A DNA stretch of 64,000 nucleotides, taken from assembly GCF_003609995.1 (NCBI RefSeq), contig NZ_AP018786.1:1994001-2058000 (forward strand), written 5' to 3'. The stretch's first letter is position 1, and every line of letters begins with the position of its first letter. This stretch comes from Sutterella megalosphaeroides (GTDB taxonomy: Bacteria > Pseudomonadota > Gammaproteobacteria > Burkholderiales > Burkholderiaceae_F). The notes under the pieces were generated by a model, which saw only the letters and a list, made by a program, of their open reading frames with translations, did no database searches and was not told the origin of the DNA. The position numbers and the translations under genes were made by a program. Of the stretch, positions 1 to 64,000 are shown one piece after another.

Positions 1-635
1 ACGGGAGAACGTTCGAGCGCCTCGAATAGCCGCTCGTCGCCCACGGTCGAAACGGTGAGCGCTTTGTGTGCGAAGCCGAGTCCCTCGGCCGAGCCCAAAA
101 ATTCGAGCACCTCAAGCACGGCCCGAAGGTTGTGCGAGGGTTCGCCCATGCCCATGAATTTGATTTTCGCGAGCGTCGGCATCCGCCGCAGCCCCTCCCG
201 CACCTGAGCGAGGATTTCAAGACTGCCGAGCTGGCGCACGAGACCCGAGCGCCCCGTCATGCAAAAGCGGCACCCAACGGCGCAACCGACCTGGGTCGAG
301 ACACAGAGTCCCTCGCGCGGCAGGAGAACCGCTTCGACGAAGTCGCCCGCACGCATCGCAAGGAGAAGCTTGGCGGTTTCCGCATCGGAACATTCGACTC
401 GTCCGATCGACTCCAAGAGCGCCCGCACCTCGGGCAACGCCCGCGTGAGAGCGGCCGGGTAGCGGCACTTCGCATCGGCCGCCCAGGGGGCGAGCCCCAT
501 CCACGCAAGCAGAATCCGCCGCACGTGTTCGGGCTTTGCACCCCGGCGCGCCAACGCCTCCCGCAGGGCGGGCAACGTCGGCGCATCCAGGGCGAATGTG
601 CCGGAGTCGATCTCGGTCGTGGTCTCGGTCGTCAT
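1..635 (-). CDS. RlmN/Cfr-family radical SAM protein (3' end missing)
   Basis: Reading the minus strand from an ATG at 635 gives an open frame that runs off the left edge. It contains the radical-SAM cluster motif CAVGCRFC (CxxxCxxC), preceded by STQVG, and the downstream motif KFMGMGEPSHNL. Both are typical of RlmN/Cfr RNA adenine-C2 methyltransferases. The residues around the cluster differ from canonical RlmN (MTGRSG rather than STGKQG), so a paralogue with another RNA substrate is possible. The start codon overlaps the stop of the upstream membrane-protein gene as ATGA, so the two are translationally coupled. The family is certain; the exact substrate is not. Confidence 0.8.
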   Translation of the reverse strand, partial: MTTETTTEIDSGTFALDAPTLPALREALARRGAKPEHVRRILLAWMGLAPWAADAKCRYPAALTRALPEVRALLESIGRVECSDAETAKLLLAMRAGDFVEAVLLPREGLCVSTQVGCAVGCRFCMTGRSGLVRQLGSLEILAQVREGLRRMPTLAKIKFMGMGEPSHNLRAVLEVLEFLGSAEGLGFAHKALTVSTVGDERLFEALERSP

Positions 636-1066
636 TTCGTTTGGCCGTTCGAGCGTTCGTCGGACGCGGAGGCGTTCTTACGCTGCGTGAAGAGCCGCAC
701 CGTATCCCAGTTCACAACGAAGAACATCGCAACGATTGCCAGAATCACGAAGCCGTACCCCCAGAAAACAAGCGGGGTCTTGTCGGGAATCGTCCCGTAG
801 AAGGCCCCGAAAAAGGCCATGGGGGTCCCCTCCTCGACGGCGTTTGCGGCATAGCACCCGAGGGCCGCAAAGTAAAGGCCGAGCGACAAGCGCAGGAAGA
901 TGCGCTGCGGCTTCCAGGCGGGCGGGCGCAGGCGCGCGATCATGAGAACAACAATCGGAATGAGGAAAGGAAGCGCTGTGAGGAGCGTGTTGTAGAGACG
1001 TGCCATCGAGGTGGGAACGGTATGCGGAAGAAAGAAATGCGGACGCCGGACGACCGAGAGGAGCAT
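632..1066 (-). CDS. small inner-membrane protein of unknown function
   Basis: This 144-residue protein has about three hydrophobic segments, near residues 28-45, 60-75 and 100-118. I recognise no catalytic motif. The start at 1066 has a G-rich Shine-Dalgarno-like stretch; an internal ATG at 1006 (sequence MARLYNTLL) would place the first membrane segment closer to the N-terminus and is a credible alternative. The gene overlaps the following RlmN-like gene by four bases, so the pair forms an operon. The spacing and overlap are visible; no function is known. Confidence 0.6.
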   Translation of the reverse strand: MLLSVVRRPHFFLPHTVPTSMARLYNTLLTALPFLIPIVVLMIARLRPPAWKPQRIFLRLSLGLYFAALGCYAANAVEEGTPMAFFGAFYGTIPDKTPLVFWGYGFVILAIVAMFFVVNWDTVRLFTQRKNASASDERSNGQTK

Positions 1067-1160
1067 TCAAACACCCCCGGCGCGCCCGTACGCGGGCATG
1101 CGTCACTATAGCGGATCGTGCGGGAGGGGAAAAAGCGCGGGGCGCCCGGGGCTCTCCATG

Positions 1161-1193
1161 AAAAGCCCCGACCTTCGCGCGGAAGGCCGGGGC
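1161..1193 (-). terminator. rho-independent terminator of cstA
   Basis: The minus strand reads AGCCCCGGCC, an 11-base loop, then GGTCGGGGCT followed by TTTTC. It lies about 40 bases after the cstA stop. Confidence 0.8.
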
Positions 1194-1233
1194 TGCGTCG
1201 GAGGTTATGGAATGTGAAGTTCGTGCGACGTTC

Positions 1234-2919
1234 TCACGCCGCCGCTTCTTCCTTCGTCACGCGAGCGGGTTCGCGAAGCTTCAGGATCGAGTGGTAGACG
1301 ACGAGCACCGCGAGCACGATGAGGGCAACGGCAAGGATCCCCTGGAGGCCGTGCACCATGAAGACGAAGTTACCCGAGGCGAGGGCCTCTGCGATCTTGA
1401 CGAGTTGCTGAACGAGAGCGGTCATCGTGACGGCGAGCATCACGGCCATCGGGCCGTAGAGCATCCAGCCTTTGCGACCCGTCGCCTTCAGGAAGACCGC
1501 AAGGCCCGTCAGAACGAGAGCGGAAAGAAGCTGATTGGCCGAGCCGAAAAGCGGCCACACCGACATATAGCCCGCCATGCAGAGGGCGTAGCCGAGCAGG
1601 AGCGTGAGGGTCGTCGCAAAGACCGTGTTCGTGAAGAGCTTGCGCACGGGCGTCATCGCTTCGCCTTTCGCCGGCATGAAGAGTTCCTGCAGCGACATGC
1701 GCCCGATGCGGGCGACGGCGTCGACCGACGTCAGAGCCAAAGCCGACACGCACATCGTCAGAATGCAGGCGGCGATATCCTGCGGCACGCCGAAAATGTT
1801 GGTCAAAAAGCCCGCCACCGACGTGGAGAAGATCTGGAAGGGCGTACCCGCGGGAAGAGCGCCGTCCGTCGCGGCCGCGCAGACGACGATGAGCGACACG
1901 ACGCCGAGCACGACTTCAACGGACATGGAGCCGTAGCCGACCAAACGCATGTCGGACTCGTTTGCGACCATCTTCGAGGACGTACCCGAGCTCACGAGCG
2001 AGTGGAAGCCCGAGACCGCACCGCAGGCGATCGTGACGAAAAGGATCGGGAACATGTCAAGGCCGTTCACCTCAAAGCTCGTGAAGGCGGGCATGCGGAT
2101 TTCGGGGTTCTCAATGAAGACACCCGCCACGGCGCAGAGGATCATCCCGATCAAAAGGAACATCGAGAGGTAGTCGCGCGGGGTTTTCAAGGCCCACATC
2201 GGCACGACCGACGCCGCAAAGAGGTACGCGAAGACGACGTAGCGCCAGGTTTCGGCGTCCGCGAAGACGGGAAACGCGATCCCCGCCGCAACCATCGCGA
2301 CCATGAGGACGACGCCCGTCACGAACTGCACGCCCGCCGAGGGCTTCGCGTACTTCAAGAAGAAGCCGAAAAAAACGGCCACGACCATGTAAAGGAGCGA
2401 AATCGATGCGGCGGCCGCGTTCGGGACGATTTCCGCGCCGTCCTTCGCGAACCCGTTGAAGGTCCCCGCGACCATGTCGCAGAAAGCGGCGATCACTAGG
2501 AGCGTGAAGAGCCAGCAAAAGAGGAGAAAGAGCTGCCGACCCGTGCGCCCGACGTAGTCTTCGATGATGGTGCCGATCGAGCGGCCGTTGTTCTTCACCG
2601 AGGCGTACAGAGCCGTGAAATCCTGCACGGCGCCGAAGAAGATCCCGCCCGCGAGCATCCAAAGGAGCGCGGGCAACCAACCGAACATCGCCGCGATGAT
2701 GGGCCCCGTGACGGGGCCCGCCCCGGTAATCGACGTGAACTGGTGCGCGAACACGGTCCAACGCGACGCGGGCGCAAAGTCGCGTCCGTCGTTGAGACGC
2801 ACGGCGGGCGTGGGATTCTTGGGATCGATCCCCCAGGTTTTTTCAAGCCAGCGTGCGTATCCGAAATACCCGACAGCCAAAGCCGCGAGCGTGATGACAA
2901 TCATGGTGAGCCCGGTCAT
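1234..2919 (-). CDS. cstA: CstA-family peptide/pyruvate transporter
   Basis: This is a 561-residue polytopic membrane protein of the carbon-starvation CstA family. Characteristic stretches are TSITGAGPVTGPIIAAMFGW near residues 63-82, the FFGAVQDF motif, and FGSANQLLSALVL near the C-terminus. CstA and its relatives import peptides or pyruvate across the inner membrane, often by proton symport. At 561 residues this is the short form; E. coli CstA is about 700. The gene stands alone, with a terminator downstream and a 377-bp divergent intergenic region upstream. Substrate preference cannot be read from sequence. Confidence 0.88.
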   Translation of the reverse strand: MTGLTMIVITLAALAVGYFGYARWLEKTWGIDPKNPTPAVRLNDGRDFAPASRWTVFAHQFTSITGAGPVTGPIIAAMFGWLPALLWMLAGGIFFGAVQDFTALYASVKNNGRSIGTIIEDYVGRTGRQLFLLFCWLFTLLVIAAFCDMVAGTFNGFAKDGAEIVPNAAAASISLLYMVVAVFFGFFLKYAKPSAGVQFVTGVVLMVAMVAAGIAFPVFADAETWRYVVFAYLFAASVVPMWALKTPRDYLSMFLLIGMILCAVAGVFIENPEIRMPAFTSFEVNGLDMFPILFVTIACGAVSGFHSLVSSGTSSKMVANESDMRLVGYGSMSVEVVLGVVSLIVVCAAATDGALPAGTPFQIFSTSVAGFLTNIFGVPQDIAACILTMCVSALALTSVDAVARIGRMSLQELFMPAKGEAMTPVRKLFTNTVFATTLTLLLGYALCMAGYMSVWPLFGSANQLLSALVLTGLAVFLKATGRKGWMLYGPMAVMLAVTMTALVQQLVKIAEALASGNFVFMVHGLQGILAVALIVLAVLVVYHSILKLREPARVTKEEAAA

Positions 2920-3296
2920 ACCGAAGGCCTCCTCACAGTCGAAAGAAAAACGGGAAAAAGTGGGAAAAGCACATAGCCGACGCCCTGCAGAGCGCGTGCG
3001 TTTTTACATTATTCGCACTTTTACAAATCTCCTGCATCGGACAAACACCCTATAGCACACTGAAAACATTTGAATTTTTTCTGTTTTCCCAGATTTTCAT
3101 TTTTGCAAAATCGTCGGTTTTGCAAGTCGCACCCTCCGAATGTCGCACTTAAGACCGCGCGAGCGCAAAGGCTCTCGGGAAAAGTGCCGAGGCGCCCGTC
3201 GTGCCGCACCGATCGTCACGGGACCGTCACGCGTTTGTAATGCGACGTACGTATCCTCTTTCGTTTTCCCCTTCTGCGATTCGGTCCGCACGTCCC
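2920..3296. promoter_or_regulatory. divergent intergenic region between cstA and an MFS gene
   Basis: This AT-richer stretch separates two divergent genes and should hold both promoters. An 8-bp perfect inverted repeat, TTGCAAAA / TTTTGCAA with a 7-base spacer, lies at 3103-3125 and could be an operator. No convincing gene is seen. Confidence 0.4.
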
Positions 3297-4727
3297 ATGT
3301 CCTCGTCGCGCAAACTCCGCAACCCCGCCGACATCCGCACGCTTTTTTGGCTCTGCTGGCTTGTCTACGGAACGTCCTACCTCGGTCGACTCAACTTTTC
3401 CTCCGCCATGGTGCCGCTTCTCGATTCGGGAGCGCTCACGAGCGTCGCCGCCGGCTGGATTCAAACCGCCTACTTCGCGGCCTACGGGATCGGGAGTCTC
3501 GTCAACGGCCTTGCGGGCGATCGGGCGCACCCGCGCACGATGATCCTGACGGGGCTTGCGGGCTCGGCCGCGGTGAACGCCCTCTTCGCGCTCCTCACGA
3601 CGGCGGGCGACGGGGGAGCGGCGTCGGGCGTCGTCGCCTCGGTCGGCACGTTCCTTCCGATCCTCTTGTGGGGGGCAAACGGGTGGTTGCAGTCGATGAT
3701 CTGGGCGCCGATCGTGCGGATTTTTGCGGTCATGCTCACTCCCCGCGACAAGCTCGACTGCTGCATCAACATGGTGTCTTCGCAGGTAACGGGGACGCTC
3801 GCCAGCTACGTCTTCGGGGCGATCCTGCTTGCGGTCTTTCCCGTCGAGAGTCTCTTCTGGATGCCTGCGTTGCTGCTTGCGGGCGCGGCGGTCGCCTGGG
3901 TTGCGGTTTTCCCAAGGCTCACGGCCCGAACGGGGGCATTTGAAAAAACCGTGAGCGTCGACGCGCCCCGCACCGAAACGGGGAAGAGTGTGACCGAAGG
4001 CACGATGAAGAGCACGAACAAAGGCAGGAACAAGGGCACGGTTGCCTTTCTTCTCACGGCGGGCTTCGGCTTTCTCGTCTTTCCGGCCCTTCTTCACGGG
4101 ACGCTCAAGGACGGGCTCGTCGCCTGGATTCCCGCTTTTCTCGCGGACCGCTTTGCGCTTTCGGCCTCAAGCGTCCTGATGCTCACGACGGCCGTGCCGA
4201 TCGTGAACCTTTCGGGCGCCTACATCGCACGAGCGCTTTACCGCCGTACGGGCGAGCGGGTCGAACGGTCGGCGGCGATCCTCTTTCTTGCGGGCTCCGT
4301 GGGGCTCGCCGTCACGACCGCGGCGGGGAGCGACGCCGTCATGCTCTCCGGCATGCTTCCGACGCTCCTTTTGCAATGCGCCTCGATCGCGGGCCTGGCC
4401 GCGGCCACGGCCGCGATGATGGCGGTGAATTCTCTCCTCACGGCCATCTACCCCCTGAAATTCGAGCGCTCGGGGCGTGTGTCCACCGTCTCGGGCTTTT
4501 TGAACGCACTCGGCTACGCGGGTGCGGCGCTTTCGATGTGCGCGACGGGATCGGCGCTCGACGCCGTCGGCTGGACGGGCATTCTCGCCCTTTGGACGGC
4601 GCTCACTCTATTGACGAGCCTGGCGGCCTTCGCGGGGTCGCTGAAGGTTGTCAGTCGCCGCGAAGCTTCTCCCGTCGATCGGCCGCAACGCCCGACGCGC
4701 CCCAAAGAAGGATCACCGCGCCCGTAA
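3297..4727 (+). CDS. MFS transporter, organophosphate/phosphate antiporter-like
   Basis: A 476-residue, 12-helix MFS protein. Near residue 130 it has NGWLQSMIWAPIVRI, which resembles the NGxxQ-GWPP signature of the GlpT/UhpT (OPA) family. The two six-helix halves are joined by a hydrophilic loop rich in Lys and Thr around residues 225-245. The ATG at 3297 (MSSSRKL) was chosen over the upstream 3201 start because it sits close to the first membrane segment. The last 77 bases overlap the convergent MFS gene on the other strand, so the C-terminal tails of both proteins are encoded by complementary DNA. Substrate unknown. Confidence 0.75.
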   Translation: MSSSRKLRNPADIRTLFWLCWLVYGTSYLGRLNFSSAMVPLLDSGALTSVAAGWIQTAYFAAYGIGSLVNGLAGDRAHPRTMILTGLAGSAAVNALFALLTTAGDGGAASGVVASVGTFLPILLWGANGWLQSMIWAPIVRIFAVMLTPRDKLDCCINMVSSQVTGTLASYVFGAILLAVFPVESLFWMPALLLAGAAVAWVAVFPRLTARTGAFEKTVSVDAPRTETGKSVTEGTMKSTNKGRNKGTVAFLLTAGFGFLVFPALLHGTLKDGLVAWIPAFLADRFALSASSVLMLTTAVPIVNLSGAYIARALYRRTGERVERSAAILFLAGSVGLAVTTAAGSDAVMLSGMLPTLLLQCASIAGLAAATAAMMAVNSLLTAIYPLKFERSGRVSTVSGFLNALGYAGAALSMCATGSALDAVGWTGILALWTALTLLTSLAAFAGSLKVVSRREASPVDRPQRPTRPKEGSPRP

Positions 4728-5961
4728 AGAGGAACGAAAGCGCAAAGCCCGCACTTCGTTCAAAGAGCGCCCCGAAGATCCACGGCCCCGCACCCGCCGC
4801 GACGTAGCCCGCCCCTTGCGCAAGGCCCGACATCGCGAGCATTTGACCGAGGTTCGAGGCCTTTTTGGCCATAAGCAAAAAGGCGACCGAAAGCATCGAG
4901 CCCTGCGCCGCCCCGGCTGCGACACTCCCTGCAACAAGCCACAGAACGTTCGTTTCGCCCCAATACCAGGCGCATGCTCCGAAGAGGTAGAGCGCCGTCA
5001 GAATCAATGCCGCACGCGCGTCGTTCCCGCACGCCTTCATGAAGCGCGCCGTTCCGATCGAGGCGGGAAGGCCCGAGACGAGGTAGACGAAAATCCAAAA
5101 GCCCCCGGCTTCCGCCGTCATTCCGATCGAACGCCAGAAGGCGGGCATCCAGGCGCAGACCGTGTAGATCAAAAGCGACTGCAAGCCCATCACCGCCGTG
5201 AGGCTCCAGGCGAGGGGATCGCGAAGAAGTGCGCCGAAGCCGAAAATTCCGCCCTTCGAAAGCCCCCCGGCACCCCGCGCATCGCCCCGCCCGTCCGCGG
5301 GAAAGCGCGCAAAGGCGACCCAGAGCAAAAGCCCCGCAAGGCCCGCGGCCGCCCAAGCGAGCATCGTCGCTTCGTACCCGCCGAAGGCCCGTGCAAGCGG
5401 CACGGCCGTGAGCCCCCCGATCGATCCCGAGAGACCGATCACGCCCGTGTAGATCCCCATCATGAGGCCGAGCCGTTCGGCAAACCACGTCTTGACGACG
5501 ACGGGCATGACAACGTTCAAAAGTCCGATCCCGGCCCCCACGAGAAGCGTCCCCGTCCAAAGGGCTTCCGGGAAGGCGACGCCCCTCAGCGCCGAGCCCG
5601 CTGCCAAAAGGAGCACGGCGATCGCCGCCGCTCCCTTGAGACCGAACCGCTGCCCGATGCCGGGCGCCGGAAAGGAGACAAGTCCGAAGACCGCAATCGG
5701 AAGAGCCGCAAGCAACCCGTACTCCGCGTAACCGATCGCAAGCCGCCCGACGATCTCCTCCGAAAGCGGCCCCACTGCGGTGACGGGGCCGCGCATCAAC
5801 AGGGTTACGGCCAGAAGCGTCGCGACGAGAACTGCAAAACCAGCGGACTCCGACGACGTTCGTGCGCCGTGCGCGGGAGCGTCTTGCGACGAAAGCCCGT
5901 TCGAACGGGGGAGGACGCGGAGGGTGGGATTCTCATGGAGTTCGGTGCGGTCGGTCGGCAT
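4651..5961 (-). CDS. MFS transporter, CynX/NimT-like
   Basis: A 436-residue MFS protein related to the CynX/YeaN/NimT cyanate-nitroimidazole group. Evidence is the N-terminal helix pattern with RGPVTAVGPLSEEI and the GIGLLNVVMPVVVKTWF segment, which matches the family GN(V/I)xxPxxVK motif. An open frame extends to 6426, but the 436-residue form starting MPTDRTEL at 5961 has normal family length and a short cytoplasmic N-tail. The gene converges with and overlaps the preceding MFS gene by 77 bases. Substrate cannot be inferred. Confidence 0.75.
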   Translation of the reverse strand: MPTDRTELHENPTLRVLPRSNGLSSQDAPAHGARTSSESAGFAVLVATLLAVTLLMRGPVTAVGPLSEEIVGRLAIGYAEYGLLAALPIAVFGLVSFPAPGIGQRFGLKGAAAIAVLLLAAGSALRGVAFPEALWTGTLLVGAGIGLLNVVMPVVVKTWFAERLGLMMGIYTGVIGLSGSIGGLTAVPLARAFGGYEATMLAWAAAGLAGLLLWVAFARFPADGRGDARGAGGLSKGGIFGFGALLRDPLAWSLTAVMGLQSLLIYTVCAWMPAFWRSIGMTAEAGGFWIFVYLVSGLPASIGTARFMKACGNDARAALILTALYLFGACAWYWGETNVLWLVAGSVAAGAAQGSMLSVAFLLMAKKASNLGQMLAMSGLAQGAGYVAAGAGPWIFGALFERSAGFALSFLFTGAVILLWGASGVAADRREKLRGD

Positions 5962-6376
5962 GTTGAAACCGGTTGGCGGGAAAGAGGGAAAAAGCGAGCG
6001 AAGCGGGACCGGAGAGAAATGCAGTCGGGCTTTCGACATTGTCGCACCGTGCGCGCTCCCGACGTTCTCGGGCTTCTCGGCGAGCTCGCGCCGCACCCGT
6101 AGCCCCGGGAACCAAGTTTTGTAGAATGACCTCGATGCGACGTGCTTCTCGACGACTGTTTTCGGATCGGGTTCGCCTTCGGAAGCAACATCAAGCGCGC
6201 GCAGCAACGTTCGGAAACAGTTCCTCGCGCAGCTGAACGATTGTTCACCCCGAGACGCGCTATTCTCATCCGAACCCGAATCGGCGGCATGCGCGCCGTC
6301 ATCGGCCGGGACCGATCCCGATGCGTTCCCAGCGACGGACCTCGGGCCCGACCGAAAAAAATCTCCTGGAACACCA
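5962..6376. other. intergenic region with no recognised gene
   Basis: This 415-bp region separates a minus-strand MFS gene from a plus-strand lipoprotein gene. The frame of the MFS gene is open through it, but I see no protein-like conservation. It probably holds the two divergent promoters. Confidence 0.4.
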
Positions 6377-6904
6377 ATGAAAAAATCGCTTGCTCTTCTC
6401 CCGCTCGCCGCTCTCTGTGCCGCCATGCTCGCCGGCTGCGCCGCCGACGGGACGGCCTATCGTTCGGACGTCTACTCTTCGAGCAGCGTCAACCGCGCTC
6501 AGGAAGTAACGACCGTTGAAATCATCGCGATTTCGCCCGGGCGCGTCGCCGTGAGCAACACCGAAAACCGCGACCGCGCGCAGATGACCGGCGCCATTCT
6601 CGGCGCCATCGCGGGTGCCGCGCTCGGCAGCCACAACAACCACGACACCTCGTCGCGCGTGATCGGCGGTCTCGCGGGCGGTGCCGTGGGCGCGCTCGCG
6701 GGCGACGCCGTCGGGGGCGGCAGCTCCACGTCCTTCGTCGAAGGCGTGCAACTCGTCTACAAGACCTCGACCGGTCGCATGCTGCAGTCGACCCAGGTCG
6801 GTCGTCCGTGCGAATTCAAGACGGGCACCGCCATCATGGTTTCGCCCAGCCCCTCGGAAACCCGCATTCAGCCGAACAACCCCTACGGTTGCCCGAAGAA
6901 CTGA
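6377..6904 (+). CDS. glycine-zipper outer-membrane lipoprotein (SlyB/PcP-like)
   Basis: A 175-residue lipoprotein with a type-II signal peptide: lipobox LAGC, acylated cysteine at residue 21. The middle of the protein has two glycine-zipper hairpins, GAILGAIAGAALGS and GGLAGGAVGALAGDAVG, the hallmark of the 17-kDa antigen/SlyB family that stabilises the outer membrane. It is followed 83 bp downstream by a second envelope protein on the same strand. The exact role is inferred from family membership. Confidence 0.82.
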   Translation: MKKSLALLPLAALCAAMLAGCAADGTAYRSDVYSSSSVNRAQEVTTVEIIAISPGRVAVSNTENRDRAQMTGAILGAIAGAALGSHNNHDTSSRVIGGLAGGAVGALAGDAVGGGSSTSFVEGVQLVYKTSTGRMLQSTQVGRPCEFKTGTAIMVSPSPSETRIQPNNPYGCPKN

Positions 6905-6987
6905 TCGGCCGACGACTCTCCATTCATCGATAAGGGGCGCCCCCGCTTGCGCGGCACGCGCGCAAACGGGCGCCGGAAAAAAATCTT

Positions 6988-7515
6988 ATGAAGAAAACCA
7001 TCCTTGAAGCCGCGATCCTCGCCGCTGCCGCCTTTGCGGTCCTTCCCGCGTCGGCCGAGCCGGCGCCCGTGCCCATGACGGAGATGGAATACAACATCAA
7101 CGTCGTGAAGCAGACGCAGATGCAGATCGAGGCCGAAGCACGCGCCAAGCTCGAAGAGCGCCGCCGTGCCGAAGCCGCCGCTGCCGCCGCCAAGGCGAAG
7201 GCCGAGGAAAAGGCTCGCGTCGAGCGGGCCCGTGCCGAACGCATTCGCGCGGAATCGGCCGCGGCCAAAGCGAAAGCCAAGGCGGAACGTCAGGCGAAGC
7301 TCGATCGCTACGCCGACGAAGAACGCGAGCTCGAACTCGAATTGAAGCGCCTCGACGTCGAAGCCCGCCGTGCCGCCGTCGGCAACTCGATCGCGACCGA
7401 CAAGGCCCGCGCCGAACTTGCCCGCGAAAAGGCTCAGCTCGAACTCGACGCCCTGCGCGTGCAGATCGACAATCTCAAGAAGGAAGATCCGGCGCTCGCC
7501 GCTCCGACGCCCTGA
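6988..7515 (+). CDS. periplasmic Ala/Arg/Glu-rich coiled-coil protein
   Basis: This 175-residue protein has an N-terminal signal peptide (residues 1-23, ending PASAEP). Most of the rest is a single charged helix rich in Ala, Arg, Glu and Lys (about residues 40-165), predicted coiled coil. No family with known function is recognised; the composition recalls TolA-type or periplasmic spacer proteins. RBS GGAAAA precedes the ATG. It may be cotranscribed with the lipoprotein gene upstream, and a terminator follows at 7582. Confidence 0.7.
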   Translation: MKKTILEAAILAAAAFAVLPASAEPAPVPMTEMEYNINVVKQTQMQIEAEARAKLEERRRAEAAAAAAKAKAEEKARVERARAERIRAESAAAKAKAKAERQAKLDRYADEERELELELKRLDVEARRAAVGNSIATDKARAELAREKAQLELDALRVQIDNLKKEDPALAAPTP

Positions 7516-7581
7516 CGGGCGACCCCGGACGGGCGGCTTTTGGACCGGAAGTCCGGAGAACCCGCCCGCTTCCGAGAAGAG

Positions 7582-7616
7582 AGCGCTTTCGCCTTTCGAG
7601 GCGGAGGCGCTTTTTT
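7582..7616 (+). terminator. rho-independent terminator
   Basis: AGCGCTTTCGCC pairs with GGCGGAGGCGCT (two G-T wobbles) across a 6-base loop, followed by TTTTTT. It closes the coiled-coil gene. Confidence 0.8.
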
Positions 7617-7640
7617 ATCGACAGCACGGCGTGCGAACCG

Positions 7641-7683
7641 TGACCGACACCTGAGAAAGATGCGTATAATGCGAATCATTATC
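7641..7683 (+). promoter_or_regulatory. promoter overlapped by a Fur box
   Basis: The 19 bases at 7665-7683 match the Fur consensus at 16 of 19 positions. The first six of them, TATAAT at 7665-7670, are also a perfect -10 box, with a possible weak -35 (TGACCG at 7641-7646, spacing 18). Fur bound here would cover the -10. The site lies 90 bp upstream of the feoC-like start. Confidence 0.75.
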
Positions 7684-7772
7684 GTTTGACGGACGAGCAT
7701 AGCACCTTGATCGAGGCTCTTCCTCTTCGTCAAGCATCGACCGCACACCGATTTTGTCCGGGAGGACCTGAC

Positions 7773-7994
7773 GTGACTTCGATCATCGACATTCGCACCT
7801 ACATTCGCGAGCACCCGGGCGTGAGCCTCAACGAGCTCGCGCTTCACTTCAAAACGTCGGAACCGATGATGGAAGTGCTCCTTTCCCGCTTGATCGAGCG
7901 CGGCGACGTCGAAGCGTACGAGCGCCCGAAATGTACGGGCTCGTGCTGCTGCTCGGACGACGCCCGTCAGTGCTATCGCCCGACCCGCCGCTGA
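7773..7994 (+). CDS. feoC: FeoC-like winged-helix iron-sulfur protein
   Basis: A 73-residue protein: a short winged-helix domain (residues 1-50) followed by a cysteine-rich tail, KCTGSCCCSDDARQC, in the position where FeoC proteins carry their Fe-S/redox cysteines. FeoC is a small cytoplasmic partner of the FeoB ferrous-iron transporter. I chose the GTG at 7773 because GGAGG sits 7 bases upstream; an earlier TTG at 7686 lacks an RBS and would start next to the Fur box. No feoA or feoB is adjacent, which is unusual. The upstream Fur box supports an iron role. Confidence 0.75.
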   Translation: MTSIIDIRTYIREHPGVSLNELALHFKTSEPMMEVLLSRLIERGDVEAYERPKCTGSCCCSDDARQCYRPTRR

Positions 7995-8089
7995 CCGCAC
8001 GCAGGCTCCGCGTCCGACCGATCGTGCGTCATGATTTCGTCATCGCACCGTCATCGAAATGTAACTCCTTGAAAATTTTGGGATTGCCC

Positions 8090-8118
8090 TTGCATTTTGT
8101 TGTCGGACCTGCTATAGT
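8090..8118 (+). promoter_or_regulatory. strong sigma70-type promoter of the 8125-8319 RNA
   Basis: TTGCAT at 8090-8095 and TATAGT at 8113-8118 are separated by exactly 17 bases. Transcription would begin near 8125. Confidence 0.75.
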
Positions 8119-8124
8119 TCGTCT

Positions 8125-8319
8125 TGTTGTGGTTCAGGTGGTGTCTTTCGTTTCCGCGAGGCTTCGTCAGAATCAAGTCGCTGTTGGGAGTCCATTCGGT
8201 TCCGTTCCGCTGTTGCTCAAGGATCGGGATTGAGCTTGATTGTCTACGAGACTCCGGAAAAACCACTGACCACAAAGAACCAAGGTTGCAGGGCGAATCG
8301 AGAGATTTCGCCCTTTTTT
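8125..8319 (+). ncRNA. structured RNA of unknown class (sRNA or attenuated leader)
   Basis: This ~195-nt interval is framed by a good promoter and a terminator (GGGCGAA / TTTCGCCC plus TTTTTT, 8291-8319). The ends pair in a 14-bp stem with two bulges: 8127-8133 with 8269-8275, 8135-8137 with 8266-8268, 8139-8142 with 8262-8265. Inside, 8215-8220 pairs with 8230-8235 as a hairpin. Two further helices, 8171-8177 with 8235-8241 and 8187-8192 with 8250-8255, cross each other, so they form a pseudoknot or are mutually exclusive. It does not match 6S RNA, tmRNA, SRP RNA or a riboswitch I know. bcp starts 101 bp downstream. Confidence 0.6.
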
Positions 8320-8420
8320 CTTGCCTGAAATTTCCCGCCCACCGTTTTTGCGCGCTTCCGTCGCCCGGGCTTTCCGCCGGTTCGACGACGCAGAGCGACA
8401 CCATTTTGGAGGCTTCTTCG

Positions 8421-8894
8421 ATGACGCTTGCCGAATCCCTTCAGCCGGGCATGCCCGCTCCCGATTTCACGCTGCCCGACGACACCGGGACCGACGTGAC
8501 GCTTTCCTCGCTTCGCGGCCGGAAAGTGATTCTTTACTTCTACCCGAAGGACAACACGTCGGGCTGCACGCTCGAAGCGCAGAACTTCCGCGACCGCCTC
8601 GCCGACTTTGAAAAGCTCGGTTACGCGATCTACGGCCTCTCGCGCGACGGCGTCAAGACGCACTGCAACTTCCGCGCGAAGCACGGCCTCACCTTCCCGC
8701 TTCTCTCCGACCGCGAAGAGACGGTCGTGAAGCTCTACGACGTGCTCAAAGAAAAGACGATGTACGGGAAGAAGTGCTTCGGGATCGAACGCTCGACCTT
8801 CGTGATCGACGAAAACGGCATCCTCACGCATGTCCTTCGCAAAGTGAACGCGAAGACCCACGTCGACGAGCTCTACGCGCTGCTCGCGGGCTGA
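8421..8894 (+). CDS. bcp: thiol peroxidase/peroxiredoxin of the Bcp/PrxQ type
   Basis: A 157-residue AhpC/TSA-fold peroxiredoxin that reduces hydroperoxides, using thioredoxin as reductant. The peroxidatic cysteine lies in KDNTSGCTLEAQNFRD (about residue 48), the usual Bcp signature (P-D-x-T-x-G-C-T). The second family cysteine that often follows four residues later is absent here, as in some 1-Cys or atypical members. The ATG at 8421 has GGAGG eight bases upstream. An in-frame extension back to 8124 would cross the structured RNA and its terminator and is rejected. Confidence 0.9.
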   Translation: MTLAESLQPGMPAPDFTLPDDTGTDVTLSSLRGRKVILYFYPKDNTSGCTLEAQNFRDRLADFEKLGYAIYGLSRDGVKTHCNFRAKHGLTFPLLSDREETVVKLYDVLKEKTMYGKKCFGIERSTFVIDENGILTHVLRKVNAKTHVDELYALLAG

Positions 8895-8929
8895 TCGACG
8901 CCCGCCGACCCCCGATCAAGACGAACAAC

Positions 8930-8988
8930 GGGCCCGTCGCAGCCGAACGGTACGTACACGGGTACGTGCGTTCGGTTGCGGCGGGCCC
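8930..8988. terminator. bidirectional terminator between bcp and the autotransporter
   Basis: GGGCCCGTCGCAGCCGAACG at the left pairs with TTCGG and TTGCGGCGGGCCC at the right, with an inner GTACGT-rich helix. It lies between two convergent genes. The T-tracts are short (GCTTTTC on the plus side). Confidence 0.65.
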
Positions 8989-9021
8989 GAGCTTTTCAAG
9001 GAAGGCACGCCCTCCTTCGAC

Positions 9022-11241
9022 TTACCAGCTCCAACCGACCGCAACGTTCCCCGTCACGCCGCGGCGGTCGAGCCCGTAACCCTTCAGACCGAAGTGAACG
9101 CCCCAGGACGCATCCTCTTCGGGGCGCAGTTCCAGACCGAGTTCGCCGATCAACGTATTGCCCGAAAGGCTCGGTTCGTCGAGTGCGAGCCCTTCCACCG
9201 TGCCGCTTGCATCGCCCCCGAAGACGTGCTCGTACGCGAGGCCCGCGTGCCAGGCGAATCGCCTCGAGCCTTCGCCCGAAAGCCTAAGGCCGGCACGCGC
9301 CGCGTGTGTCGTCACGTCGTCGGCCGAATAGCGCGACGCGGCCTCGTCCGTCAATCGCACGTCGTCGCCCTCAAGGTAGACGCCGACGTAGCGCCCGTAG
9401 AAAGCGAGTCGCATCGTGTCGGCAAGCGGCATCGTGCGGGTCACGCCCGCGTGCACCGACGCATAGAGCCCGTCCGAATCATAGGCGGCGTGTTCGCTTT
9501 CGAAATGGCCGTCGAATTCGGTCGACGAGCGCCCGAGGCGCAGCGCCGCATCGAGCCGCCAGGCATCCGAGAGCTTCCAGAGGCCCGCAACGCCCGCACC
9601 GAAGTAGTCATGGTCGCCCTCGGCCGTAGCATTTCCCGCCGCCGCGTCGCTCGACGCCCAACCGGCTTCAACGAAGAGCCCGAGCGCACCGCTTCCGAGC
9701 CGAACCGCTGCGCCCGTTGCAAGCGTCACGCCGTCGACGTCGACGCGCGACCCCGTTTCGTAGCGGCTCGTTCCGCCCGTGACGACGCCGAACACCTGCC
9801 GGTCCCCGAGCTTGAGCGCGTCATCGAGCGCCCGCAGGCCGTCGTCCGCCACGAATTCCGCCCCCTGCGCAACGAAGGCCGCCGTGCCTAGACGCACTTC
9901 GGAGAGGGTCTTCGCGTTCTCATTGAGGGACGACCGCGCGCGTCCGACCGAAAGCGTGTCGCCCGTTGCCTCCGAAAGGATGTCCGCTTCGAAGGCATAG
10001 TCGACGAGCGTCCCTTCGTAGACCATCGTGTCGGCCGTGAGGCCCGTGATTTCCGGCGCGAGCACGCACTCGTAGAGCGCATCGGGATCCTTGAGGTTCG
10101 AAGCGGTCAGTCGAACGGTGCGGCCCGTGAGGTCCAGCGGGTCTTCCAGAGTGAGCACCGGACTTTCGACGTTGACGTCGGAAAGCGTCAAGACCAACGT
10201 GTCGAAACCGCCCGCCGAGCGGACGCGGTTGACGCCCGAAGCTTCGATGCGGTTTCCGGCATCGATCCCGACGCCCGTGTAAAGACCGCTCGTAACGTGG
10301 AATCCCCCGTAGACATCCCCTTCGACCGTAGTGTTCCGGAGCCGAACGACGTTACCCGAAACGGTGAAGTCTCCGTCCGTATCGACAACGCCCGCCGCCA
10401 CCAACTGTATGTCGGCGCCGTGAAGCGTACTGTCAACGATCGACACGCTGTTCTCCGTCACGGTGGCTTTCCCGCCCGAACTTCCTGCATAACCGCCGAA
10501 CACCAAACGGTACGCAGAGCGTGCGTCAAGCTCGCTCCCCTCGATCTCGACCGCGTTGCCAACCGCAGAGAGCTCGGTCGTCGGACGATTGGGAAGCGTC
10601 GAGACGCGACCTCCGAAGAGGTCATAGAGCATCGAGCCGCCCGTCACGTTCGAGAGCACCGCACGATTCCCGGAGACCGAGAGCTGCTTGGGCAGGTCGC
10701 CCGTACCCGTACCTCCTCCATATACGAATACGTAGGCGCCGCCCGCGGAAACCGCCTCCGTTGTCTCGGGGATATGTCCCGTAAACCGTACCGTATTCCG
10801 CTCGGCCGATACGCTTTCGTACGATTTCGCGGGCGAGATGTTGATATACGCGCCCCGCACGTCCGAAGCCACGCTCTCAACAAGCTCGACCCGGTTGTCC
10901 GAGAGTGTCACCCGACCCGATCCGGGGTGTTCGTCGACGAAATTGTTCGAGTGGTCCGCGCCGTAGAAGAATCCGGTATCGTCCCGCACGCCCGTGAGCG
11001 TCACGGATCCGTGCTCGAAGGTGTTGCGATCGGGATCTTCATCCGCGTCCCAACCCGCAAGTCGGCAGTTTCCGTCCGGACAGACAAGAGCATAACTCTC
11101 GGCATCGAGCGACAAGACGCCGTTCGTCGCGTTGCCGGTTACGACGACGCTCTCGGCATTGCAAACCCCGCACGCCGCAACCCCTGCAAGGCCGGCGAAC
11201 GAAAAGGAAAGTACGCGGGCAACCGCATCGGTATGTGTCAT
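9022..11241 (-). CDS. autotransporter (type Va secretion) protein
   Basis: A 739-residue protein with a signal peptide (about residues 1-30), a passenger of repeated short beta-strand segments carrying TVTENSVSI / TVSGNVVRL-like turns (residues 35-430), and a C-terminal autotransporter barrel (about 480-739). The barrel has alternating YDSDGLYASVHAGVTR-type strands and ends in the aromatic terminal strand TGNVAVGWSW. The passenger repeats fit a right-handed beta helix displayed on the cell surface. GGAGG precedes the ATG. It is monocistronic with its terminator at 8930-8988. The surface ligand is unknown. Confidence 0.85.
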   Translation of the reverse strand: MTHTDAVARVLSFSFAGLAGVAACGVCNAESVVVTGNATNGVLSLDAESYALVCPDGNCRLAGWDADEDPDRNTFEHGSVTLTGVRDDTGFFYGADHSNNFVDEHPGSGRVTLSDNRVELVESVASDVRGAYINISPAKSYESVSAERNTVRFTGHIPETTEAVSAGGAYVFVYGGGTGTGDLPKQLSVSGNRAVLSNVTGGSMLYDLFGGRVSTLPNRPTTELSAVGNAVEIEGSELDARSAYRLVFGGYAGSSGGKATVTENSVSIVDSTLHGADIQLVAAGVVDTDGDFTVSGNVVRLRNTTVEGDVYGGFHVTSGLYTGVGIDAGNRIEASGVNRVRSAGGFDTLVLTLSDVNVESPVLTLEDPLDLTGRTVRLTASNLKDPDALYECVLAPEITGLTADTMVYEGTLVDYAFEADILSEATGDTLSVGRARSSLNENAKTLSEVRLGTAAFVAQGAEFVADDGLRALDDALKLGDRQVFGVVTGGTSRYETGSRVDVDGVTLATGAAVRLGSGALGLFVEAGWASSDAAAGNATAEGDHDYFGAGVAGLWKLSDAWRLDAALRLGRSSTEFDGHFESEHAAYDSDGLYASVHAGVTRTMPLADTMRLAFYGRYVGVYLEGDDVRLTDEAASRYSADDVTTHAARAGLRLSGEGSRRFAWHAGLAYEHVFGGDASGTVEGLALDEPSLSGNTLIGELGLELRPEEDASWGVHFGLKGYGLDRRGVTGNVAVGWSW

Positions 11242-11443
11242 GGCGCCTCCTTCGGTTCGAGTGCTTCGGTTGAGAGCAAGGCGATCGGCAATGCGACACC
11301 CCGCTTGGGGTTAGTTTATGTAGGAAGGCCGTCCGATGTCATCGGTCATTTCCCGAAATTCGCCGCTCCCGTCCCTCGCGCTGCTCCTGCTTCGCAGGCG
11401 ATAATCTTCCGGTCTGCCGGCTCCGCTCTCTGTTTCTTTTCCC

Positions 11444-13378
11444 ATGTTCCGCTCGTTCACGCACGTTCGACGAGGTCTTCGAAAGACGCTTGCGCTCTTC
11501 TCGGTCGCGCTTTGGATTTCGGAAGCTCCGCAGGGTGTCTTCGCCGCCCGAATGCCCGAAGACGCCCCCGTTCGTCTCGGGATCGTCGCCTACGTTCGAC
11601 CGTCGCCCTTCGAAGCCGTCGTCCGCCCGACGATCGAAGCGTTGCGGGCGCACTTCGGAGAGCGCCTCGAGGTGCGTTTTTACCCGACGGCGGACTTGGC
11701 CCGAGCGGTACGGGCGGGCGAACTCGACGTCTTTCTTTCGAGTTCGGGCTTTTTCCTCAGCATGCGCGCGGCGGGAGCCCGGTCGCTTGCGACCGTCGCC
11801 TCGGTCGACTATCCGAACCCGAACCACAATGACGGGGCGGCGCTCGTCGTGCGCTCGGACCGCGAGGACCTCGCAACGCTTGCCGACCTCAAAGGAAAAA
11901 CGCTGGCGACGAACGTCCCCGAAAGTTTTACGGGGAGGCTGGTTCTCGCGGGCGAAATCCTTCGCTCGGGCTACGACCCCGACCGCTTTTTCGGCGCCGT
12001 GCGCTACCTCGGGCCGGGCGAGCGCCTTCAGAGTTCGCTCGGACTTCTCGCCTCGGGCGAGGTGGATGCGGCGAATCTGCGCCTGTGCTTTTTGGAGGCG
12101 TGGCTCGCCAGGCATCCCGAAGATGCGGGACGCTTTCGCGTCCTGCATCGCAAGGACAACCTCGGAGCCGCCTCGGCCGGCGACGACGAAACCCGCACGG
12201 GCCCCGAGCCCTGCCGGCGCTCGACCGACCTCTACCCCGCCTGGACGGTCGCCTCGACCTCCGTCACCGATCCCGACGTCTCGCGCCTCGTGACGCGGAT
12301 TCTGCTCGACATTCCGCCTTCGGGCGAGCACGGTCTCTACTGGAGCGTCGCCACCGATTTTTCGAGCATCGACCGGCTCTTTCGCGATCTCAAAATCGGG
12401 CACTACGCATACTTGCGCGAACGCACGCTGCGGCGTTTCGTCGCCGAGTACCGCGAATGGTTCCTCGTTGCGGGACTGCTTGCGCTCGGGCTCGTGCTCC
12501 ATTCCGTGCGCATCACGCAACTCGTGCGGCGTCGCACGGCCGAGCTCGTGCGGGCGCTCGGCGAACAGAAGCGCCTTGAACTCGCGCAGCGCGAAGCCGC
12601 GGAGCGCTTGGAGCGCTTGGAGCGTACGGGCGTCGTCGGGCAACTCTCGACGATTTTCGCGCACGAGATGCGACAGCCGCTCGGCGCGATTTCGCTCTAC
12701 AGTTGCGGATTGCGAAAAATGACTGCGACCCCGAACTTCTCCCCCGAGCACGTCCGTACGGTACTCGACAAGCTCGATCGGCAGACGGCTCGAGCCGATG
12801 CGATCGTCGAGCGCGTTCGCGCCTACGCCAAACGCGGCTCTCGCCCGCGCACCGTCTTTTCGCTCGAATCGGTCGTGCGTCGCGCCGTCGCGGACCTCGC
12901 CGCCGCGGGACGATTCCGCGCCCGCATCGCGACCGAAGTGCGCTCGGGCGAAGCAAGCATTTCGGTCGAGGCCGATCCGCTCGAAATCGAAATCGTCGCC
13001 TTGAACCTCATTAAAAACGCGCTCGAAGCCTTGGAGCAACAACCCTCAATCGCGGATCCGCTCGTCACCGTCACGATCGGCGCCTCGGAAGGTCGGGCGG
13101 AGCTCGCGGTTCGCGACAACGGCGCGGCGCTCGATGCGGAAACGCTCGAACACATCCGCACCTCTCCGCCCTCGTCGAAGGCGGACGGACTCGGCCTCGG
13201 TCTTTCCATCGTGCGCGGAATCGTCGAAAATCACGGCGGGCGCCTGGCCTTCGAGCACGCGCCCGAAGGCGGATTGCTCGTTCGCGCATTGATTCCGCTC
13301 GCACGCCGCGCGACCCGCGACCCGTCGTCATCATCCTCTCCGAACGTTTCCTCCGCCGACACGCTCAACACCTTGTGA
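11444..13378 (+). CDS. sensor histidine kinase with PhnD/TtrS-like periplasmic domain
   Basis: A 644-residue inner-membrane kinase. A signal segment (11-35) leads into a PhnD-like periplasmic substrate-binding domain (about 40-325), one transmembrane helix (339-357), a coiled-coil linker (360-395), a HisKA box with phospho-acceptor H407 (FAHEMRQPLGAI), and an ATPase domain with the N-box NLIKNALEAL (521-530), DNG (558-560) and GLGLGLSIV (582-590). The architecture is that of TtrS, the tetrathionate sensor, but the ligand may differ. It is followed three bases later by a FixJ/TtrR-type regulator, and then by a reductase whose substrate it may sense (inference). Confidence 0.88.
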   Translation: MFRSFTHVRRGLRKTLALFSVALWISEAPQGVFAARMPEDAPVRLGIVAYVRPSPFEAVVRPTIEALRAHFGERLEVRFYPTADLARAVRAGELDVFLSSSGFFLSMRAAGARSLATVASVDYPNPNHNDGAALVVRSDREDLATLADLKGKTLATNVPESFTGRLVLAGEILRSGYDPDRFFGAVRYLGPGERLQSSLGLLASGEVDAANLRLCFLEAWLARHPEDAGRFRVLHRKDNLGAASAGDDETRTGPEPCRRSTDLYPAWTVASTSVTDPDVSRLVTRILLDIPPSGEHGLYWSVATDFSSIDRLFRDLKIGHYAYLRERTLRRFVAEYREWFLVAGLLALGLVLHSVRITQLVRRRTAELVRALGEQKRLELAQREAAERLERLERTGVVGQLSTIFAHEMRQPLGAISLYSCGLRKMTATPNFSPEHVRTVLDKLDRQTARADAIVERVRAYAKRGSRPRTVFSLESVVRRAVADLAAAGRFRARIATEVRSGEASISVEADPLEIEIVALNLIKNALEALEQQPSIADPLVTVTIGASEGRAELAVRDNGAALDAETLEHIRTSPPSSKADGLGLGLSIVRGIVENHGGRLAFEHAPEGGLLVRALIPLARRATRDPSSSSSPNVSSADTLNTL

Positions 13379-13381
13379 ACC

Positions 13382-14041
13382 ATGCCCTTTCGACCATCTC
13401 TCACCGAAAACGACATCGCCCTTCTCAAACGCCGAACGCTCGTGCGCATCGTCGACGACGACGCGGAGCTGCGCGACGCCCTGCAATTTCTTCTCGAAGT
13501 CGAAGGCTGGCGCGTCGCCTCCTACGGGAGCGCGGAAGACTTTCTGAAGTCCGACGCGCCGAGCGTTCCGGGCTGCGTCGTTCTTGACGTGCGCATGCCC
13601 TCTCTGTCGGGGCTCGAAGCACAGGAACGGATGAACGACCTCGGGATCCGACTTCCGATCGTCTTTCTGACGGGACACGGCGACGTCGACATGGCGGTTT
13701 CGGCCATGCTCGACGGCGCCGCGGACTTCATCCTGAAGCCCATCGACAACGAGCGGCTTCTCGGCTCGATCGCCCGCGCCGCCTACCGGAGTCTTTCGGA
13801 TTCGGACGGCCCGCCTCCGCCCGCCGAAGCGCGGCGGCGGCTTGAAACGCTCACCGAGCGCGAGACGGAAGTCGCGAAGCTTCTCGCACAAAAGCTCGCG
13901 AACCGCGAAGTCGCCGAACGACTCGAAATCGCTCTGCGCACCGCGGAAACCCACCGCGCCGCCGTCCTTCGCAAGCTCGGCGTGCGTCGCACCGACGAAA
14001 TCGCAGCGCTCTTCGAGGCGGCTCGCGATGCGCACCCCTGA
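13382..14041 (+). CDS. FixJ/TtrR-type response regulator
   Basis: A 219-residue two-domain regulator. The receiver domain has the acidic pocket DDD (25-27), phospho-acceptor D69 in VLDVRMP, T97 and K119. The C-terminal LuxR/FixJ helix-turn-helix (about 155-212) contains LTERETEVAKLL and LANREVAERLEI. It is three bases downstream of the TtrS-like kinase, so the two form one transcript. Likely target: the reductase promoter just downstream, where a FixJ-like CTACGTAG lies at 14209-14216. Confidence 0.9.
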   Translation: MPFRPSLTENDIALLKRRTLVRIVDDDAELRDALQFLLEVEGWRVASYGSAEDFLKSDAPSVPGCVVLDVRMPSLSGLEAQERMNDLGIRLPIVFLTGHGDVDMAVSAMLDGAADFILKPIDNERLLGSIARAAYRSLSDSDGPPPPAEARRRLETLTERETEVAKLLAQKLANREVAERLEIALRTAETHRAAVLRKLGVRRTDEIAALFEAARDAHP

Positions 14042-14315
14042 CTCCGTCGATCGCACCGGCGCCGAAGACCGCCAAGCTTTTTTGCTTCTCTCCGGCGCCG
14101 ACGGGACGGGGGCACTCGCTCCGAAATACCCCCGTGATTTCCCTTAAATTTCCTCCGTTTTCACCCCGCCTTCGCTCGAAATCGCCCGTTCTTTGACACC
14201 GCAGCGGACTACGTAGCGGGTCGTCTGTCGATACTCACGTCACGGAGACCGGGCGGGTCCGTTCGGCCCGTTCCTCCGTTCCTTTTTTCCCACACAACAA
14301 CTATCGGGTACGAAC
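14042..14315 (+). promoter_or_regulatory. reductase promoter region with FixJ-like palindrome
   Basis: The 274-bp gap holds the palindrome CTACGTAG at 14209-14216, which matches the S. meliloti FixJ site GTAMGTAG at seven of eight bases. It lies about 100 bp upstream of the flavoprotein start. That it is the binding site of the adjacent regulator is an inference. Confidence 0.4.
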
Positions 14316-15800
14316 ATGACCAAAGAATTGAGCCGTCGCGGACTGCTGAAGTCTTCGATTTTCGGCGCCGCCGGTGCCGCCGCCGCGGGTTTCTCGGGCG
14401 CCGCCTCCGCCGCGCAGAACGCCAAGGATTCGCCGAACACCGCCTTCGACGCGATCGTTCTCGGTGCGGGTCCCGCGGGGCTCGTCACCGCGATCACCGC
14501 GCACGACGCGGGCGCCAAGGTTGCCGTTTTCGAAAAGAAGGACCGCCCGGACGGCAACGCCATTTTCGCGCTCGGTTCCGTCTGCGGCTGGGGCACCCGT
14601 CACCAGAAGGAACAGGGCATCGAAGACACGGCCGACGCTTTCTTCGAGATGATGATGGATATCTCGAAGCAGATGGGCGATCGCGCGCTCAACCGCTGCT
14701 ACACGGACAACATCTCGGCCGGCATCGACTGGCTTGAGAGCAACATCGGCGTCAAGTTCGGCAAGATCCGCCCGATGCCCTATCCGCGTCTCGGCCGCAC
14801 GTGCCGCGTCGAAGGCGAAGGGATCACCGGTGGCGCCCAGCTCGTTCGCAAGCTCCTTGCCGCCTGCGCGAAGCGCAACATTCCGATTTTCTACGAACAC
14901 AAGGCGGTCGAGCTTCTGCACGACGACCGCTATGCCGTGACGGGCGTGCGCTTTGCGACGCCCGAAGGCATGAAGTCCTTCGCCGCGAAGGCGGGCGTTT
15001 GCATCGCGACGGGCGGTTTCTCGGCGAACCCCGAAATGGTCTGCCGCTACATCGGCGGTTGGGCCACGCGCATGGTGCTTCGCGGTTCGACCTCGACGAC
15101 GGGCGAAAATATTTCGCTTACGCTCCCGCTTTTTGCGAAGTGCGTCAACATGGATCAGATGCACAACGGCCCCATCATCGGCTCCACCCACGTCAACCCC
15201 GCCGACGTCCTCAATTCGGGCTACGGCGTTCAGGTCGACACCTCGGGCAACCGCTTCATGGACGAAAACAATACCTACGTCATCAAGGCCCGTACGTGCG
15301 CTCAAAAGACGCTCGACAACTTCGCCTGGGTGATCGTCGACAGCACGTGCCCGGTCCTCGACAAGGTGATCCCGAAGTTCGACCGCCTGAACAGCCCCTA
15401 CGGCAAGGCCGATACGATCGAAGCGCTGTGCAAGAGCGTGAAGCTCCCCGTCGAAAAGGTGACGAAGCTCGTCGCGGACTACAACGCGCGCGTCGAAAAG
15501 GGCACGCTCGGCGAAATGAATCCGCCCTGCACGTACAAGAAGCCCCACCCGATCGCCAAGGCCCCCTTCTACGCGGTGCCCTTCCAGGGCGGCCTCACCG
15601 CCACCTTCGGCGGGCCCCTCATCAACACGAAGGCGGAAATCCAATCAATGGACGGCCGCTCGATCCCGGGCCTCTATGCGGCCGGCAACGCCGCGGGCGG
15701 GATCTTCTACCACAACTACGCGGGGGGCGCCCAGCTCGGTGCCGCCACGGTCTTCGGTCGCATCGCCGGCGCGGAACTCGCCAAGCGCGCGAAGGCTTAA
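14316..15800 (+). CDS. Tat-exported FAD-dependent reductase (flavocytochrome c / fumarate reductase-like)
   Basis: A 494-residue flavoprotein. It begins with a Tat signal (SRRGLLKSS, then an Ala-rich stretch to about residue 35). The FAD-binding Rossmann motif is VLGAGPAGLVTAITAHDAGA, and the C-terminal FAD motif is GLYAAGNAAGGIFYHNYAGG. The fold is that of the soluble fumarate/urocanate reductase family, which reduces C=C bonds of unsaturated acids in the periplasm. The heme domain found in one-piece flavocytochromes c is absent; instead a separate tetraheme cytochrome gene follows after 22 bases with a good RBS. The exact substrate cannot be read from the sequence. Confidence 0.88.
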   Translation: MTKELSRRGLLKSSIFGAAGAAAAGFSGAASAAQNAKDSPNTAFDAIVLGAGPAGLVTAITAHDAGAKVAVFEKKDRPDGNAIFALGSVCGWGTRHQKEQGIEDTADAFFEMMMDISKQMGDRALNRCYTDNISAGIDWLESNIGVKFGKIRPMPYPRLGRTCRVEGEGITGGAQLVRKLLAACAKRNIPIFYEHKAVELLHDDRYAVTGVRFATPEGMKSFAAKAGVCIATGGFSANPEMVCRYIGGWATRMVLRGSTSTTGENISLTLPLFAKCVNMDQMHNGPIIGSTHVNPADVLNSGYGVQVDTSGNRFMDENNTYVIKARTCAQKTLDNFAWVIVDSTCPVLDKVIPKFDRLNSPYGKADTIEALCKSVKLPVEKVTKLVADYNARVEKGTLGEMNPPCTYKKPHPIAKAPFYAVPFQGGLTATFGGPLINTKAEIQSMDGRSIPGLYAAGNAAGGIFYHNYAGGAQLGAATVFGRIAGAELAKRAKA

Positions 15801-15822
15801 AACGTTTCAGGAGAACACTTAA

Positions 15823-16158
15823 ATGATGAAGCACATTGCGACCCTTGCCGTTGCTCTTACGCTTGCCGCAGGCAGCGCTTTTGCCGCGGACCACAGCCTC
15901 GCCGACCGTCACGTCGCGCGCGGTCTCGAATGCGCGAGCTGCCACAAGACGGCTCCCGCCCCGGGCGCCGTCGTGAAAAAGGACGCCTGCAAGACCTGCC
16001 ACAACTACGACGACCTCGCCAAGCGCACCGCGAAGCTCGAACCCAATCCGCACTACACGCACTTGGGTGACGTGAACTGCGTCGAATGCCACCGCGGTCA
16101 CCAGGCTCCGCGCCTGATGTGCAACGACTGCCACAAGTTCAACATCATGCCGAAATGA
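15823..16158 (+). CDS. periplasmic tetraheme cytochrome c, partner of the flavoprotein
   Basis: A 111-residue protein with a cleavable signal peptide (1-22) and four CxxCH heme sites: CASCH, CKTCH, CVECH and CNDCH. This corresponds to the N-terminal cytochrome domain of flavocytochrome c fumarate reductases, here as a separate polypeptide. It should pass electrons to the FAD of the upstream reductase. AGGAGA lies ahead of the start and the gap to the upstream gene is 22 bp, so cotranscription is clear. Heme attachment would rely on the ccm system encoded at the right end of the window. Confidence 0.9.
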   Translation: MMKHIATLAVALTLAAGSAFAADHSLADRHVARGLECASCHKTAPAPGAVVKKDACKTCHNYDDLAKRTAKLEPNPHYTHLGDVNCVECHRGHQAPRLMCNDCHKFNIMPK

Positions 16159-16164
16159 TGCTTT

Positions 16165-16266
16165 CCCGAGGAGGGTTTCGGCCCTCCTCGGGATTCGGAC
16201 CCCCGGGCGCCGACGCCCCGTTTCGCCGCATTTCGCCGTGCGCCGAAACGGGGCGTCGGCCTTTTT
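16165..16266 (+). terminator. double hairpin terminator after the reductase operon
   Basis: A first hairpin (16165-16192, CCCGAGGAGGG / CCCTCCTCGGG) has no T-tract. A second, with stem GCCGACGCCCCGTTTCG / CGAAACGGGGCGTCGGC (16209-16260), is followed by CTTTTT and is a strong terminator. Confidence 0.85.
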
Positions 16267-16471
16267 GTCGGCGAGCGCCCCGGAAGAGTTTTGCTGCCCC
16301 GTCGCATCGCCTCTTTTCAATCCCGCGTACCGTTCGCCCCATCAAACCGTTGCAATCGTCGACAATTGATATACACTCTCGGCCTCGGGGCTCTTCCCGA
16401 CCTCGATTTCGAACCCGAACGCGGACGCTCCCGTCCGACACCGCGCTTTTTTTCATCTCCATAGGTTCAAC

Positions 16472-18655
16472 ATGCGCCAACTGAAGATTGCCGCCACTCC
16501 CGGTACCGTTTCCGCGTTTCGCTGCGAGCGCGAAGTGGTTGCGTTCGACCACGCCGACCTCACGGACGTTTCCGTTGCGGTCATGACCGTCAAGGAAGCC
16601 GAAGCGGGGCTTCTCGACAAGGTCGACGACACCGGATTCCGTATTCCGATCGTTCTCGTTGCCGAGGGCGAACCTCTTCCCGCGGCGCTCGCGGGGCGTG
16701 CCGCGGCCGTCATCAGCCGCAACCCGACGGACGCCATGCTCTTCGGGCGCCGCATCGACGGACTTGCACGCGGCTACGAAGAGCGCGTGCTGCCGCCCTT
16801 TTTCGCCCGACTCGAAGACTACGTCGATCAGGGGTACGCCCAGTTCGACTGCCCGGGCCACCAGGGCGGGGCGTTTTTCCGCCGTCACCCCGCGGGGCGC
16901 GAATTCGCGGACTTTTTCGATGAGAACCTCTTCCGCTCCGACCTCTGCAACGCCGACGTCGCGATGGGGGACCTCCTCATTCACGAGGGCGCTCCGCACC
17001 TCGCGCAGCAGGCGGCGGCCAAGGTTTATAACGCCGACAAGACGTACTTCGTTCTGAACGGCACGTCCTCGGCGAACAAAGTCGTTTTGAACGCGCTCCT
17101 CGCCCCGGGCGACCTCGTTTTGTTCGATCGCAACAACCACAAGTCGAATCACCACGGCGCGCTCGTCATGGCGGGTGCGGTTCCGGTGTATCTTGAAACC
17201 GCCCGCAACCCCTACGGCTTCATCGGCGGGATCGACGATCACTGCTTTGAAGAGAATTACCTGCGCGACCTCATTCGCGAGGCGGACCCCAAGCGCGCCG
17301 ACGCAAAGCGCCCCTTCCGCTTGGCGGTCATTCAGCTCGGCACCTACGACGGCACGATCTACAACGCCCGTCAGGTGGTGGACCGCATCGGACACTTGTG
17401 CGACTACATCCTTTTCGACTCCGCTTGGGTCGGGTACGAGCAGTTCATCCCGATGATGAAGGACTGCTCGCCCCTCCTTCTTGAGCTCGGGCCCGAAGAC
17501 CCCGGCATCATCGTCACGCACTCCGTTCACAAGCAGCAGGCAGGCTTCTCGCAGACGTCGCAAATCCACAAGAAGGACTCCCACATCAAGGGACAGCGCC
17601 GCTACTGCCCGCACAAGCGCTTCAACAACGCCTTCATGATGCACGCGTCGACGAGCCCCTTCTATCCGCTCTTTGCGGCGCTCGACGTCAACGCCAAGAT
17701 GCACGAGGGCGAATCGGGTCGTCGCCTCTGGGACGACTGCGTCAAGGTGACGATCGAAGCGCGCAAGCAGATTCTTCGCAACTGCAAGTACATCCTTCCC
17801 TTCATCCCGAAGGAAGTCGACGGCCTCAAGTGGGAAGACCACCCGACGGGGAAAATCGCTTCGGATCTGCGTTTCTTCGCGTTCGAGCCGGGCGCCTCGT
17901 GGCACAGCTTCGAAGGCTACGGCCCGAAGCAGTACTTCGTCGACCCGTGCAAGCTGCTCCTCACGACCCCCGGGATCCGTGCGGAAACGGGCGGATACGA
18001 CGACTTCGGCGTGCCCGCGACGATTTTGGCGAACTACCTCCGTGAAAATGGGATCGTTCCCGAAAAGTGCGACCTCAATTCGATCCTTTTCCTGATGACG
18101 CCCGCCGCGGACCTCGCGAAGACCGAACACCTCGTCTCGCAGATCCGTCGCTTCGAGCGGCTCCTTGACGCGGACGCGCCGCTCTCCGAGGTGCTCCCGT
18201 CGCTTTACGCCGCGCACGAAGAACGCTACCGCGGCTACACCATCCGCCGACTCTGTCAGGAAATGCACGACTTCTGCCGTGCGACGAACCTCAAGGGGCT
18301 TCAGAAGGCGATGTTCCGCCGCGCGCACTTCCCCGAGCGCGCTCTTTTGCCGCAGGCGGCGCACTACGAGTTCATCCGCGGCAACGCCGAACTCGTGCCC
18401 CTGGAAAAAGCCGCGGGTCGCATCGCCGTCGAAGGGGCGCTCCCCTACCCGCCGGGCGTTCTTTGCGTCGTTCCGGGCGAAGTCTGGGGCGGCGCCGTCC
18501 TCGACTACTTCCTCGCCTTCGAAGAGAACATCAACCGGTTCCCGGGCTTCTCGATCGAACTCCAGGGCGTGTACGTCGAAAAAGACGCCGACGGACGCAA
18601 GCGCGCCTACGGGTACGTGCTCACGGAAGAGCGCGCAAAGGAGTTGCTCGGCTGA
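16472..18655 (+). CDS. speF: ornithine decarboxylase (inducible type)
   Basis: A 727-residue PLP enzyme of the bacterial Orn/Lys/Arg decarboxylase family. It converts ornithine to putrescine and CO2, consuming a proton and so helping acid resistance. The PLP lysine is K354 in THSVHKQQAGFSQTSQ. Long stretches match what I recall of E. coli SpeF, including FDCPGHQGG and NADKTYFVLNGTSS. The N-terminal wing domain is present and the length is normal. No antiporter (potE) is adjacent; the next genes encode amino-acid-binding proteins. I see no speFL-like leader peptide. Confidence 0.93.
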   Translation: MRQLKIAATPGTVSAFRCEREVVAFDHADLTDVSVAVMTVKEAEAGLLDKVDDTGFRIPIVLVAEGEPLPAALAGRAAAVISRNPTDAMLFGRRIDGLARGYEERVLPPFFARLEDYVDQGYAQFDCPGHQGGAFFRRHPAGREFADFFDENLFRSDLCNADVAMGDLLIHEGAPHLAQQAAAKVYNADKTYFVLNGTSSANKVVLNALLAPGDLVLFDRNNHKSNHHGALVMAGAVPVYLETARNPYGFIGGIDDHCFEENYLRDLIREADPKRADAKRPFRLAVIQLGTYDGTIYNARQVVDRIGHLCDYILFDSAWVGYEQFIPMMKDCSPLLLELGPEDPGIIVTHSVHKQQAGFSQTSQIHKKDSHIKGQRRYCPHKRFNNAFMMHASTSPFYPLFAALDVNAKMHEGESGRRLWDDCVKVTIEARKQILRNCKYILPFIPKEVDGLKWEDHPTGKIASDLRFFAFEPGASWHSFEGYGPKQYFVDPCKLLLTTPGIRAETGGYDDFGVPATILANYLRENGIVPEKCDLNSILFLMTPAADLAKTEHLVSQIRRFERLLDADAPLSEVLPSLYAAHEERYRGYTIRRLCQEMHDFCRATNLKGLQKAMFRRAHFPERALLPQAAHYEFIRGNAELVPLEKAAGRIAVEGALPYPPGVLCVVPGEVWGGAVLDYFLAFEENINRFPGFSIELQGVYVEKDADGRKRAYGYVLTEERAKELLG

Positions 18656-18731
18656 GAGCCGCCCGTGACGACGCGAGGTTCGGACTGACTTGATCCGAGC
18701 CGGACCGACGTTCGACACGCTCGACACCCGC

Positions 18732-18775
18732 GACGGGGCTTTCCTCACTTTGGGGAAGGCCCCGTCCGCTTTTTG
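18732..18775 (+). terminator. rho-independent terminator of speF
   Basis: GACGGGGCTTTCC pairs with GGGGAAGGCCCCGTC, followed by CGCTTTTT. Confidence 0.8.
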
Positions 18776-18867
18776 GAAGGAGCCCCGAGCGCGAGCTCTC
18801 GAACCGTCGGTCCTGCGGTTCGTTGGATTTCATCCGCCGTTCGAGTCTAATTCGTCGGGTTTTCAGT

Positions 18868-18965
18868 TCATTTGTCGACCGAAATCGTGGATTCGGAGGT
18901 TTTGCCGAGCCCGCTGCGAGTCGCCTCAAAGACTCGCGATTTCGTCCGACAAAAGGGCGGTGGGA
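18868..18965 (+). promoter_or_regulatory. conserved leader segment, copy 1
   Basis: This non-coding segment, about 160 bp before the first binding-protein start, is clearly related to 20206-20303 ahead of the second. Shared blocks include TTTGTCGACCG, CGTGGATTCGG and GGGCGG. Copy 1 can form a hairpin GCGAGTC / GACTCGC at 18916-18937. Conservation outside the coding sequence shows the duplication included the leader. Confidence 0.55.
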
Positions 18966-19125
18966 CAAGGGTCCGAGGGCCGAAACGGGCGGTAGAGTGT
19001 TCGAACGGACCGAGCCAACCGAAGCACAACCTGCGCGCAATCGGCGCTCATTCCGACGCCCCGACGGAGCTCGGTTCTTCGAAAGCCAAGAACAATCCAT
19101 TCGCCTCCCTTTCAGGATGAAAACC

Positions 19126-19923
19126 ATGCTTCCCTTTACCGCCCGCCGCAATCTCCTCGCCGCCGCCGCGGCGCTCACGCTTCTCTCGGGCCTGCCCGCC
19201 GCGGCTTCGGCCGCCGATGCGGCCTCCGCCGAACCGCTCAAGGTCGGCACGAGCAGCACGTTCCCGCCCTTTGAATTCAAAGATTCCCAAACGGGCAAAC
19301 TCGTCGGCTTCGAAGTCGACCTCGTTCGCGCGATCGGCGCCAAGATGGGCCGTCCCGTAGAGTTTCTCGACTTCAGCTTCGATGCGCTCCTTCCCGCCAT
19401 CGTTTCGGGCTCGATCGACATGGGGGCCGCGGGCTTTGCGAAGACGCCCGAACGCCAGAAGCGCGTTCTCTTTTCGGACACCTTCTACCATTCGGGCCTC
19501 ACCATCATCAAACGCAAGGGCGACACGCGCATCAACGGGATCGACGACCTCGTCGGCAAAACGATTTCCGTGCAGTTGGGCTCGATCAGCCACGAACGCG
19601 CGAAGCAGATTCCGAACGCCAAGGTGGTGACGTTCGACAGCGGCGCCGAAGCGATTCTCAACCTCACGACGGAAAATTCCGACGCCGTGATCAATTCGCG
19701 CCCCTCGACCGACTACATGGTCGTGCAGCGCCCGTCGCTCGGCGAAAAGATCGAACGCCTGGAGCCGATCCGCAAGTCCGAAATGGGCATGGTCGTGCGC
19801 AAGGGCAACACCGAACTCGTCGAAGCCGTCAACAAGGCGCTCGCCGAAGTGAAGGCGGACGGCACGTACGCCGCCCTCGAAAAGAAGTGGTTCGGTCACA
19901 ACGACCCCGAAAACCTGAAGTAA
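19126..19923 (+). CDS. amino-acid ABC transporter substrate-binding protein (first of tandem pair)
   Basis: A 265-residue periplasmic binding protein of the SBP_bac_3 family with a signal peptide (1-28, ending AASAAD). The mature start, VGTSSTFPPFEFKD, followed by GFEVDLVRAIG, is typical of polar amino-acid-binding proteins. The second ATG of a close pair (19117, 19126) was chosen because it has AGGA eight bases upstream and aligns with the start of the downstream paralogue. No permease or ATPase gene is adjacent, so it must use transporter parts encoded elsewhere. Specificity is unknown. Confidence 0.85.
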   Translation: MLPFTARRNLLAAAAALTLLSGLPAAASAADAASAEPLKVGTSSTFPPFEFKDSQTGKLVGFEVDLVRAIGAKMGRPVEFLDFSFDALLPAIVSGSIDMGAAGFAKTPERQKRVLFSDTFYHSGLTIIKRKGDTRINGIDDLVGKTISVQLGSISHERAKQIPNAKVVTFDSGAEAILNLTTENSDAVINSRPSTDYMVVQRPSLGEKIERLEPIRKSEMGMVVRKGNTELVEAVNKALAEVKADGTYAALEKKWFGHNDPENLK

Positions 19924-19989
19924 GCACCCGCTTACCCATATAAATGTCTCGGCCCGACGGGAGCTCGAGACGCAGCAAAGCCGCATGAG

Positions 19990-20026
19990 AAGCCCGGTCG
20001 GCCGGAAAGCCGATCGGGTTTCTTTT
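19990..20026 (+). terminator. rho-independent terminator
   Basis: AAGCCCGGTCGGC pairs with GCCGATCGGGTTT, followed by CTTTT. It separates the two tandem binding-protein genes, so each has its own transcript. Confidence 0.8.
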
Positions 20027-20205
20027 CGTTGTGAGGCCCCTACATGCCCCAGGCGCGCACCGCACGAACACCCTGCCGCTTCCTCCGAAGCCCCCCCTCC
20101 TGCGTCCTCCGGGCCGCTCGCATCGCGCCGACCGTCATCTCACGTCCCGAACACCCCTTCGTCGGATTTACAGCGCGCTGCAGTCGCCATTCGTCGGTTT
20201 CCCGC

Positions 20206-20303
20206 CCCTTTTGTCGACCGTTTTCGTGGATTCGGGAGTTCTGCCGATCTCGCCTCGGATCGGCTCAAAAGTTCGCGAATTCGCCTGAGAAAACGCGGGG
20301 GCG
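20206..20303 (+). promoter_or_regulatory. conserved leader segment, copy 2
   Basis: Related to 18868-18965. It shares TTTTGTCGACCG and CGTGGATTCGG and can form its own hairpin, GCCGATC / GATCGGC. The 480-bp gap from 20027 to 20506 otherwise shows no gene. Confidence 0.55.
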
Positions 20304-20506
20304 GACGAGCTCGATGCGGTCGAACGAAAGCTAAAGTTGCCCTAACGGAAGACGCCGACGCACGACCGAAAGAAAAGGCCAAGCGGCTCGAACGCCTTGT
20401 GCCGCAGGCCTTTTCGCCGGTCCTCGAGAACGTGCGCGACGTTCCTCCGTCTGAAAACTCGAAAAACAACTTCCCTTCACTCTCCCCCATTTGGAAGGAC
20501 ACCAAC

Positions 20507-21307
20507 ATGACGCCCTCCGCTACCCGCCGCACTCTCCTTGCCACCGCCGCGACCCTCACGCTCCTCTCGGGCCTCCCCGCTGCTGCCTCCGCCGATACGG
20601 CGGAAAAGGCCGCGCCGCTCGTCGTCGGCACCGAACGCACGTTCCCGCCCTTCGAATTCAACGATTCGAAGACGGGCGAACTCGTCGGCTTCGAAGTCGA
20701 CCTCGTCTACGCGATCGGCGCCAAGATGGGGCGCCCCGTGAAGTTCGCCGAGTACAAGTTCGACGCCATTCTTCCCGCGCTCCTGACGGGCACGATCGAC
20801 ATGGGTGCGGCGGGCTTTGCGAAAACGGAAGAGCGCAAAAAGCGCGTGAACTTCTCGGACACCTTCTACTACTCGGGCCTCTCCATCATCAAGCGCAAGG
20901 GCGACACCCGCATCAACGGGATCGACGACCTCAAGGGGAAGACGATTTCAGTGCAGTTGGGCTCCATCAGCCACGACCGCGCGAAGCAGATCCCGGGCGC
21001 GAAGGTCGTAACGTTTGACAGCGGCGCGGACGCCATTCTGAACCTCATCACGGAAAATTCCGACGCCGTCATCAACTCGCGCTCCTCGACCGACTTCATG
21101 CTCGTGCAGCGCCCGTCCCTCGCGTCGAAGATGGACCGCTTGGAGCCCATCAACAAGTCCGAAATGGGCATGATCATCCCGAAGAACAATCCGGAACTGC
21201 TTGCAGCCGTCAATAAAGCGCTCGCCGAACTCAAGGCCGACGGCACGTACGCGGCGCTCGAAAAAAAGTGGTTCGGCTACAACGATCCCGCCAACGGCGC
21301 GAAGTAA
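20507..21307 (+). CDS. amino-acid ABC transporter substrate-binding protein (second of tandem pair)
   Basis: A 266-residue SBP_bac_3 protein, clearly a recent duplicate of the gene at 19126. The two are near-identical over blocks such as SGLxIIKRKGDTRINGIDDL and GKTISVQLGSIS. The signal peptide ends AAASAD. AAGGA lies seven bases before the ATG at 20507; the longer frame back to 19985 is leader DNA. Differences cluster in segments facing the ligand cleft, such as FLDFSFDALLP versus FAEYKFDAILP, so the two may bind different amino acids (inference). Confidence 0.87.
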   Translation: MTPSATRRTLLATAATLTLLSGLPAAASADTAEKAAPLVVGTERTFPPFEFNDSKTGELVGFEVDLVYAIGAKMGRPVKFAEYKFDAILPALLTGTIDMGAAGFAKTEERKKRVNFSDTFYYSGLSIIKRKGDTRINGIDDLKGKTISVQLGSISHDRAKQIPGAKVVTFDSGADAILNLITENSDAVINSRSSTDFMLVQRPSLASKMDRLEPINKSEMGMIIPKNNPELLAAVNKALAELKADGTYAALEKKWFGYNDPANGAK

Positions 21308-21388
21308 GCCCACGCTCTCGCGACAACGCCCGAACGTCGGAGAGGCCCCCGAAGACGAGCTGAAGTCCCGGCGAGAGCAGTCAAAACG

Positions 21389-21424
21389 AAGCCCGGTCGT
21401 CCGCAGAGGTCGACCGGGCTTTTC
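21389..21424 (+). terminator. rho-independent terminator
   Basis: AAGCCCGGTCG pairs with CGACCGGGCTT, followed by TTCT. The stem resembles the 19990-20026 terminator, so the duplication may include it. It ends 48 bp before the convergent thioredoxin gene. Confidence 0.75.
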
Positions 21425-21472
21425 TCCGCCCTTCGATGGAGAGGAAGGGAAAGGGGCGCAAGGCCCCCACTC

Positions 21473-21889
21473 TCACTTCTTCGCGGCGGCTTCGGCCTTT
21501 TCCTTTTCGGCCGCTTCGATGAGGATGTCGGCGCGTTCGCGCAGGGTCGCTTCGTCGAGCGCACCCGTGTGGACCCAGATCGGTTCGCCGTGCACGTCGT
21601 AGAACATCTGCGTGGGCATCGAGGTGATCAGGTACTTGTCGTCGATCCCGGGATACTTGTCGATGTCGACCGTGACGAAGGCGGCGCGGTCGCCGTAGTC
21701 CTTCTGGAGCTTCTTCATGAGCGCTTCCATTTCAGGGCAGCTCGCGCACCATTCGGCGCCGAAGTCGACGACCGTGACCTTGCCCTTGACGGGGAAGGGT
21801 TCGACCCAGTCGGCGGCGAAAACGTTCGCGGAAAGACCCGCAAGGAGGGCGGCACCTGCGAGGGCGCCGATCATCTGACGACGAAACAT
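21473..21889 (-). CDS. periplasmic thioredoxin-fold protein
   Basis: A 138-residue protein with a signal peptide (1-25, ending VFAAD) and a thioredoxin fold. The redox site is WCASC (CxxC) in VVDFGAEWCASCPEME, and the cis-Pro loop is TSMPTQMF. A Lys/Glu/Ala tail ends the protein. It is the last gene of a five-gene minus-strand operon with an FtsX-like ABC exporter, a DUF4418 protein and a rhodanese, 81 bp after the ATPase gene. Its partner is unknown. Confidence 0.85.
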   Translation of the reverse strand: MFRRQMIGALAGAALLAGLSANVFAADWVEPFPVKGKVTVVDFGAEWCASCPEMEALMKKLQKDYGDRAAFVTVDIDKYPGIDDKYLITSMPTQMFYDVHGEPIWVHTGALDEATLRERADILIEAAEKEKAEAAAKK

Positions 21890-21970
21890 AGGAAAGTTCT
21901 CCTCTTATAGGAAAAGTGGTGTCGCAACCGACGCGTGGCGGTCGGCCGCGAAAAAGTGGTTGGTCGGGTT

Positions 21971-22660
21971 TCAGCGGGCTCGTTCCGTAAGCACCCCTTG
22001 CGCCATGTCGTAGAGGCGGTTCGAAACGTCGAGACTCGTCGAATCGTGGGTCACCATCAGGACGCCCGTCCCCGCATCGGCAAGCTTGCGGAAAATCCTC
22101 ACGACGCCTTCGGCGGACTCGGTGTCGAGGCTCGACGTGGGTTCGTCGGCGACAATGAGGCGCGGTTCGTTCATGAGCGCCCGCGCGATCGCGACGCGCC
22201 GCAGTTCACCGCCCGAGAGCGCGCTCGGGTACTGGTTCGCGAGGTCCCTGAGACCGACGGACTCCAGAAGCTCCAGCGCCCGACCTTCCGGTTCGGGCCC
22301 GTGCGACGCGAGGTACCAGGGAAGCCTCACGTTGTCGAGCACCGTGAGGGTGGAAAGAACGCCGGCCCCTTGCGGGACGTAGCCCACGGCGCGGTTGCGA
22401 AGCTCCGACGCTCCCCGGTCTTCAAGGCCTTCCAAGGGGCGGTCGACAAGGGTCACGCTCCCTTCGGTCGGGCGCAGAAGGCCCACCAAGATGTTGAGGA
22501 GCGTCGACTTACCCGAACCCGAACGCCCGAGAAGCGTCACGAGTTCGCCCGAGCGCACCGTGAGGTTCGCGTGGCGCAGCGCCCAGAAGGGGCGGCCGCC
22601 GCGTTCGTAGCGTTTGCCGACGTCGCGGGCGTCGATCAGAATCGTTTCGTTTTCGCTCAT
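21971..22660 (-). CDS. ABC transporter ATP-binding protein (LolD/MacB type)
   Basis: A 229-residue ATPase with Walker A GRSGSGKST, Q-loop VPQGAG, signature LSGGELRRVAIARAL and Walker B LIVADEPTS. It belongs to the LolD/MacB group that works with FtsX-type permeases. The start at 22660 follows GGGGAATGAG and lies one base after the permease stop, so the two are translationally linked. The longer frame to 22732 lies inside the permease gene. Its role is to power the 22662-23861 permease. Confidence 0.88.
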   Translation of the reverse strand: MSENETILIDARDVGKRYERGGRPFWALRHANLTVRSGELVTLLGRSGSGKSTLLNILVGLLRPTEGSVTLVDRPLEGLEDRGASELRNRAVGYVPQGAGVLSTLTVLDNVRLPWYLASHGPEPEGRALELLESVGLRDLANQYPSALSGGELRRVAIARALMNEPRLIVADEPTSSLDTESAEGVVRIFRKLADAGTGVLMVTHDSTSLDVSNRLYDMAQGVLTERAR

Positions 22661-22661
22661 C

Positions 22662-23861
22662 TCATTCCCCTTCGCGAAGCGACGTGTAGATGTCCTTGCG
22701 CCCGATGCGCCAGGCCGTGGGCAGGGTCGCAAGGGGGCACGTCACAAGACCCGCCACCGCAGACGTCACGACCGTCCCCCAGAAGGCGCCCGAAGCGGGC
22801 GAGAGGTAGGGTAGCCCGATCGCCTTCGCGATCGACACCGAGAAGACTTCAAGGAAAAGCCACCCGAAGAACATCCCAACCACCGTACCCGCAAGACTCA
22901 TGAGGAAGGATTCCGTCATCACGATCGAAATCACCTTCGATTTCGTCGCCCCCAGGGCACGCAACGTCGCGAATTCCTTTTGTCGCTCGTTGAACGCGAA
23001 GAAGAAAACGACGAACATCACGAGCGCGGCCACGAGCCACACGCCCGCTGCGGCGGAATACATGACGGTGACGATGTTTTGAAGTTTCGCCGACGTGTCG
23101 CTCATCATGTTGGAGGCGAAAACGAAGTTGACGTTCGCCTTGAGGCCCATGCGGTCGAGCACTTCGTCGGAAATGGAAATCGGGTCGACCCCGGGTTTGA
23201 CGCGCACGAGAATCGAGGAATAGGCCTTGTCGACCTTATTGCCCATGTCGGGCGAAGCGATGTGAGCGATCCTGCGTGCGGCCTCCATGCTCATGAAGAC
23301 CGACGAGTCGAAGCCCATGCCCGAGGGCTCCAAGCGCCCCACGATCGTGAACTTCTGGTTGTAGAACGTGATTTCCGAACCGATCTCGCCGAAGATGTAG
23401 TCGCCGACGATCACTTCGTTGCCGGTCAAGGGGCGGTCGACCGCCTTGCGAAGCCACGGCTCCACGACGAAGTCCGTCGACTGATCGATCCCGATCAGCT
23501 GCACCTTCACCGTGCAGCACTGCGCGTCCAAGGACGAAATAAAGAGCTGTCCCGAGGCTTGCGCGACGGTCGGGATGTCTTTCACGACGTCAAGGACCGA
23601 CTCGTCGATATAAAAGGTCGAGGGTTCGGCACGCAGCAGGACACTTTCCATTTTCTTCCCGGAGCCCTGCGGCACGACGAGAAGGTCCGCACCCATGCGG
23701 GCGGAAAGCGAGGAGATGCCCGATTGCAGATTCGCCGAAATCATCGAGCCCGCAAAGAGCATGAAGGCGAAAATCGCCACGACGAGCGCGAGGCTGAGCG
23801 ATCGGAAGGGTTTCTGGGCGAGGTTCGCCGAGGCGATTCGCCGGGTGGATAGAGGCAACAT
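22662..23861 (-). CDS. FtsX/MacB-type ABC transporter permease
   Basis: A 399-residue permease: one N-terminal membrane helix (about 25-45), a large periplasmic domain (45-275) and three C-terminal helices with FNERQKEFATLRALGATKS, a classic FtsX/LolE/MacB feature. The ATG at 23861 (MLPLSTRR) was chosen over 23906 for proximity to the first helix. The periplasmic domain has an adjacent cysteine pair (DAQCCTVKV), unusual for these exporters and possibly a metal or redox site given the thioredoxin in the operon. Transport direction and cargo unknown. Confidence 0.83.
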   Translation of the reverse strand: MLPLSTRRIASANLAQKPFRSLSLALVVAIFAFMLFAGSMISANLQSGISSLSARMGADLLVVPQGSGKKMESVLLRAEPSTFYIDESVLDVVKDIPTVAQASGQLFISSLDAQCCTVKVQLIGIDQSTDFVVEPWLRKAVDRPLTGNEVIVGDYIFGEIGSEITFYNQKFTIVGRLEPSGMGFDSSVFMSMEAARRIAHIASPDMGNKVDKAYSSILVRVKPGVDPISISDEVLDRMGLKANVNFVFASNMMSDTSAKLQNIVTVMYSAAAGVWLVAALVMFVVFFFAFNERQKEFATLRALGATKSKVISIVMTESFLMSLAGTVVGMFFGWLFLEVFSVSIAKAIGLPYLSPASGAFWGTVVTSAVAGLVTCPLATLPTAWRIGRKDIYTSLREGE

Positions 23862-24032
23862 GAAGGTGCGACTCCGAATATCCGGTGGGAAAACCGAGCG
23901 AGGCAAGAGACCGCGAGAATCGGGAGGGCGACCGTCGGTCGATCAACCGAACGGTTCGACCGCTCCCCCTGTTTCACAACCTCGGAAGGTCGCGCGGTCG
24001 TCGCGGGCCTTCCGAGCGTTGATCGGCGTCGA

Positions 24033-24419
24033 TCAGCGACGGCGCGAGAGTCGCCAGAAGTCCGCGAGCGCCGCAACGGCCAGAACTGCACCCGCGATCA
24101 CCAGGGCGCCTTCCGTCGTCGAGTGGCACTTCATGAGGGGATTCGGGCAGGGGCCGATCACGACCGTCGCGAGCGCGATGATGAGAAGACCCAAAACGAC
24201 GTTCGCGATCTGAAGCCCCATGGCAACGCCGCGATCCGCAAACTGCATGAGAACGCCCAGGACGGCAACGGCGCCCGCCGCCGCGGCCACGGCGTGCGTC
24301 ATCCAGACGCACTTCATGGGCGGATTGGCCGCACAGTGCGGCAACCACACGAGCGCGGCAAAGGCCGTGAGCGCACCCAGAACGAGCATGAGAAGGCCGG
24401 AGAAGAATGCGGGTTTCAT
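24033..24419 (-). CDS. DUF4418-family membrane protein
   Basis: A 128-residue protein with four predicted membrane helices. Two extracytoplasmic loops carry paired motifs PMKCVW and PLMKCH plus further cysteines (HCAAN, GPCPNP), the pattern of DUF4418 proteins. The symmetry (helix pair plus P-x-K-C loop, twice) suggests a duplicated unit. DUF4418 genes often sit with FtsX-type ABC exporters in anaerobes, as here. Start at 24419. Function unknown; the cysteines suggest a metal or redox role (inference). Confidence 0.7.
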   Translation of the reverse strand: MKPAFFSGLLMLVLGALTAFAALVWLPHCAANPPMKCVWMTHAVAAAAGAVAVLGVLMQFADRGVAMGLQIANVVLGLLIIALATVVIGPCPNPLMKCHSTTEGALVIAGAVLAVAALADFWRLSRRR

Positions 24420-24521
24420 GGGAAAAATTCCTTTTTGGTCGTAAGGGAAGAGGGGCTCGGAAAAAAGGGACGCGTCCCCCGGCACGTCCCCTTTTCGGGA
24501 AAAACTGCGGCTTCGTGCGGC

Positions 24522-24995
24522 TTACTTGTTGCGCGACGCGAGACCCGGGTCACGGCGGCCCGTGCCTTCGAATTCGTAGCCGTGCGACACCCAGCCCTGG
24601 ATGCCGTCGGGCATCACGTAGACATTTTCATAACCTTTGTCGATCACGACGAGCGAAGCCTCGAAGGAGACGTTGCACATGCGGTTGATGCAGTAGAGGA
24701 TGATGAAGGAATTCTTCTTGTCTTCGGGCAGCAACTTCGTCCAGTCTTCGATGTTCGCGTGGATGGCCCCGGGGAGATGGCTCTTCTGATAGATCTCGTC
24801 CGGGTTGCAGTCAAGGAGATACACCCCCTTCTGCCCGAGCACCTTGTGCACGCGCGCGAGCGACAGCGGAATCGGCTGGCGCATTTCCTGAACGGTCTTC
24901 CCCTTCGGGTCGATGATCTGTTCGACCGCGTGAGCGGAAAGCGCGGTGAGCGCCAGAGCACCGGCGGTCAGGACGGAAACGAGGGCTTTTTTCAT
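24522..24995 (-). CDS. periplasmic rhodanese-like protein
   Basis: A 157-residue protein with a signal peptide (1-23, ending LSAHAV) and one rhodanese domain. The active-site loop is LYCINRMCN, in which the first cysteine takes the catalytic position; the second, five residues later, is not typical. HLPGAIHANIED and NVYVMPDGIQGW are rhodanese landmarks. It is the first gene of the minus-strand operon and lies 340 bp downstream of the sulfite reductase gene, with a terminator between. A role in handling persulfide or sulfane sulfur near sulfite respiration is an inference. Confidence 0.8.
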   Translation of the reverse strand: MKKALVSVLTAGALALTALSAHAVEQIIDPKGKTVQEMRQPIPLSLARVHKVLGQKGVYLLDCNPDEIYQKSHLPGAIHANIEDWTKLLPEDKKNSFIILYCINRMCNVSFEASLVVIDKGYENVYVMPDGIQGWVSHGYEFEGTGRRDPGLASRNK

Positions 24996-25232
24996 GGGGT
25001 TCTCTCCGATGGATGGGTGGCGGTCGTGCCGACGGGGACGAGACCCGCGCGTCGGCGTCGGGCGCAAGACCCGAAAGTTAAAAGGAGCCTAGCAGGAGAA
25101 GATTAAGGCTTTGTTACCGAAAACACGTTTCGGGCATGAGGGAAAACACTGCGAAAGCCTGTTTTCCCGAACGATTCGATCGGTTTCCTCGTACGAAGAA
25201 GGCTTAAGATTTCGCGCCCTTCGGGGGCTGCG

Positions 25233-25280
25233 AAATAAAAAAACACCCCGGCGAACCGAAATTCGTCGGGGTGCCTTTTT
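25233..25280. terminator. bidirectional terminator after the sulfite reductase gene
   Basis: CACCCCGGCGAA pairs with TTCGTCGGGGTG. The plus side ends in CCTTTTT and the minus side in TTTTTTT. A GC-rich hairpin (25297-25318) precedes it. Confidence 0.85.
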
Positions 25281-25334
25281 CGGCCTTCCGGCAGACCGGG
25301 CGGCGAGCCGCCCGGTCGACTCGGACCTCAAGAA

Positions 25335-27302
25335 TTACTTCTTGGCGGTCTTCGTGCCGGCGTCGAGGATGGCGAGAGCCTGTTCGCAGAAGACCTTGCC
25401 TTCGTTCACAAGGGTCTTCGCGTACTTCGGACCGTGGACGCCCCACGAACCGTCATCCTTGATCTTGGCGGCGTTCTTGCGGGCCTGTTCCACATAGAGC
25501 AGAACCTGAGCGCGTTCGGCATCCGAGATCTTGGCGACTTCGAGCTTGTCCTGGATCGTCAACAGGTCGGCCGTGATCTTGGCGTAGCCTTCCTTAACGG
25601 GGGTCTGCCAAGCGATGACCTTGTTGTAGATCGTCTTCTGGTCCTTGAAGCGCATGCTTTCCGGGAACTTCGACTGGATCGGGCTGTGGCAGCCCATCGA
25701 TTCGACGAGGTAGCGGTCGGCAAACGCCGTGCGGCCGCAGCTCCACATCAGGTCGATGTAGGGACGACCGTCATCCTTCGTGAGGTTCCAACCCTTCGGG
25801 CTCGTAAGCTTGCGGTCCTTGGTACCTTCGGGAGGATTGATGGACTTCTTTTCCGGGTCGACGAGGATGCGCCACATATGGCTGCGGCGGACGTTGTCGA
25901 AGCCGGCGAGGTCCGGACGCTGGATCGCGGCGAAGTTTTCGCACGAACCCATCATCGGCATATGGCACGATTCGCAGCTGTTGCGGCTGTGGGTGCCCCC
26001 CTGAGCGAAGAATTCGGCAGCCGTCGTATGGCAATCCTGGAACTGCTTCTTCAGGTTAGGGACGGTGTAGTGAGAAGCCCAGTCGTTCGAGGTCACTTCA
26101 TGCGGGTCGTGGCAGGTCGTGCAACGCATGCCCTTCTGATAGTGCTTCGAATAGTGGGACTGCGAACCTTCGGTACCGCAAGCCGGGCAGAAGCTCTTGA
26201 AGTAGGTGTTGAACGGCGTCTTGAAGTTGTTCTTGGCATCGTCCTGGTTGTAGACGAAGCGCTGGTGGCAGCGTTCGCAATCGGACGGCATGCCCGCACC
26301 GCGAGCACCGTAAAGGTGAGCGCCGGCGCCGTGGCATTCTTCACACGAGACGCCCTTGGCGATCGTGTGCGAGCGCAACTTCTTGGCGTCGCCCAAAGCG
26401 GCGAAGAGTTCGTCCTGGCTCTTGAAGTCGAACTTCCACGTATGGCAGATTTCGCAGTAGGACGAGCCCGGCTGGAACATGGCCTGCGTGCGGTTCGACG
26501 AACCGTAGGAGTTGAAGCCCCAGACGTTGGAAGACTGAGCGCCGAAGTCTTCGAGCTTCACGGGGAAGGTCGGATCCCAGGCGTTGATCTTCTTGGCAAC
26601 TTCCGGAGTGATGTGTTCGGCCCAGTTGCGGGAGAACTGGTTGCCGCCCGCGACGATCTTGCCGGTGCCCTGGCCGAGGTTGCCGCCTTCGACGTGGTAC
26701 GTGCCGCGCACGAGCCACTTGTCGACGAAGCCGTACTTCGTGCGGGGCGTGCCCATGATGACGTAGACGTCGTCGGCTTCAATGCCTTCGGGCAGGACGG
26801 AAGCCTTCGAGTTGTAAAGGGGCTTCTTCATGTCGCCGCCGACTTCCGTGAGTTCTTCAGGGAAGCGGACGATCTTGTTGTGGCGGGAACGTTCCCACTT
26901 TTCGTACTGCGACGGATGGCATTCGCCGCACTTCTTCGGGCCCACGAAGTTGTTCGGGAGATCGAGGAAGGATTCGTACGGCAGACGATACGTCACGGCA
27001 GCCTTGCGGCCCGTGTCGTGGTGGTACTTGTCGCCACCGCCGAATTCAACCCACTCTTCGTTACGGTCGGACATCGTGAACTTACCGACGACGCGACCTT
27101 CCTTGAGGTACTTGAAATAGGGGTGGTTCGCCTTGAGGTAATCCCAGAAGGCCTTGTCCTGAGCGACATAGCCGTCGAGGGTGCGCGGAAGGTCAACCGA
27201 CGTCTGATCGGCGGCAGCCGGAGCTTCGGCGGCAAAAGCCGTCGTAGCCACAGCGGCCGACAAGCAGGCGGCCAGAGACAGAAGCTTGGAGTGCTTGGTC
27301 AT
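25335..27302 (-). CDS. mccA: octaheme sulfite reductase, MccA/SirA family
   Basis: A 655-residue periplasmic multiheme cytochrome with a signal peptide (1-25). Six standard CxxCH sites start at C125, C283, C320, C342, C394 and C443. A CX15CH motif (C522...C538-H539) is the diagnostic feature of MccA/SirA, which reduce sulfite to sulfide at a heme-copper centre. The eighth site reads FQDCH (F421, C424, H425), so it has only one cysteine and would bind heme by a single thioether. C372, C375 and C454 are extra cysteines that could serve the copper site (inference). No mccC/mccD electron-donor genes are adjacent. A putative sensor kinase lies upstream. Confidence 0.88.
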   Translation of the reverse strand: MTKHSKLLSLAACLSAAVATTAFAAEAPAAADQTSVDLPRTLDGYVAQDKAFWDYLKANHPYFKYLKEGRVVGKFTMSDRNEEWVEFGGGDKYHHDTGRKAAVTYRLPYESFLDLPNNFVGPKKCGECHPSQYEKWERSRHNKIVRFPEELTEVGGDMKKPLYNSKASVLPEGIEADDVYVIMGTPRTKYGFVDKWLVRGTYHVEGGNLGQGTGKIVAGGNQFSRNWAEHITPEVAKKINAWDPTFPVKLEDFGAQSSNVWGFNSYGSSNRTQAMFQPGSSYCEICHTWKFDFKSQDELFAALGDAKKLRSHTIAKGVSCEECHGAGAHLYGARGAGMPSDCERCHQRFVYNQDDAKNNFKTPFNTYFKSFCPACGTEGSQSHYSKHYQKGMRCTTCHDPHEVTSNDWASHYTVPNLKKQFQDCHTTAAEFFAQGGTHSRNSCESCHMPMMGSCENFAAIQRPDLAGFDNVRRSHMWRILVDPEKKSINPPEGTKDRKLTSPKGWNLTKDDGRPYIDLMWSCGRTAFADRYLVESMGCHSPIQSKFPESMRFKDQKTIYNKVIAWQTPVKEGYAKITADLLTIQDKLEVAKISDAERAQVLLYVEQARKNAAKIKDDGSWGVHGPKYAKTLVNEGKVFCEQALAILDAGTKTAKK

Positions 27303-28119
27303 GATTAGCTCCTTGGTGGTCTCTTTGTGAAAAAGTGTTGAAACAAATGTCGTTCTCTTTCAAGTCCGACTTCAATTGAGGTCAAATGCAAACCCTCGCG
27401 GATCCGCAAGCCGAACTCTACTCCTTAATCTCAAATTAAGAAAGCACCCCGTCGAACCCCCGAAAAGTCCCTTTTTTCCCGACTTTTTCAGTCGGATTTT
27501 CATTAGGATAAACAAAATTATCCCTTATTTTTCATAATGATAATTACAACATTTGGTCATTCAGTATGGTGCGCCGCAGGGCGAAACACTCCATTCGGAT
27601 AAACCGATCGTCTTTACCTCTACTTAGGTAGATACTATGGTATATGCCCCTAGTCTTTCGAAGGTTGTTCCACCAAATGGAATGAGTCATTCCATTAACA
27701 GGTCGTTACTAGGTAGTAACCTCCCCTCTCACAGGAACCTTAAGACGGGTGATTTTGAGAGCTCAAAAAATACCTCCTTAGAGGTACAAAATGATGAAAT
27801 TTCCCGTCTCTCAGGGAAATTACCAGGGCCAAAGCTTGCCTTTTACTATCAATCATTAGATTTCAATAGTTAAAACCCACCCCTGAAACGGCGATTTCGA
27901 GGGGCGGGCGAACGTGTCGCGGGTGCCTCCCTCCGAACTTCGTTCGGTCGAGTCGAACGGGAAATGACGGATTTCGGCGTGCGGAAGCGGGGTTTCGCGG
28001 GCGACGGAGACGCTCACGGCACTGCTCGGAGGCGTTGCGAATGAACGCGTACGGAAGAGCGACCGAGAGCACCGCAGACGGCCGGAGACGGAAGGAGACG
28101 CCGGGGACCGCTCGAAAGG
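27303..28119. other. long AT-rich intergenic region upstream of the sulfite reductase
   Basis: About 800 bp between mccA and a sensor kinase gene that both read leftward. From about 27,310 to 27,880 the base composition is far more AT-rich than the rest of the window. It should hold the mccA promoter. A weak ORF at 27637-27873 has no protein-like features. 27506-27523 is GGATAA / TTATCC, and 27530-27541 matches the left half of a Fur box. Confidence 0.5.
27424..27821. repeat. cluster of at least eight perfect short palindromes
   Basis: Inverted repeats with exact arms: CTTAAT/ATTAAG (27424-27440), GGATAA/TTATCC (27506-27523), TACCT/AGGTA (27615-27630), ATAC/GTAT (27632-27643), AATGGAATGA/TCATTCCATT (27676-27696), GTTACTA/TAGTAAC (27705-27720), TTTTGAG/CTCAAAA (27753-27768), TACCTC/GAGGTA (27771-27786) and AATTTCCC/GGGAAATT (27798-27821). 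Several have 7-2-7 geometry, as NarL/FixJ-type regulator sites do, but their sequences differ. Confidence 0.7.
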
Positions 28120-28157
28120 CATGCGGCCCGGGCGCTCGTTGCGCACCGGGCCGCATG
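28120..28157 (-). terminator. hairpin after the orphan kinase gene
   Basis: CATGCGGCCCGG pairs with CCGGGCCGCATG across a 14-base loop. The T-tract on the minus strand is short (CCTTTC). It follows the kinase stop by 45 bp. Confidence 0.6.
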
Positions 28158-28201
28158 ATCGGCGGGTTTCAAGAAACGACAGAAGAAAGCGTGAGGACGC
28201 C

Positions 28202-30613
28202 TCAGCTCTTTCCTTCGAGGCGATCGAGCATGCGGCTGAAGCCTCTCGAATGGATGGTGACGGGGGTGTCCTCGCCCGGAGTTCGATCGGAGCGCTCGCT
28301 CGGGTGGTCGCGTTCAGCCGCGCGGTCGACTTCGGAGCGGATCTGCGCGTCGAGCATTCCGGCGGACTTGGCAGGCTTGGGGTTCCCTTCGTAGACCGTC
28401 ATCCGCGGCGGCAACATCGCGTCTTCGATCGGCTTTTCGGTTTCGCCCGGAAGCCGCGGGAACGTAATCGTAAAGCGCACGCCCGCCGTGCCGTTACGCT
28501 CCACCGTGACGCGCCCCGCATGGCGTTCCGCGATGTTGGCGACAATCGAAAGACCGAGCCCCATCCCCTTCGCACCCTTCGTCGTTTGAAGGGGCTTGAA
28601 AAAGAGGGCGAGCTGCTCGTCCGAGATGTAGGGACCGTTGTCGCCCACGGAGAGCGCCCAGGTTTTCGCGTCGCGCGCGACGAGCGACACTTCGATGCGG
28701 GGCTTCTCGACCCCGGAGATGGCATCCGCGGCGTTTTTGAGGAGATTCAGGACCGCAAGTTCGATTTCCCAGGCGTCCACCTCGGCCATCGATCCCGGAT
28801 TCACCCGCACGACGATTTCGGCGTTCGTCTGGCGCGAGCGGCGGAAGGTCGTGATCGAGTTTCCGATCACGACCGACAGATCCGTCACCGTGCGCGGGGG
28901 GTAGTCGTGCTTCGCGTAGGAACGCACGCGATCGACGATGCGGCTTGCGCGTTCGGCTTCGTTCGCGATTTCGGTAAGCGCCCAGATGAAGCTCTCTTTG
29001 TCGAACTTGTCGTTTTTCGTACGGCGGTGGAGGCTGTTCGCGTAATTCGAAATGGCCGAAAGGGGCTGCTTCAGTTCGTGCGCGATGATGGTCGACATCT
29101 GCCCCACGATCCCCGTGCGTTCGAGGTTCGCGATGTGTTGGCGCGACTGCGCGGCTTCCGCCTCGACAAGGTCGCGGTCGTGCAGCGCGTCGCGGAGCTG
29201 CTGGGTTTTGCGGCGCACCAACACCGACAAACTCACCGCGTAGGAAATGACGACGAACGTAAGGAAGATGATGAGCGCCAGAGCCTCGGAATTCTCCCGC
29301 ATGAAGCGGTGCAGGCTCCACGTCGCGAGGTGCTCGTAGGGGCCCATCTTGAGTTCGTAAAAGAGGTCGTAGATCGAGCGGTTGAGAGCGGGGAACTGCC
29401 ACTGCCCGCCGTAGCGATCGGCGTTCATCGAAAAGAGGAGCGACCCGATGTTCTTTTTCAAGAGGGGATCGGTCTTCGCGGTTGTCCCGAAGGCCCAGCC
29501 CGGGTACGTGGGGGTAGAGTGCGCGCACGCAAGACCGTCCGCGAGCTGCGGGTCGACGATCACAAGGTCGCGCTTCACGTCGACGACGCCCGCTTCCTGA
29601 AAGCGTTCGAGCGAACACGCAGGCAGAATCCCGAGCACCGCCTCGCCCGAGAGGACCGCATCCAGAACCGCGCGTTCGTCCCCGTTCGTGAAGGTCGTCC
29701 GGCGCCCCGCGGCCTGCGCCGAAAGTCCTTCGCGCTGCAGGAGCGCCAGGGGCGCGAGCCACCCGCCCAGGGACGTGCGTTCGACGGCGACGATACCGCC
29801 CTCCTTGAGGCTTTCGATCAGGTGCTGAAGGTTCTGCCGTTCGGAAACCCGACTCCCCGTCGAGGTGAAGACCGTGGCCGTGCCGTCGGACGTGACGGCA
29901 CGCTGCGTTGCGACGGTCGTCGCAGAAGTCGACCCGCCCGCGTCGTTGCGAGCGAGCATGTTCCCTTCGAGGGCGCCCTTTTTCATGAAGAGAACGCCCG
30001 CCTGCGCCTCTTCGGCGCGCAAGGCGTCGACGGGAAGGAAGGTGGCGAGCTGCTCCACAGTCGTTTTCGACTGTTGCAGCGCAAAGGTGTGCGAATTCGC
30101 GATGAAGAAGTCGATTTCCGAATTCTGAAGCGCAACCGACAAGCCGCGGCCGTCCAAGTAGAAGACCTGAACGTTCTTTTTTCCAAGCGCGTGACGAAGC
30201 GCCTCAAGCGTATAACGAATCCAGGAGGCATACTGCGTGCGACCGAGCTCCGCCTCAATCCCGATGCGAATCGGGCGACCGATCCGCATGCGCTCCGAGA
30301 TGACCGGCACGCCGACCAGGGCGTCCGCGGAAATCTTCGCGTTTTTGATCGCCTCGGGTTCCGGAATTTCCGCCATGTCGGGTCGGATCGCCGCGCGGAT
30401 GTCGCTCGACGGGGTGCCGGTCGTCGTTCCCATGCCGATGAAGGAGCTCCCCGCGGGCGGCGCGGCCGAAGGCGCGGGGGCGTGCAGGCTCAGGGCAAGC
30501 CCGAGAGCGCAGGCCAGGGCCGAAGCCCGAGCGGGTGAGCGGACGGATCGAAAAGAAAGGCGTGCGAAAGAACGGGGAAAAAAACGAACGAGGGACGTCG
30601 GGCGTATCGGCAT
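28202..30613 (-). CDS. orphan sensor histidine kinase with PhnD/TtrS-like periplasmic domain
   Basis: An 803-residue kinase of the same architecture as the one at 11444 but longer. A signal segment is followed by a long periplasmic region with two substrate-binding halves (about residues 100-420), a transmembrane helix (444-465), a coiled coil, the H-box IIAHELKQPLSAISNY with H512, the N-box NLLKNAADAI and GMGLGLSIVANIAERH. The ATG at 30613 (MPIRPTS) precedes the signal segment. A C-terminal tail of ~75 residues follows the ATPase domain. No response regulator is adjacent, so the partner must be encoded elsewhere. Position next to the sulfite reductase suggests sulfite or another sulfur oxyanion as ligand (inference). 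Confidence 0.83.
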   Translation of the reverse strand: MPIRPTSLVRFFPRSFARLSFRSVRSPARASALACALGLALSLHAPAPSAAPPAGSSFIGMGTTTGTPSSDIRAAIRPDMAEIPEPEAIKNAKISADALVGVPVISERMRIGRPIRIGIEAELGRTQYASWIRYTLEALRHALGKKNVQVFYLDGRGLSVALQNSEIDFFIANSHTFALQQSKTTVEQLATFLPVDALRAEEAQAGVLFMKKGALEGNMLARNDAGGSTSATTVATQRAVTSDGTATVFTSTGSRVSERQNLQHLIESLKEGGIVAVERTSLGGWLAPLALLQREGLSAQAAGRRTTFTNGDERAVLDAVLSGEAVLGILPACSLERFQEAGVVDVKRDLVIVDPQLADGLACAHSTPTYPGWAFGTTAKTDPLLKKNIGSLLFSMNADRYGGQWQFPALNRSIYDLFYELKMGPYEHLATWSLHRFMRENSEALALIIFLTFVVISYAVSLSVLVRRKTQQLRDALHDRDLVEAEAAQSRQHIANLERTGIVGQMSTIIAHELKQPLSAISNYANSLHRRTKNDKFDKESFIWALTEIANEAERASRIVDRVRSYAKHDYPPRTVTDLSVVIGNSITTFRRSRQTNAEIVVRVNPGSMAEVDAWEIELAVLNLLKNAADAISGVEKPRIEVSLVARDAKTWALSVGDNGPYISDEQLALFFKPLQTTKGAKGMGLGLSIVANIAERHAGRVTVERNGTAGVRFTITFPRLPGETEKPIEDAMLPPRMTVYEGNPKPAKSAGMLDAQIRSEVDRAAERDHPSERSDRTPGEDTPVTIHSRGFSRMLDRLEGKS

Positions 30614-31057
30614 GGGCGACGAGGGATTGGGTTGAGGGTTGGCTAGTTGCAATTTAATGCACCAAATCTACCGACGCGCAGAATGACTGCTACCATCTTT
30701 ATGGGATCTGCCTTCAAAGGAGGTCAATATGTACGTCGGTATTCATTACTTCATGGAACTTTACGGCGTATCGGCGAGCACGATCCGTCGATGGTGTGAC
30801 AGCGGAAAGCTTGTCGTGCATCATCGAACCTTCGGCGGTCACCGGCGCTTTGCCGTCGACGCTCCCGCCTCCGAGACCGATGAAAGAGGTATCGTCGGCT
30901 ATGCTCGGGTCTCCTCGTACGATCAAAAGTCCGACCTTGAGCGGCAGGTCGAGCGCCTCAAGCGTTCCGGCTGCGACGAGGTCCTGACCGACATCGGCTC
31001 CGGTCTAATACATGGTCAGCCCCCTGATTGCAACGAGGGCAGCAATTCACATTGGCC

Positions 31058-31335
31058 TCCGAAGGCGGGCGCAGCCCGCCATCGGGGACCAATATGTCGT
31101 GCTCGGGTACGATGCTTGCCGAGGTCAAGCGCTCGTGGAATAAAAAGCTCGTCGCGCAGCGACGAGCGGCTTTATGCCGCGAAAGGCGCTTGACGGAGTT
31201 CCTGCCGATAAGCTGCTCGCGAGACGAATGCGACGCGCGAAGCGCCGGCCGCATTCGCCTTAGCGACTAGCCATCGGCTCGTTTGACCTCAGAGCTTGTT
31301 TATCGTTTTATCGTTTTATCGTTCCTTTCTCCGTT
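31058..31335. repeat. structured repeat unit A
   Basis: Unit A begins with CCGAAGGCGGGC / GCCCGCC, then a closing helix GTCAAGCGC (31124-31132) with GCGCTTGAC (31186-31194). This encloses the hairpins CTCGTCGC/GCGACGAG and CGGC/GCCG. A second domain pairs CGAATGCG with CGCATTCG. The unit ends with a TTTATCG tandem repeat (31299-31322). Confidence 0.7.
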
Positions 31336-31346
31336 TTGAGTCTGTG

Positions 31347-31610
31347 GCCCCGAAGGCGGGCAACGCCCGCCTTCGGGGCCCATAGGCCGTGTTCGGGTAT
31401 GGTGCTTGCCGAGGTCAAGCGCTCGTGGAATAAAAAGCTCGTCGCGTAGCGGCGAGCGGCTTTATGCCGCGAAAGGCGCTTGACGGAGTTCCTGCCGATA
31501 AGCTGGTCGCGAGGCGGATGCGACGCGCGAAGCGCCGGCCGCATTCGCCTTAGCGACCCGCCATCGGCTTGTTTGACTTCGGAGAGGATTCATCGTTCCT
31601 TTCCCTGTCC
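31347..31610. repeat. structured repeat unit B
   Basis: Unit B is highly similar to unit A and keeps all its helices. Differences fall as helix-preserving wobble changes: CTCGTCGC/GCGGCGAG and CGGATGCG/CGCATTCG. It opens with a perfect 16-bp hairpin, GGCCCCGAAGGCGGGC / GCCCGCCTTCGGGGCC. Confidence 0.7.
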
Positions 31611-32028
31611 GGGGAACACCAGTGAGGTGTCCGGCTCACGGCCGGGCGGGGGCTGACCATTTCATTATTGCCGGAAGCCCGGCCTCAACACGTTGCTCGG
31701 GCGCTTGCTCTCCGGGCGGGTTGGCGTTCTCCGCGTCGTCCATGAGGACCGCCTGTTGCGATTCGGCACGGAGCTGATACGTCGCATCTGTCGCCACGAG
31801 CGCACGAGCTTCGAGGTGATGGAAGAGCGACCCGCGATGTCGTTCGAAGCGGAGCTCGCCAAGGACGTCATCACGTTGATGACGGTGTTCTGCGCTCGGC
31901 TCTACGGTCGCCGAAGTCATCACAACAAGGAGGTTGCAGGCGACGCTGCGGGACCTCCTACCGGACCCCCACACCCCCCGCACAAAAGTGCTATCGTGGG
32001 TGCTCCATGATTGTGTGGACACCTCATA

Positions 32029-33732
32029 ATGAAACCCGATTTCCCAAACTACGTCTACCTGAAAGAATCTCGCGTCAAGGAGCTCTGCGTCAACGAGGCG
32101 CCCGCCTACCACGTCGGTACCCGAGCGGTGGATATGGAGCACCTCGACCCGGAAGACGAGGCTGTGTTGATCGAGCTGCTTCTTCGATGGAACAAGCAGG
32201 TGAACGTCTTCGTTCAAAAGTTTGAGTCCTCGGAGTGGCGACTGTTCGTAATCGGGAACGGTTATCGGAAGCTTCGCGACGCTTTGGTGGCCGGGAAAAA
32301 TCCGACCTCGTATTTCGGACTTCAGGGGCGGCAGTGGAAGGTGGCCCTGCAATTTGCAAGCTCCGTGCAAAGCAACCGCTGGCGGCTGGCGCAAACCAAC
32401 GCTCTGAAGTCGATCAAGAAAGGATCGAGATGGGTTGCGTTGAGCAAGGACGCTCAGAAATTTGTTCGTCGCATGCTCAACAGTCTGAGCATCGACTTCT
32501 TTGACCTGATGGACGGGAAAACTCCCAATCTTTCGGATCGTGAAAAAGGTATCCCGGACATTGAAAAACTGTGCGCATGGGGGCGACATAAAGTCCAAGA
32601 CTGTCTGGGGAAAATCCCGGAGGTGTCTCCGACTTTGATTCGTTTTGATTCCGACTCGTTCAAACTTGAAGAAGAGGACGGACGTCAGTATCTGTCGTTG
32701 ATGAGCCTTACGCCGGGAAAGCGCATCAAGCTTCCCATTTTGGGATATGTTCCCGCTCGAAAAATCGACGGCAAAAACAAGCTCTCCACAATTTCCGTCA
32801 TTAAGACTCATGGCACTTGGAAAGTAGAATTCCAGTATTCGCTTAAAAAACCGGACGGAAGCCTTCGAATCAAGCCGTTGCTCCTGCCCGATGCTTATCG
32901 TTTGAAGGACGGTTTCGCCGTCACTCGCGCATTGGATTTTGGATTGACAGAGCCCCTCACGACCCATGACGGGATTCGCTTCGGCGCTCATGAAAGCCGG
33001 CCCGACCTCGGGAAGCGCTCGAACGGCCGCACCTTGGAGATTCCGGGGCTCGGCGAACTGATCGAGCGGTATGCGCAATATCTCGACCGGAAACAGGCCG
33101 AGCGCAACCGATTCGAAGCGATGGTCCGCGATCCCGATACGGACAAGAAGAAAAAGAAGCACATCAAGAAGAACAACCTGGGATCGAAGCGGTACGAAGC
33201 GGAAATCTGTCGACTCAAGGCGGCTATCGTATGTTGCATCAACAGGGCTATAAACAATTTGTTCGCCCGGTGTCCCGCCAATGTTTACGTCATCGAGTGC
33301 CTCTCCGAAGTGTTTGATTTGAAAGGAATCTCAAAAAAGGTGCGCAGCAAACTTTCGAAGTGGTGTCGCGGAATAATTCGTGCACGACTGTACTATAAGG
33401 CTGCGAAGCGAGGCATAAGAATTGTCGAGGTTGCCGCAGCTTACTCGTCGCAACAATGTCCGATTTGCGGACACGTGGACCGAAACAATCGACACGGGGA
33501 CAAGTTCCACTGTAAGGCGTGCGGCTACATCGGGGATTCCGATCAGGTTGGGGCGCTGAATTGCCTGAAAAGGGCGGAATCGCCAAAGTACGAACGATTC
33601 ATGTCGACAGAGGAGGTTCGCAAGCTTTGTCGGGAGGAGTATCTCTCATACTGTAAGGCTCATAACATTGCCCCCTTGCCCGAAGCCAGACCCAAACCTA
33701 AAACCAAACCACGAAGTCGGCCAAGGTGCTAA
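32029..33732 (+). CDS. tnpB: TnpB, RNA-guided RuvC nuclease (long form)
   Basis: A 567-residue TnpB, the RNA-guided DNA nuclease of IS605/IS607 elements and ancestor of Cas12. The RuvC residues are intact: D303 in RALDFGLTEP, E423 in VYVIECLSEV, and D505 in GDSDQVGALNC, just after a zinc ribbon CPIC...CKAC. The protein is considerably longer than typical ~400-residue TnpBs; extra length is in the N-terminal half plus a Pro/Lys-rich tail after the RuvC domain. The ATG at 32029 was chosen over a TTG at 32011. The partner tnpA is broken, yet tnpB is uninterrupted. Confidence 0.88.
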   Translation: MKPDFPNYVYLKESRVKELCVNEAPAYHVGTRAVDMEHLDPEDEAVLIELLLRWNKQVNVFVQKFESSEWRLFVIGNGYRKLRDALVAGKNPTSYFGLQGRQWKVALQFASSVQSNRWRLAQTNALKSIKKGSRWVALSKDAQKFVRRMLNSLSIDFFDLMDGKTPNLSDREKGIPDIEKLCAWGRHKVQDCLGKIPEVSPTLIRFDSDSFKLEEEDGRQYLSLMSLTPGKRIKLPILGYVPARKIDGKNKLSTISVIKTHGTWKVEFQYSLKKPDGSLRIKPLLLPDAYRLKDGFAVTRALDFGLTEPLTTHDGIRFGAHESRPDLGKRSNGRTLEIPGLGELIERYAQYLDRKQAERNRFEAMVRDPDTDKKKKKHIKKNNLGSKRYEAEICRLKAAIVCCINRAINNLFARCPANVYVIECLSEVFDLKGISKKVRSKLSKWCRGIIRARLYYKAAKRGIRIVEVAAAYSSQQCPICGHVDRNNRHGDKFHCKACGYIGDSDQVGALNCLKRAESPKYERFMSTEEVRKLCREEYLSYCKAHNIAPLPEARPKPKTKPRSRPRC

Positions 33733-34030
33733 AATAATGTGTAATTTTCAGAATCAGACGAAGGCTTACAGGAAATAAAGAATCAAATGATTTCCGAGAT
33801 GTAGTAATGTCATGCCTCCCATGTCGCCGGGGGCGGTCCATCTCCCTCCTTGGCTTCGCGAACGGGAAACCGGGAGTGTGCCATCAAGGACGAGGCCATA
33901 AAAGCCGCCGTGAAAACGGCCGGCATGTGAGGGGGATTCCGCAGGCATCGGGAGAGAAAACGGCGCGCTTTGAGATAATTACCGTTCGCGTGCCGGGCTT
34001 CGCAAGGAGTACGAATTAGGCCCAAAACCG
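33733..34030 (+). ncRNA. candidate TnpB guide (reRNA/omega RNA) region at the IS607 right end
   Basis: In this family the guide RNA scaffold is made from the 3' end of tnpB and the element's right end, with the guide drawn from flanking DNA. This stretch contains no gene but several hairpins, such as CGGGAAACCGGG (33857-33876) and CCGTGAAAACGG (33909-33920). The true 3' boundary cannot be fixed from sequence alone. Confidence 0.45.
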
Positions 34031-34307
34031 GATGATTTGATGGGTTTATACGAACGGCGAAAAACCGTGATTCGAGGAACGTTTCGAAAACGTATGCCGT
34101 CGATTCTATCCCGCGCGCCGCGGCGCGGCCTGACCAATTCTTCTTACGATCCGCCCGTAAAGCGAAAGCCGCCCTCTTTCACGACCGGCCGGGGCTCCGA
34201 AGTGCGCGGGACCCGGGCGCGGGCGACGACGAAGCCGACGCGCTTTGAGGCGTGCTCTCTATACTTGACGGATCGATGTTGCCCGCGCCATCCCCTACCC
34301 ACGCCCC
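34031..34307 (+). other. intergenic region between the IS607 element and the integrase gene
   Basis: No gene is supported here. It should carry the promoter of the tyrosine recombinase gene and the right flank of the mobile element. Confidence 0.4.
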
Positions 34308-35969
34308 ATGTTTCTTTCTTCCACGCCTTACGGTCAGCCGCTTCGGCCCGACGATCGCCTCGCCGACCGCCTCAGTCCGGAAATCGCCCTGACGCTTGCC
34401 GCTCACGAGGTTGAGACGGCCGAGGACCTCTATGAATGTATGGCGACGGGCGCCACGTGGTTTCGGGCGTTCACGGGGATCGACGCCAAGCGTGCGACGG
34501 AGCTCGTTCGGTGGATGCGCGACGCGGGGCAAGCCGTGGGCGAAGTGACGGAGCGCTTCTTCCTGCCGGGGAAGGCTTCCGAAGCAAATGACACGAACGG
34601 CACGAACGATTCGGCCGACACGCGTGAGGCCGGAGGAGCCGCGCGGGAAGGTGCGGCTGCCGCTCTCCGCGACGGGAAAGTTGCGGCGGGCTTCTTGAAT
34701 CGCCCCCGCGGCGACGCGAAGTCCGGAACCGGAGTGAGACGGAACGCGGGTACGGGATCGGGAGCTTTTCTTCCCGCCCACCCCGGCATCGTACCTCTGG
34801 AGCGCATCGTGCTCCCCGCGGAGCTTGACGGCTCCGAGGGGCTCAACCGCGCGCCCGCCTTCGGCTGCTCGCTTGAGGCCCGAAACGACCTCGAAGCCAT
34901 TCGCACCTGGTTGGACGCCCGGGCGGGAAACCCGAACACCTACGCCAACTACCGCAAGGAAGCGGAACGCTTTTTGCTCTGGTGCCTCTACGAACGGGAA
35001 ACGCCCCTCTCCGGCATCAAGGCGGGCGATGCGTCGAAGTACCTGCGGTGGCTCGAAGAGCTCGGGCGACGCGACGAGCGCGACTTCGGGGAGCGCTGGA
35101 AACTCCCCGCCGCGGTTTGGATCGGCCCCAAAAACGCGACGCGCGATTCGTCCGCCTGGCGGCCCTTCAACGGTCCGCTCGGGGCGGCGAGCCGCCGAAA
35201 CGCTCTTGTCGTCGTGCGGCAGCTCTGCAACTTTCTGAAGAAGACGGGCTACCTCATTTTCAACCCCTTCGACCAGGTGAGCCCCAAGGTGCCTCTGTTG
35301 AAGGGCGAAGGCGCTCCTCAGGCCTTTGCGGACAGGTCTCTCACCGACATGCAGTGGCGCGAGATCGCCGACCGTCTCGAACTCCTTCCCGAGGGGCTTC
35401 CGCGGGAGCGCATGCGTTTGATCCTCATGCTCGGGAAGAGCCTGGGGCTTCGCGCCTCGGAAATGCTCGAAGCGCGCGCTTCGTGGATCGTCGAGCGGCG
35501 CGTGGGCTTTTCCGTTCGGTTGGCGATCGAAGTGCTCGGTAAAGGGAGCAAGGTGCGCAGACTCCCGCTCAATGCGGAACAACGCGACATCATCGAGAGC
35601 GCTTTCCGCGCTCGGGGCCTTCCGGGCTACGCCGGGTGCAATCCCGAGACGCCGCTTCTCGTCAACCTCGGGCGAGGCCGCAATCCTCACGGGCCCATGT
35701 CCCGAAGCGGCCTCTACCGCGTGCTCGAGGCGTTTTTCGATCGGGTGGCGGACGAGATCGCCCTTGAGCGCCCCGGGGACGCCGCGAAACTTCGTGCCGC
35801 TTCGACCCACTGGTTGCGGCACACCTTTGCGGTGACGGCACTTACGAAAACGAGCGTCAACGTCGTGCAGGCGGCGATGGGCCACGCCTCGGTCGCGACG
35901 ACCGGGCGCTACCTCGCGCCGGAAGAAGAAGAGATGAGCAAGGCGCTCGAGTCGATCCGAACGTTCTGA
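34308..35969 (+). CDS. tyrosine recombinase / phage-integrase-family protein
   Basis: A 553-residue recombinase. A helix-hairpin-like N-terminal region (1-75) and a low-complexity linker (80-155) precede a SAM-like core-binding domain (about 185-300). The catalytic domain has R in LGLRASEML, K in LGKGSKVRRLPL, HxxR in THWLRHTFA, H in MGHASVATTGRY and the nucleophile Y in the same motif. All catalytic residues are present. It is longer than XerC/D and lacks phage neighbours. It sits between a mobile element and housekeeping genes. Whether it acts on a local site is unknown. Confidence 0.82.
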   Translation: MFLSSTPYGQPLRPDDRLADRLSPEIALTLAAHEVETAEDLYECMATGATWFRAFTGIDAKRATELVRWMRDAGQAVGEVTERFFLPGKASEANDTNGTNDSADTREAGGAAREGAAAALRDGKVAAGFLNRPRGDAKSGTGVRRNAGTGSGAFLPAHPGIVPLERIVLPAELDGSEGLNRAPAFGCSLEARNDLEAIRTWLDARAGNPNTYANYRKEAERFLLWCLYERETPLSGIKAGDASKYLRWLEELGRRDERDFGERWKLPAAVWIGPKNATRDSSAWRPFNGPLGAASRRNALVVVRQLCNFLKKTGYLIFNPFDQVSPKVPLLKGEGAPQAFADRSLTDMQWREIADRLELLPEGLPRERMRLILMLGKSLGLRASEMLEARASWIVERRVGFSVRLAIEVLGKGSKVRRLPLNAEQRDIIESAFRARGLPGYAGCNPETPLLVNLGRGRNPHGPMSRSGLYRVLEAFFDRVADEIALERPGDAAKLRAASTHWLRHTFAVTALTKTSVNVVQAAMGHASVATTGRYLAPEEEEMSKALESIRTF

Positions 35970-36085
35970 GAGTTGAAAGCCGACTCTCCCGGCGGCAGAC
36001 TTACGCCTGCCGTACCGCCGTAAATCCATAGGAATTCTCCGTTATGCCGGCGGAATTCCTTCGTCGGGTCGTGCTTTCAACGGGC

Positions 36086-37123
36086 TCACCGCGCCCAGAT
36101 CTGTCGATAGCGGATGAAAACCGCCTCCCACACCTGGCGGGCGTTCAAGGGATGTTCGGCCGCACGGCGCACTCCGGCGCAGACGGCGAGAAAGTCCCAG
36201 AGCTTGGCGGCTTCCGCTTTTTGGGCAAGTCGCTCGATCGCGTCCGCCTCGCCCACGAAGTAGCGCGGACCCACGCCCGACTTCGTACGCACGAGATCGT
36301 GGCTCCAACGAGAAAGAAGCATCGCGAGGGCGGGCACCGAGAGGTCCGTCGGATGCGCGCGCAGAATCGCGTCGAGCCCGATTTCGTCCCCGCGGCGCAG
36401 CAAATCCATGACGGCCGACTCGGCTTTCGTCGCAAGGCGCGGCACCGTGTCGTCCTTGAGGGCGGCGAGCGGCGCCCCGCCCGCCATGGCGAGCGCCGCT
36501 TCGGCGTTCTTCACCTTTTTCGTGCGCAGGAACTGAAGGGCTTCGTCCTTCGTGGGCAACGGGACGCGCACGAGGCGCGAGCGCGAACGAATGGTGGGGA
36601 GAACCGCATCGATGTCTTCGGCGCAAAGGATGAAGACGAGCCCTTCGGGGGGCTCCTCCATCGACTTCAGAAGGGCCGACGCCGCCTCTTCGCGCACCAT
36701 GTCGGCGGGGTAGACCAAGACGACGCGACGGCCGCCGCGGTTCGCAGCGAGACCGATGAAGTCCGTCAGGGCGCGCACCTGATGGATGCGCACTTCGCGG
36801 CTCAGCTTCTTTTTGTCGCCGCTTCGTTCGTTGTCGGCAGGCACGTACGGAAGTTCGAAGACGTTCGCCATGAATTCCGAGACGACGGGTTTGAAGTCGG
36901 GGTGGCTCCCTGCATGAACGAGTTCGCACCCGCGGCAGCGCCCGCAGGGCGTTCCGTCGGCGGCGGGCGATTCGCAGAGAAGACTCGTCGCGAACGCACG
37001 CCCCAATTCGAAGACGCCCGTCCCAGGCGCTCCGTAAAGAAGCACCGCATTCGGAAGACGCTCGCGCAGGAACGCGAGCTGCGCGGCGGGTTCCGCGTGC
37101 CAGGCATAAGGAGTCAGAGCCAC
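36086..37123 (-). CDS. holB: DNA polymerase III delta-prime subunit
   Basis: A 345-residue clamp-loader subunit. It has a modified P-loop (YGAPGTGVFELG, no GKT), the zinc module CGRCRGCELVHAGSHPD, the sensor region RVVLVYPADMV and the SRC-like motif TIRSRSRLVRVPLP. These match HolB, which lacks ATPase activity but contacts the delta subunit. Its start overlaps the end of tmk by ten bases, the usual tmk-holB arrangement in Proteobacteria. Confidence 0.9.
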   Translation of the reverse strand: MALTPYAWHAEPAAQLAFLRERLPNAVLLYGAPGTGVFELGRAFATSLLCESPAADGTPCGRCRGCELVHAGSHPDFKPVVSEFMANVFELPYVPADNERSGDKKKLSREVRIHQVRALTDFIGLAANRGGRRVVLVYPADMVREEAASALLKSMEEPPEGLVFILCAEDIDAVLPTIRSRSRLVRVPLPTKDEALQFLRTKKVKNAEAALAMAGGAPLAALKDDTVPRLATKAESAVMDLLRRGDEIGLDAILRAHPTDLSVPALAMLLSRWSHDLVRTKSGVGPRYFVGEADAIERLAQKAEAAKLWDFLAVCAGVRRAAEHPLNARQVWEAVFIRYRQIWAR

Positions 37124-37722
37124 GGGCGCACCTCCTTCAAAAGGGTTTCGGCAATCGTGTCGGGGTCGGCCGAAGCGTCGACGACCACAAAGCGCTTCGG
37201 GTCGTTTTTCGCGCGCTCAAGGTACGCATCGCGCACGCGGTCGAAAAAGTCGCGGTTTTCGCGTTCGAACCGGTCCGAGGCTTCGCGCCCCGCTCGGCGG
37301 CTTTCGGCCACCGCAGGCGGAAGGTCAAAAAGAATCGTGCGGTCGGGGGCAAAGCCTTCGAGGGTCCAGGCTTCGAGCGCTTCGACGCGCTCGCCCGGGA
37401 CGCCTTTGCCGCCCGCCTGATAGGCGTAGGTCGCGTCCGCAAAGCGGTCGGAAAGCACCCAGGCACCGCGCTCGAGAGCCGGCCGAATCACACGCTCGAC
37501 GTGTTCGGCACGCGCCGCAAAGAAGAGGAGCGTTTCGGCCGTCACGCCCATCTCGTCACCGAGAAGGAGACCGCGGATTTTTTCGCCCAAGGGCGTTCCG
37601 CCCGGTTCGCGCGTCCTCACGACCTCGATCGCTCTCGAGCGAAGAAAGTTTTCCAGTCTGTCGATTTGGGTGGTTTTACCCGCTCCGTCGATGCCTTCGA
37701 ACGTGATGAAACGACCGCGCAT
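37114..37722 (-). CDS. tmk: thymidylate kinase
   Basis: A 202-residue kinase that converts dTMP to dTDP. The P-loop is FEGIDGAGKTTQ and the DR(Y/F)-type motif is SDRFADATYAYQAGGKG. The length is normal. It overlaps holB downstream by ten bases and follows mltG after 124 bp. Confidence 0.93.
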   Translation of the reverse strand: MRGRFITFEGIDGAGKTTQIDRLENFLRSRAIEVVRTREPGGTPLGEKIRGLLLGDEMGVTAETLLFFAARAEHVERVIRPALERGAWVLSDRFADATYAYQAGGKGVPGERVEALEAWTLEGFAPDRTILFDLPPAVAESRRAGREASDRFERENRDFFDRVRDAYLERAKNDPKRFVVVDASADPDTIAETLLKEVRPWL

Positions 37723-37846
37723 GCCTTGTGCCTTGTATTCGTCGTGTGGGGGTGGGAGGAAAGAAAAGCGGCGTCGGCCGGAAGGAGTCCCGACCGAGGC
37801 CGCACGCCCTCATTGTAGCGAATGCCTCGGACGGGACCGAATGCCG

Positions 37847-39256
37847 TTACTGCGCCCGCAGCGGGCCCTTCTCTTCGGCCGCTTTCGGAAGCTTCAGAGG
37901 GGTTGTTTGTTTGCGCAGAATGAAGTGGCGCACGGCGGCGTTGTGGTCTTTCAGGTTCGTCGTGAATTCGCTCGTACCGTCGCCGCGCGAGACGAAGTAA
38001 AGGTAGCGGCTCGCCGCGGGATGCACCGCCGCTTCGATCGAAGCCGGAGTGGGCATCGAAATGGGCGTGGGCGGAAGCCCCGAGATGCGGTACGTGTTGT
38101 AGGGCGTGTCGCTTCGGAGGTCCTGCTTTGTGAGGCGTCCCTTCCACGCGGGCCCGAGCCCGTAGATCACGGTAGGGTCGGTTTGCAGGGGCATGCCGAC
38201 CTTCATGCGGTTGTGAAAGACGGAACTCACGAGATGGCGGTCGCTTCGCTCGCCCGTTTCCTTTTCGACGATCGAAGCGAGGATCAGCGCTTCGTAGGGC
38301 GTGCGAACGGCCACTTCCTCGGAGCGGCTCGCCCAGGCTTCGTCCAAAAGGCGCTTCTGGCGCGCAACGGCCTGCTTCATCACCGCAAGGTCCGTCGTGC
38401 CCGAACCGTAGCGGTACGTGTCGGGCGCGAAAAAGCCTTCCAAGGACGGGTAGTCGGAGAGCCCCAGGGCGCGCTTCAATTCCTCTTCGCTCATGCCGCG
38501 CGTGACGGGCTTCAAGTTCACGCCCTCGGCGAAGATCGCACGCACTTCCCAGATCGTGGCACCGTCGGGGATGCGCAGCTGCTGATCGATCACGGGACCT
38601 TCGGCGAGCAGATCGAGAATCCCCGTGCGGGTGACGCCCGCGGGGAAGCGGTAGAGCCCCGCATGGATGCGCCCCATGCCCGAAGGATGGAGGCGCGAGG
38701 CCGCACGCATGCTCCAATCTTCGACCTCCAGGCCCGCTTCGCGCATCTTCGCGATAATGCGGCGCGCACCGTCTCCTTCTTCGACCATGACGTCGACCGT
38801 GGCGGTCTTCACCGTCACGGGAACGGGCACTTCGTTCACATAGTGGCGCAGCCCGAAAAAGCCCCCGACCGCGAGGATCGCAAGGAGCACCGCCAGGAAA
38901 AAGCACCCTTTCAGAAGGCGTCGGGCGAAGCTCGGACGGCCGTCATCGGTCGCAGCAGCCTTCGCTGCGGCCTTTTCGAGAGGCGCGTCGACCGGCTTTT
39001 CTTCCGACGTTTCTTCCGGGCTTTCTTCCGTCTTTTCAGGAGACTTCTCAGCGTCCTCGGTCTTTTCCCCGTCCGTCTTATTGTCCGTCTTGTCTTCGGA
39101 CTTGACGTCCGCGTCGACTTCCGTTCGGACGTCCTCCGAGGGCGTAACGGCCGGCGTTTCAGCAGCCTTCGTCTTCTCGGCGTCGGTCTCGGCGTCCGTC
39201 CGGGCGTCGTTGTCGGCAGTCGGGCCGGTCGGGGCCTGTATTCGGTTCTTCGTCAC
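37847..39256 (-). CDS. mltG: endolytic murein transglycosylase
   Basis: A 469-residue inner-membrane lytic transglycosylase that cleaves nascent peptidoglycan strands. A long acidic, low-complexity N-terminal tail (Asp/Glu/Lys-rich, about 100 residues) precedes one membrane helix (GCFFLAVLLAILAVGGFFG). Then come the LysM-like and YceG domains with the catalytic glutamate in LASIVEKETGERSDR and the motif PLQTDPTVIYGLG. The extended cytoplasmic tail is unusual for MltG and may interact with other cell-wall proteins (inference). The GTG at 39256 was chosen; an ATG at 39349 would add 31 residues. Confidence 0.88.
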   Translation of the reverse strand: MTKNRIQAPTGPTADNDARTDAETDAEKTKAAETPAVTPSEDVRTEVDADVKSEDKTDNKTDGEKTEDAEKSPEKTEESPEETSEEKPVDAPLEKAAAKAAATDDGRPSFARRLLKGCFFLAVLLAILAVGGFFGLRHYVNEVPVPVTVKTATVDVMVEEGDGARRIIAKMREAGLEVEDWSMRAASRLHPSGMGRIHAGLYRFPAGVTRTGILDLLAEGPVIDQQLRIPDGATIWEVRAIFAEGVNLKPVTRGMSEEELKRALGLSDYPSLEGFFAPDTYRYGSGTTDLAVMKQAVARQKRLLDEAWASRSEEVAVRTPYEALILASIVEKETGERSDRHLVSSVFHNRMKVGMPLQTDPTVIYGLGPAWKGRLTKQDLRSDTPYNTYRISGLPPTPISMPTPASIEAAVHPAASRYLYFVSRGDGTSEFTTNLKDHNAAVRHFILRKQTTPLKLPKAAEEKGPLRAQ

Positions 39257-39462
39257 GGCGAGTGGTTTCCTTCGTCTCGGATTGTTTCGGGCATTGGTAG
39301 GATAGTGCGCGCAGTTTAGCGGATGGAAGATCCGCGGCGCACGCTTCATGCGGGTTCGTAGAACCTCCCCGACGCGTCGGCGTGAAAGGCCGCCCCCTCG
39401 GCGCGGTCCGATCCGCTATCCTTGTCGGACCGAAAACTTTTCCTTTTTGAAGGAGACCAGCC

Positions 39463-40455
39463 ATGCTTACCGCCATCCCCGGCGAGGCGAGCCGTCCTGA
39501 GAGCTTTGCGCTCGCTTCGGCTCCCTGCGGCGCCTTCCGTCCGCTTGACCTGATGCTCGTGCGCGTCACGGGCGCGGACGCCGTTTCGTTCCTGCACGGT
39601 CAGTTCACGCAGCGCGTCGACAACCTCGGAGCTTCGATCCGCACGGCGGGCTACTGCTCGCCCAAGGGCCGACTCCTTGCGGTCGTTCGCCTCTGGCGCG
39701 AAGCGGACGCCGTGATGATGCTTTTCCCCGCGTCGATTGCCGCGGGCCTTCTGAAGCGCCTGCGCATGTACGTGCTCCGGAGCGACGTCGCCTTCGAAGC
39801 CGTCGACGTGCCCTGTCTCGCGCACCTTTCGGGGACCGACGGGCTCGAAGCCGCCCGTGCGCTCGGGTTCGAGGGGCTTGAAGCCCTTCCCGCCGCGGGC
39901 GAAATCGTCGAAGTCGCCGGCATGAAGTTGATGGGGCTCTCCGCCGCGACGGACCTTCCCGGCTTTGCCGCGGGCGGCCCCCGTGCGCTTTTGCGCGTGA
40001 CGGACGCCTCCCGCATCGCGCACCTTCCCGAATCCTCCGCCCTCTGGTGGGCGGCCGAAATCGCCTCGGGCGTTGCGACCGTGCACCCCGAGACGCGCGA
40101 ACTCTTCGTGCCGCAGGCCGTGAACCTCGAACTCGTCGACGGGGTCGTCTTCACGAAGGGATGCTACCCCGGTCAGGAGGTCGTCTCGCGCGTGCAGCAT
40201 ATCGGCGAGACGAACCGCCGTGCGGCGATCGGTCGTGCGACGCTCGGGACGGCGCCTCTCCCCGGTGCCCCCGTCTTCACCCCCGAAGGCGCCGCGGGCT
40301 ACGTCGTCGTTGCCGTCTCGAACGGGACCGACACGGTGTTCCTTTACAGCGCGACGAAGGCCGCGCTCGAATCGGGCGTTTCTCTTTCGCCCGAAGGCGA
40401 AACCGTTCAATCGATTGAGCTTCCCTACCGCTACCGCAATGTATTGGCGGGTTGA
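39463..40455 (+). CDS. ygfZ: folate-binding YgfZ protein
   Basis: A 330-residue protein related to the glycine-cleavage T protein. It has the YgfZ signature KGCYPGQEVVSRVQH with the conserved cysteine. YgfZ binds tetrahydrofolate and supports Fe-S cluster enzymes such as MiaB. It is on the plus strand, divergent from mltG, a common arrangement in Betaproteobacteria. GAAGGAG precedes the ATG. A terminator follows. Confidence 0.9.
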   Translation: MLTAIPGEASRPESFALASAPCGAFRPLDLMLVRVTGADAVSFLHGQFTQRVDNLGASIRTAGYCSPKGRLLAVVRLWREADAVMMLFPASIAAGLLKRLRMYVLRSDVAFEAVDVPCLAHLSGTDGLEAARALGFEGLEALPAAGEIVEVAGMKLMGLSAATDLPGFAAGGPRALLRVTDASRIAHLPESSALWWAAEIASGVATVHPETRELFVPQAVNLELVDGVVFTKGCYPGQEVVSRVQHIGETNRRAAIGRATLGTAPLPGAPVFTPEGAAGYVVVAVSNGTDTVFLYSATKAALESGVSLSPEGETVQSIELPYRYRNVLAG

Positions 40456-40487
40456 GAACGCTCTTCGTTCGGCGTAAAATCGCTCCG

Positions 40488-40523
40488 TGGGAGGCCCTCC
40501 GTTTGAGGCGCCTCCCATTTTTT
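40488..40523 (+). terminator. rho-independent terminator of ygfZ
   Basis: TGGGAGGC pairs with GCCTCCCA, followed by TTTTTT. Confidence 0.85.
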
Positions 40524-40582
40524 GAGCCCGTTCCCCGCGTTCGGGACCGTTTTTCCCAACCCCGACTGCAAATAAAAATCGA

Positions 40583-41506
40583 ATGAAACAGTCTCTCTGG
40601 GCCCTGGCGGCCGCCCTCCTCTTTTCCTTCATGGCCGCGTTCGTGAAGCTCACGAGCGATCAGCTCGGCACGCTCGAACTCGTTTTCTACCGTTCGATTT
40701 TCGGCGTGCTCTCGATCGGATTCTTCGTTTGGAAAAGCGGCCTCTCGGTGAAGACCCCGTACCTGGGCGGGCACATCAAACGTTCCGTCCTCGGGACCCT
40801 TTCCGTCGCGCTCTGGTTCTATACGCTCGGGAAGCTCCCCTTCGGGACGAATATGACGCTCATCTACACGACGCCCCTCTTCATGGCGGCGAACTTCATC
40901 ATCCTCGCTTTGGTGAAGCACCAGCGCGCCCCCTGGGCGCTTGTGGGCGCCATCGTTGCGGGCTTTGCGGGGATCGTGATCGTGCTGCAGCCGAGCTTCA
41001 GCAACGACGACCTGATTCCGGCCCTCATCTGTCTTTCGGTGTCGCTTGTGGACCTTGCGGTCTACTGGCAGATGAAGGAGCTCGGAAACCTCAAGGAGCC
41101 CTCCTGGCGCATCGTCTTTTACTTCACGATCTTCGGGAGCCTCTTCGGCTTTGCGGGCTCGTGGATTCTTGAGGACGGGATGCACGTGCCGGACGCCATG
41201 GCGACCCTTGGCATTCTCGGTATGGGGCTCTGTGCGACCCTCGGGCAGATCTGCACGACGCGCTCCTACGCCTACGGGAACATGCTCCTTTCCTCCTGCC
41301 TCGGATTCTCCGCCATTCCCTTTTCGGCCGTGATCAGCTATTTTCTCTTCGACGAGACGGTGACGGCGACGGCCTTGGCGGGGATGTCTCTCATCATCGC
41401 GGCGGGCATGACGGCCTCCGTCACGACGAAGCGCGCCGAGAAGGCGGAAGAAGAAAAACGCGCGAAGGAAGCAGCCGAGAAAGCTGCCGCCGAGCAGACG
41501 GCGTAA
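40583..41506 (+). CDS. EamA/DMT-superfamily exporter
   Basis: A 307-residue membrane protein with ten predicted helices in two EamA repeats. The first starts MKQSLWALAAALLFSFMAAF and the second near SVSLVDLAVYWQMKEL. A charged Lys/Ala/Glu tail follows the last helix (280-307). These proteins export amino acids or other metabolites; specificity cannot be read. It has its own terminator at 41538-41577. Confidence 0.82.
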   Translation: MKQSLWALAAALLFSFMAAFVKLTSDQLGTLELVFYRSIFGVLSIGFFVWKSGLSVKTPYLGGHIKRSVLGTLSVALWFYTLGKLPFGTNMTLIYTTPLFMAANFIILALVKHQRAPWALVGAIVAGFAGIVIVLQPSFSNDDLIPALICLSVSLVDLAVYWQMKELGNLKEPSWRIVFYFTIFGSLFGFAGSWILEDGMHVPDAMATLGILGMGLCATLGQICTTRSYAYGNMLLSSCLGFSAIPFSAVISYFLFDETVTATALAGMSLIIAAGMTASVTTKRAEKAEEEKRAKEAAEKAAAEQTA

Positions 41507-41537
41507 GAAACGCACTTCGACTGACACCGACACGACG

Positions 41538-41577
41538 CCCCGACCCGCATGCAAACGGTCGGGGCTTCGTTTTTCCC
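41538..41577 (+). terminator. rho-independent terminator
   Basis: CCCCGACC pairs with GGTCGGGG, followed by CTTCGTTTTT. It closes the EamA gene. Confidence 0.8.
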
Positions 41578-41713
41578 GGGACGCTGATTTGCGAGAATCG
41601 CTCCCCCAAGCCGCCGTCAACGCAATCCTCCGCGCTCGTCCCGATTTACAATGCACTACGGAGCCGCCCCGAGGAGGCTTCCCGGTTGTCCAAGGTTCTC
41701 AAAGGTTTTCAGC

Positions 41714-42991
41714 GTGCACCTCAACGTTCGGCTTCTCAGGCTTTTCTTCATCCTCTTGCTCATGCACGGGTGTACGACGGGCATGCGCTTTACGGCAACG
41801 CTCGACGCGATCGATCACGGGGCGACGCCCTTTGCCGTGGGGGCGATGCTCTCCTGCGTCGCGCTTTTCCCCGCCTTTTTCGCCGTAGGCGCGGGCCGGT
41901 GGCTCGACCGCACGGGCGCGCGAAAGCCCATGCGTTTGGCTTTCATTTGCGTCTCGGCGGCGGGAGGCGCCGCGCTTCTCTTTCCGACGGACGCGGCGGG
42001 CGTCGCACCCCTCTTTCTTTCGTGTTTCCTCGTGGGGGTCGCCTTTTTGCTTACGAACACGGTCGTGCAGCGTCTGACGGGGGACTTCTCGTCGCCCGAA
42101 GGGCGCACGAATGCGTTTGTCGTTCTCTCGATGGTGACCGCAGGCTCGGGTCTCGTGACCCCGGTCGTGACGGGTTACATGATCGAGCACTTCGGCTTTC
42201 AGGTTTTCTACGCCTGGTGCGTGGCGGCGGCCGTACTTCTTTTCGTCCTTGCCTTGACGCCGGTTCTGGGGTCCATTCTCTCGGGAGCACCCCGCAACCG
42301 CTCGAAAGGGGCCGAGCGCGGCCGCGCCGTCGACCTCCTGAAGGATCCCGCCATGCGGGCGATTCTCGCGGCGTCCGTTTTCATTTCGGTCGGGTGGGAG
42401 GTCGGGAACCTTCTCATTCCGGTCTACTGCCGCTCGGTCGAGCTTTCGCCCTCTCACATCGGCTGGATTCTCGGGAGCTTTTCGCTCGCGTCCTTTTTCG
42501 TGCGGTTGCTGATGCCGATGTTGACGAGACGGCTCGGCGAATGGCGGCTTATTTCCTTCACGATGCTCGTTGCGGGTGCGGCCTTTTCGCTCTTTCCCCT
42601 GTTCACCGATCTTTTTGCCCTCATGGCGTGCGCGTTCCTTCTCGGGATGGGGTTGGGAGCTTCGATGCCGAACCTCATGAGCCTCATCTATCGGCTCTCG
42701 CCCGCAGACCGCATCGGAGAGGCGATCGGGTTGAGGCTCATGCTCATGAACCTCAGCAAAGCGAGCTTTCCCGCGCTCATGGGCGTGCTCGGAACCGCCG
42801 TCGGTGCGGGGGCGTCGCTCTGGGGGCTCGCGGTCTTTCTCTTCGGCGGCTTCGGGTTCGCCATGCGAATGCGCCCGACCGTGACGCGGGCTTTGGCCGA
42901 AAAGTCGACGCGCGCCGCAAAATCGGCAAAAACGGAAAGCACCGAAGGAGCGAACAAAGCCGAAGCCGCGCCGCCGAAAGCCGAACGCTGA
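41714..42991 (+). CDS. MFS transporter
   Basis: A 425-residue, 12-helix MFS protein. The A-motif loop AGRWLDRTGARKPMRL lies between helices 2 and 3. A Lys/Ala/Glu-rich hydrophilic tail ends the protein. The start is uncertain: a GTG at 41714 places the first helix at residue six, while an ATG at 41651 would add a 21-residue basic leader. Function within the family cannot be assigned. It ends about 100 bp before the IscB element. Confidence 0.75.
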   Translation: MHLNVRLLRLFFILLLMHGCTTGMRFTATLDAIDHGATPFAVGAMLSCVALFPAFFAVGAGRWLDRTGARKPMRLAFICVSAAGGAALLFPTDAAGVAPLFLSCFLVGVAFLLTNTVVQRLTGDFSSPEGRTNAFVVLSMVTAGSGLVTPVVTGYMIEHFGFQVFYAWCVAAAVLLFVLALTPVLGSILSGAPRNRSKGAERGRAVDLLKDPAMRAILAASVFISVGWEVGNLLIPVYCRSVELSPSHIGWILGSFSLASFFVRLLMPMLTRRLGEWRLISFTMLVAGAAFSLFPLFTDLFALMACAFLLGMGLGASMPNLMSLIYRLSPADRIGEAIGLRLMLMNLSKASFPALMGVLGTAVGAGASLWGLAVFLFGGFGFAMRMRPTVTRALAEKSTRAAKSAKTESTEGANKAEAAPPKAER

Positions 42992-43099
42992 CAGGAGCCG
43001 CCGGCTCGACACGGTACGTCACACGCCTTTCGCCCGTTCGTTGTACGCTTCTCGGAAAGCGACTCCGTCCCGTTCCCATTCGGACCTTCATCGTCAACC

Positions 43100-43370
43100 A
43101 CCCCTCCTTAAAAGGAGAGGCTTGAGCGATCAGGCCGGTTGACCAGCCTCAGTGATCCGAAAGGAGAACTACGTTGCAGTTAGGTTACAAGACCCGCCCC
43201 GGGGTGCTTCCTCAGCTCCGGGCTCCGGAAACGGCAGAAGCAGACAAGCTTTGGGTAAGCACGAAACGGTCTGCCGTTGCAATGCCGGACTGCACCATTG
43301 GCGAGGGGAATTCAACTTCTATGTTGATGTCACGGGGGTAGCCCCCGATTAACCGTAAGGTTAACTAAAC
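43100..43370 (+). ncRNA. omega RNA (HEARO-type) of IscB
   Basis: The 270 bases directly upstream of iscB contain no gene and fold strongly, with helices such as GTTAACC/GGTTAAC-type pairing at the 3' end (43351-43364) and CGGGGG/CCCCCG (43333-43347). Location and structure match the HEARO/omega RNAs that guide IscB. The guide is expected at the 5' end, near or before 43100. Confidence 0.7.
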
Positions 43371-44696
43371 ATGTCAGTTTCAGTGTTTGTTCAGGACAGG
43401 AAGCACCGGCCTCTGATGCCGTGTCGACCCGCTCGGGCGCGAAGGCTCCTGAAATCGGGCCGAGCTCGCGTCGTGAGACTCTTCCCGTTCACGATCCGTT
43501 TGACGGATCGGTTGATCGAGGACTCCAAGCTTCAGCCCGTCCTCGTGAAGATCGATCCGGGCTCCCGTCGCTCGGGCTTCGCCGTTGTTCGTGTGGACGA
43601 GAGGGGAGATCATCATGCCCTCTTCTTCATCGAACTCGTTCATCGCGGCGCATCCATCCGTGATGCATTGACCGGTCGCAGTGCCTGTCGCCGTCGGCGA
43701 CGCGGGAATCTCCGCCATCGTGCCCCGAGGTTTCTCAACCGCACGAAGCCGCAGGGATGGTTGCCTCCGTCGCTTCGACACCGCGTGGATACCGCGACCG
43801 CATGGGTGGCGAAGCTCGTCAAACTCGCGCCCGTTACGGGGATCGTGGAGGAGCTCGTCAAGTTCGACGCGCAGAAGTTGCAGAACCCGGAAATCTCGGG
43901 CACCGAGTATCAGCAGGGGACGCTCTTCGAGTACGAAGTGCGCGAGTATCTTCTTGAGAAGTTCGGCAGGAAGTGCGTTTACTGTGGAGCGGAGAACGTT
44001 CCGCTCAACATCGATCACGTGGTCCCGAAGGCGCGTGGCGGTTCGAACCGCGTCTCGAACCTCGTGCTTTCCTGCGTGGACTGCAACCAAAAGAAGGATG
44101 CGCAACCTGTTGACGTTTTCCTGAAAAATCGCCCCGAAGTGCTTGATCGCATCAAGCGTCAAATCAAGAAGCCCCTTCGAGATGCGGCGGCGGTCAACGC
44201 AACGCGTTGGTCGCTCTTCAACGCGCTGAAGGCCTTCGGCCTTCCCGTCGAAACGGGTTCGGGCGCACTGACGAAGTTCAACCGCCATACGTTCGGCGTT
44301 CCGAAGGAACACTGGCTCGACGCGCTCTGCGCGGGTCGGGTGAACGGGGTGCACTACCCCGAGGGGATGGGCATCCTTCAAGTCCGTTGCACGGGACGGG
44401 GGAGTTATCAGCGCACGCGGGTCGACAAGTACGGCTCCCCGCGCGGCTACTTGACGCGCCAAAAACGCGTTCACGGCTTCGCCACGGGCGACATGGTGGA
44501 GGCCGTCGTCCCTTCGGGGAAGAAGGCCGGAACCCACCGGGGACGCGTGGCCGTCCGTGCGTCGGGCAGCTTCAACATTCAGACGCCCCAGGGCGTCATT
44601 CAAGGCATCAGTTGGCGTCGTTGCCGACTGCTTTCTTACAACGACGGATATGGGTATGCGTGGCTTCGCCCCGCACCTCATTCCTCCTCCGTCTGA
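43371..44696 (+). CDS. iscB: IscB, RNA-guided HNH/RuvC nuclease (Cas9 ancestor)
   Basis: A 441-residue IscB. In order: the PLMP domain (HRPLMPCRPARARRLLKSG, residues 12-30), RuvC-I with D62 in KIDPGSRRSGFAV, an Arg-rich bridge helix (106-124), RuvC-II with glutamate in GIVEELVKFD (157-166), an HNH domain with two CxxC pairs (C202/C205, C235/C238), D215-H216 and N230, RuvC-III with H314 and D317 in HWLDALCAG, and a C-terminal target-interaction domain. All catalytic residues of both nucleases are present. The leader immediately upstream looks like its omega RNA. The stop codon lies inside the element's right-end hairpin. Confidence 0.93.
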   Translation: MSVSVFVQDRKHRPLMPCRPARARRLLKSGRARVVRLFPFTIRLTDRLIEDSKLQPVLVKIDPGSRRSGFAVVRVDERGDHHALFFIELVHRGASIRDALTGRSACRRRRRGNLRHRAPRFLNRTKPQGWLPPSLRHRVDTATAWVAKLVKLAPVTGIVEELVKFDAQKLQNPEISGTEYQQGTLFEYEVREYLLEKFGRKCVYCGAENVPLNIDHVVPKARGGSNRVSNLVLSCVDCNQKKDAQPVDVFLKNRPEVLDRIKRQIKKPLRDAAAVNATRWSLFNALKAFGLPVETGSGALTKFNRHTFGVPKEHWLDALCAGRVNGVHYPEGMGILQVRCTGRGSYQRTRVDKYGSPRGYLTRQKRVHGFATGDMVEAVVPSGKKAGTHRGRVAVRASGSFNIQTPQGVIQGISWRRCRLLSYNDGYGYAWLRPAPHSSSV

Positions 44697-44705
44697 AGAC
44701 GGGGG
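44686..44705 (+). repeat. right-end hairpin of the IscB element
   Basis: CCTCCGTC, a TGAA loop, then GACGGGGG. The loop holds the iscB stop codon. This hairpin shape is typical of IS605-type ends. Confidence 0.7.
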
Positions 44706-44722
44706 TTTCCTGAGGTATTTCT

Positions 44723-45226
44723 ATGAAACGCATCACCTTTTCGCTTCCCGACGATACCGCCGAACGCTTCGAAGCGTTCCTCGCCGAGCACGGCTACACC
44801 AACCGCTCCGAAGCCTTTCGCGACCTCATTCGCAAGGCCGAGGCCGACCGCCTCTCCGCGAGCGACGACCAACCGTGCGCGGCCGTGGTGAGTTACGTCT
44901 TCAACCACAACGAGCGACGCCTCGCGGAACGCACGACCGAAACGCAGCACGAACACCTCGACGTGGTGCATTCCGTCATGCACGTCCATGTGGGGCCCGA
45001 AGACTGTCTGGAGTCGCTTGTGCTCCTCGGCAAAACCGGAGCGGTGCTTGAAGCCGCGAACCGCATTCTCGCGGAACCCGGCGTCCGTCACGGGCGCATC
45101 AACCTGATTCCGAGCGAAGCGAAAGACGGGGACGGGGACGGGCACAGTCACGGACACGTTCACGGGCATTCGCACGGTCACGAGCACAAGCACGACCACA
45201 AGCACGACGAATCTTCGGAATGTTGA
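44723..45226 (+). CDS. nikR: nickel-responsive regulator NikR with a histidine-rich tail
   Basis: A 167-residue regulator: a ribbon-helix-helix DNA-binding domain (1-45) and an ACT-like nickel domain. The high-affinity ligands fall at exactly the E. coli positions: H76, H87, H89 and C95. E. coli NikR ends at 133 residues; here a ~25-residue tail rich in His and Asp (141-162) is added, probably a metal store or chaperone (inference). TGAGG precedes the start. The gene begins 17 bp after the IscB right end. It is convergent to the nik operon. Confidence 0.92.
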   Translation: MKRITFSLPDDTAERFEAFLAEHGYTNRSEAFRDLIRKAEADRLSASDDQPCAAVVSYVFNHNERRLAERTTETQHEHLDVVHSVMHVHVGPEDCLESLVLLGKTGAVLEAANRILAEPGVRHGRINLIPSEAKDGDGDGHSHGHVHGHSHGHEHKHDHKHDESSEC

Positions 45227-45259
45227 TTCCCGTTGATTCCCGTCGTTTGGCTTTGACCT

Positions 45260-46060
45260 TCAGTCGAGCGACGCTTCGCGCAGCCGCCGTGCGGCATCGC
45301 TTTGCGGTCGGTCGATCACGTCGGCGACCGGCCCCGTTTCGACCGTCCGGCCCGCGTCCATGACAAGCACCCGATCGGCATAAGCGCGCACGAGCGCCAA
45401 GTCGTGCGCAATGAGAAGCACGGCCAACGCCCGCTCGCGCGCGATCCCCCGCACGAGATCGAGCACGCGCCGCTGCGTGATGACGTCGAGTGCGCTCGTC
45501 ATCTCGTCGCAGACCAAAACACAGGGCTCCGGAGCGAGCGCACGCGCCAACGCCGCGCGCTGACACTGCCCGCCGCTCACTTCCGAGGGGTAGCGCCGCA
45601 TGAGTTCGGGCGACAAGCCGCAGCGCTCGAAAAGCTGCGCAATGCGTCGCTCGCGCTCGGGCGCGGGCACGCCGAGATTCACCAAGGCCTCCGCGGCGCT
45701 TTCACCGAGCGTCAACCGGGGATCGAACGACGCAAAGGGCTGCTGAAACACCATCTGCACCGAGCGGCGGTAGGTGCGGAAAGCTTCGCCGCGCAATGCC
45801 GTCAAGGGACGGCCCGAAAACCGCACCTCGCCCTCGTCCGGACGATCAAGCCCGCAGAGAAGGCGCGCAAGCGTGCTCTTGCCACACCCCGACTCCCCGA
45901 CGACCCCGAGAATTTCTCCTCGGAAGAGCTCGACCGAGGCCCCGTCCAAGGCCCGCAACGTGCCGCCTGCGGGCATACGGAAGCGCTTCGTAAGCGCCAC
46001 CCCTTCGAGGATCGGCGTTTCGCAACTTTCAGACGTTTCGGGCATCGTTCGTTTCCTCAT
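45260..46060 (-). CDS. nikE: nickel ABC transporter ATPase NikE
   Basis: A 266-residue ATPase of the Opp/Nik type. Walker A is GESGCGKST, the signature is SGGQCQRAALARAL and Walker B is VLVCDEMTS. It is the last gene of the nik operon and overlaps nikD by four bases. Close to DppF/OppF in sequence, but context assigns it to nickel. Confidence 0.85.
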   Translation of the reverse strand: MRKRTMPETSESCETPILEGVALTKRFRMPAGGTLRALDGASVELFRGEILGVVGESGCGKSTLARLLCGLDRPDEGEVRFSGRPLTALRGEAFRTYRRSVQMVFQQPFASFDPRLTLGESAAEALVNLGVPAPERERRIAQLFERCGLSPELMRRYPSEVSGGQCQRAALARALAPEPCVLVCDEMTSALDVITQRRVLDLVRGIARERALAVLLIAHDLALVRAYADRVLVMDAGRTVETGPVADVIDRPQSDAARRLREASLD

Positions 46061-46920
46061 TCAAGCGCGTTCTGAACACATTCCGAGCGTTCCAGCCTGA
46101 AAAGCGCCGCATCGAGCTCCCGCGCGTACGCGCTCCCCTCAGGGCCGAAGACCGCCTCGGGCGTTCCTTCTGCGTCGACGCGCCCCGCGTTCAGAATCAC
46201 CACCCGGTCGGCGGGCCGCACGACGCTCCCGATGTCGTGCGACACGGCAAGGAGCGCTCCGCCCCGCTTTCGGGCATACGCAAAAAGCGCCTCGCGCACG
46301 CTCTTTCGCGACGCGGCATCGAGCGCACTCGTCGGCTCGTCGGCGAGAAGCACGGCGGGCTCCGACAAGAGAGCCGCCGCCACCGCCGCGCGCTGATTCA
46401 TCCCGCCCGAAAGTTCGAAGGGGCGGCTCGCCCAGACGCGTTCGGGGTCTTTGAGATCAAGCTCGGCAAAAAGCGCAAGCGCGCGTTCGCGAAAGTCCTT
46501 GGGGTCGATCGGGCCGTTGACGTCTTCGTGCGCGCGGGCGGCTTCGAGGATTTGGTCCCCGTAGCGGCGCACCGGACAGAAGGCGCCTCCGGCGTCCTGC
46601 ATGATCCAACCGATCCCCGAACCCCGAATCGGTCGCAGTTGCCGCTCCGTGAGACCGAGAAGCTCCCGGCCCTCAAAGCGGACGGAACCCGAAACGCAAA
46701 CGCGCTTGCGGTCGCCGGCCAGGCCTGCAATGACGCGCAGGAGCGTCGTTTTGCCTCCGCCCGAGGCGCCCGCCAACGCCGTCACCTCACCCGCGCGAAG
46801 GGTGAGGTTGACGTTCGCGAGCACCGTGCGACCGTCGATCGCGACGGAAAGGTCCCGAACGACGAGGCGAGGTTCCGGGAGCGACGTGCTCGCAGGTTGA
46901 AGAGCGGAACTCGAACTCAC
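46057..46920 (-). CDS. nikD: nickel ABC transporter ATPase NikD
   Basis: A 287-residue ATPase with Walker A GASGGGKTT, signature LSGGMNQRAAVAAAL and Walker B VLLADEPTS. It overlaps the nikA gene upstream and nikE downstream by four bases each, so translation is coupled. It pairs with NikE to drive uptake through NikBC. Confidence 0.85.
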   Translation of the reverse strand: MSSSSALQPASTSLPEPRLVVRDLSVAIDGRTVLANVNLTLRAGEVTALAGASGGGKTTLLRVIAGLAGDRKRVCVSGSVRFEGRELLGLTERQLRPIRGSGIGWIMQDAGGAFCPVRRYGDQILEAARAHEDVNGPIDPKDFRERALALFAELDLKDPERVWASRPFELSGGMNQRAAVAAALLSEPAVLLADEPTSALDAASRKSVREALFAYARKRGGALLAVSHDIGSVVRPADRVVILNAGRVDAEGTPEAVFGPEGSAYARELDAALFRLERSECVQNALE

Positions 46921-48632
46921 GGCTTCGCCTTTTCACGAGGACGCACGACGGGCGTGATTTCGTAGAAGTCGGTCGGATGGGCTTTGAGGCCCTCCACGCC
47001 CTCGCGTGCGACCATCGTCATCTTGAGATGCGCCGCAAAGACGAAGGCGTCGTCCGCAAGGATGCGGTTTTGCATGTCGACCGCCAGTGCTTCGCGCCTC
47101 GCGGGGTCGAAGGTCTGCGAGAGCGTTTCCGCAAGACCCTCAAGCTCCGGGTTCACGTAGCCGCCGTTGTTTTCCGAGGAGCTCGAAAGAGCGTGCGTCG
47201 TGAAGAAGTACGCGGGGTCTCCGGTCGGCGCGGTCACCATGGCGCTCGCATAGACGTCCCAGGTTTCGGAACGACGACGAAGCGCGTTGTGGTCGGCCGT
47301 GGAATTCACCTCCACCTTGACGCCGATCGACTTGAGGTCGGCCTGCACCATTTCCGCGAGAAGCGGCAGCTCCTGCCGGCTCGGGTACGTGAGCCACCGC
47401 ACGACCAGGGGCTTCCCGTCCTTCTCGCGCACGCCGTCCCCGTTCGCGTCGCGCCAGCCCGCGTTTTCAAGCACCTCGGCCGCGGCCTTCAAATCGAACG
47501 TGCGGGCGGTCACCGCTTTACCGCCAAACGCGAAGTCGGCCGGGAAGGGACCCGTCGCGGGAACGCCGTTCCCTTGGAGAAGGACGCTTGCGAAGCGCTC
47601 TTTGTCGACCGCCATCGCCACGGCCCTCCGCACGGCGGGGTCGCTTGCGATCGGGCTCTTGTAATTCATGTGAAGGAAGAACGTGCGGCTCGTCGCGGTG
47701 CTCGTCGAGACAAACCCTCCCTTTTTGAAGAGCACGTGACTCGCATAGGGAAGACCGTACGCGGCGTCGATTTCACCCGACTGAAGGGCCATCGTGAGCG
47801 TATCCCCGTCGCTGATCGTCAAGACCCGCACGCGGTCGTACCCCGGGCGCGTGTCGCCCCAGTAGTTTTCATTTCGCACGAGCTCGATCGAATCGTTCGT
47901 GACGACCTTCACCGCACGGTAGGGACCCGTGCCGACGACGATCCCGTCTTTGACACCCGCTTCGACGTCCACCACCGCCCCGTAGGGGTCGGAGAGGTAA
48001 TTGACGAGCGTCGGGCGCGGCACTTCGGTGCGGATCGTGAGCGTCAGGCCGTCAGCCTCAACGGAAGCGATTTGCAGGTCGCCGCGCGCGCGGGCATGCT
48101 CCTTCACAAGCGCTTCGAGGGACGCCTTCACGGCTGCGGCATCCACCGCACGGCCGTTCGAAAAGCGAACGTTCTCTTTGAGTTCAATCTTCCACGTAAG
48201 GGGGTCGACGTTTTCGAACCGTTCCGCCAACCAGGGCTGCGGGCGCATGTGTTCGTCGTAACGGAAGAGCGTTTCGCCCACCCCGTAGCGCAGCGCCGCC
48301 CAACCGGCGTAGCCGTTTCGGGGATTGACGTCGGGCTCTTCGTTTTCCGCGTTGAACGTGGTGTCGCCGAAGACGAAGACGGCGGGCGCTTCGGCCGCGG
48401 TCTTCGCGGGCGTTTGGGGAGCGGCGGACGAGACTTCTTTTGCGGCGTTCGTAGCGGCGTTCGATGCGTCCTTACCCGCATCCTCCGAAGGGCCGCAGCC
48501 CGTAAGTGCGAGCGAAGTCGCCAAAGCGAGCGACACGGTGAACGACGTAGCGAGCGCACTCGTCGCGCGCAGTCCGCTCTTTCCGGTCGTTTTCGAAAGA
48601 ATCGTCGGGGGAAGCGTCGGTAGACGGGTCAT
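46917..48632 (-). CDS. nikA: nickel-binding lipoprotein NikA
   Basis: A 571-residue SBP_bac_5 protein. A lipobox LTGC places the lipidated cysteine at residue 46, followed by a Ser/Ala-rich linker (50-85) and the dipeptide/nickel-binding fold, with NVRFSNGRAVDAAAVKASLE and GTGPYRAVKV. GAGGAG precedes the ATG at 48632, which fits better than 48653. It is a membrane-anchored version; E. coli NikA is soluble. In E. coli, nickel is bound via a metallophore or histidines; the ligands here are not mapped. Confidence 0.83.
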   Translation of the reverse strand: MTRLPTLPPTILSKTTGKSGLRATSALATSFTVSLALATSLALTGCGPSEDAGKDASNAATNAAKEVSSAAPQTPAKTAAEAPAVFVFGDTTFNAENEEPDVNPRNGYAGWAALRYGVGETLFRYDEHMRPQPWLAERFENVDPLTWKIELKENVRFSNGRAVDAAAVKASLEALVKEHARARGDLQIASVEADGLTLTIRTEVPRPTLVNYLSDPYGAVVDVEAGVKDGIVVGTGPYRAVKVVTNDSIELVRNENYWGDTRPGYDRVRVLTISDGDTLTMALQSGEIDAAYGLPYASHVLFKKGGFVSTSTATSRTFFLHMNYKSPIASDPAVRRAVAMAVDKERFASVLLQGNGVPATGPFPADFAFGGKAVTARTFDLKAAAEVLENAGWRDANGDGVREKDGKPLVVRWLTYPSRQELPLLAEMVQADLKSIGVKVEVNSTADHNALRRRSETWDVYASAMVTAPTGDPAYFFTTHALSSSSENNGGYVNPELEGLAETLSQTFDPARREALAVDMQNRILADDAFVFAAHLKMTMVAREGVEGLKAHPTDFYEITPVVRPREKAKP

Positions 48633-49462
48633 TTTGAAAACTCCTCGATGCACGCACGGGTGCTCGGATCGAGCGCATCGCGCAACGCGTCGCCAAAGAA
48701 ATTGAAAATCGCAACGGCAAGCAAAATCGCCGCCCCCGGAGCAAGCACCACCCAGGGGCTGCTCTGAAGCATGCTGCGTCCCGCGCTCATCATGTTGCCG
48801 AGCTCCGCCGTCGGAGGCCGAGCGCCGAGCCCGAGAAAGGAAAGACCCGCCAATTCCATCAGCATCGTGCCGATGTCGAGCACCGCCGTGACGAAAACTG
48901 GGCCGAGAGCGTTCGGGAGCACATGCCTCACGAGAATCCGCCCGTCGCTCGAGCCCGCCAGTTTCGCGGCGTCGACATAGGCGCTGCCGCGCACCGCGAG
49001 CGTGAGGCTCCTCGCAATGCGCGCGTATTTGGGCCAGCCGATGAAGGCAAGAGCAAGTACGGCATTTTGAAGGCCGCCTCCCAATACGGCCGCGACGGCG
49101 AGTGCGAAAACGAGCCCCGGAAAGGCGAGGACGACATCCGACACCCGCATGAGAATCGCGTCAAGCACCCCGCCCCGATAGCCGCAAAGCACCCCCGTTG
49201 CCGTTCCGATCGACGTCACCGCAACGACGAGAACGAGCGTGGAAAGAACGCTCGTTTGAAGCCCCACGAGAATGCGGGAAAAGAGGTCGCGCCCGAAGCG
49301 GTCGGTCCCCGCAATATGCATCCACGACGGGGAATCGAGCGGAACGAATGCCTGAAGGTCGGGGTCGTAGGGCGCAAAGCTCTCGGCACCCGCGGCGACC
49401 GTCAAAAGAAGCAGTACGGCAAGGGACGCCCACACGAAGCGTCGGTCGGAGAAAAGCTTCAC
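48629..49462 (-). CDS. nikC: nickel ABC transporter permease NikC
   Basis: A 277-residue BPD_transp_1 permease of the OppC/NikC type. An N-terminal helix is followed by the periplasmic PDLQAFVPLDSPS loop and HIAGTDRFGRDLFSRIL, then the EAA region near residues 190-210. Stop and start codons overlap nikA by four bases, and it abuts nikB. Confidence 0.85.
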   Translation of the reverse strand: MKLFSDRRFVWASLAVLLLLTVAAGAESFAPYDPDLQAFVPLDSPSWMHIAGTDRFGRDLFSRILVGLQTSVLSTLVLVVAVTSIGTATGVLCGYRGGVLDAILMRVSDVVLAFPGLVFALAVAAVLGGGLQNAVLALAFIGWPKYARIARSLTLAVRGSAYVDAAKLAGSSDGRILVRHVLPNALGPVFVTAVLDIGTMLMELAGLSFLGLGARPPTAELGNMMSAGRSMLQSSPWVVLAPGAAILLAVAIFNFFGDALRDALDPSTRACIEEFSK

Positions 49463-50404
49463 TCAGGCGCCCTCCGCTCGAATACGGGGGTCAAGCTTGC
49501 GGTACGTGAGGTCGGCGAGGAAATTCACCGTCACGTAAATGATGCTCATCCACATCACGTACGCCATGATGATCGGGTAGTCGCGCATGCGGATCGCGTC
49601 GACCGCGAGGCGCCCGACGCCGTCCCACATGAAGATCGTTTCGACGATCGCCGCACCTCCGAGAAGGCTTCCGATGGAAAGCGCCAAAAGCGTCACGATC
49701 GTGACGCCCGAGGCACGCAGTACGCCGAAGACGATCGTGCGCCATTCGGGGACGCCGCGCGCCCGCGCGCCTTCGACGTAGGGTTTTTGGAGTTCGTCAA
49801 GGACCGCCGCGCGCACCTGTCGGACGTACTTCGCGCTCATGGCGGTGGCAAGCGTCAGCGCGGGAAGAATCGCACCGCGCAGGCTCGGCTCGCGCGAAAG
49901 TACGGGGAGAAGCTCCAGCCGTATCGCAAAGACGTACATCAGAAGGAGCGCCACGAAAAAGTTCGGGGCGCTGTTTCCGGCAAACGAAAGAAACCGAACC
50001 GCCCGGTCGACCGCACCCCCGCGGCGCATCGCAGCCAAGGTGCCCAGCGGAATCGAGATCGCGGCCGTGAGGCCCACGGCCGCGCCCGCAAGCAGGAGCG
50101 TCGCTGGAAGTTTCGAGACGAACGTATCGAAGACGTCAAGGCCCGAGACATAGCTCTTTCCCATGTCCCCCTGCAGGATTCCCGCAAGCCATCGCGCGTA
50201 CTGAACGAGAAAGGGCCTGTCGAGCCCGAGTTCGCGCCGTGCTTCGGCTACGACCTCCGGGGAGAGCACCTGGCCGGTGTTCTCCATCTTCTGCGTGACG
50301 ACGTCCCCGCCCGCCAGGCGCAGGAGCCCGAAGGTGACGAACGTGATCGCCAAAAGCACGGGAACGAGCGCGAGAAAGCGCCCGAGGATGTTATCGAATC
50401 GCAT
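49463..50404 (-). CDS. nikB: nickel ABC transporter permease NikB
   Basis: A 313-residue permease of the OppB/NikB type, with six predicted helices. The EAA motif region is LDELQKPYVEGARARGVPEW. It abuts nikC without a gap and overlaps the upstream methyltransferase gene by 14 bases, so the methyltransferase is part of the same transcript. Confidence 0.85.
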   Translation of the reverse strand: MRFDNILGRFLALVPVLLAITFVTFGLLRLAGGDVVTQKMENTGQVLSPEVVAEARRELGLDRPFLVQYARWLAGILQGDMGKSYVSGLDVFDTFVSKLPATLLLAGAAVGLTAAISIPLGTLAAMRRGGAVDRAVRFLSFAGNSAPNFFVALLLMYVFAIRLELLPVLSREPSLRGAILPALTLATAMSAKYVRQVRAAVLDELQKPYVEGARARGVPEWRTIVFGVLRASGVTIVTLLALSIGSLLGGAAIVETIFMWDGVGRLAVDAIRMRDYPIIMAYVMWMSIIYVTVNFLADLTYRKLDPRIRAEGA

Positions 50405-51200
50405 CGGCCGCAGCCGTCTCGGGTTTCACGGGCTTCACGGCACGCACCATGAAGAGGGGGGTCGACGCATTGTTGAGCCGTTCGTCTTCATTCCAGAGGT
50501 GACGCCACGCGTCTTCGTCCGTCTCGACGGCAAGGCCCATGGCTTCCAATTCCGTACGGTCCCAGGCGGGACGCATGCGGCCCGAGAGTTCGGCGCGGCG
50601 CGCGATCGACTCCATCGCGGGAATGTCGGTTCCCGCCGTATCGTCCGTCACCCCCGCACGGGCCACGTTCGCCTTGTCTTCGCGGTGGGCGCGGGCGGCG
50701 TCTTCGCAGTAGAGGTACCGGTACCAGTTGGCGTCGAAGTTGAGGAGCAACCCGTTCGGGCGCAATACGCGCGTCCATTCGCGGTAGGCCTGAAGGGGAC
50801 GCGGGAGGTTCCACGTGACGTTGCGCGAGACGACGACGTCGAAGGTCGCGTCGTCAAAGCCGAGCGATTCGGCGTCCATCCGATGGAATCGCACGTCAAG
50901 GCCCTCGGCGTTCCTGGCGGCCTCTTCGAGCATTCCTTCCGTGTAGTCGACGGCGGTCACTCGGGCGCCGAGCTTCGCAAGGAGCACCGCGAGAAACCCC
51001 GGCCCCGTCCCGACGTCAAGCACGTGCAGGTCCGAAATCGCACGGCCGGGAAACGCGGCGGCGAGCTCCTTTTCAAAGAGCGCGAGCCACGCGGCTCCGC
51101 CGTCGCGCTCCTCGGCCTCGCGCACGGCAACGGCATAGCTCGGCGCGCGCTTCTGCCAATAGGCTCGGTTGTCGGCGGCATAGGTTCGGATATCGATCAC
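50391..51200 (-). CDS. class I SAM-dependent methyltransferase, first gene of the nik operon
   Basis: A 269-residue methyltransferase. SAM-binding motif I is VLDVGTGPGFLAVLLAKLG, followed by the acidic motif II in VTAVDYTEGML and SRNVTWNLPRP. The GTG at 51200 has GGAGGG five bases upstream. The gene overlaps nikB by 14 bases and lies downstream of the NikR-like operator, so it is under nickel control. A role in making or modifying a nickel-chelating metabolite is plausible but is an inference; the substrate is unknown. Confidence 0.85.
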   Translation of the reverse strand: MIDIRTYAADNRAYWQKRAPSYAVAVREAEERDGGAAWLALFEKELAAAFPGRAISDLHVLDVGTGPGFLAVLLAKLGARVTAVDYTEGMLEEAARNAEGLDVRFHRMDAESLGFDDATFDVVVSRNVTWNLPRPLQAYREWTRVLRPNGLLLNFDANWYRYLYCEDAARAHREDKANVARAGVTDDTAGTDIPAMESIARRAELSGRMRPAWDRTELEAMGLAVETDEDAWRHLWNEDERLNNASTPLFMVRAVKPVKPETAAADAIR

Positions 51201-51283
51201 GATCCCTCCTCAAGGCGGTTCGTCCGAATCGACGCGAATTTCAGAGGGCCGCACGCGCGGCCGACACCCCGGTCGATTCGGTG

Positions 51284-51312
51284 TGTATGAAAAATTTGAA
51301 ATTCATCATACA
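51284..51312 (-). promoter_or_regulatory. NikR-operator-like palindrome of the nik operon
   Basis: TGTATGA and TCATACA flank a 15-base AT-rich spacer. E. coli NikR binds GTATGA-N16-TCATAC, so the half-sites match exactly and the spacing is one base shorter. The palindrome lies 84 bp upstream of the methyltransferase start. Confidence 0.8.
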
Positions 51313-51404
51313 TCACCCCCGCTAGAAATCGAATCGTTTTGCACTCTTTTCTTGCCGAAAGCGCTCGACGGGAAGAAAACCGGAAATGAAAAGCAGAAAA
51401 AGGT

Positions 51405-51445
51405 CGAAAAAGAAGAATGCCGTCCGAAAATATTCCGGACGGCAT
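51405..51445 (-). terminator. rho-independent terminator of the binding-protein gene
   Basis: On the minus strand, ATGCCGTCCG pairs with CGGACGGCAT, followed by TCTTCTTTTT. Confidence 0.85.
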
Positions 51446-51509
51446 CGTTTGCTTCTCGAGGTCGGGTTTTCAGGAACTCGGTTCAAATTCCGAGCTCCTT
51501 AATCCCCGC

Positions 51510-52310
51510 TCAGTTGGCGGCCTTTTCGGCCTTGGCGGTCGTTTGGACGGGCTGAGCGGAGGGCTTGCCGAACCACTTTTCGTAAATCTTGTCGTACGTG
51601 CCGTCCGCCTTGATGGCGTCGAGCGCGTTGTCGAGACGGTTGAGAAGCTTGGTGTTCCCCTTCTGGACCGCCATCCCGTACTGGTCGTCGGAGACAACGA
51701 AGTCAAGCGCGACGAGGTTCATCGACTTCGAGGCGGGCTGCCGGAGGAAGTAGCGGTTCACCGGACCGTCGTTCAGCATCGCGTAGCAGCCGTTCTTGTT
51801 CAATTCGAGGAACGCGTCCGCGGCGGAGTTGAAGGTACGGATGGTGGTGTTGGGGATGCGCTTCATGACGAGCGCGCCCGAGGAACCGATTTCGGCGCAG
51901 AGGCACTTCCCTTCGAGGTCCTTCACGGACTTGATGTTGGGAGCGTTTTCCTTCGTCGTCATCACGGTAAGACCCGCATTGATGTAGGGCTTCGTGAAGT
52001 CGACGCGCGCGGCACGTTCGGGCGTGATGGTGAGCGCGGAGACGGCGGCGTCGATGTTGCCGCTGATGAGAGCCGGAACGAGTCCGTCGAGAGACATCGA
52101 AACGATTTCAATGTCGAAGTTTTCCCGCTTTCCGATTTCACGGATGAGGTCCATGTCGAAACCTTCGTAGCGACCCGTGTTGGAGTCGAGGAATTCGAAC
52201 GGAGCATAGACCGTGAGACTGCCCACGCGAAGGGTTTCGGCGTTGGCGACGGTGGAAAAAATGCAAGCGGCGGCCGCGGCGACGGCGGCGATCTTGGAAG
52301 CAATAGCCAT
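51510..52310 (-). CDS. amino-acid ABC transporter substrate-binding protein
   Basis: A 266-residue SBP_bac_3 protein with a signal peptide (1-24, ending VANAE). The mature N-terminus VGSLTVYAPFEFLDSNTGR and GFDMDLIREIG place it with polar amino-acid-binding proteins. A pair of cysteines sits in GKCLCAEIG. A Lys/Ala tail follows the fold. It is only distantly related to the tandem pair at 19-21 kb. No transporter partner is adjacent. Confidence 0.83.
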   Translation of the reverse strand: MAIASKIAAVAAAAACIFSTVANAETLRVGSLTVYAPFEFLDSNTGRYEGFDMDLIREIGKRENFDIEIVSMSLDGLVPALISGNIDAAVSALTITPERAARVDFTKPYINAGLTVMTTKENAPNIKSVKDLEGKCLCAEIGSSGALVMKRIPNTTIRTFNSAADAFLELNKNGCYAMLNDGPVNRYFLRQPASKSMNLVALDFVVSDDQYGMAVQKGNTKLLNRLDNALDAIKADGTYDKIYEKWFGKPSAQPVQTTAKAEKAAN

Positions 52311-52978
52311 GATAGAGGGCCTCGAATTCTTTGATTCAGGCGGACAGTGCAACTGATCGCGGCCCCTCTTCTTTGAGTTCACGGTGCTTCGGTTCGTCCG
52401 AACGTATAGACGACCTCTGCGGGGGCTTTGCTACCAGCCGGACCCTCCAGGGTTGGCGTCTGACTCAGTGCCGGACACAAACGGCCTCAAGTCAGCTTGT
52501 AGATCTTCTTTAAGTTCGCGAACGGGGTCTCCGTTCGCAGCCCGAAAGGTCGTCGCGCGAAACCTATGAAAATGCGCTTCGAAGTCTCGGACTCCCGGCC
52601 CGCTCGGGAGAGCGGTCCCGACCCTCCGCGCCGCACCGGCGCTTCGGATAAGGCACATTCTTGCACTGCTCTCGGAAGTTTTGCAAGTCGAAAACCAAGA
52701 TTTTTTTTCGAGCTTCGTTTGCGGACTCCTCCGGGGAAAGCCCGGAACCCCGTCTGCTGCGGTACCCGCACAACGCAAACAACCGCCGTCAACATGCAGG
52801 CATTACACACCATTCGTCGCCAACGTCGTCGATTTGTCACCCCCATGAAAAACGGGACGAATCGCTTTCCGTCCCGTTTTTGCACCTCTGCGCTCGGGCA
52901 TTTTGCCCGGCCCTGGAATCGACCGAGATCAATCCCCGAGAGCACTTTCAGAACCCGCCGGCTCGTCCGGCAGCTCAC
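52311..52978. other. 668-bp region without a recognised gene
   Basis: No ORF here has protein-like features. It holds the promoter of the binding-protein gene on the minus strand and, at 52848-52881, a terminator (AACGGGACG / CGTCCCGTT with A- and T-tracts on both sides) that serves the repeat-protein gene. Confidence 0.5.
52848..52881. terminator. bidirectional terminator
   Basis: AAAAACGGGACG pairs with CGTCCCGTTTTT. It lies 98 bp after the stop of the minus-strand repeat-protein gene. Confidence 0.8.
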
Positions 52979-53386
52979 TCAACGGCTCTGGCCCACATAG
53001 CGACCCTGTGCGTCGTAGCGACGACCGTTCGAGTCGATGCGTCCCTGATAGCGCCCCGATCGGTCGTAGATTCGGCCGCTTTCATCCTGCCGCCCCATGT
53101 AGCGTCCTTGGGCGTCGTAACTCCGCCCGCTCGAGTCGACTCTCCCCTGATAGCGCCCGGAGCGGTCGTAGGCGCGACCGTTCGAATCGACCCGACCTTC
53201 GTAGCGACCCTGTGCGTCGTAGCGACGGCCGTCTTCTTCGACCCGTCCCTGATAGCGCCCCAATCGGTCGTACTGACGCCCCGTTTCCCGATCGGACCAG
53301 GGATCCGCGAGAACCTGCGGGGCGACCCCCGCAGCGAGCACGCCCGCGAGCACCCCGAGCATTCGAATGGCATTGCGTCGTTGCAT
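52979..53386 (-). CDS. secreted YD/GR-repeat protein 1
   Basis: A 135-residue protein with a signal peptide (1-27, ending VLADP). The mature part is five copies plus a fragment of a 17-residue repeat, of the form YDxxGRYxGRxDxxGR. Units alternate between YDR(S/L)GRYQ and YDAQGRYxG, giving a 34-residue higher-order period (102 bp in DNA). This pattern suggests stacked beta hairpins and a strongly basic, Tyr-rich surface protein. I recognise no named family. AAAGGAG precedes the ATG. The larger frame to 53617 overlaps the next gene. Confidence 0.75.
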   Translation of the reverse strand: MQRRNAIRMLGVLAGVLAAGVAPQVLADPWSDRETGRQYDRLGRYQGRVEEDGRRYDAQGRYEGRVDSNGRAYDRSGRYQGRVDSSGRSYDAQGRYMGRQDESGRIYDRSGRYQGRIDSNGRRYDAQGRYVGQSR

Positions 53387-53472
53387 GTATATTCTCCTTT
53401 TCCGATGGTGAGAAGTTGTGACCTTGGGGCCGTGAAAAGCCCGAGTCGCCGCCCGCAAGCGGGATTCGGTTT

Positions 53473-54030
53473 TCAACGTTTCTTTCCCATGTAGCGTCCC
53501 TGAGCGTCGTAGCGACGGCCGGTCTTGTCGATGCGTCCCACGTAGCGCCCGTCCTTGTCGTAGAAGCGACCGTCCGCATCCTGCCGTCCCGTAAACCGGC
53601 CCTGAGCGTCGTAGCACCGTCCTTTTGCGTCGACCCGACCCGCATAGGCGCCCGTTTTGTCGTAGGAACGTCCTTTCGAATCGACACGGCCGCTGTAGGC
53701 GCCTTGAGCGTCGTAGCGACGACCGTTGTCGTCTTCTCGTCCCGTATAGCGGCCGTTCTTGTCGTAGTACCGGCCCGAACCGTCATCCTGAAGAGGCCGC
53801 CGGGCAGCCGAGCGGCGCGGCGCGGACTTCTGAGGTGCGGACTTCTGAGGTGCGGACTTCCGAGGAACGGTCTTCCGGGGTTCGGTTTTTCGCGGCGCGG
53901 GTTTGCGAGGTCCGGGCTTTCGCGCTGCCGTCTTCCGCGGGGCGGTTTTGGCAGACGCTATGCCTCCGAAGATCGCCCCCACGAGAGCGCCGAGCAATCG
54001 CAGTATTTTCAATTTTTCCCTCTCCTTCAA
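53473..54030 (-). CDS. secreted YD/GR-repeat protein 2 with Pro/Lys/Arg linker
   Basis: A 185-residue paralogue of the adjacent gene. A hydrophobic signal (10-26) is followed by a linker of tandem PRK/APQKS units (28-78), then five copies plus a fragment of the same 17-residue repeat, again alternating DK(x)G and DAQG units. The last repeat ends GRYMGKKR. The very basic linker could bind peptidoglycan, LPS or nucleic acid (inference). It is 86 bp upstream of repeat protein 1 on the same strand, so the two are likely cotranscribed. Confidence 0.75.
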   Translation of the reverse strand: MKEREKLKILRLLGALVGAIFGGIASAKTAPRKTAARKPGPRKPAPRKTEPRKTVPRKSAPQKSAPQKSAPRRSAARRPLQDDGSGRYYDKNGRYTGREDDNGRRYDAQGAYSGRVDSKGRSYDKTGAYAGRVDAKGRCYDAQGRFTGRQDADGRFYDKDGRYVGRIDKTGRRYDAQGRYMGKKR

Positions 54031-54292
54031 CGAACGGCAGAACCGAAATCGAATCTCGGATCGATGCGAGTTCCTTGGTCTTAGTTTAGATCCGCTTCGC
54101 GGAAAGGCTCGGGCCGTCCCGGGCGACGATTGCGATGGCTGCGAAGAAACCCGACGGTTCGCCTGGAACGCTCCGAATGACCGTGGAGAAAGCCCGGGCG
54201 CTTCGGATGAAACTCACGTCCCCTGCACGGACCTTATTCCCCGCAGCGGGCGTCCGCTTCGCCCCTGAGGTCGCGGTCGACAAACGCCAACG

Positions 54293-54323
54293 AAAAAAGA
54301 CCCGAGCGTTTCGTGCTCGGGTC
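54293..54323 (-). terminator. rho-independent terminator of the amidohydrolase gene
   Basis: On the minus strand, GACCCGAGC pairs with GCTCGGGTC and is followed by TTTTTT. The rest of the 390-bp gap (54031-54420) shows nothing. Confidence 0.8.
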
Positions 54324-54420
54324 GTCCGACGGGTTCTAAGTCCGTTCGCCGTCCGTCAGCCGTCCGAAGCGCCGCGCTCCGGTGCGCGGCTCCTCGACGG
54401 GCTCTCGGGATTAATCAGGC

Positions 54421-55731
54421 TCAGTGCTTACCGATCGAATCCATGAAGGCGCAGTAGGTTTCCTTCGTGAAGACCGGGCGGAAGTTCGAGCAGATGCGCT
54501 CGGCTTCGGCCGCGTCGTCCCAGAGGAGGTCGACGATCGTGTCGGCGAGCACCTCGGGGGTCTTGCGCAGCGCCGTGTCAAGGTCGGCGAGGTTGTAGTT
54601 CGCACCGTGAAGCACCCCGGTAACGCACCCGACCCACGGATGCACGACCGGCATCAGGTGCGAGACGTCGCCCATGTCGGTCGAACCCGCGGCGTGGTTG
54701 CCGGTGGAGACGCGGTTTCCGAAAAGTTCGCGGGCGTTCGCTTCGAGGATCGCGCGGAAGTCCGTATCGGGCTTCAAGGGCAAGTACCCCGGAAGGTCCT
54801 TGATTTCCACGGTCGCGCCGATCGCGTCGGCACCGGCCGCGAGCGCCCGATTGATCTTCGCGTTGTAGTGCGTGAGCGCTTCGACGTTCGAAGCGCGCAC
54901 GTAGCTTTCCATCGTCACGCGGTCGGGAATAACGTTCACGAGGTCGCCGCCCGAATTGATGATCGGGTGGAAGCGCACGCAGTCGGCTTCGCGGAAGGTT
55001 TCACGAATGGCGTTTACCCCCATGACGCCCATCATCGCGGCATTGAGAGCGTTCACACCCTGATCGGGAGCGCCCGCCGCGTGGGCTGCCTTGCCGCGGT
55101 ATTCGACGAGCTTCCCGATGAAGCCGTTCGAGGAGCCGCCGCAGACGAACCACCCGTCGGGGTTGTCGGTCGAGTCGACGTGCATCTGCATCGCCATGTC
55201 GATGTCGTCGAACGCCCCTTCGGAAATCAACTGTTGTTTCCCGCCCAAATAGCGGATCTTCCCGCTTTCGCGAAGACCGTTGCGGTAGTCGATTTCGACG
55301 TACTCTTCGGCGGGCACCGCAAAGACGACGACGTCGCCGTCCAAGTATTCCATCGCGCCCGAGTCTTTCAGAGCCATCGCCACGGCGAGCATGTTCGCGA
55401 TCTGCACGTTGTGGCCGCAGCAGTGGGCGGCACCCGTCACGGGGTCGCTGTTCGGATGGTCGCGGCAGACAATCGCGTCGAGTTCGCCGAGCATCGCGAC
55501 GGTGCGGCGCGAAGAGCGCCCCTGCATGCGCGCTTTGACGCCGGTGACGGCCCAGCCGTCCGTGTACTCGAGACCGAGCTTTTCGAAAGCGGCCTTCACC
55601 TTGGCCGACGTTTTCACTTCCTTGTAGCCGAGTTCGGGTTCGGCGAAGATGTCGGCGGTGAGCGCCTGAAGTTCGGCCTGGCGTTCGCGAAGCGCGCGGG
55701 CGATCCGTTCTTTGAGTTCGTTTTTGGTCAT
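54421..55731 (-). CDS. M20-family amidohydrolase (AbgB-like)
   Basis: A 436-residue metallopeptidase-fold amidohydrolase. Metal-binding and catalytic landmarks are LGELDAI, CCGHNVQ, PAEEY and AGSTDMGDVSH. It resembles AbgB/AbgA p-aminobenzoyl-glutamate hydrolases and related N-acyl-amino-acid amidases. It is on the same strand as the two membrane-protein genes upstream (DUF3100 pair), which may import its substrate. A terminator-like hairpin (55875-55909) lies in the 191-bp gap before it. Confidence 0.85.
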   Translation of the reverse strand: MTKNELKERIARALRERQAELQALTADIFAEPELGYKEVKTSAKVKAAFEKLGLEYTDGWAVTGVKARMQGRSSRRTVAMLGELDAIVCRDHPNSDPVTGAAHCCGHNVQIANMLAVAMALKDSGAMEYLDGDVVVFAVPAEEYVEIDYRNGLRESGKIRYLGGKQQLISEGAFDDIDMAMQMHVDSTDNPDGWFVCGGSSNGFIGKLVEYRGKAAHAAGAPDQGVNALNAAMMGVMGVNAIRETFREADCVRFHPIINSGGDLVNVIPDRVTMESYVRASNVEALTHYNAKINRALAAGADAIGATVEIKDLPGYLPLKPDTDFRAILEANARELFGNRVSTGNHAAGSTDMGDVSHLMPVVHPWVGCVTGVLHGANYNLADLDTALRKTPEVLADTIVDLLWDDAAEAERICSNFRPVFTKETYCAFMDSIGKH

Positions 55732-55874
55732 TCTCGTATCGGGCGGGGTCGCTCAACGCGGTTTTACGTGAGGCACCACACCCCCTCCTTGAGAGAGTTG
55801 AAGTTCGAAGCGTTCCGGCATCTCGGGTTCGGGCTTCCGGCGCGCTTCTCCGTTTGGTGATTCGGGTTTCATTC

Positions 55875-55909
55875 AAAAGGGCCCGCGGGCGGGTTGTCCG
55901 CAGGCCCTT
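55875..55909 (-). terminator. terminator after the DUF3100 partner gene
   Basis: On the minus strand, AAGGGCC pairs with GGCCCTT and is followed by TTG. It may be a partial stop within the operon. Confidence 0.6.
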
Positions 55910-55922
55910 GGCGTTTTTCAGG

Positions 55923-56387
55923 TCAGAACACCCCTTCGAGGTGCAACATCACTTCGGCCAAGGCGGTCGCACAGAGGAAACTCCCCGCCGCGACGGCCAA
56001 CGCCACCGGGACGATGCGCCACGAGAGGCGCTTGAAGGCTTCGAGGTCCTTGCCGAGCGACAAGCCCGCGTAGGCGAGCAAGGGCGTGGTGATCGCGAGG
56101 AAGTTCACTTCCTTCGTGTAGGAGAGAACGGTGGCCCCCCCCGGAAACCCGGGAAGCGAAATCACCACGGCCACCATCGACACCCAGAAAACGACGGGAA
56201 GCTTGTTGAGGCCCGGGATTTTCGCAACGAGGCAGCCGATCGTCGCAATCAGCGCGAGGAGGAAGCAGCCGATCGAGCTCTTCATGAGGTCGGGCGTGTA
56301 GGCCACGACGTTCGCCACCCAGGCAAAGGCCGCGGTCACAAGGAGAATGAAGGTGATGTCCCGCATCTCGTTCCAGATCTTTTGCAT
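55923..56387 (-). CDS. small membrane protein paired with DUF3100
   Basis: A 154-residue protein with four to five membrane helices. I do not recognise a named function. It lies 51 bp downstream of the DUF3100 gene on the same strand. The helix pattern and pairing suggest one two-part transporter, perhaps for the substrate of the M20 amidohydrolase (inference). Confidence 0.65.
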   Translation of the reverse strand: MQKIWNEMRDITFILLVTAAFAWVANVVAYTPDLMKSSIGCFLLALIATIGCLVAKIPGLNKLPVVFWVSMVAVVISLPGFPGGATVLSYTKEVNFLAITTPLLAYAGLSLGKDLEAFKRLSWRIVPVALAVAAGSFLCATALAEVMLHLEGVF

Positions 56388-56438
56388 GATTCGTGTCCTT
56401 ATGAATTCGGTTTGTGTTTCGTACGAGGGAAGTTCGAG

Positions 56439-57266
56439 TTACTCCACCTTGACGGGAGCGGCGGCGAGTCCGGCCTCGGCCTTTTGTGCCCCGCGGCGGC
56501 CGTGGATCAGACGATCGGCCCATTCATAGACGCGGATCGTGACGGGAAGCGAAATGAAGAGCGCGAAGTAGACGCCGATGACGCTCGTCAGAAGGTTCGC
56601 GGCGGCGGCATAAGCCTTGACGGTTTCCGCGGCTTCCGGGAAGACCGTGATGATCGGCGCGGTGGCGGCGGCCATCATCGAGGCCGAACCGATCCCGGCA
56701 CCCATCGCAAGCGAATGCGGGTGGAAGAACCCGGTCTGAGCCACAACGCCCGCAAGGAGCGAAACCCACAGCGCGCCGAAGACCGTGCCGCAGATGTACA
56801 TGCCCATGACGCCGCGCCCTTCGGGGCTGTCCATGCCGAAGCGTTCGGCGATGATGGCGACGTTCGGTTCGCGGTCGATCGAGTAGCAGGCGCCGATCGC
56901 TTCGCGCTTCATGCCCACAAGAAGCGCCACCGGCAGACCGAAGATGAGCGTCCCGAAGAAGTGGCCGAATTCCTGCATGACGAGGGCCCAGCTCGAATTG
57001 AGCACCATGTCGATGTTCGGGCCGATGTCAAGACCGATCTTCACGATCAGAACGAGCATCCCGATGCTGAGAATGCGCCCGGCGCGGTCCATCTGTTCGG
57101 AAGAGACCAGGCGGAAACGGGGGAAACTGAGGATCGTGCCGAGAACGAGCGCGTAAAGGAGCGGGAGCAGCACGACGAGGCCGAAGCGCTGAACGCCGAT
57201 CCACTCGGCAATGACGATGACGACGAGAGCCATCAGGTGCAGTTTGAAGTTTCGGATGAGGTCCAT
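56439..57266 (-). CDS. DUF3100-family membrane protein
   Basis: A 275-residue protein with about eight membrane helices. The segments GRILSIGMLVLIVKIGLDIG and GAGIGSASMMAAATAPI match the DUF3100 family, found in anaerobes next to M20 amidohydrolases, as here. The start at 57266 (MDLIRNFKLH) is nearer the first helix than 57362. Transport of a substrate or product of the amidohydrolase is an inference. Confidence 0.75.
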   Translation of the reverse strand: MDLIRNFKLHLMALVVIVIAEWIGVQRFGLVVLLPLLYALVLGTILSFPRFRLVSSEQMDRAGRILSIGMLVLIVKIGLDIGPNIDMVLNSSWALVMQEFGHFFGTLIFGLPVALLVGMKREAIGACYSIDREPNVAIIAERFGMDSPEGRGVMGMYICGTVFGALWVSLLAGVVAQTGFFHPHSLAMGAGIGSASMMAAATAPIITVFPEAAETVKAYAAAANLLTSVIGVYFALFISLPVTIRVYEWADRLIHGRRGAQKAEAGLAAAPVKVE

Positions 57267-57322
57267 GGCGGTGTCTTCCGTTGACGGTTGAGTCTCGAGG
57301 ATGGGAAAAAACGAAAAAAGCG

Positions 57323-57355
57323 AAAAAAAAGGGAGCCACCTCGATCGGTGCTCCC
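57323..57355 (-). terminator. attenuator-like terminator in the DUF3100 leader
   Basis: On the minus strand, GGGAGC pairs with GCTCCC and is followed by TTTTTTTT. It lies 57 bp upstream of the DUF3100 start, inside its own leader. Two hairpins precede it: TTTCATAA/TTATGAAA (57357-57382) and TCATCC/GGATGA near 57407-57421. Confidence 0.7.
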
Positions 57356-57446
57356 GTTTCATAAGTCTTTGCGTTTATGAAAGTCGTCGGCTTCGGGGAT
57401 TCCGGTTCATCCCTCGGATGAGGGCTGCCCGATGCCGGCACAAGCA

Positions 57447-57599
57447 TCATGAGGTCGTCGAAGTGGAAAGGGGCGTGCGAGAGCCCCCCGTAGACGAGGA
57501 AGATGTTGTGGACGCGGAAGAGGACGCACCGAGGCCGCCCGACACAAGCGCACCGAGGCCCAGGGAGGCGTTGGCAGCGGTGTTGAGAAGCGACTTCAT
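57447..57599 (-). CDS. candidate small secreted peptide in the DUF3100 leader
   Basis: A 50-codon frame starts at 57599 after GAGGA and reads MKSLLNTAANASLGLGALVS followed by a Gly/Ser/Thr-rich tail. The N-terminus resembles a signal peptide; the rest is low-complexity. It sits upstream of the attenuator-like terminator. It may be a leader peptide or a real small protein, or the frame may be fortuitous. Confidence 0.35.
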   Translation of the reverse strand: MKSLLNTAANASLGLGALVSGGLGASSSASTTSSSSTGGSRTPLSTSTTS

Positions 57600-57763
57600 G
57601 ATGCGGGTTTCCTCTTCGGGAGGCTCTCAATCGGACCTTCGGGGTCTTTTGAAAGCCGAGTGCGCCGACGCCTCGAAAACGCCGGAACACGGAAAGTTCG
57701 GACGCCTCGTGCGGCGTCCTTGAATAAAAAACTATCACACTTCGCAAAATCCCGAAAGGGCGC

Positions 57764-57782
57764 GGAAAAAATAATTTTTTCC
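57764..57782. repeat. 19-bp perfect palindrome
   Basis: GGAAAAAAT, A, ATTTTTTCC. It is in the AT-rich promoter region of the DUF3100 operon and could be an operator. Apart from this, 57600-58010 shows no gene. Confidence 0.5.
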
Positions 57783-58010
57783 CCATCGCCGCGTGCGCGT
57801 CGCGAATCAATCGCCCTAATGCATATCGCCTAAAAGAGACATTTTTCGAACGAGTTGCAATTTTGCCGTCGGAAGACATCACGATCACGACGGATGACGG
57901 ACGTTCAACAAAGGTTCAACACTGTGCAACCGCAGCGGGAGTCGCGTCGGAGTCGGAGGAAAACGTTCGAAAGCGACTCCCGCAATTCATTCCCGGACTC
58001 GACCCACCGA

Positions 58011-58056
58011 AACAAAACGGGATCCGACTTTTCCGAAGAAAAGCGGATCCCGTTTC
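58011..58056 (-). terminator. rho-independent terminator of the ccm operon
   Basis: AAAACGGGATCCG and CGGATCCCGTTT pair; an inner TTTT/AAAA helix extends the stem. The minus-strand end reads GTTTTGTTT. Confidence 0.8.
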
Positions 58057-58124
58057 GAGGCTTTGAAGGTTTCCGGAAAGAGCCCGCGAGCGGATTCCTT
58101 CGGCTTTCTTCTCAAGCAGCGGTC

Positions 58125-59450
58125 TTAGGGTCGAACGTTCGAAATCTGAACGACGAGGCCCGAATCGCCCACTTCGACCGGATTGGGCATTTCCCCTTCG
58201 AGGTCGCCCGACTGCGGCATGAAGTTCCCGGTCTTCGAGACGCGGGCGCCGACGATGACGGTTTTGACGCTCGTCAACGTATCGGCCCCCATCGCCATCG
58301 TCATCGTTTCATCGAGCTTGAAGTTGAAGGGAAGATCTTTCACCTTCACTTTCATGAACGCAACGGGCATCCGGCTCGTTTCGGGACGCGCGTAGATGAA
58401 GACGGTGTCTTCGGGCGAGGCCTTGCCCTTGATGGCGTCCGTCAACAAGACGGAGCCCGAAACGCTCGCGGCTTCGCCCGCCTGAACGGTCGGGACGGCT
58501 TCAAGCTTCCCGTCGGCCTTCCCTTGCGCAGCACCCGCTTCCGCGGCATTGCGGTCCGCGGCGCGCGGCGACACTTCGGAGATGTTGTCGTTCACGCCGC
58601 CGAGGCGCTTCGCTTCGGCGATGTTGGCGCGGATCTGGTCGATGTCGGGGAAGTCGGGCGGCACGACGCGAACGAGGTGCTCCCAGTATTCCGCGGCACG
58701 CGCGTACTGCTCCTTGTCCCAGGCCTGAATGGCGAGGAGCGCAAGGGCCTTCCACTGATCGGGGTCGATCCGAAGGGCGTCCTTCAAGAGCTTTTCGACT
58801 TCGGGCGTGATCACCTTGCCGTTCGCGGCCGCCATCATGTCGGCCATGTCGGCCATGAGGTCGGCATTGCCCGGAACGAGCTTGTTCAAGTGCCGGTAGG
58901 CTTCCACGGCTTCGTCGAAACGATTCACCGAAGCGGCCGTACGAGCGAGCATGAACCAGCCCTGGGCGTTCGCGGGGTCGGCGTCGAGCTGAGCCTTCAG
59001 GTCCTCGAGCATCTTCTGCATTTCGACGGCGGAGTGGCCCGTGCGGCCGCCCTGCTTCTGCATGGACGCGATGAACGCGGGATCCATCGCCGTGTAGCGG
59101 CCGAGGGCGAAGTAGCCGAAGGCCGTCGCGCACGGGATGAGGATCGCAAAGAAGACGGCGAGCTGACGGGCGACACGGGTGTGCGCGCCCGACTTTTCGG
59201 CTTCTTCTTCGCGCGTTTCTTCGAGAACGCGCCGTTCGAGTTCGAGACGGGACTCTTCGTACTCGTCCGTGTCGATGCGACCCGCCTTGTGGTCGGCCTC
59301 AAGGTCCGCGGCCTGCTGACGCAAAATGGCGAGAACCTGTTCGCGACGGTCGGCCTGAGGGTTGGCGCAACCGCCGCGCCAGAGCGGAACCGCAACGGCG
59401 AGAACGGCCACGAGGCACATGACTACGCAAAGGATGATGAAGATCGTCAC
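58125..59450 (-). CDS. ccmI: cytochrome c maturation protein CcmI
   Basis: A 441-residue CcmI. An N-terminal membrane helix (1-22) and a cytoplasmic loop rich in Arg/Glu are followed by a second helix (about 95-115) and a periplasmic TPR domain (about 150-290). A C-terminal domain of about 110 residues follows. CcmI presents apocytochrome c to the CcmFH heme-ligation complex. The start lies three bases after the ccmH stop. It is the last gene of the ccm operon. Confidence 0.88.
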   Translation of the reverse strand: MTIFIILCVVMCLVAVLAVAVPLWRGGCANPQADRREQVLAILRQQAADLEADHKAGRIDTDEYEESRLELERRVLEETREEEAEKSGAHTRVARQLAVFFAILIPCATAFGYFALGRYTAMDPAFIASMQKQGGRTGHSAVEMQKMLEDLKAQLDADPANAQGWFMLARTAASVNRFDEAVEAYRHLNKLVPGNADLMADMADMMAAANGKVITPEVEKLLKDALRIDPDQWKALALLAIQAWDKEQYARAAEYWEHLVRVVPPDFPDIDQIRANIAEAKRLGGVNDNISEVSPRAADRNAAEAGAAQGKADGKLEAVPTVQAGEAASVSGSVLLTDAIKGKASPEDTVFIYARPETSRMPVAFMKVKVKDLPFNFKLDETMTMAMGADTLTSVKTVIVGARVSKTGNFMPQSGDLEGEMPNPVEVGDSGLVVQISNVRP

Positions 59451-59453
59451 GGC

Positions 59454-59945
59454 TTACTCCTTGCGACCCGAAAGCAAATCGGAAGCGAGCGCCTGCTCCT
59501 CTTTGGAGAGGGGCTTGACGGCTTCTTCGACGAGACGCTTGCGACGGCGAAGATTGACATAGAACGCACCGACGCCGATCACGAAAAGCGCGAGCGGGCC
59601 GAGCCAGAGGATGGCGGTCGTCATCTTGAAGGGGGGCTTGTAGAGCACGAAGTCCCCGTAACGCTCGACCATGAAGTCGATGATTTCCTTGTTGGTCTTG
59701 CCGGCCTTCACCTGCTCGATCACCTGGTTGCGAAGGTCGACCGCGAGTTCCGCGTTCGATTCCGCAATCGACTGGTTCTGGCAAACGAGGCACCGGAGCT
59801 GTTCGGACACTTCGACGACGCGCTGATGCGCGATCGGGTCGAAGGCCGTCGGCTCGGCTTCGGCGGCGGCGACGCTCCCCGCGGAGAGCGCCGCAACGGC
59901 AGCCATGAGGGCGCCCGCGAAAACGTGCTTCAGACTCGTCATCAT
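59454..59945 (-). CDS. ccmH: cytochrome c maturation protein CcmH
   Basis: A 163-residue CcmH. A signal peptide is followed by a CcmH domain with the redox pair LRCLVCQNQSI, then a membrane helix (about 105-125) and a short basic tail. CcmH reduces or resolves apocytochrome thiols before heme attachment. Its start overlaps the stop of ccmG by four bases. Confidence 0.92.
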   Translation of the reverse strand: MMTSLKHVFAGALMAAVAALSAGSVAAAEAEPTAFDPIAHQRVVEVSEQLRCLVCQNQSIAESNAELAVDLRNQVIEQVKAGKTNKEIIDFMVERYGDFVLYKPPFKMTTAILWLGPLALFVIGVGAFYVNLRRRKRLVEEAVKPLSKEEQALASDLLSGRKE

Positions 59946-60475
59946 TCGGCCTCCAGCTTTTCGATGAGGGGCTTCACGTCCTTGTTCCAGTTGTCATCAA
60001 GGATCGGATAGCTCACCTTGGCGCGCACGAAACCCTTCTTGTCGATGATGAAGGTTTCGGGAACGCCCGTGACCCCGAGGTCGATGCCGACCTTGTTGTC
60101 GCGGTCGTAGAGAACGAGGTCGTAGGGGTTGCCCATCGAGCGGAGTTCGGCCTGGGCGGCACCCGGCTGATCGCGGTAGAGGAGCCCGACGATCGGGGTC
60201 TTAAGACCCTGACGCTTGAGGGCGACGAGGTACGGGTGCTCTTGCTTACAGGGCGCGCACCAGGTCGACCAGACGTTGAGCATCCAGACCTTGCCCTTCA
60301 TCGATTCGGAGGAGAAGGTCTGCTCCGGTTCGAAAAGGGTCGGCAGAACGAACTGCGGCAGGGGCTTGTCCTGATAGGCCGTCGGAAGCATCTTCGGGTC
60401 CATGTAGAGGCCCTTGAAGAGGAACCCCGCCAGGAGCAGGAAGACGGCAAACGGAATGAGAAATTTGGCTTTCAT
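59942..60475 (-). CDS. ccmG: thioredoxin-like CcmG/DsbE
   Basis: A 177-residue membrane-anchored thioredoxin with a signal anchor (6-24), the active site WCAPC in NVWSTWCAPCKQEHP and the GVTGVPETFII cis-Pro loop. It keeps apocytochrome cysteines reduced. It is 39 bp after ccmF. Confidence 0.92.
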   Translation of the reverse strand: MKAKFLIPFAVFLLLAGFLFKGLYMDPKMLPTAYQDKPLPQFVLPTLFEPEQTFSSESMKGKVWMLNVWSTWCAPCKQEHPYLVALKRQGLKTPIVGLLYRDQPGAAQAELRSMGNPYDLVLYDRDNKVGIDLGVTGVPETFIIDKKGFVRAKVSYPILDDNWNKDVKPLIEKLEAE

Positions 60476-60514
60476 GTGTCAGTCCTTTTTTCGGGTCTCG
60501 GTTGCGTTCGCCCG

Positions 60515-62476
60515 TCAAACCGCGGCGTGCGCCGCGGCCTTCGTCGAACGACGGCGGTAACGTCGGTCGAGCATGGCGATGAAACCGCCGAGCGCCATGA
60601 AGATGGCACCGAACCAAATCCAGGTGACGTAAGGCTTCGAGTAGGCGCGCACGACCCAGCCGCCGTCCGTGGTCGGGACGCCGAGCGAGACGTACACGTC
60701 GCCCGTGATCGAGTGGCGGATGGCGGCTTCCGTCATCGGCATCGAGTTCGAGCTGAAGTACTTGCGCTTTTCCGGGTGCAGCTCGGCGATCACCTTGCCG
60801 TCCTTCGAGAGCGTGAAGTTGCCGCGGTCGGCCGAGTAGTTGTGGCCGCGGGCGCTTTCAACGCCGTTGAAGGTGAAGACGTAACCGTCGACGGTCACGG
60901 TGTCCCCTTCAAACATGCGCACGTCGCGTTCGGACTGATAGCCCTTCACGAGCGCCACGCCGATGATGAAGACCGCAACGCCCACGTGAGCAAGGTGCAT
61001 GCCCCAGTAGCTGCGCGGCTGACGCGCGAGCTTCGCGAAGAAGTTGCCCGGAGCGTGACGGATCTGACCGCGCACGTCTTCGATCGCACCGAAAACGACG
61101 AGGAACGCAAGCGTACAGCCGACGAAACACCACGTGCCCCATTCGCCCATAAGGAGCGGAACGGCGGCGCCGCAGGCAACGGCCAGCACGAAGCACCAGA
61201 TCATGCGCTTTGCGAGCACCTTCGGGTCCTGTTCCTTCCAACGCGCCATCGGGCCCATCGACATGAGGAAGACCATCGGGAGCATCAGGGGACCGAAGAC
61301 GGCGTCGAAGTACGGGGGCCCGACCGAGATCTTCCCGGCGTTCAACGCATCGAGGAAGAGCGGATAAAGGGTCCCCAAGAGCACCGCGCCCATCGCCACG
61401 ACGAGAAGCACGTTGTTGACAAGGAGCATCGATTCACGCGAGATGAGGCCGAAGTTCCCGCCGAGGCCCACCGTCGGGGCGCGCCAGGCAAAGAGGAGGA
61501 ACGACAACCCGATCACGACGATGAGGAACGCGAGAATGAAGAGGCCGCGCTCCGGATCGGTCGCAAAAGCGTGCACCGAGGTGAGTACGCCCGAGCGAAC
61601 GAGGAAGGTGCCGAGAAGCGACAGGGAGAAGGTGAGGATCGCAAGAAGCACCGTCCAAATGCGGAAGCACCCGCGCTTTTCCGTAACCGCCAGGCTGTGA
61701 ATGAGGGCGGTACCCGTCAGCCACGGCATGAAGGAGGAGTTTTCAACGGGGTCCCAGAACCACCAGCCGCCCCAGCCGAGTTCGTAGTACGCCCAGTAGG
61801 AGCCGAGCGCGATGCCGAGGGTGAGCAGAATCCACGCAGCCGTCGTCCAGGGACGCATCCAGCGGGCCCACGCCGCGTCGAGGCGCCCGGAGAGGAGCGC
61901 GGCGATCGCGAACGCAAACGGAACCGCAAAGCCCACGTAGCCGAGGTAGAGAAGCGGCGGATGGAAGACCATCCCCGGGTCCTGCAGGAGGGGATTGAGG
62001 TCGGCCCCTTCGGCGGGCGCCGGGAAAAGACGCAGGAAGGGGTTGGAGGTGAGAAGCATGAAGAGGAGGAACCCCATGCCGACGAGGCCCATCACGCCCG
62101 TCACGCGCGCGACCATGTCCGCGGGCAGGCGCTTGGCGGTAAAGGCCACGGCCGCGCTCCACCAACCGAGCGTCACGGTCCAAAAGAGAATCGAGCCTTC
62201 GTGCGAGCCCCAGGTCGCGGCCACCTTGTAGTACCACGGGAGCATCGAGTTGGAGTTGTTCGCCACATTGAGGACCGTGAAGTCCGAGATGTAGAACGAA
62301 TACGCCAGACAGGCGAAAGCGATCGTGCCGAAAAGCGCGTTGGCCGCCGCGGCCGGGCGCGCGACCGCCATGAGCGCGCGGTTGCCCCGCGCGGCCCCGA
62401 TGAGCGGCAACACGCCCTGAACGATGCTCAACGCAAGGCACAGGATGAGTGCGAAGTGTCCGAGCTCAGGAATCAC
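60515..62476 (-). CDS. ccmF: heme lyase subunit CcmF
   Basis: A 653-residue CcmF with about 15 membrane helices. The heme-handling WWD motif is GWGGWWFWDPVENSSF. CcmF and CcmH attach heme to apocytochrome CxxCH sites. The start is a GTG at 62476 with GGAG nine bases upstream. Whether this CcmF also handles the unusual CX15CH and FxxCH sites of the sulfite reductase is unknown; a dedicated lyase is not seen in the window. Confidence 0.93.
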   Translation of the reverse strand: MIPELGHFALILCLALSIVQGVLPLIGAARGNRALMAVARPAAAANALFGTIAFACLAYSFYISDFTVLNVANNSNSMLPWYYKVAATWGSHEGSILFWTVTLGWWSAAVAFTAKRLPADMVARVTGVMGLVGMGFLLFMLLTSNPFLRLFPAPAEGADLNPLLQDPGMVFHPPLLYLGYVGFAVPFAFAIAALLSGRLDAAWARWMRPWTTAAWILLTLGIALGSYWAYYELGWGGWWFWDPVENSSFMPWLTGTALIHSLAVTEKRGCFRIWTVLLAILTFSLSLLGTFLVRSGVLTSVHAFATDPERGLFILAFLIVVIGLSFLLFAWRAPTVGLGGNFGLISRESMLLVNNVLLVVAMGAVLLGTLYPLFLDALNAGKISVGPPYFDAVFGPLMLPMVFLMSMGPMARWKEQDPKVLAKRMIWCFVLAVACGAAVPLLMGEWGTWCFVGCTLAFLVVFGAIEDVRGQIRHAPGNFFAKLARQPRSYWGMHLAHVGVAVFIIGVALVKGYQSERDVRMFEGDTVTVDGYVFTFNGVESARGHNYSADRGNFTLSKDGKVIAELHPEKRKYFSSNSMPMTEAAIRHSITGDVYVSLGVPTTDGGWVVRAYSKPYVTWIWFGAIFMALGGFIAMLDRRYRRRSTKAAAHAAV

Positions 62477-62592
62477 TTGTGTTATCTCCGGTTGAAGTAA
62501 TGGGGAAAGGAGGCTCCGGAAGGGCCCCGATTCTCACGGTTGGAAATCGTTGTCGGATTCGAATCGAATGGAAGCGCTCCCGCTTCACGCAC

Positions 62593-62632
62593 CGAACCCC
62601 CGGGCATTTTCAAAAACGCCCCGGGGGTTTCG
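62593..62632. repeat. hairpin between ccmE and ccmF
   Basis: CCCCCGGG and CCCGGGGG flank a 14-base loop, extended by CGAA/TTCG. No T-tract follows on the minus strand, so it is more likely a processing or stability signal than a terminator. Confidence 0.5.
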
Positions 62633-62683
62633 GGTTTGGGTGTGAAGCGCGTTCGCGTCCGCCCTCTTCGTTCTTGGCGAACC

Positions 62684-63175
62684 TTACGGGTGATTGGCGG
62701 GCATGGGCTTGCCCGCGGCAATCGCCTCGTCGTGCGCCTTCTTGACGCCCGCCTTGTGAGCGTCTTCGAGGGCCTGCGCGGCTTCGGGCGGCATGTAGTT
62801 TTCGTCGTGCTTCGCGAGCACTTCGCTTGCCGTGAAGACGCCCGCTTCGTCGAGCTTCCCTTGAGCGACGACGCCCTGGCCTTCGCTGAAGAGGTCGGGG
62901 AGAATCCCCGTGTAGCGAACGGGCACGGTCTGCGCGGTGTCGGTCACGCGGAATTCCACGGTGACGCCGTCCGCCTGACGCACGACGCTGCCCGGTTCCA
63001 CGACGCCCCCGAGGCGGAACGTACGGCCCGTGGGCGCTTCCTTCGCCGCCACCTGGGTGGGCGAGAAGAAGAAGACGAGGTTTTCGTTGAAGGCCTGAAG
63101 GCCCATGAAGATGCCGGCGCCCACAACGACGACGGCCGCACCGATCAGAGCGAACTTTTTCGACTTGGCGTTCAT
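62684..63175 (-). CDS. ccmE: heme chaperone CcmE
   Basis: A 163-residue CcmE. It has an N-terminal membrane anchor, an OB-fold with FRLGGVVEPGSV, and the heme-binding histidine in AKHDENYMPPE. CcmE carries heme from CcmC to CcmF. It starts 11 bp after ccmD. A 207-bp gap with a hairpin separates it from ccmF. Confidence 0.93.
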   Translation of the reverse strand: MNAKSKKFALIGAAVVVVGAGIFMGLQAFNENLVFFFSPTQVAAKEAPTGRTFRLGGVVEPGSVVRQADGVTVEFRVTDTAQTVPVRYTGILPDLFSEGQGVVAQGKLDEAGVFTASEVLAKHDENYMPPEAAQALEDAHKAGVKKAHDEAIAAGKPMPANHP

Positions 63176-63186
63176 GAGGGGTCTCC

Positions 63187-63372
63187 TTAGATTTCAAGGG
63201 TCGACTTGGCGGCCCGCGCTTCGCGGGCGAGACGGGCGCAAATCTTGCGACGGCGCGCGACGAGCGTCCAGAGTTCGTAAATCACACCCGCGGTAAGCGC
63301 CCCGTAGGAGCACCAGACGTAGTAGCCGTGCCCGCCCATGGTGATGAATTCGGAAAGAGAGGTCCAGTTCAC
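63187..63372 (-). CDS. ccmD: CcmD, small membrane subunit of heme export
   Basis: A 61-residue protein with one membrane helix (about 11-35) after GGHGYYVWCSYG, the typical CcmD start, and a basic tail. The GTG at 63372 overlaps the ccmC stop as GTGA. It helps release holo-CcmE from CcmABC. Too short to be called on homology alone, but gene order confirms it. Confidence 0.85.
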   Translation of the reverse strand: MNWTSLSEFITMGGHGYYVWCSYGALTAGVIYELWTLVARRRKICARLAREARAAKSTLEI

Positions 63373-64000
63373 AGTTTGCCCTCCAAAGCGGCCTTCTGAG
63401 CCCATGCCTGACGGCGTTCGCGTTCGAGAATGATGGTGCGGGTGCGCGAGAGCACCACGCCCGCGCCGTAGCACATGCCCGCAGCCACCATGATGAGAAG
63501 CGTGTAGAGCATGATTTCGGCCATCGAGGTGCTGCGCGACGTGATCGACGCGCCCTGGTGGAGGGTGTTCCACCAACGCACCGAGAAGTAGATGATCGGT
63601 ACGTTCACGACGCCCACGATCGAGATGACGCTCGCGGCGCGGTCGGCGCGACGCTTGTCGTCAATCGCGGAATGGAGCGCGATGAAGCCGAGGTAGAGGA
63701 AAAAGAGAATCAGCATCGAGGTGAGACGCGCGTCCCACACCCAGTACGTGCCCCAGGTAGGACGACCCCAGAAGGCGCCCGAAAAGAGCGCGATGAAGCC
63801 CATGAGGGCGCCCGTCGGGGCCATCGCCTGCGCGACGATGAAGGCGAGCGTGTTGTTCTTCCAGAGGCCGATCAGGCTGAAGACCGCCATCAGCACGTAG
63901 AGGAACATGGAAAGCCATGCGGCCGAGACGTGAATGAAGATGATGCGGTAGGAGTTCCCTTGACGGGCTTCGATCGGGCACTCGAAAAAGCCCATGTAAA
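63369..64000 (-). CDS. ccmC: CcmC, heme-handling membrane protein (5' end missing)
   Basis: At least 210 residues. The WWD domain is WGRPTWGTYWVWDARLTS, and the histidine-containing motif IIFIHVSAAWLS precedes it. The reading frame is open to the right edge, and the sequence before the internal ATG at 63995 aligns with the interior of CcmC, so the true start lies outside the window. CcmC loads heme onto CcmE. ccmA and ccmB are expected further right. Confidence 0.92.
   Translation of the reverse strand, partial: YMGFFECPIEARQGNSYRIIFIHVSAAWLSMFLYVLMAVFSLIGLWKNNTLAFIVAQAMAPTGALMGFIALFSGAFWGRPTWGTYWVWDARLTSMLILFFLYLGFIALHSAIDDKRRADRAASVISIVGVVNVPIIYFSVRWWNTLHQGASITSRSTSMAEIMLYTLLIMVAAGMCYGAGVVLSRTRTIILERERRQAWAQKAALEGKL

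Follow-up and report, generated by a model that had tools for sequence, protein, structure and literature searches.

Phenylalanine replaces the leading cysteine of heme motif 6 in one of two MccA-type sulfite reductases of Sutterella megalosphaeroides: most likely a recent mutation private to one copy, or an error in the sequence

RESULTS

An operon-borne mccA gene with an incomplete heme motif 6

The window, by which we mean the whole stretch of 64,000 nucleotides analyzed here (contig NZ_AP018786.1 of Sutterella megalosphaeroides, positions 1,994,001 to 2,058,000), carries a gene of the mccA (sirA) type within a row of genes, together with genes for heme maturation. The features are listed below in window coordinates, all on the minus strand.

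28202..30652 (-): sensor kinase with a phosphonate-binding-type sensor domain, upstream of mccA
25335..27302 (-): mccA (sirA type), octaheme sulfite reductase, operon copy, Cys421 to Phe, 655 aa
26916..26930 (-): heme motif 1, CGECH, residues 125-129
26442..26456 (-): heme motif 2, CEICH, residues 283-287
26331..26345 (-): heme motif 3, CEECH, residues 320-324
26265..26279 (-): heme motif 4, CERCH, residues 342-346
26178..26180 (-): Cys375, putative copper ligand, opposite the Cys of PGCGSEG in 4rkm (phmmer alignment)
26109..26123 (-): heme motif 5, CTTCH, residues 394-398
26028..26042 (-): heme motif 6, FQDCH, residues 421-425, without the first Cys (alignment to homologues)
25962..25976 (-): heme motif 7, CESCH, residues 443-447
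25941..25943 (-): Cys454 of SCENF, second putative copper ligand (alignment to 4rkm)
25686..25739 (-): heme motif 8, CX15CH, residues 522-539
24522..25067 (-): rhodanese-domain gene, next downstream of mccA, 268 bases apart
24033..24485 (-): DUF4418 gene of the mccA gene row
22662..23906 (-): FtsX/MacB-type ABC permease gene of the row
21971..22732 (-): ABC transporter ATPase gene of the row
21473..21889 (-): thioredoxin-domain gene of the row
59454..63995 (-): System I genes encoding CcmH, a redoxin (ccmG by position), CcmF, CcmE and a PF01578 protein (ccmC by position)

The mccA ORF begins with ATG and runs unbroken through 655 codons. The earlier note on this DNA had described an intact frame with six CxxCH motifs, a CX15CH motif and FQDCH at residues 421-425, all of which we recovered in the 655-aa translation. 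Its assignment of the protein to MccA/SirA agrees with a full-length match in a phmmer search against solved structures, in which MccA of Wolinella succinogenes (4rkm/4rkn; 648.6 bits, E 1.2e-193) was the sole distinct sequence at E ≤ 0.001 and the 4rkm_A match spanned query residues 41-646. The two proteins share the order of the seven short motifs and the CX15CH motif, and both retain the two putative copper-ligand cysteines: Cys375 and Cys454 align with C399 and C495, which we take to be the copper ligands of the W. succinogenes enzyme, and the 96-residue spacing of C399 and C495 is consistent with the 4rkm row. They differ at motif 6, where FQDCH stands opposite CTDCH of 4rkm; the pairing upholds the view that FQDCH is a true heme site without its first Cys. 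Codon 421 is TTC (26040-26042, minus strand), and Cys424 and His425 are kept. Screened for the features of the family, the protein thus has the CX15CH-type long motif (residues 522-539) and six complete CxxCH motifs instead of seven, the seventh short motif being FQDCH. We conclude from the sequence that it is a member of the MccA/SirA family of octaheme sulfite reductases, which departs by one residue from an otherwise complete member. Because of the order of the motifs, we infer that heme 6 of MccA matches heme 3 of NrfA and is an electron-transfer heme.

Phe421 is found in no other homologue aligned

From 92 aligned rows we retained 78 distinct full-length proteins, the window protein counted in, after removal of L001 (the duplicate of the window protein), of rows exceeding 60 gaps across the 613 core columns and of rows identical over the core. 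This alignment answers the call of the earlier note to compare residue 421 among homologues: each of the other 77 proteins has Cys in this column, Phe is shared by none, and partial MccA rows spanning motif 6 likewise have Cys there. Over the seven short motifs of the 78 proteins, the Cys/Cys/His residues are canonical at 1637 of 1638 positions, the exception being Phe421. None of the 77 contains a single-cysteine site, which is thus not conserved among orthologues, and no lineage with such a site at motif 6 appears among the MccA proteins aligned. Since the column is Cys in every other distinct full-length homologue, we regard Phe421 as more than a chance observation; since all other motif residues are canonical, it is not a trait of Sutterella, nor does it mark a single-cysteine site that is conserved. 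Elsewhere, the window protein has no further private change in 155 columns that are invariant or invariant but for one.

An mccA-related match was present in 12 of 12 genus genomes (E 0.001), the sole match in one of them (G003) being a short relative of the C-terminal half, and in 26 of 67 family genomes (E 1e-60). Among the genus mates are S. massiliensis and S. wadsworthensis. When named genomes were scanned with two peptide patterns, neither of them within motif 6, the best 80 of 88 stretches encoding a relative yielded 79 distinct loci; these include loci from Sutterella, Parasutterella, Turicimonas, Duodenibacillus, Shewanella, Edwardsiella, Campylobacter, Helicobacter and Acidobacteriota. 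All fetched genus copies covering motif 6, except the window copy, have Cys, and so does the second copy in the same genome, which argues against the lineage-specific loss that the earlier note had considered. SirA proteins of other Shewanella species can be aligned with the window protein along their full length, and the full-length rows have Cys at column 421, in contrast to Phe in the window MccA. SirA of S. oneidensis itself is described as having seven CXXCH motifs and CX12NKGCH (excerpt of PMC6976685).

Some variation was seen in other parts of the family. In 13 of the 92 aligned rows (L053, L054, L056, L059, L061, L064, L066, L068, L069, L070, L071, L072 and L077, from Campylobacter, Campylobacteraceae, Helicobacter and Mucispirillum records), CX17CH replaces CX15CH. 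Four short genus proteins align with MccA in its C-terminal half alone; these tetraheme relatives have three CxxCH motifs and one long motif, which is CX16CH in L012, L017 and L018 and CX15CH in L019. The mccA of genome G006 (L008) has one internal TAA.

The changed copy lies in a conserved gene row

The row of sensor kinase, mccA, rhodanese, DUF4418, FtsX permease, ABC ATPase and thioredoxin genes recurs in S. massiliensis (L045) and S. wadsworthensis (L043); in L041 and L047 it is conserved starting at mccA, the contigs stopping just upstream of that gene. It is therefore the copy with Phe421 that sits in the conserved operon, and the intact copy (L013) that stands alone: none of the neighbor genes of the window copy found a match within 19.5 kb around L013 (E 1e-8). 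The sensor kinase has TtrS as its best NCBIfam match, under the cut-off of that model. A rhodanese gene also follows mccA in other Sutterellaceae and at Shewanella, Edwardsiella, Campylobacter and Helicobacter loci; for some Holophagaceae loci (L057, L060, L063) it had no match among those listed.

Directly upstream of the sensor kinase, resolvase-like and TnpB-like ORFs were recognized by eye (window 30729-33732), and in S. massiliensis L045 the kinase lies at most 0.5 kb from an ORF whose window counterpart starts at about 34350. The window also encodes, at 15823-16158, a small tetraheme cytochrome c3-like protein of 111 aa with four CxxCH motifs. We considered that the stand-alone mccA copies of the host and of S. 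massiliensis occupy one locus and rejected this: in a blastn comparison of L040 and L044 (E 1e-10), nothing matched besides mccA. About 6 kb from the stand-alone mccA, L040 holds a gene resembling aryl-sulfate sulfotransferase genes by eye (913-3012), which matches, at 68.7% over 610 bases of DNA, a stretch of L045 that lies about 5.4 kb past the operon mccA there.

An intact second mccA in the same genome

The host genome, a single contig of 2,725,161 bases that is 96.27% complete, has a second full-length mccA (L013, G000:C1:866911-868833), 96% identical to the window copy. A pattern from the CX15CH region, allowing up to three mismatches, hit exactly two sites in the genome, namely, the two mccA copies. 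L013 reads CQDCH, with all eight heme motifs complete, and its codon TGC is one base from the TTC of the window, in line with the one-base change by which the earlier note had explained Phe. The paralogue thus differs from the window copy in having Cys at 421, in its location outside the operon and in its signal peptide.

Over 616 codons from residue 38 onward, the copies differ at 48 synonymous and 15 nonsynonymous codons (dN 0.012, dS 0.14, dN/dS about 0.09). When these differences were polarized with seven other genus genes, 2 of the 15 nonsynonymous codons fell on the window branch, 2 on the paralogue branch and 11 on neither; those of the window branch are C421F and K650T, of which K650T affects a variable site. 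Apart from Phe421, the window mccA is thus well preserved. Its first 37 codons are 75% identical to those of the S. massiliensis operon copy (L002) and 46% identical to those of L013; from codon 38 on, identity is 87% to L002 and 96% to L013 (the signal-peptide identities rest on the window copy, L013, L002, L003 and L004, with L014, L005, L006 and L007 left out). The simplest account of this pattern is that the mature part of mccA has been homogenized within the genome, which would mean that an intact template is available. As a test of gene conversion at exactly site 421, the DNA comparison is weak: the differences between the copies are spaced more unevenly than random (variance P 0.003), and the longest identical run is ordinary (P 0.11).

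Heme lyases of the host

The heme lyases that we recognized in the genome are of the System I type. In addition to the genes in the window, a second set at about 1.58 Mb (L120 5238-9991) encodes CcmF, CcmH, a CcmI-like TPR protein and a PPIC-type isomerase. Its CcmF/CcmH/CcmI-like proteins resemble the SirEFG lyase of Shewanella, the isomerase presumably resembles MccB, and the set is possibly a lyase dedicated to the long heme motif. A fourth PF01578 protein (L039, frame L121 5327-6511), which adjoins a gene that looks ffh-like by eye, is presumably akin to YpjD. ResB of System II was not found in the host genome, with 5 of 14 control genomes positive; the eukaryotic-type synthase (PF01265) had no match in the host either, yet neither did it match in any of the 14 controls.

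DISCUSSION

Phe421 most likely reflects a recent mutation private to this copy, or a sequencing error, and not a new kind of heme site. The reading that we favor, with a probability of roughly 0.6, is a recent private missense change, after which heme 6 of the window copy is probably bound poorly or not at all and the intact paralogue covers the function. An ordinary operon-borne Sutterella mccA would have undergone one base substitution, TGC to TTC, which is confined to this copy and cost it the first Cys of heme motif 6. The System I lyases would then probably leave the FQDCH site without covalent heme or fill it poorly, and the window copy would yield less, or unstable, enzyme, with the stand-alone paralogue performing sulfite reduction. 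The organism need not rely on the window copy because it has a second MccA, and L013 could also overwrite the Phe421 change through gene conversion. However, the low dN/dS in both copies suggests that each has been useful; losing one should therefore have a cost, which counts against this explanation.

It is unlikely, albeit a serious contender, that the T arose in base calling or assembly and that both copies in fact have TGC and an ordinary heme site 6. Such an error would fit a lone deviating base at a Cys that is invariant in all other proteins, when the conserved columns show nothing else private to the window protein; on the other hand, the reading frame is unbroken and the genome is a single, 96.27% complete contig. 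Moreover, the paralogue has G at this position, so mixed reads of the two copies cannot yield T.

The earlier note had proposed an enzyme with one heme held by a single thioether, and we consider a working heme 6 of this sort, matured via Cys424 and His425 alone with activity kept, improbable. Both residues are intact and the remainder of the protein is conserved. Such hemes do exist: in an excerpt of PMC8262978, the single-thioether cytochromes of Euglenozoa are described as functional, with FAPCH as the motif of cytochrome c1, and further systems of single-thioether attachment, Systems IV to VI, are named in the accessible text of PMC3884852. As in the window MccA, it is the first motif Cys that is replaced in the Euglenozoa cytochromes c (AAQCH) and c1 (FAPCH). 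In those organisms, however, the lineage has conserved the single-cysteine motif and a divergent synthase acts on it, as shown for trypanosome cytochrome c, whereas in the window it is private to one gene copy, is shared by 0 of 77 homologues and meets System I lyases, with ResB not found.

Published work bears on what such lyases do with a single cysteine. According to the title of Allen et al. 2002, cited in PMC3420020, E. coli System I reportedly gave no detectable heme attachment to single-cysteine variants, and the excerpt of PMC8262978 states that the AxxCH cytochrome c of T. brucei is no substrate for minimally expressed E. coli Ccm. In vitro, a peptide in its serine variants received no heme from CcsBA, whereas human HCCS formed a single thioether (excerpt of PMC8112865). 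In S. oneidensis, proper maturation of SirA is said to require both the Ccm and the Sir systems, and SirA with an altered long motif was undetectable (PMC6976685, in part). In the open-access papers searched on single-thioether or single-cysteine cytochromes and on MccA, the titles and abstract openings mention no MccA with such a site. Given the System I lyases of the host and these single-cysteine results, we infer that the FQDCH site is more likely empty or poorly filled than occupied by a one-thioether heme. The stronger proposal that Phe421 is real and fixed in the species and that System I lyases attach heme 6 via Cys424 alone strikes us as very improbable; were it so, the second CcmF/CcmH/CcmI-like set might perhaps perform the attachment.

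Hardly credible is a selected, heme-6-less operon copy with altered electron flow, the stand-alone copy doing the reduction. That dN/dS is low in both copies and that their signal peptides differ would fit a division of this kind, but the window branch takes just 2 of the 15 nonsynonymous codons (11 of 15 being ambiguous), and none of the relatives shares its state at residue 421. Finally, a complete motif elsewhere in the protein, which the earlier note had named as a possible refutation, is ruled out by the alignments with 4rkm and the 77 homologues, which place the motif at residue 421; a Sutterella-wide trait is ruled out by Cys in the other fetched genus copies that cover the site, and general gene decay by the dN/dS of about 0.09 together with the intact frame.

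The case is a warning that, when a cysteine is missing from a cytochrome in one genome, an intact paralogue and relatives should be checked before a new heme site is claimed. If Phe421 is real and the enzyme matures, System I would be able to mature a natural protein through one cysteine alone, contradicting the result reported for E. coli Ccm. A heme held by Cys424 only, if true, would mean that a multiheme respiratory enzyme of a bacterium naturally contains a single-thioether heme, with the intact paralogue as a control.
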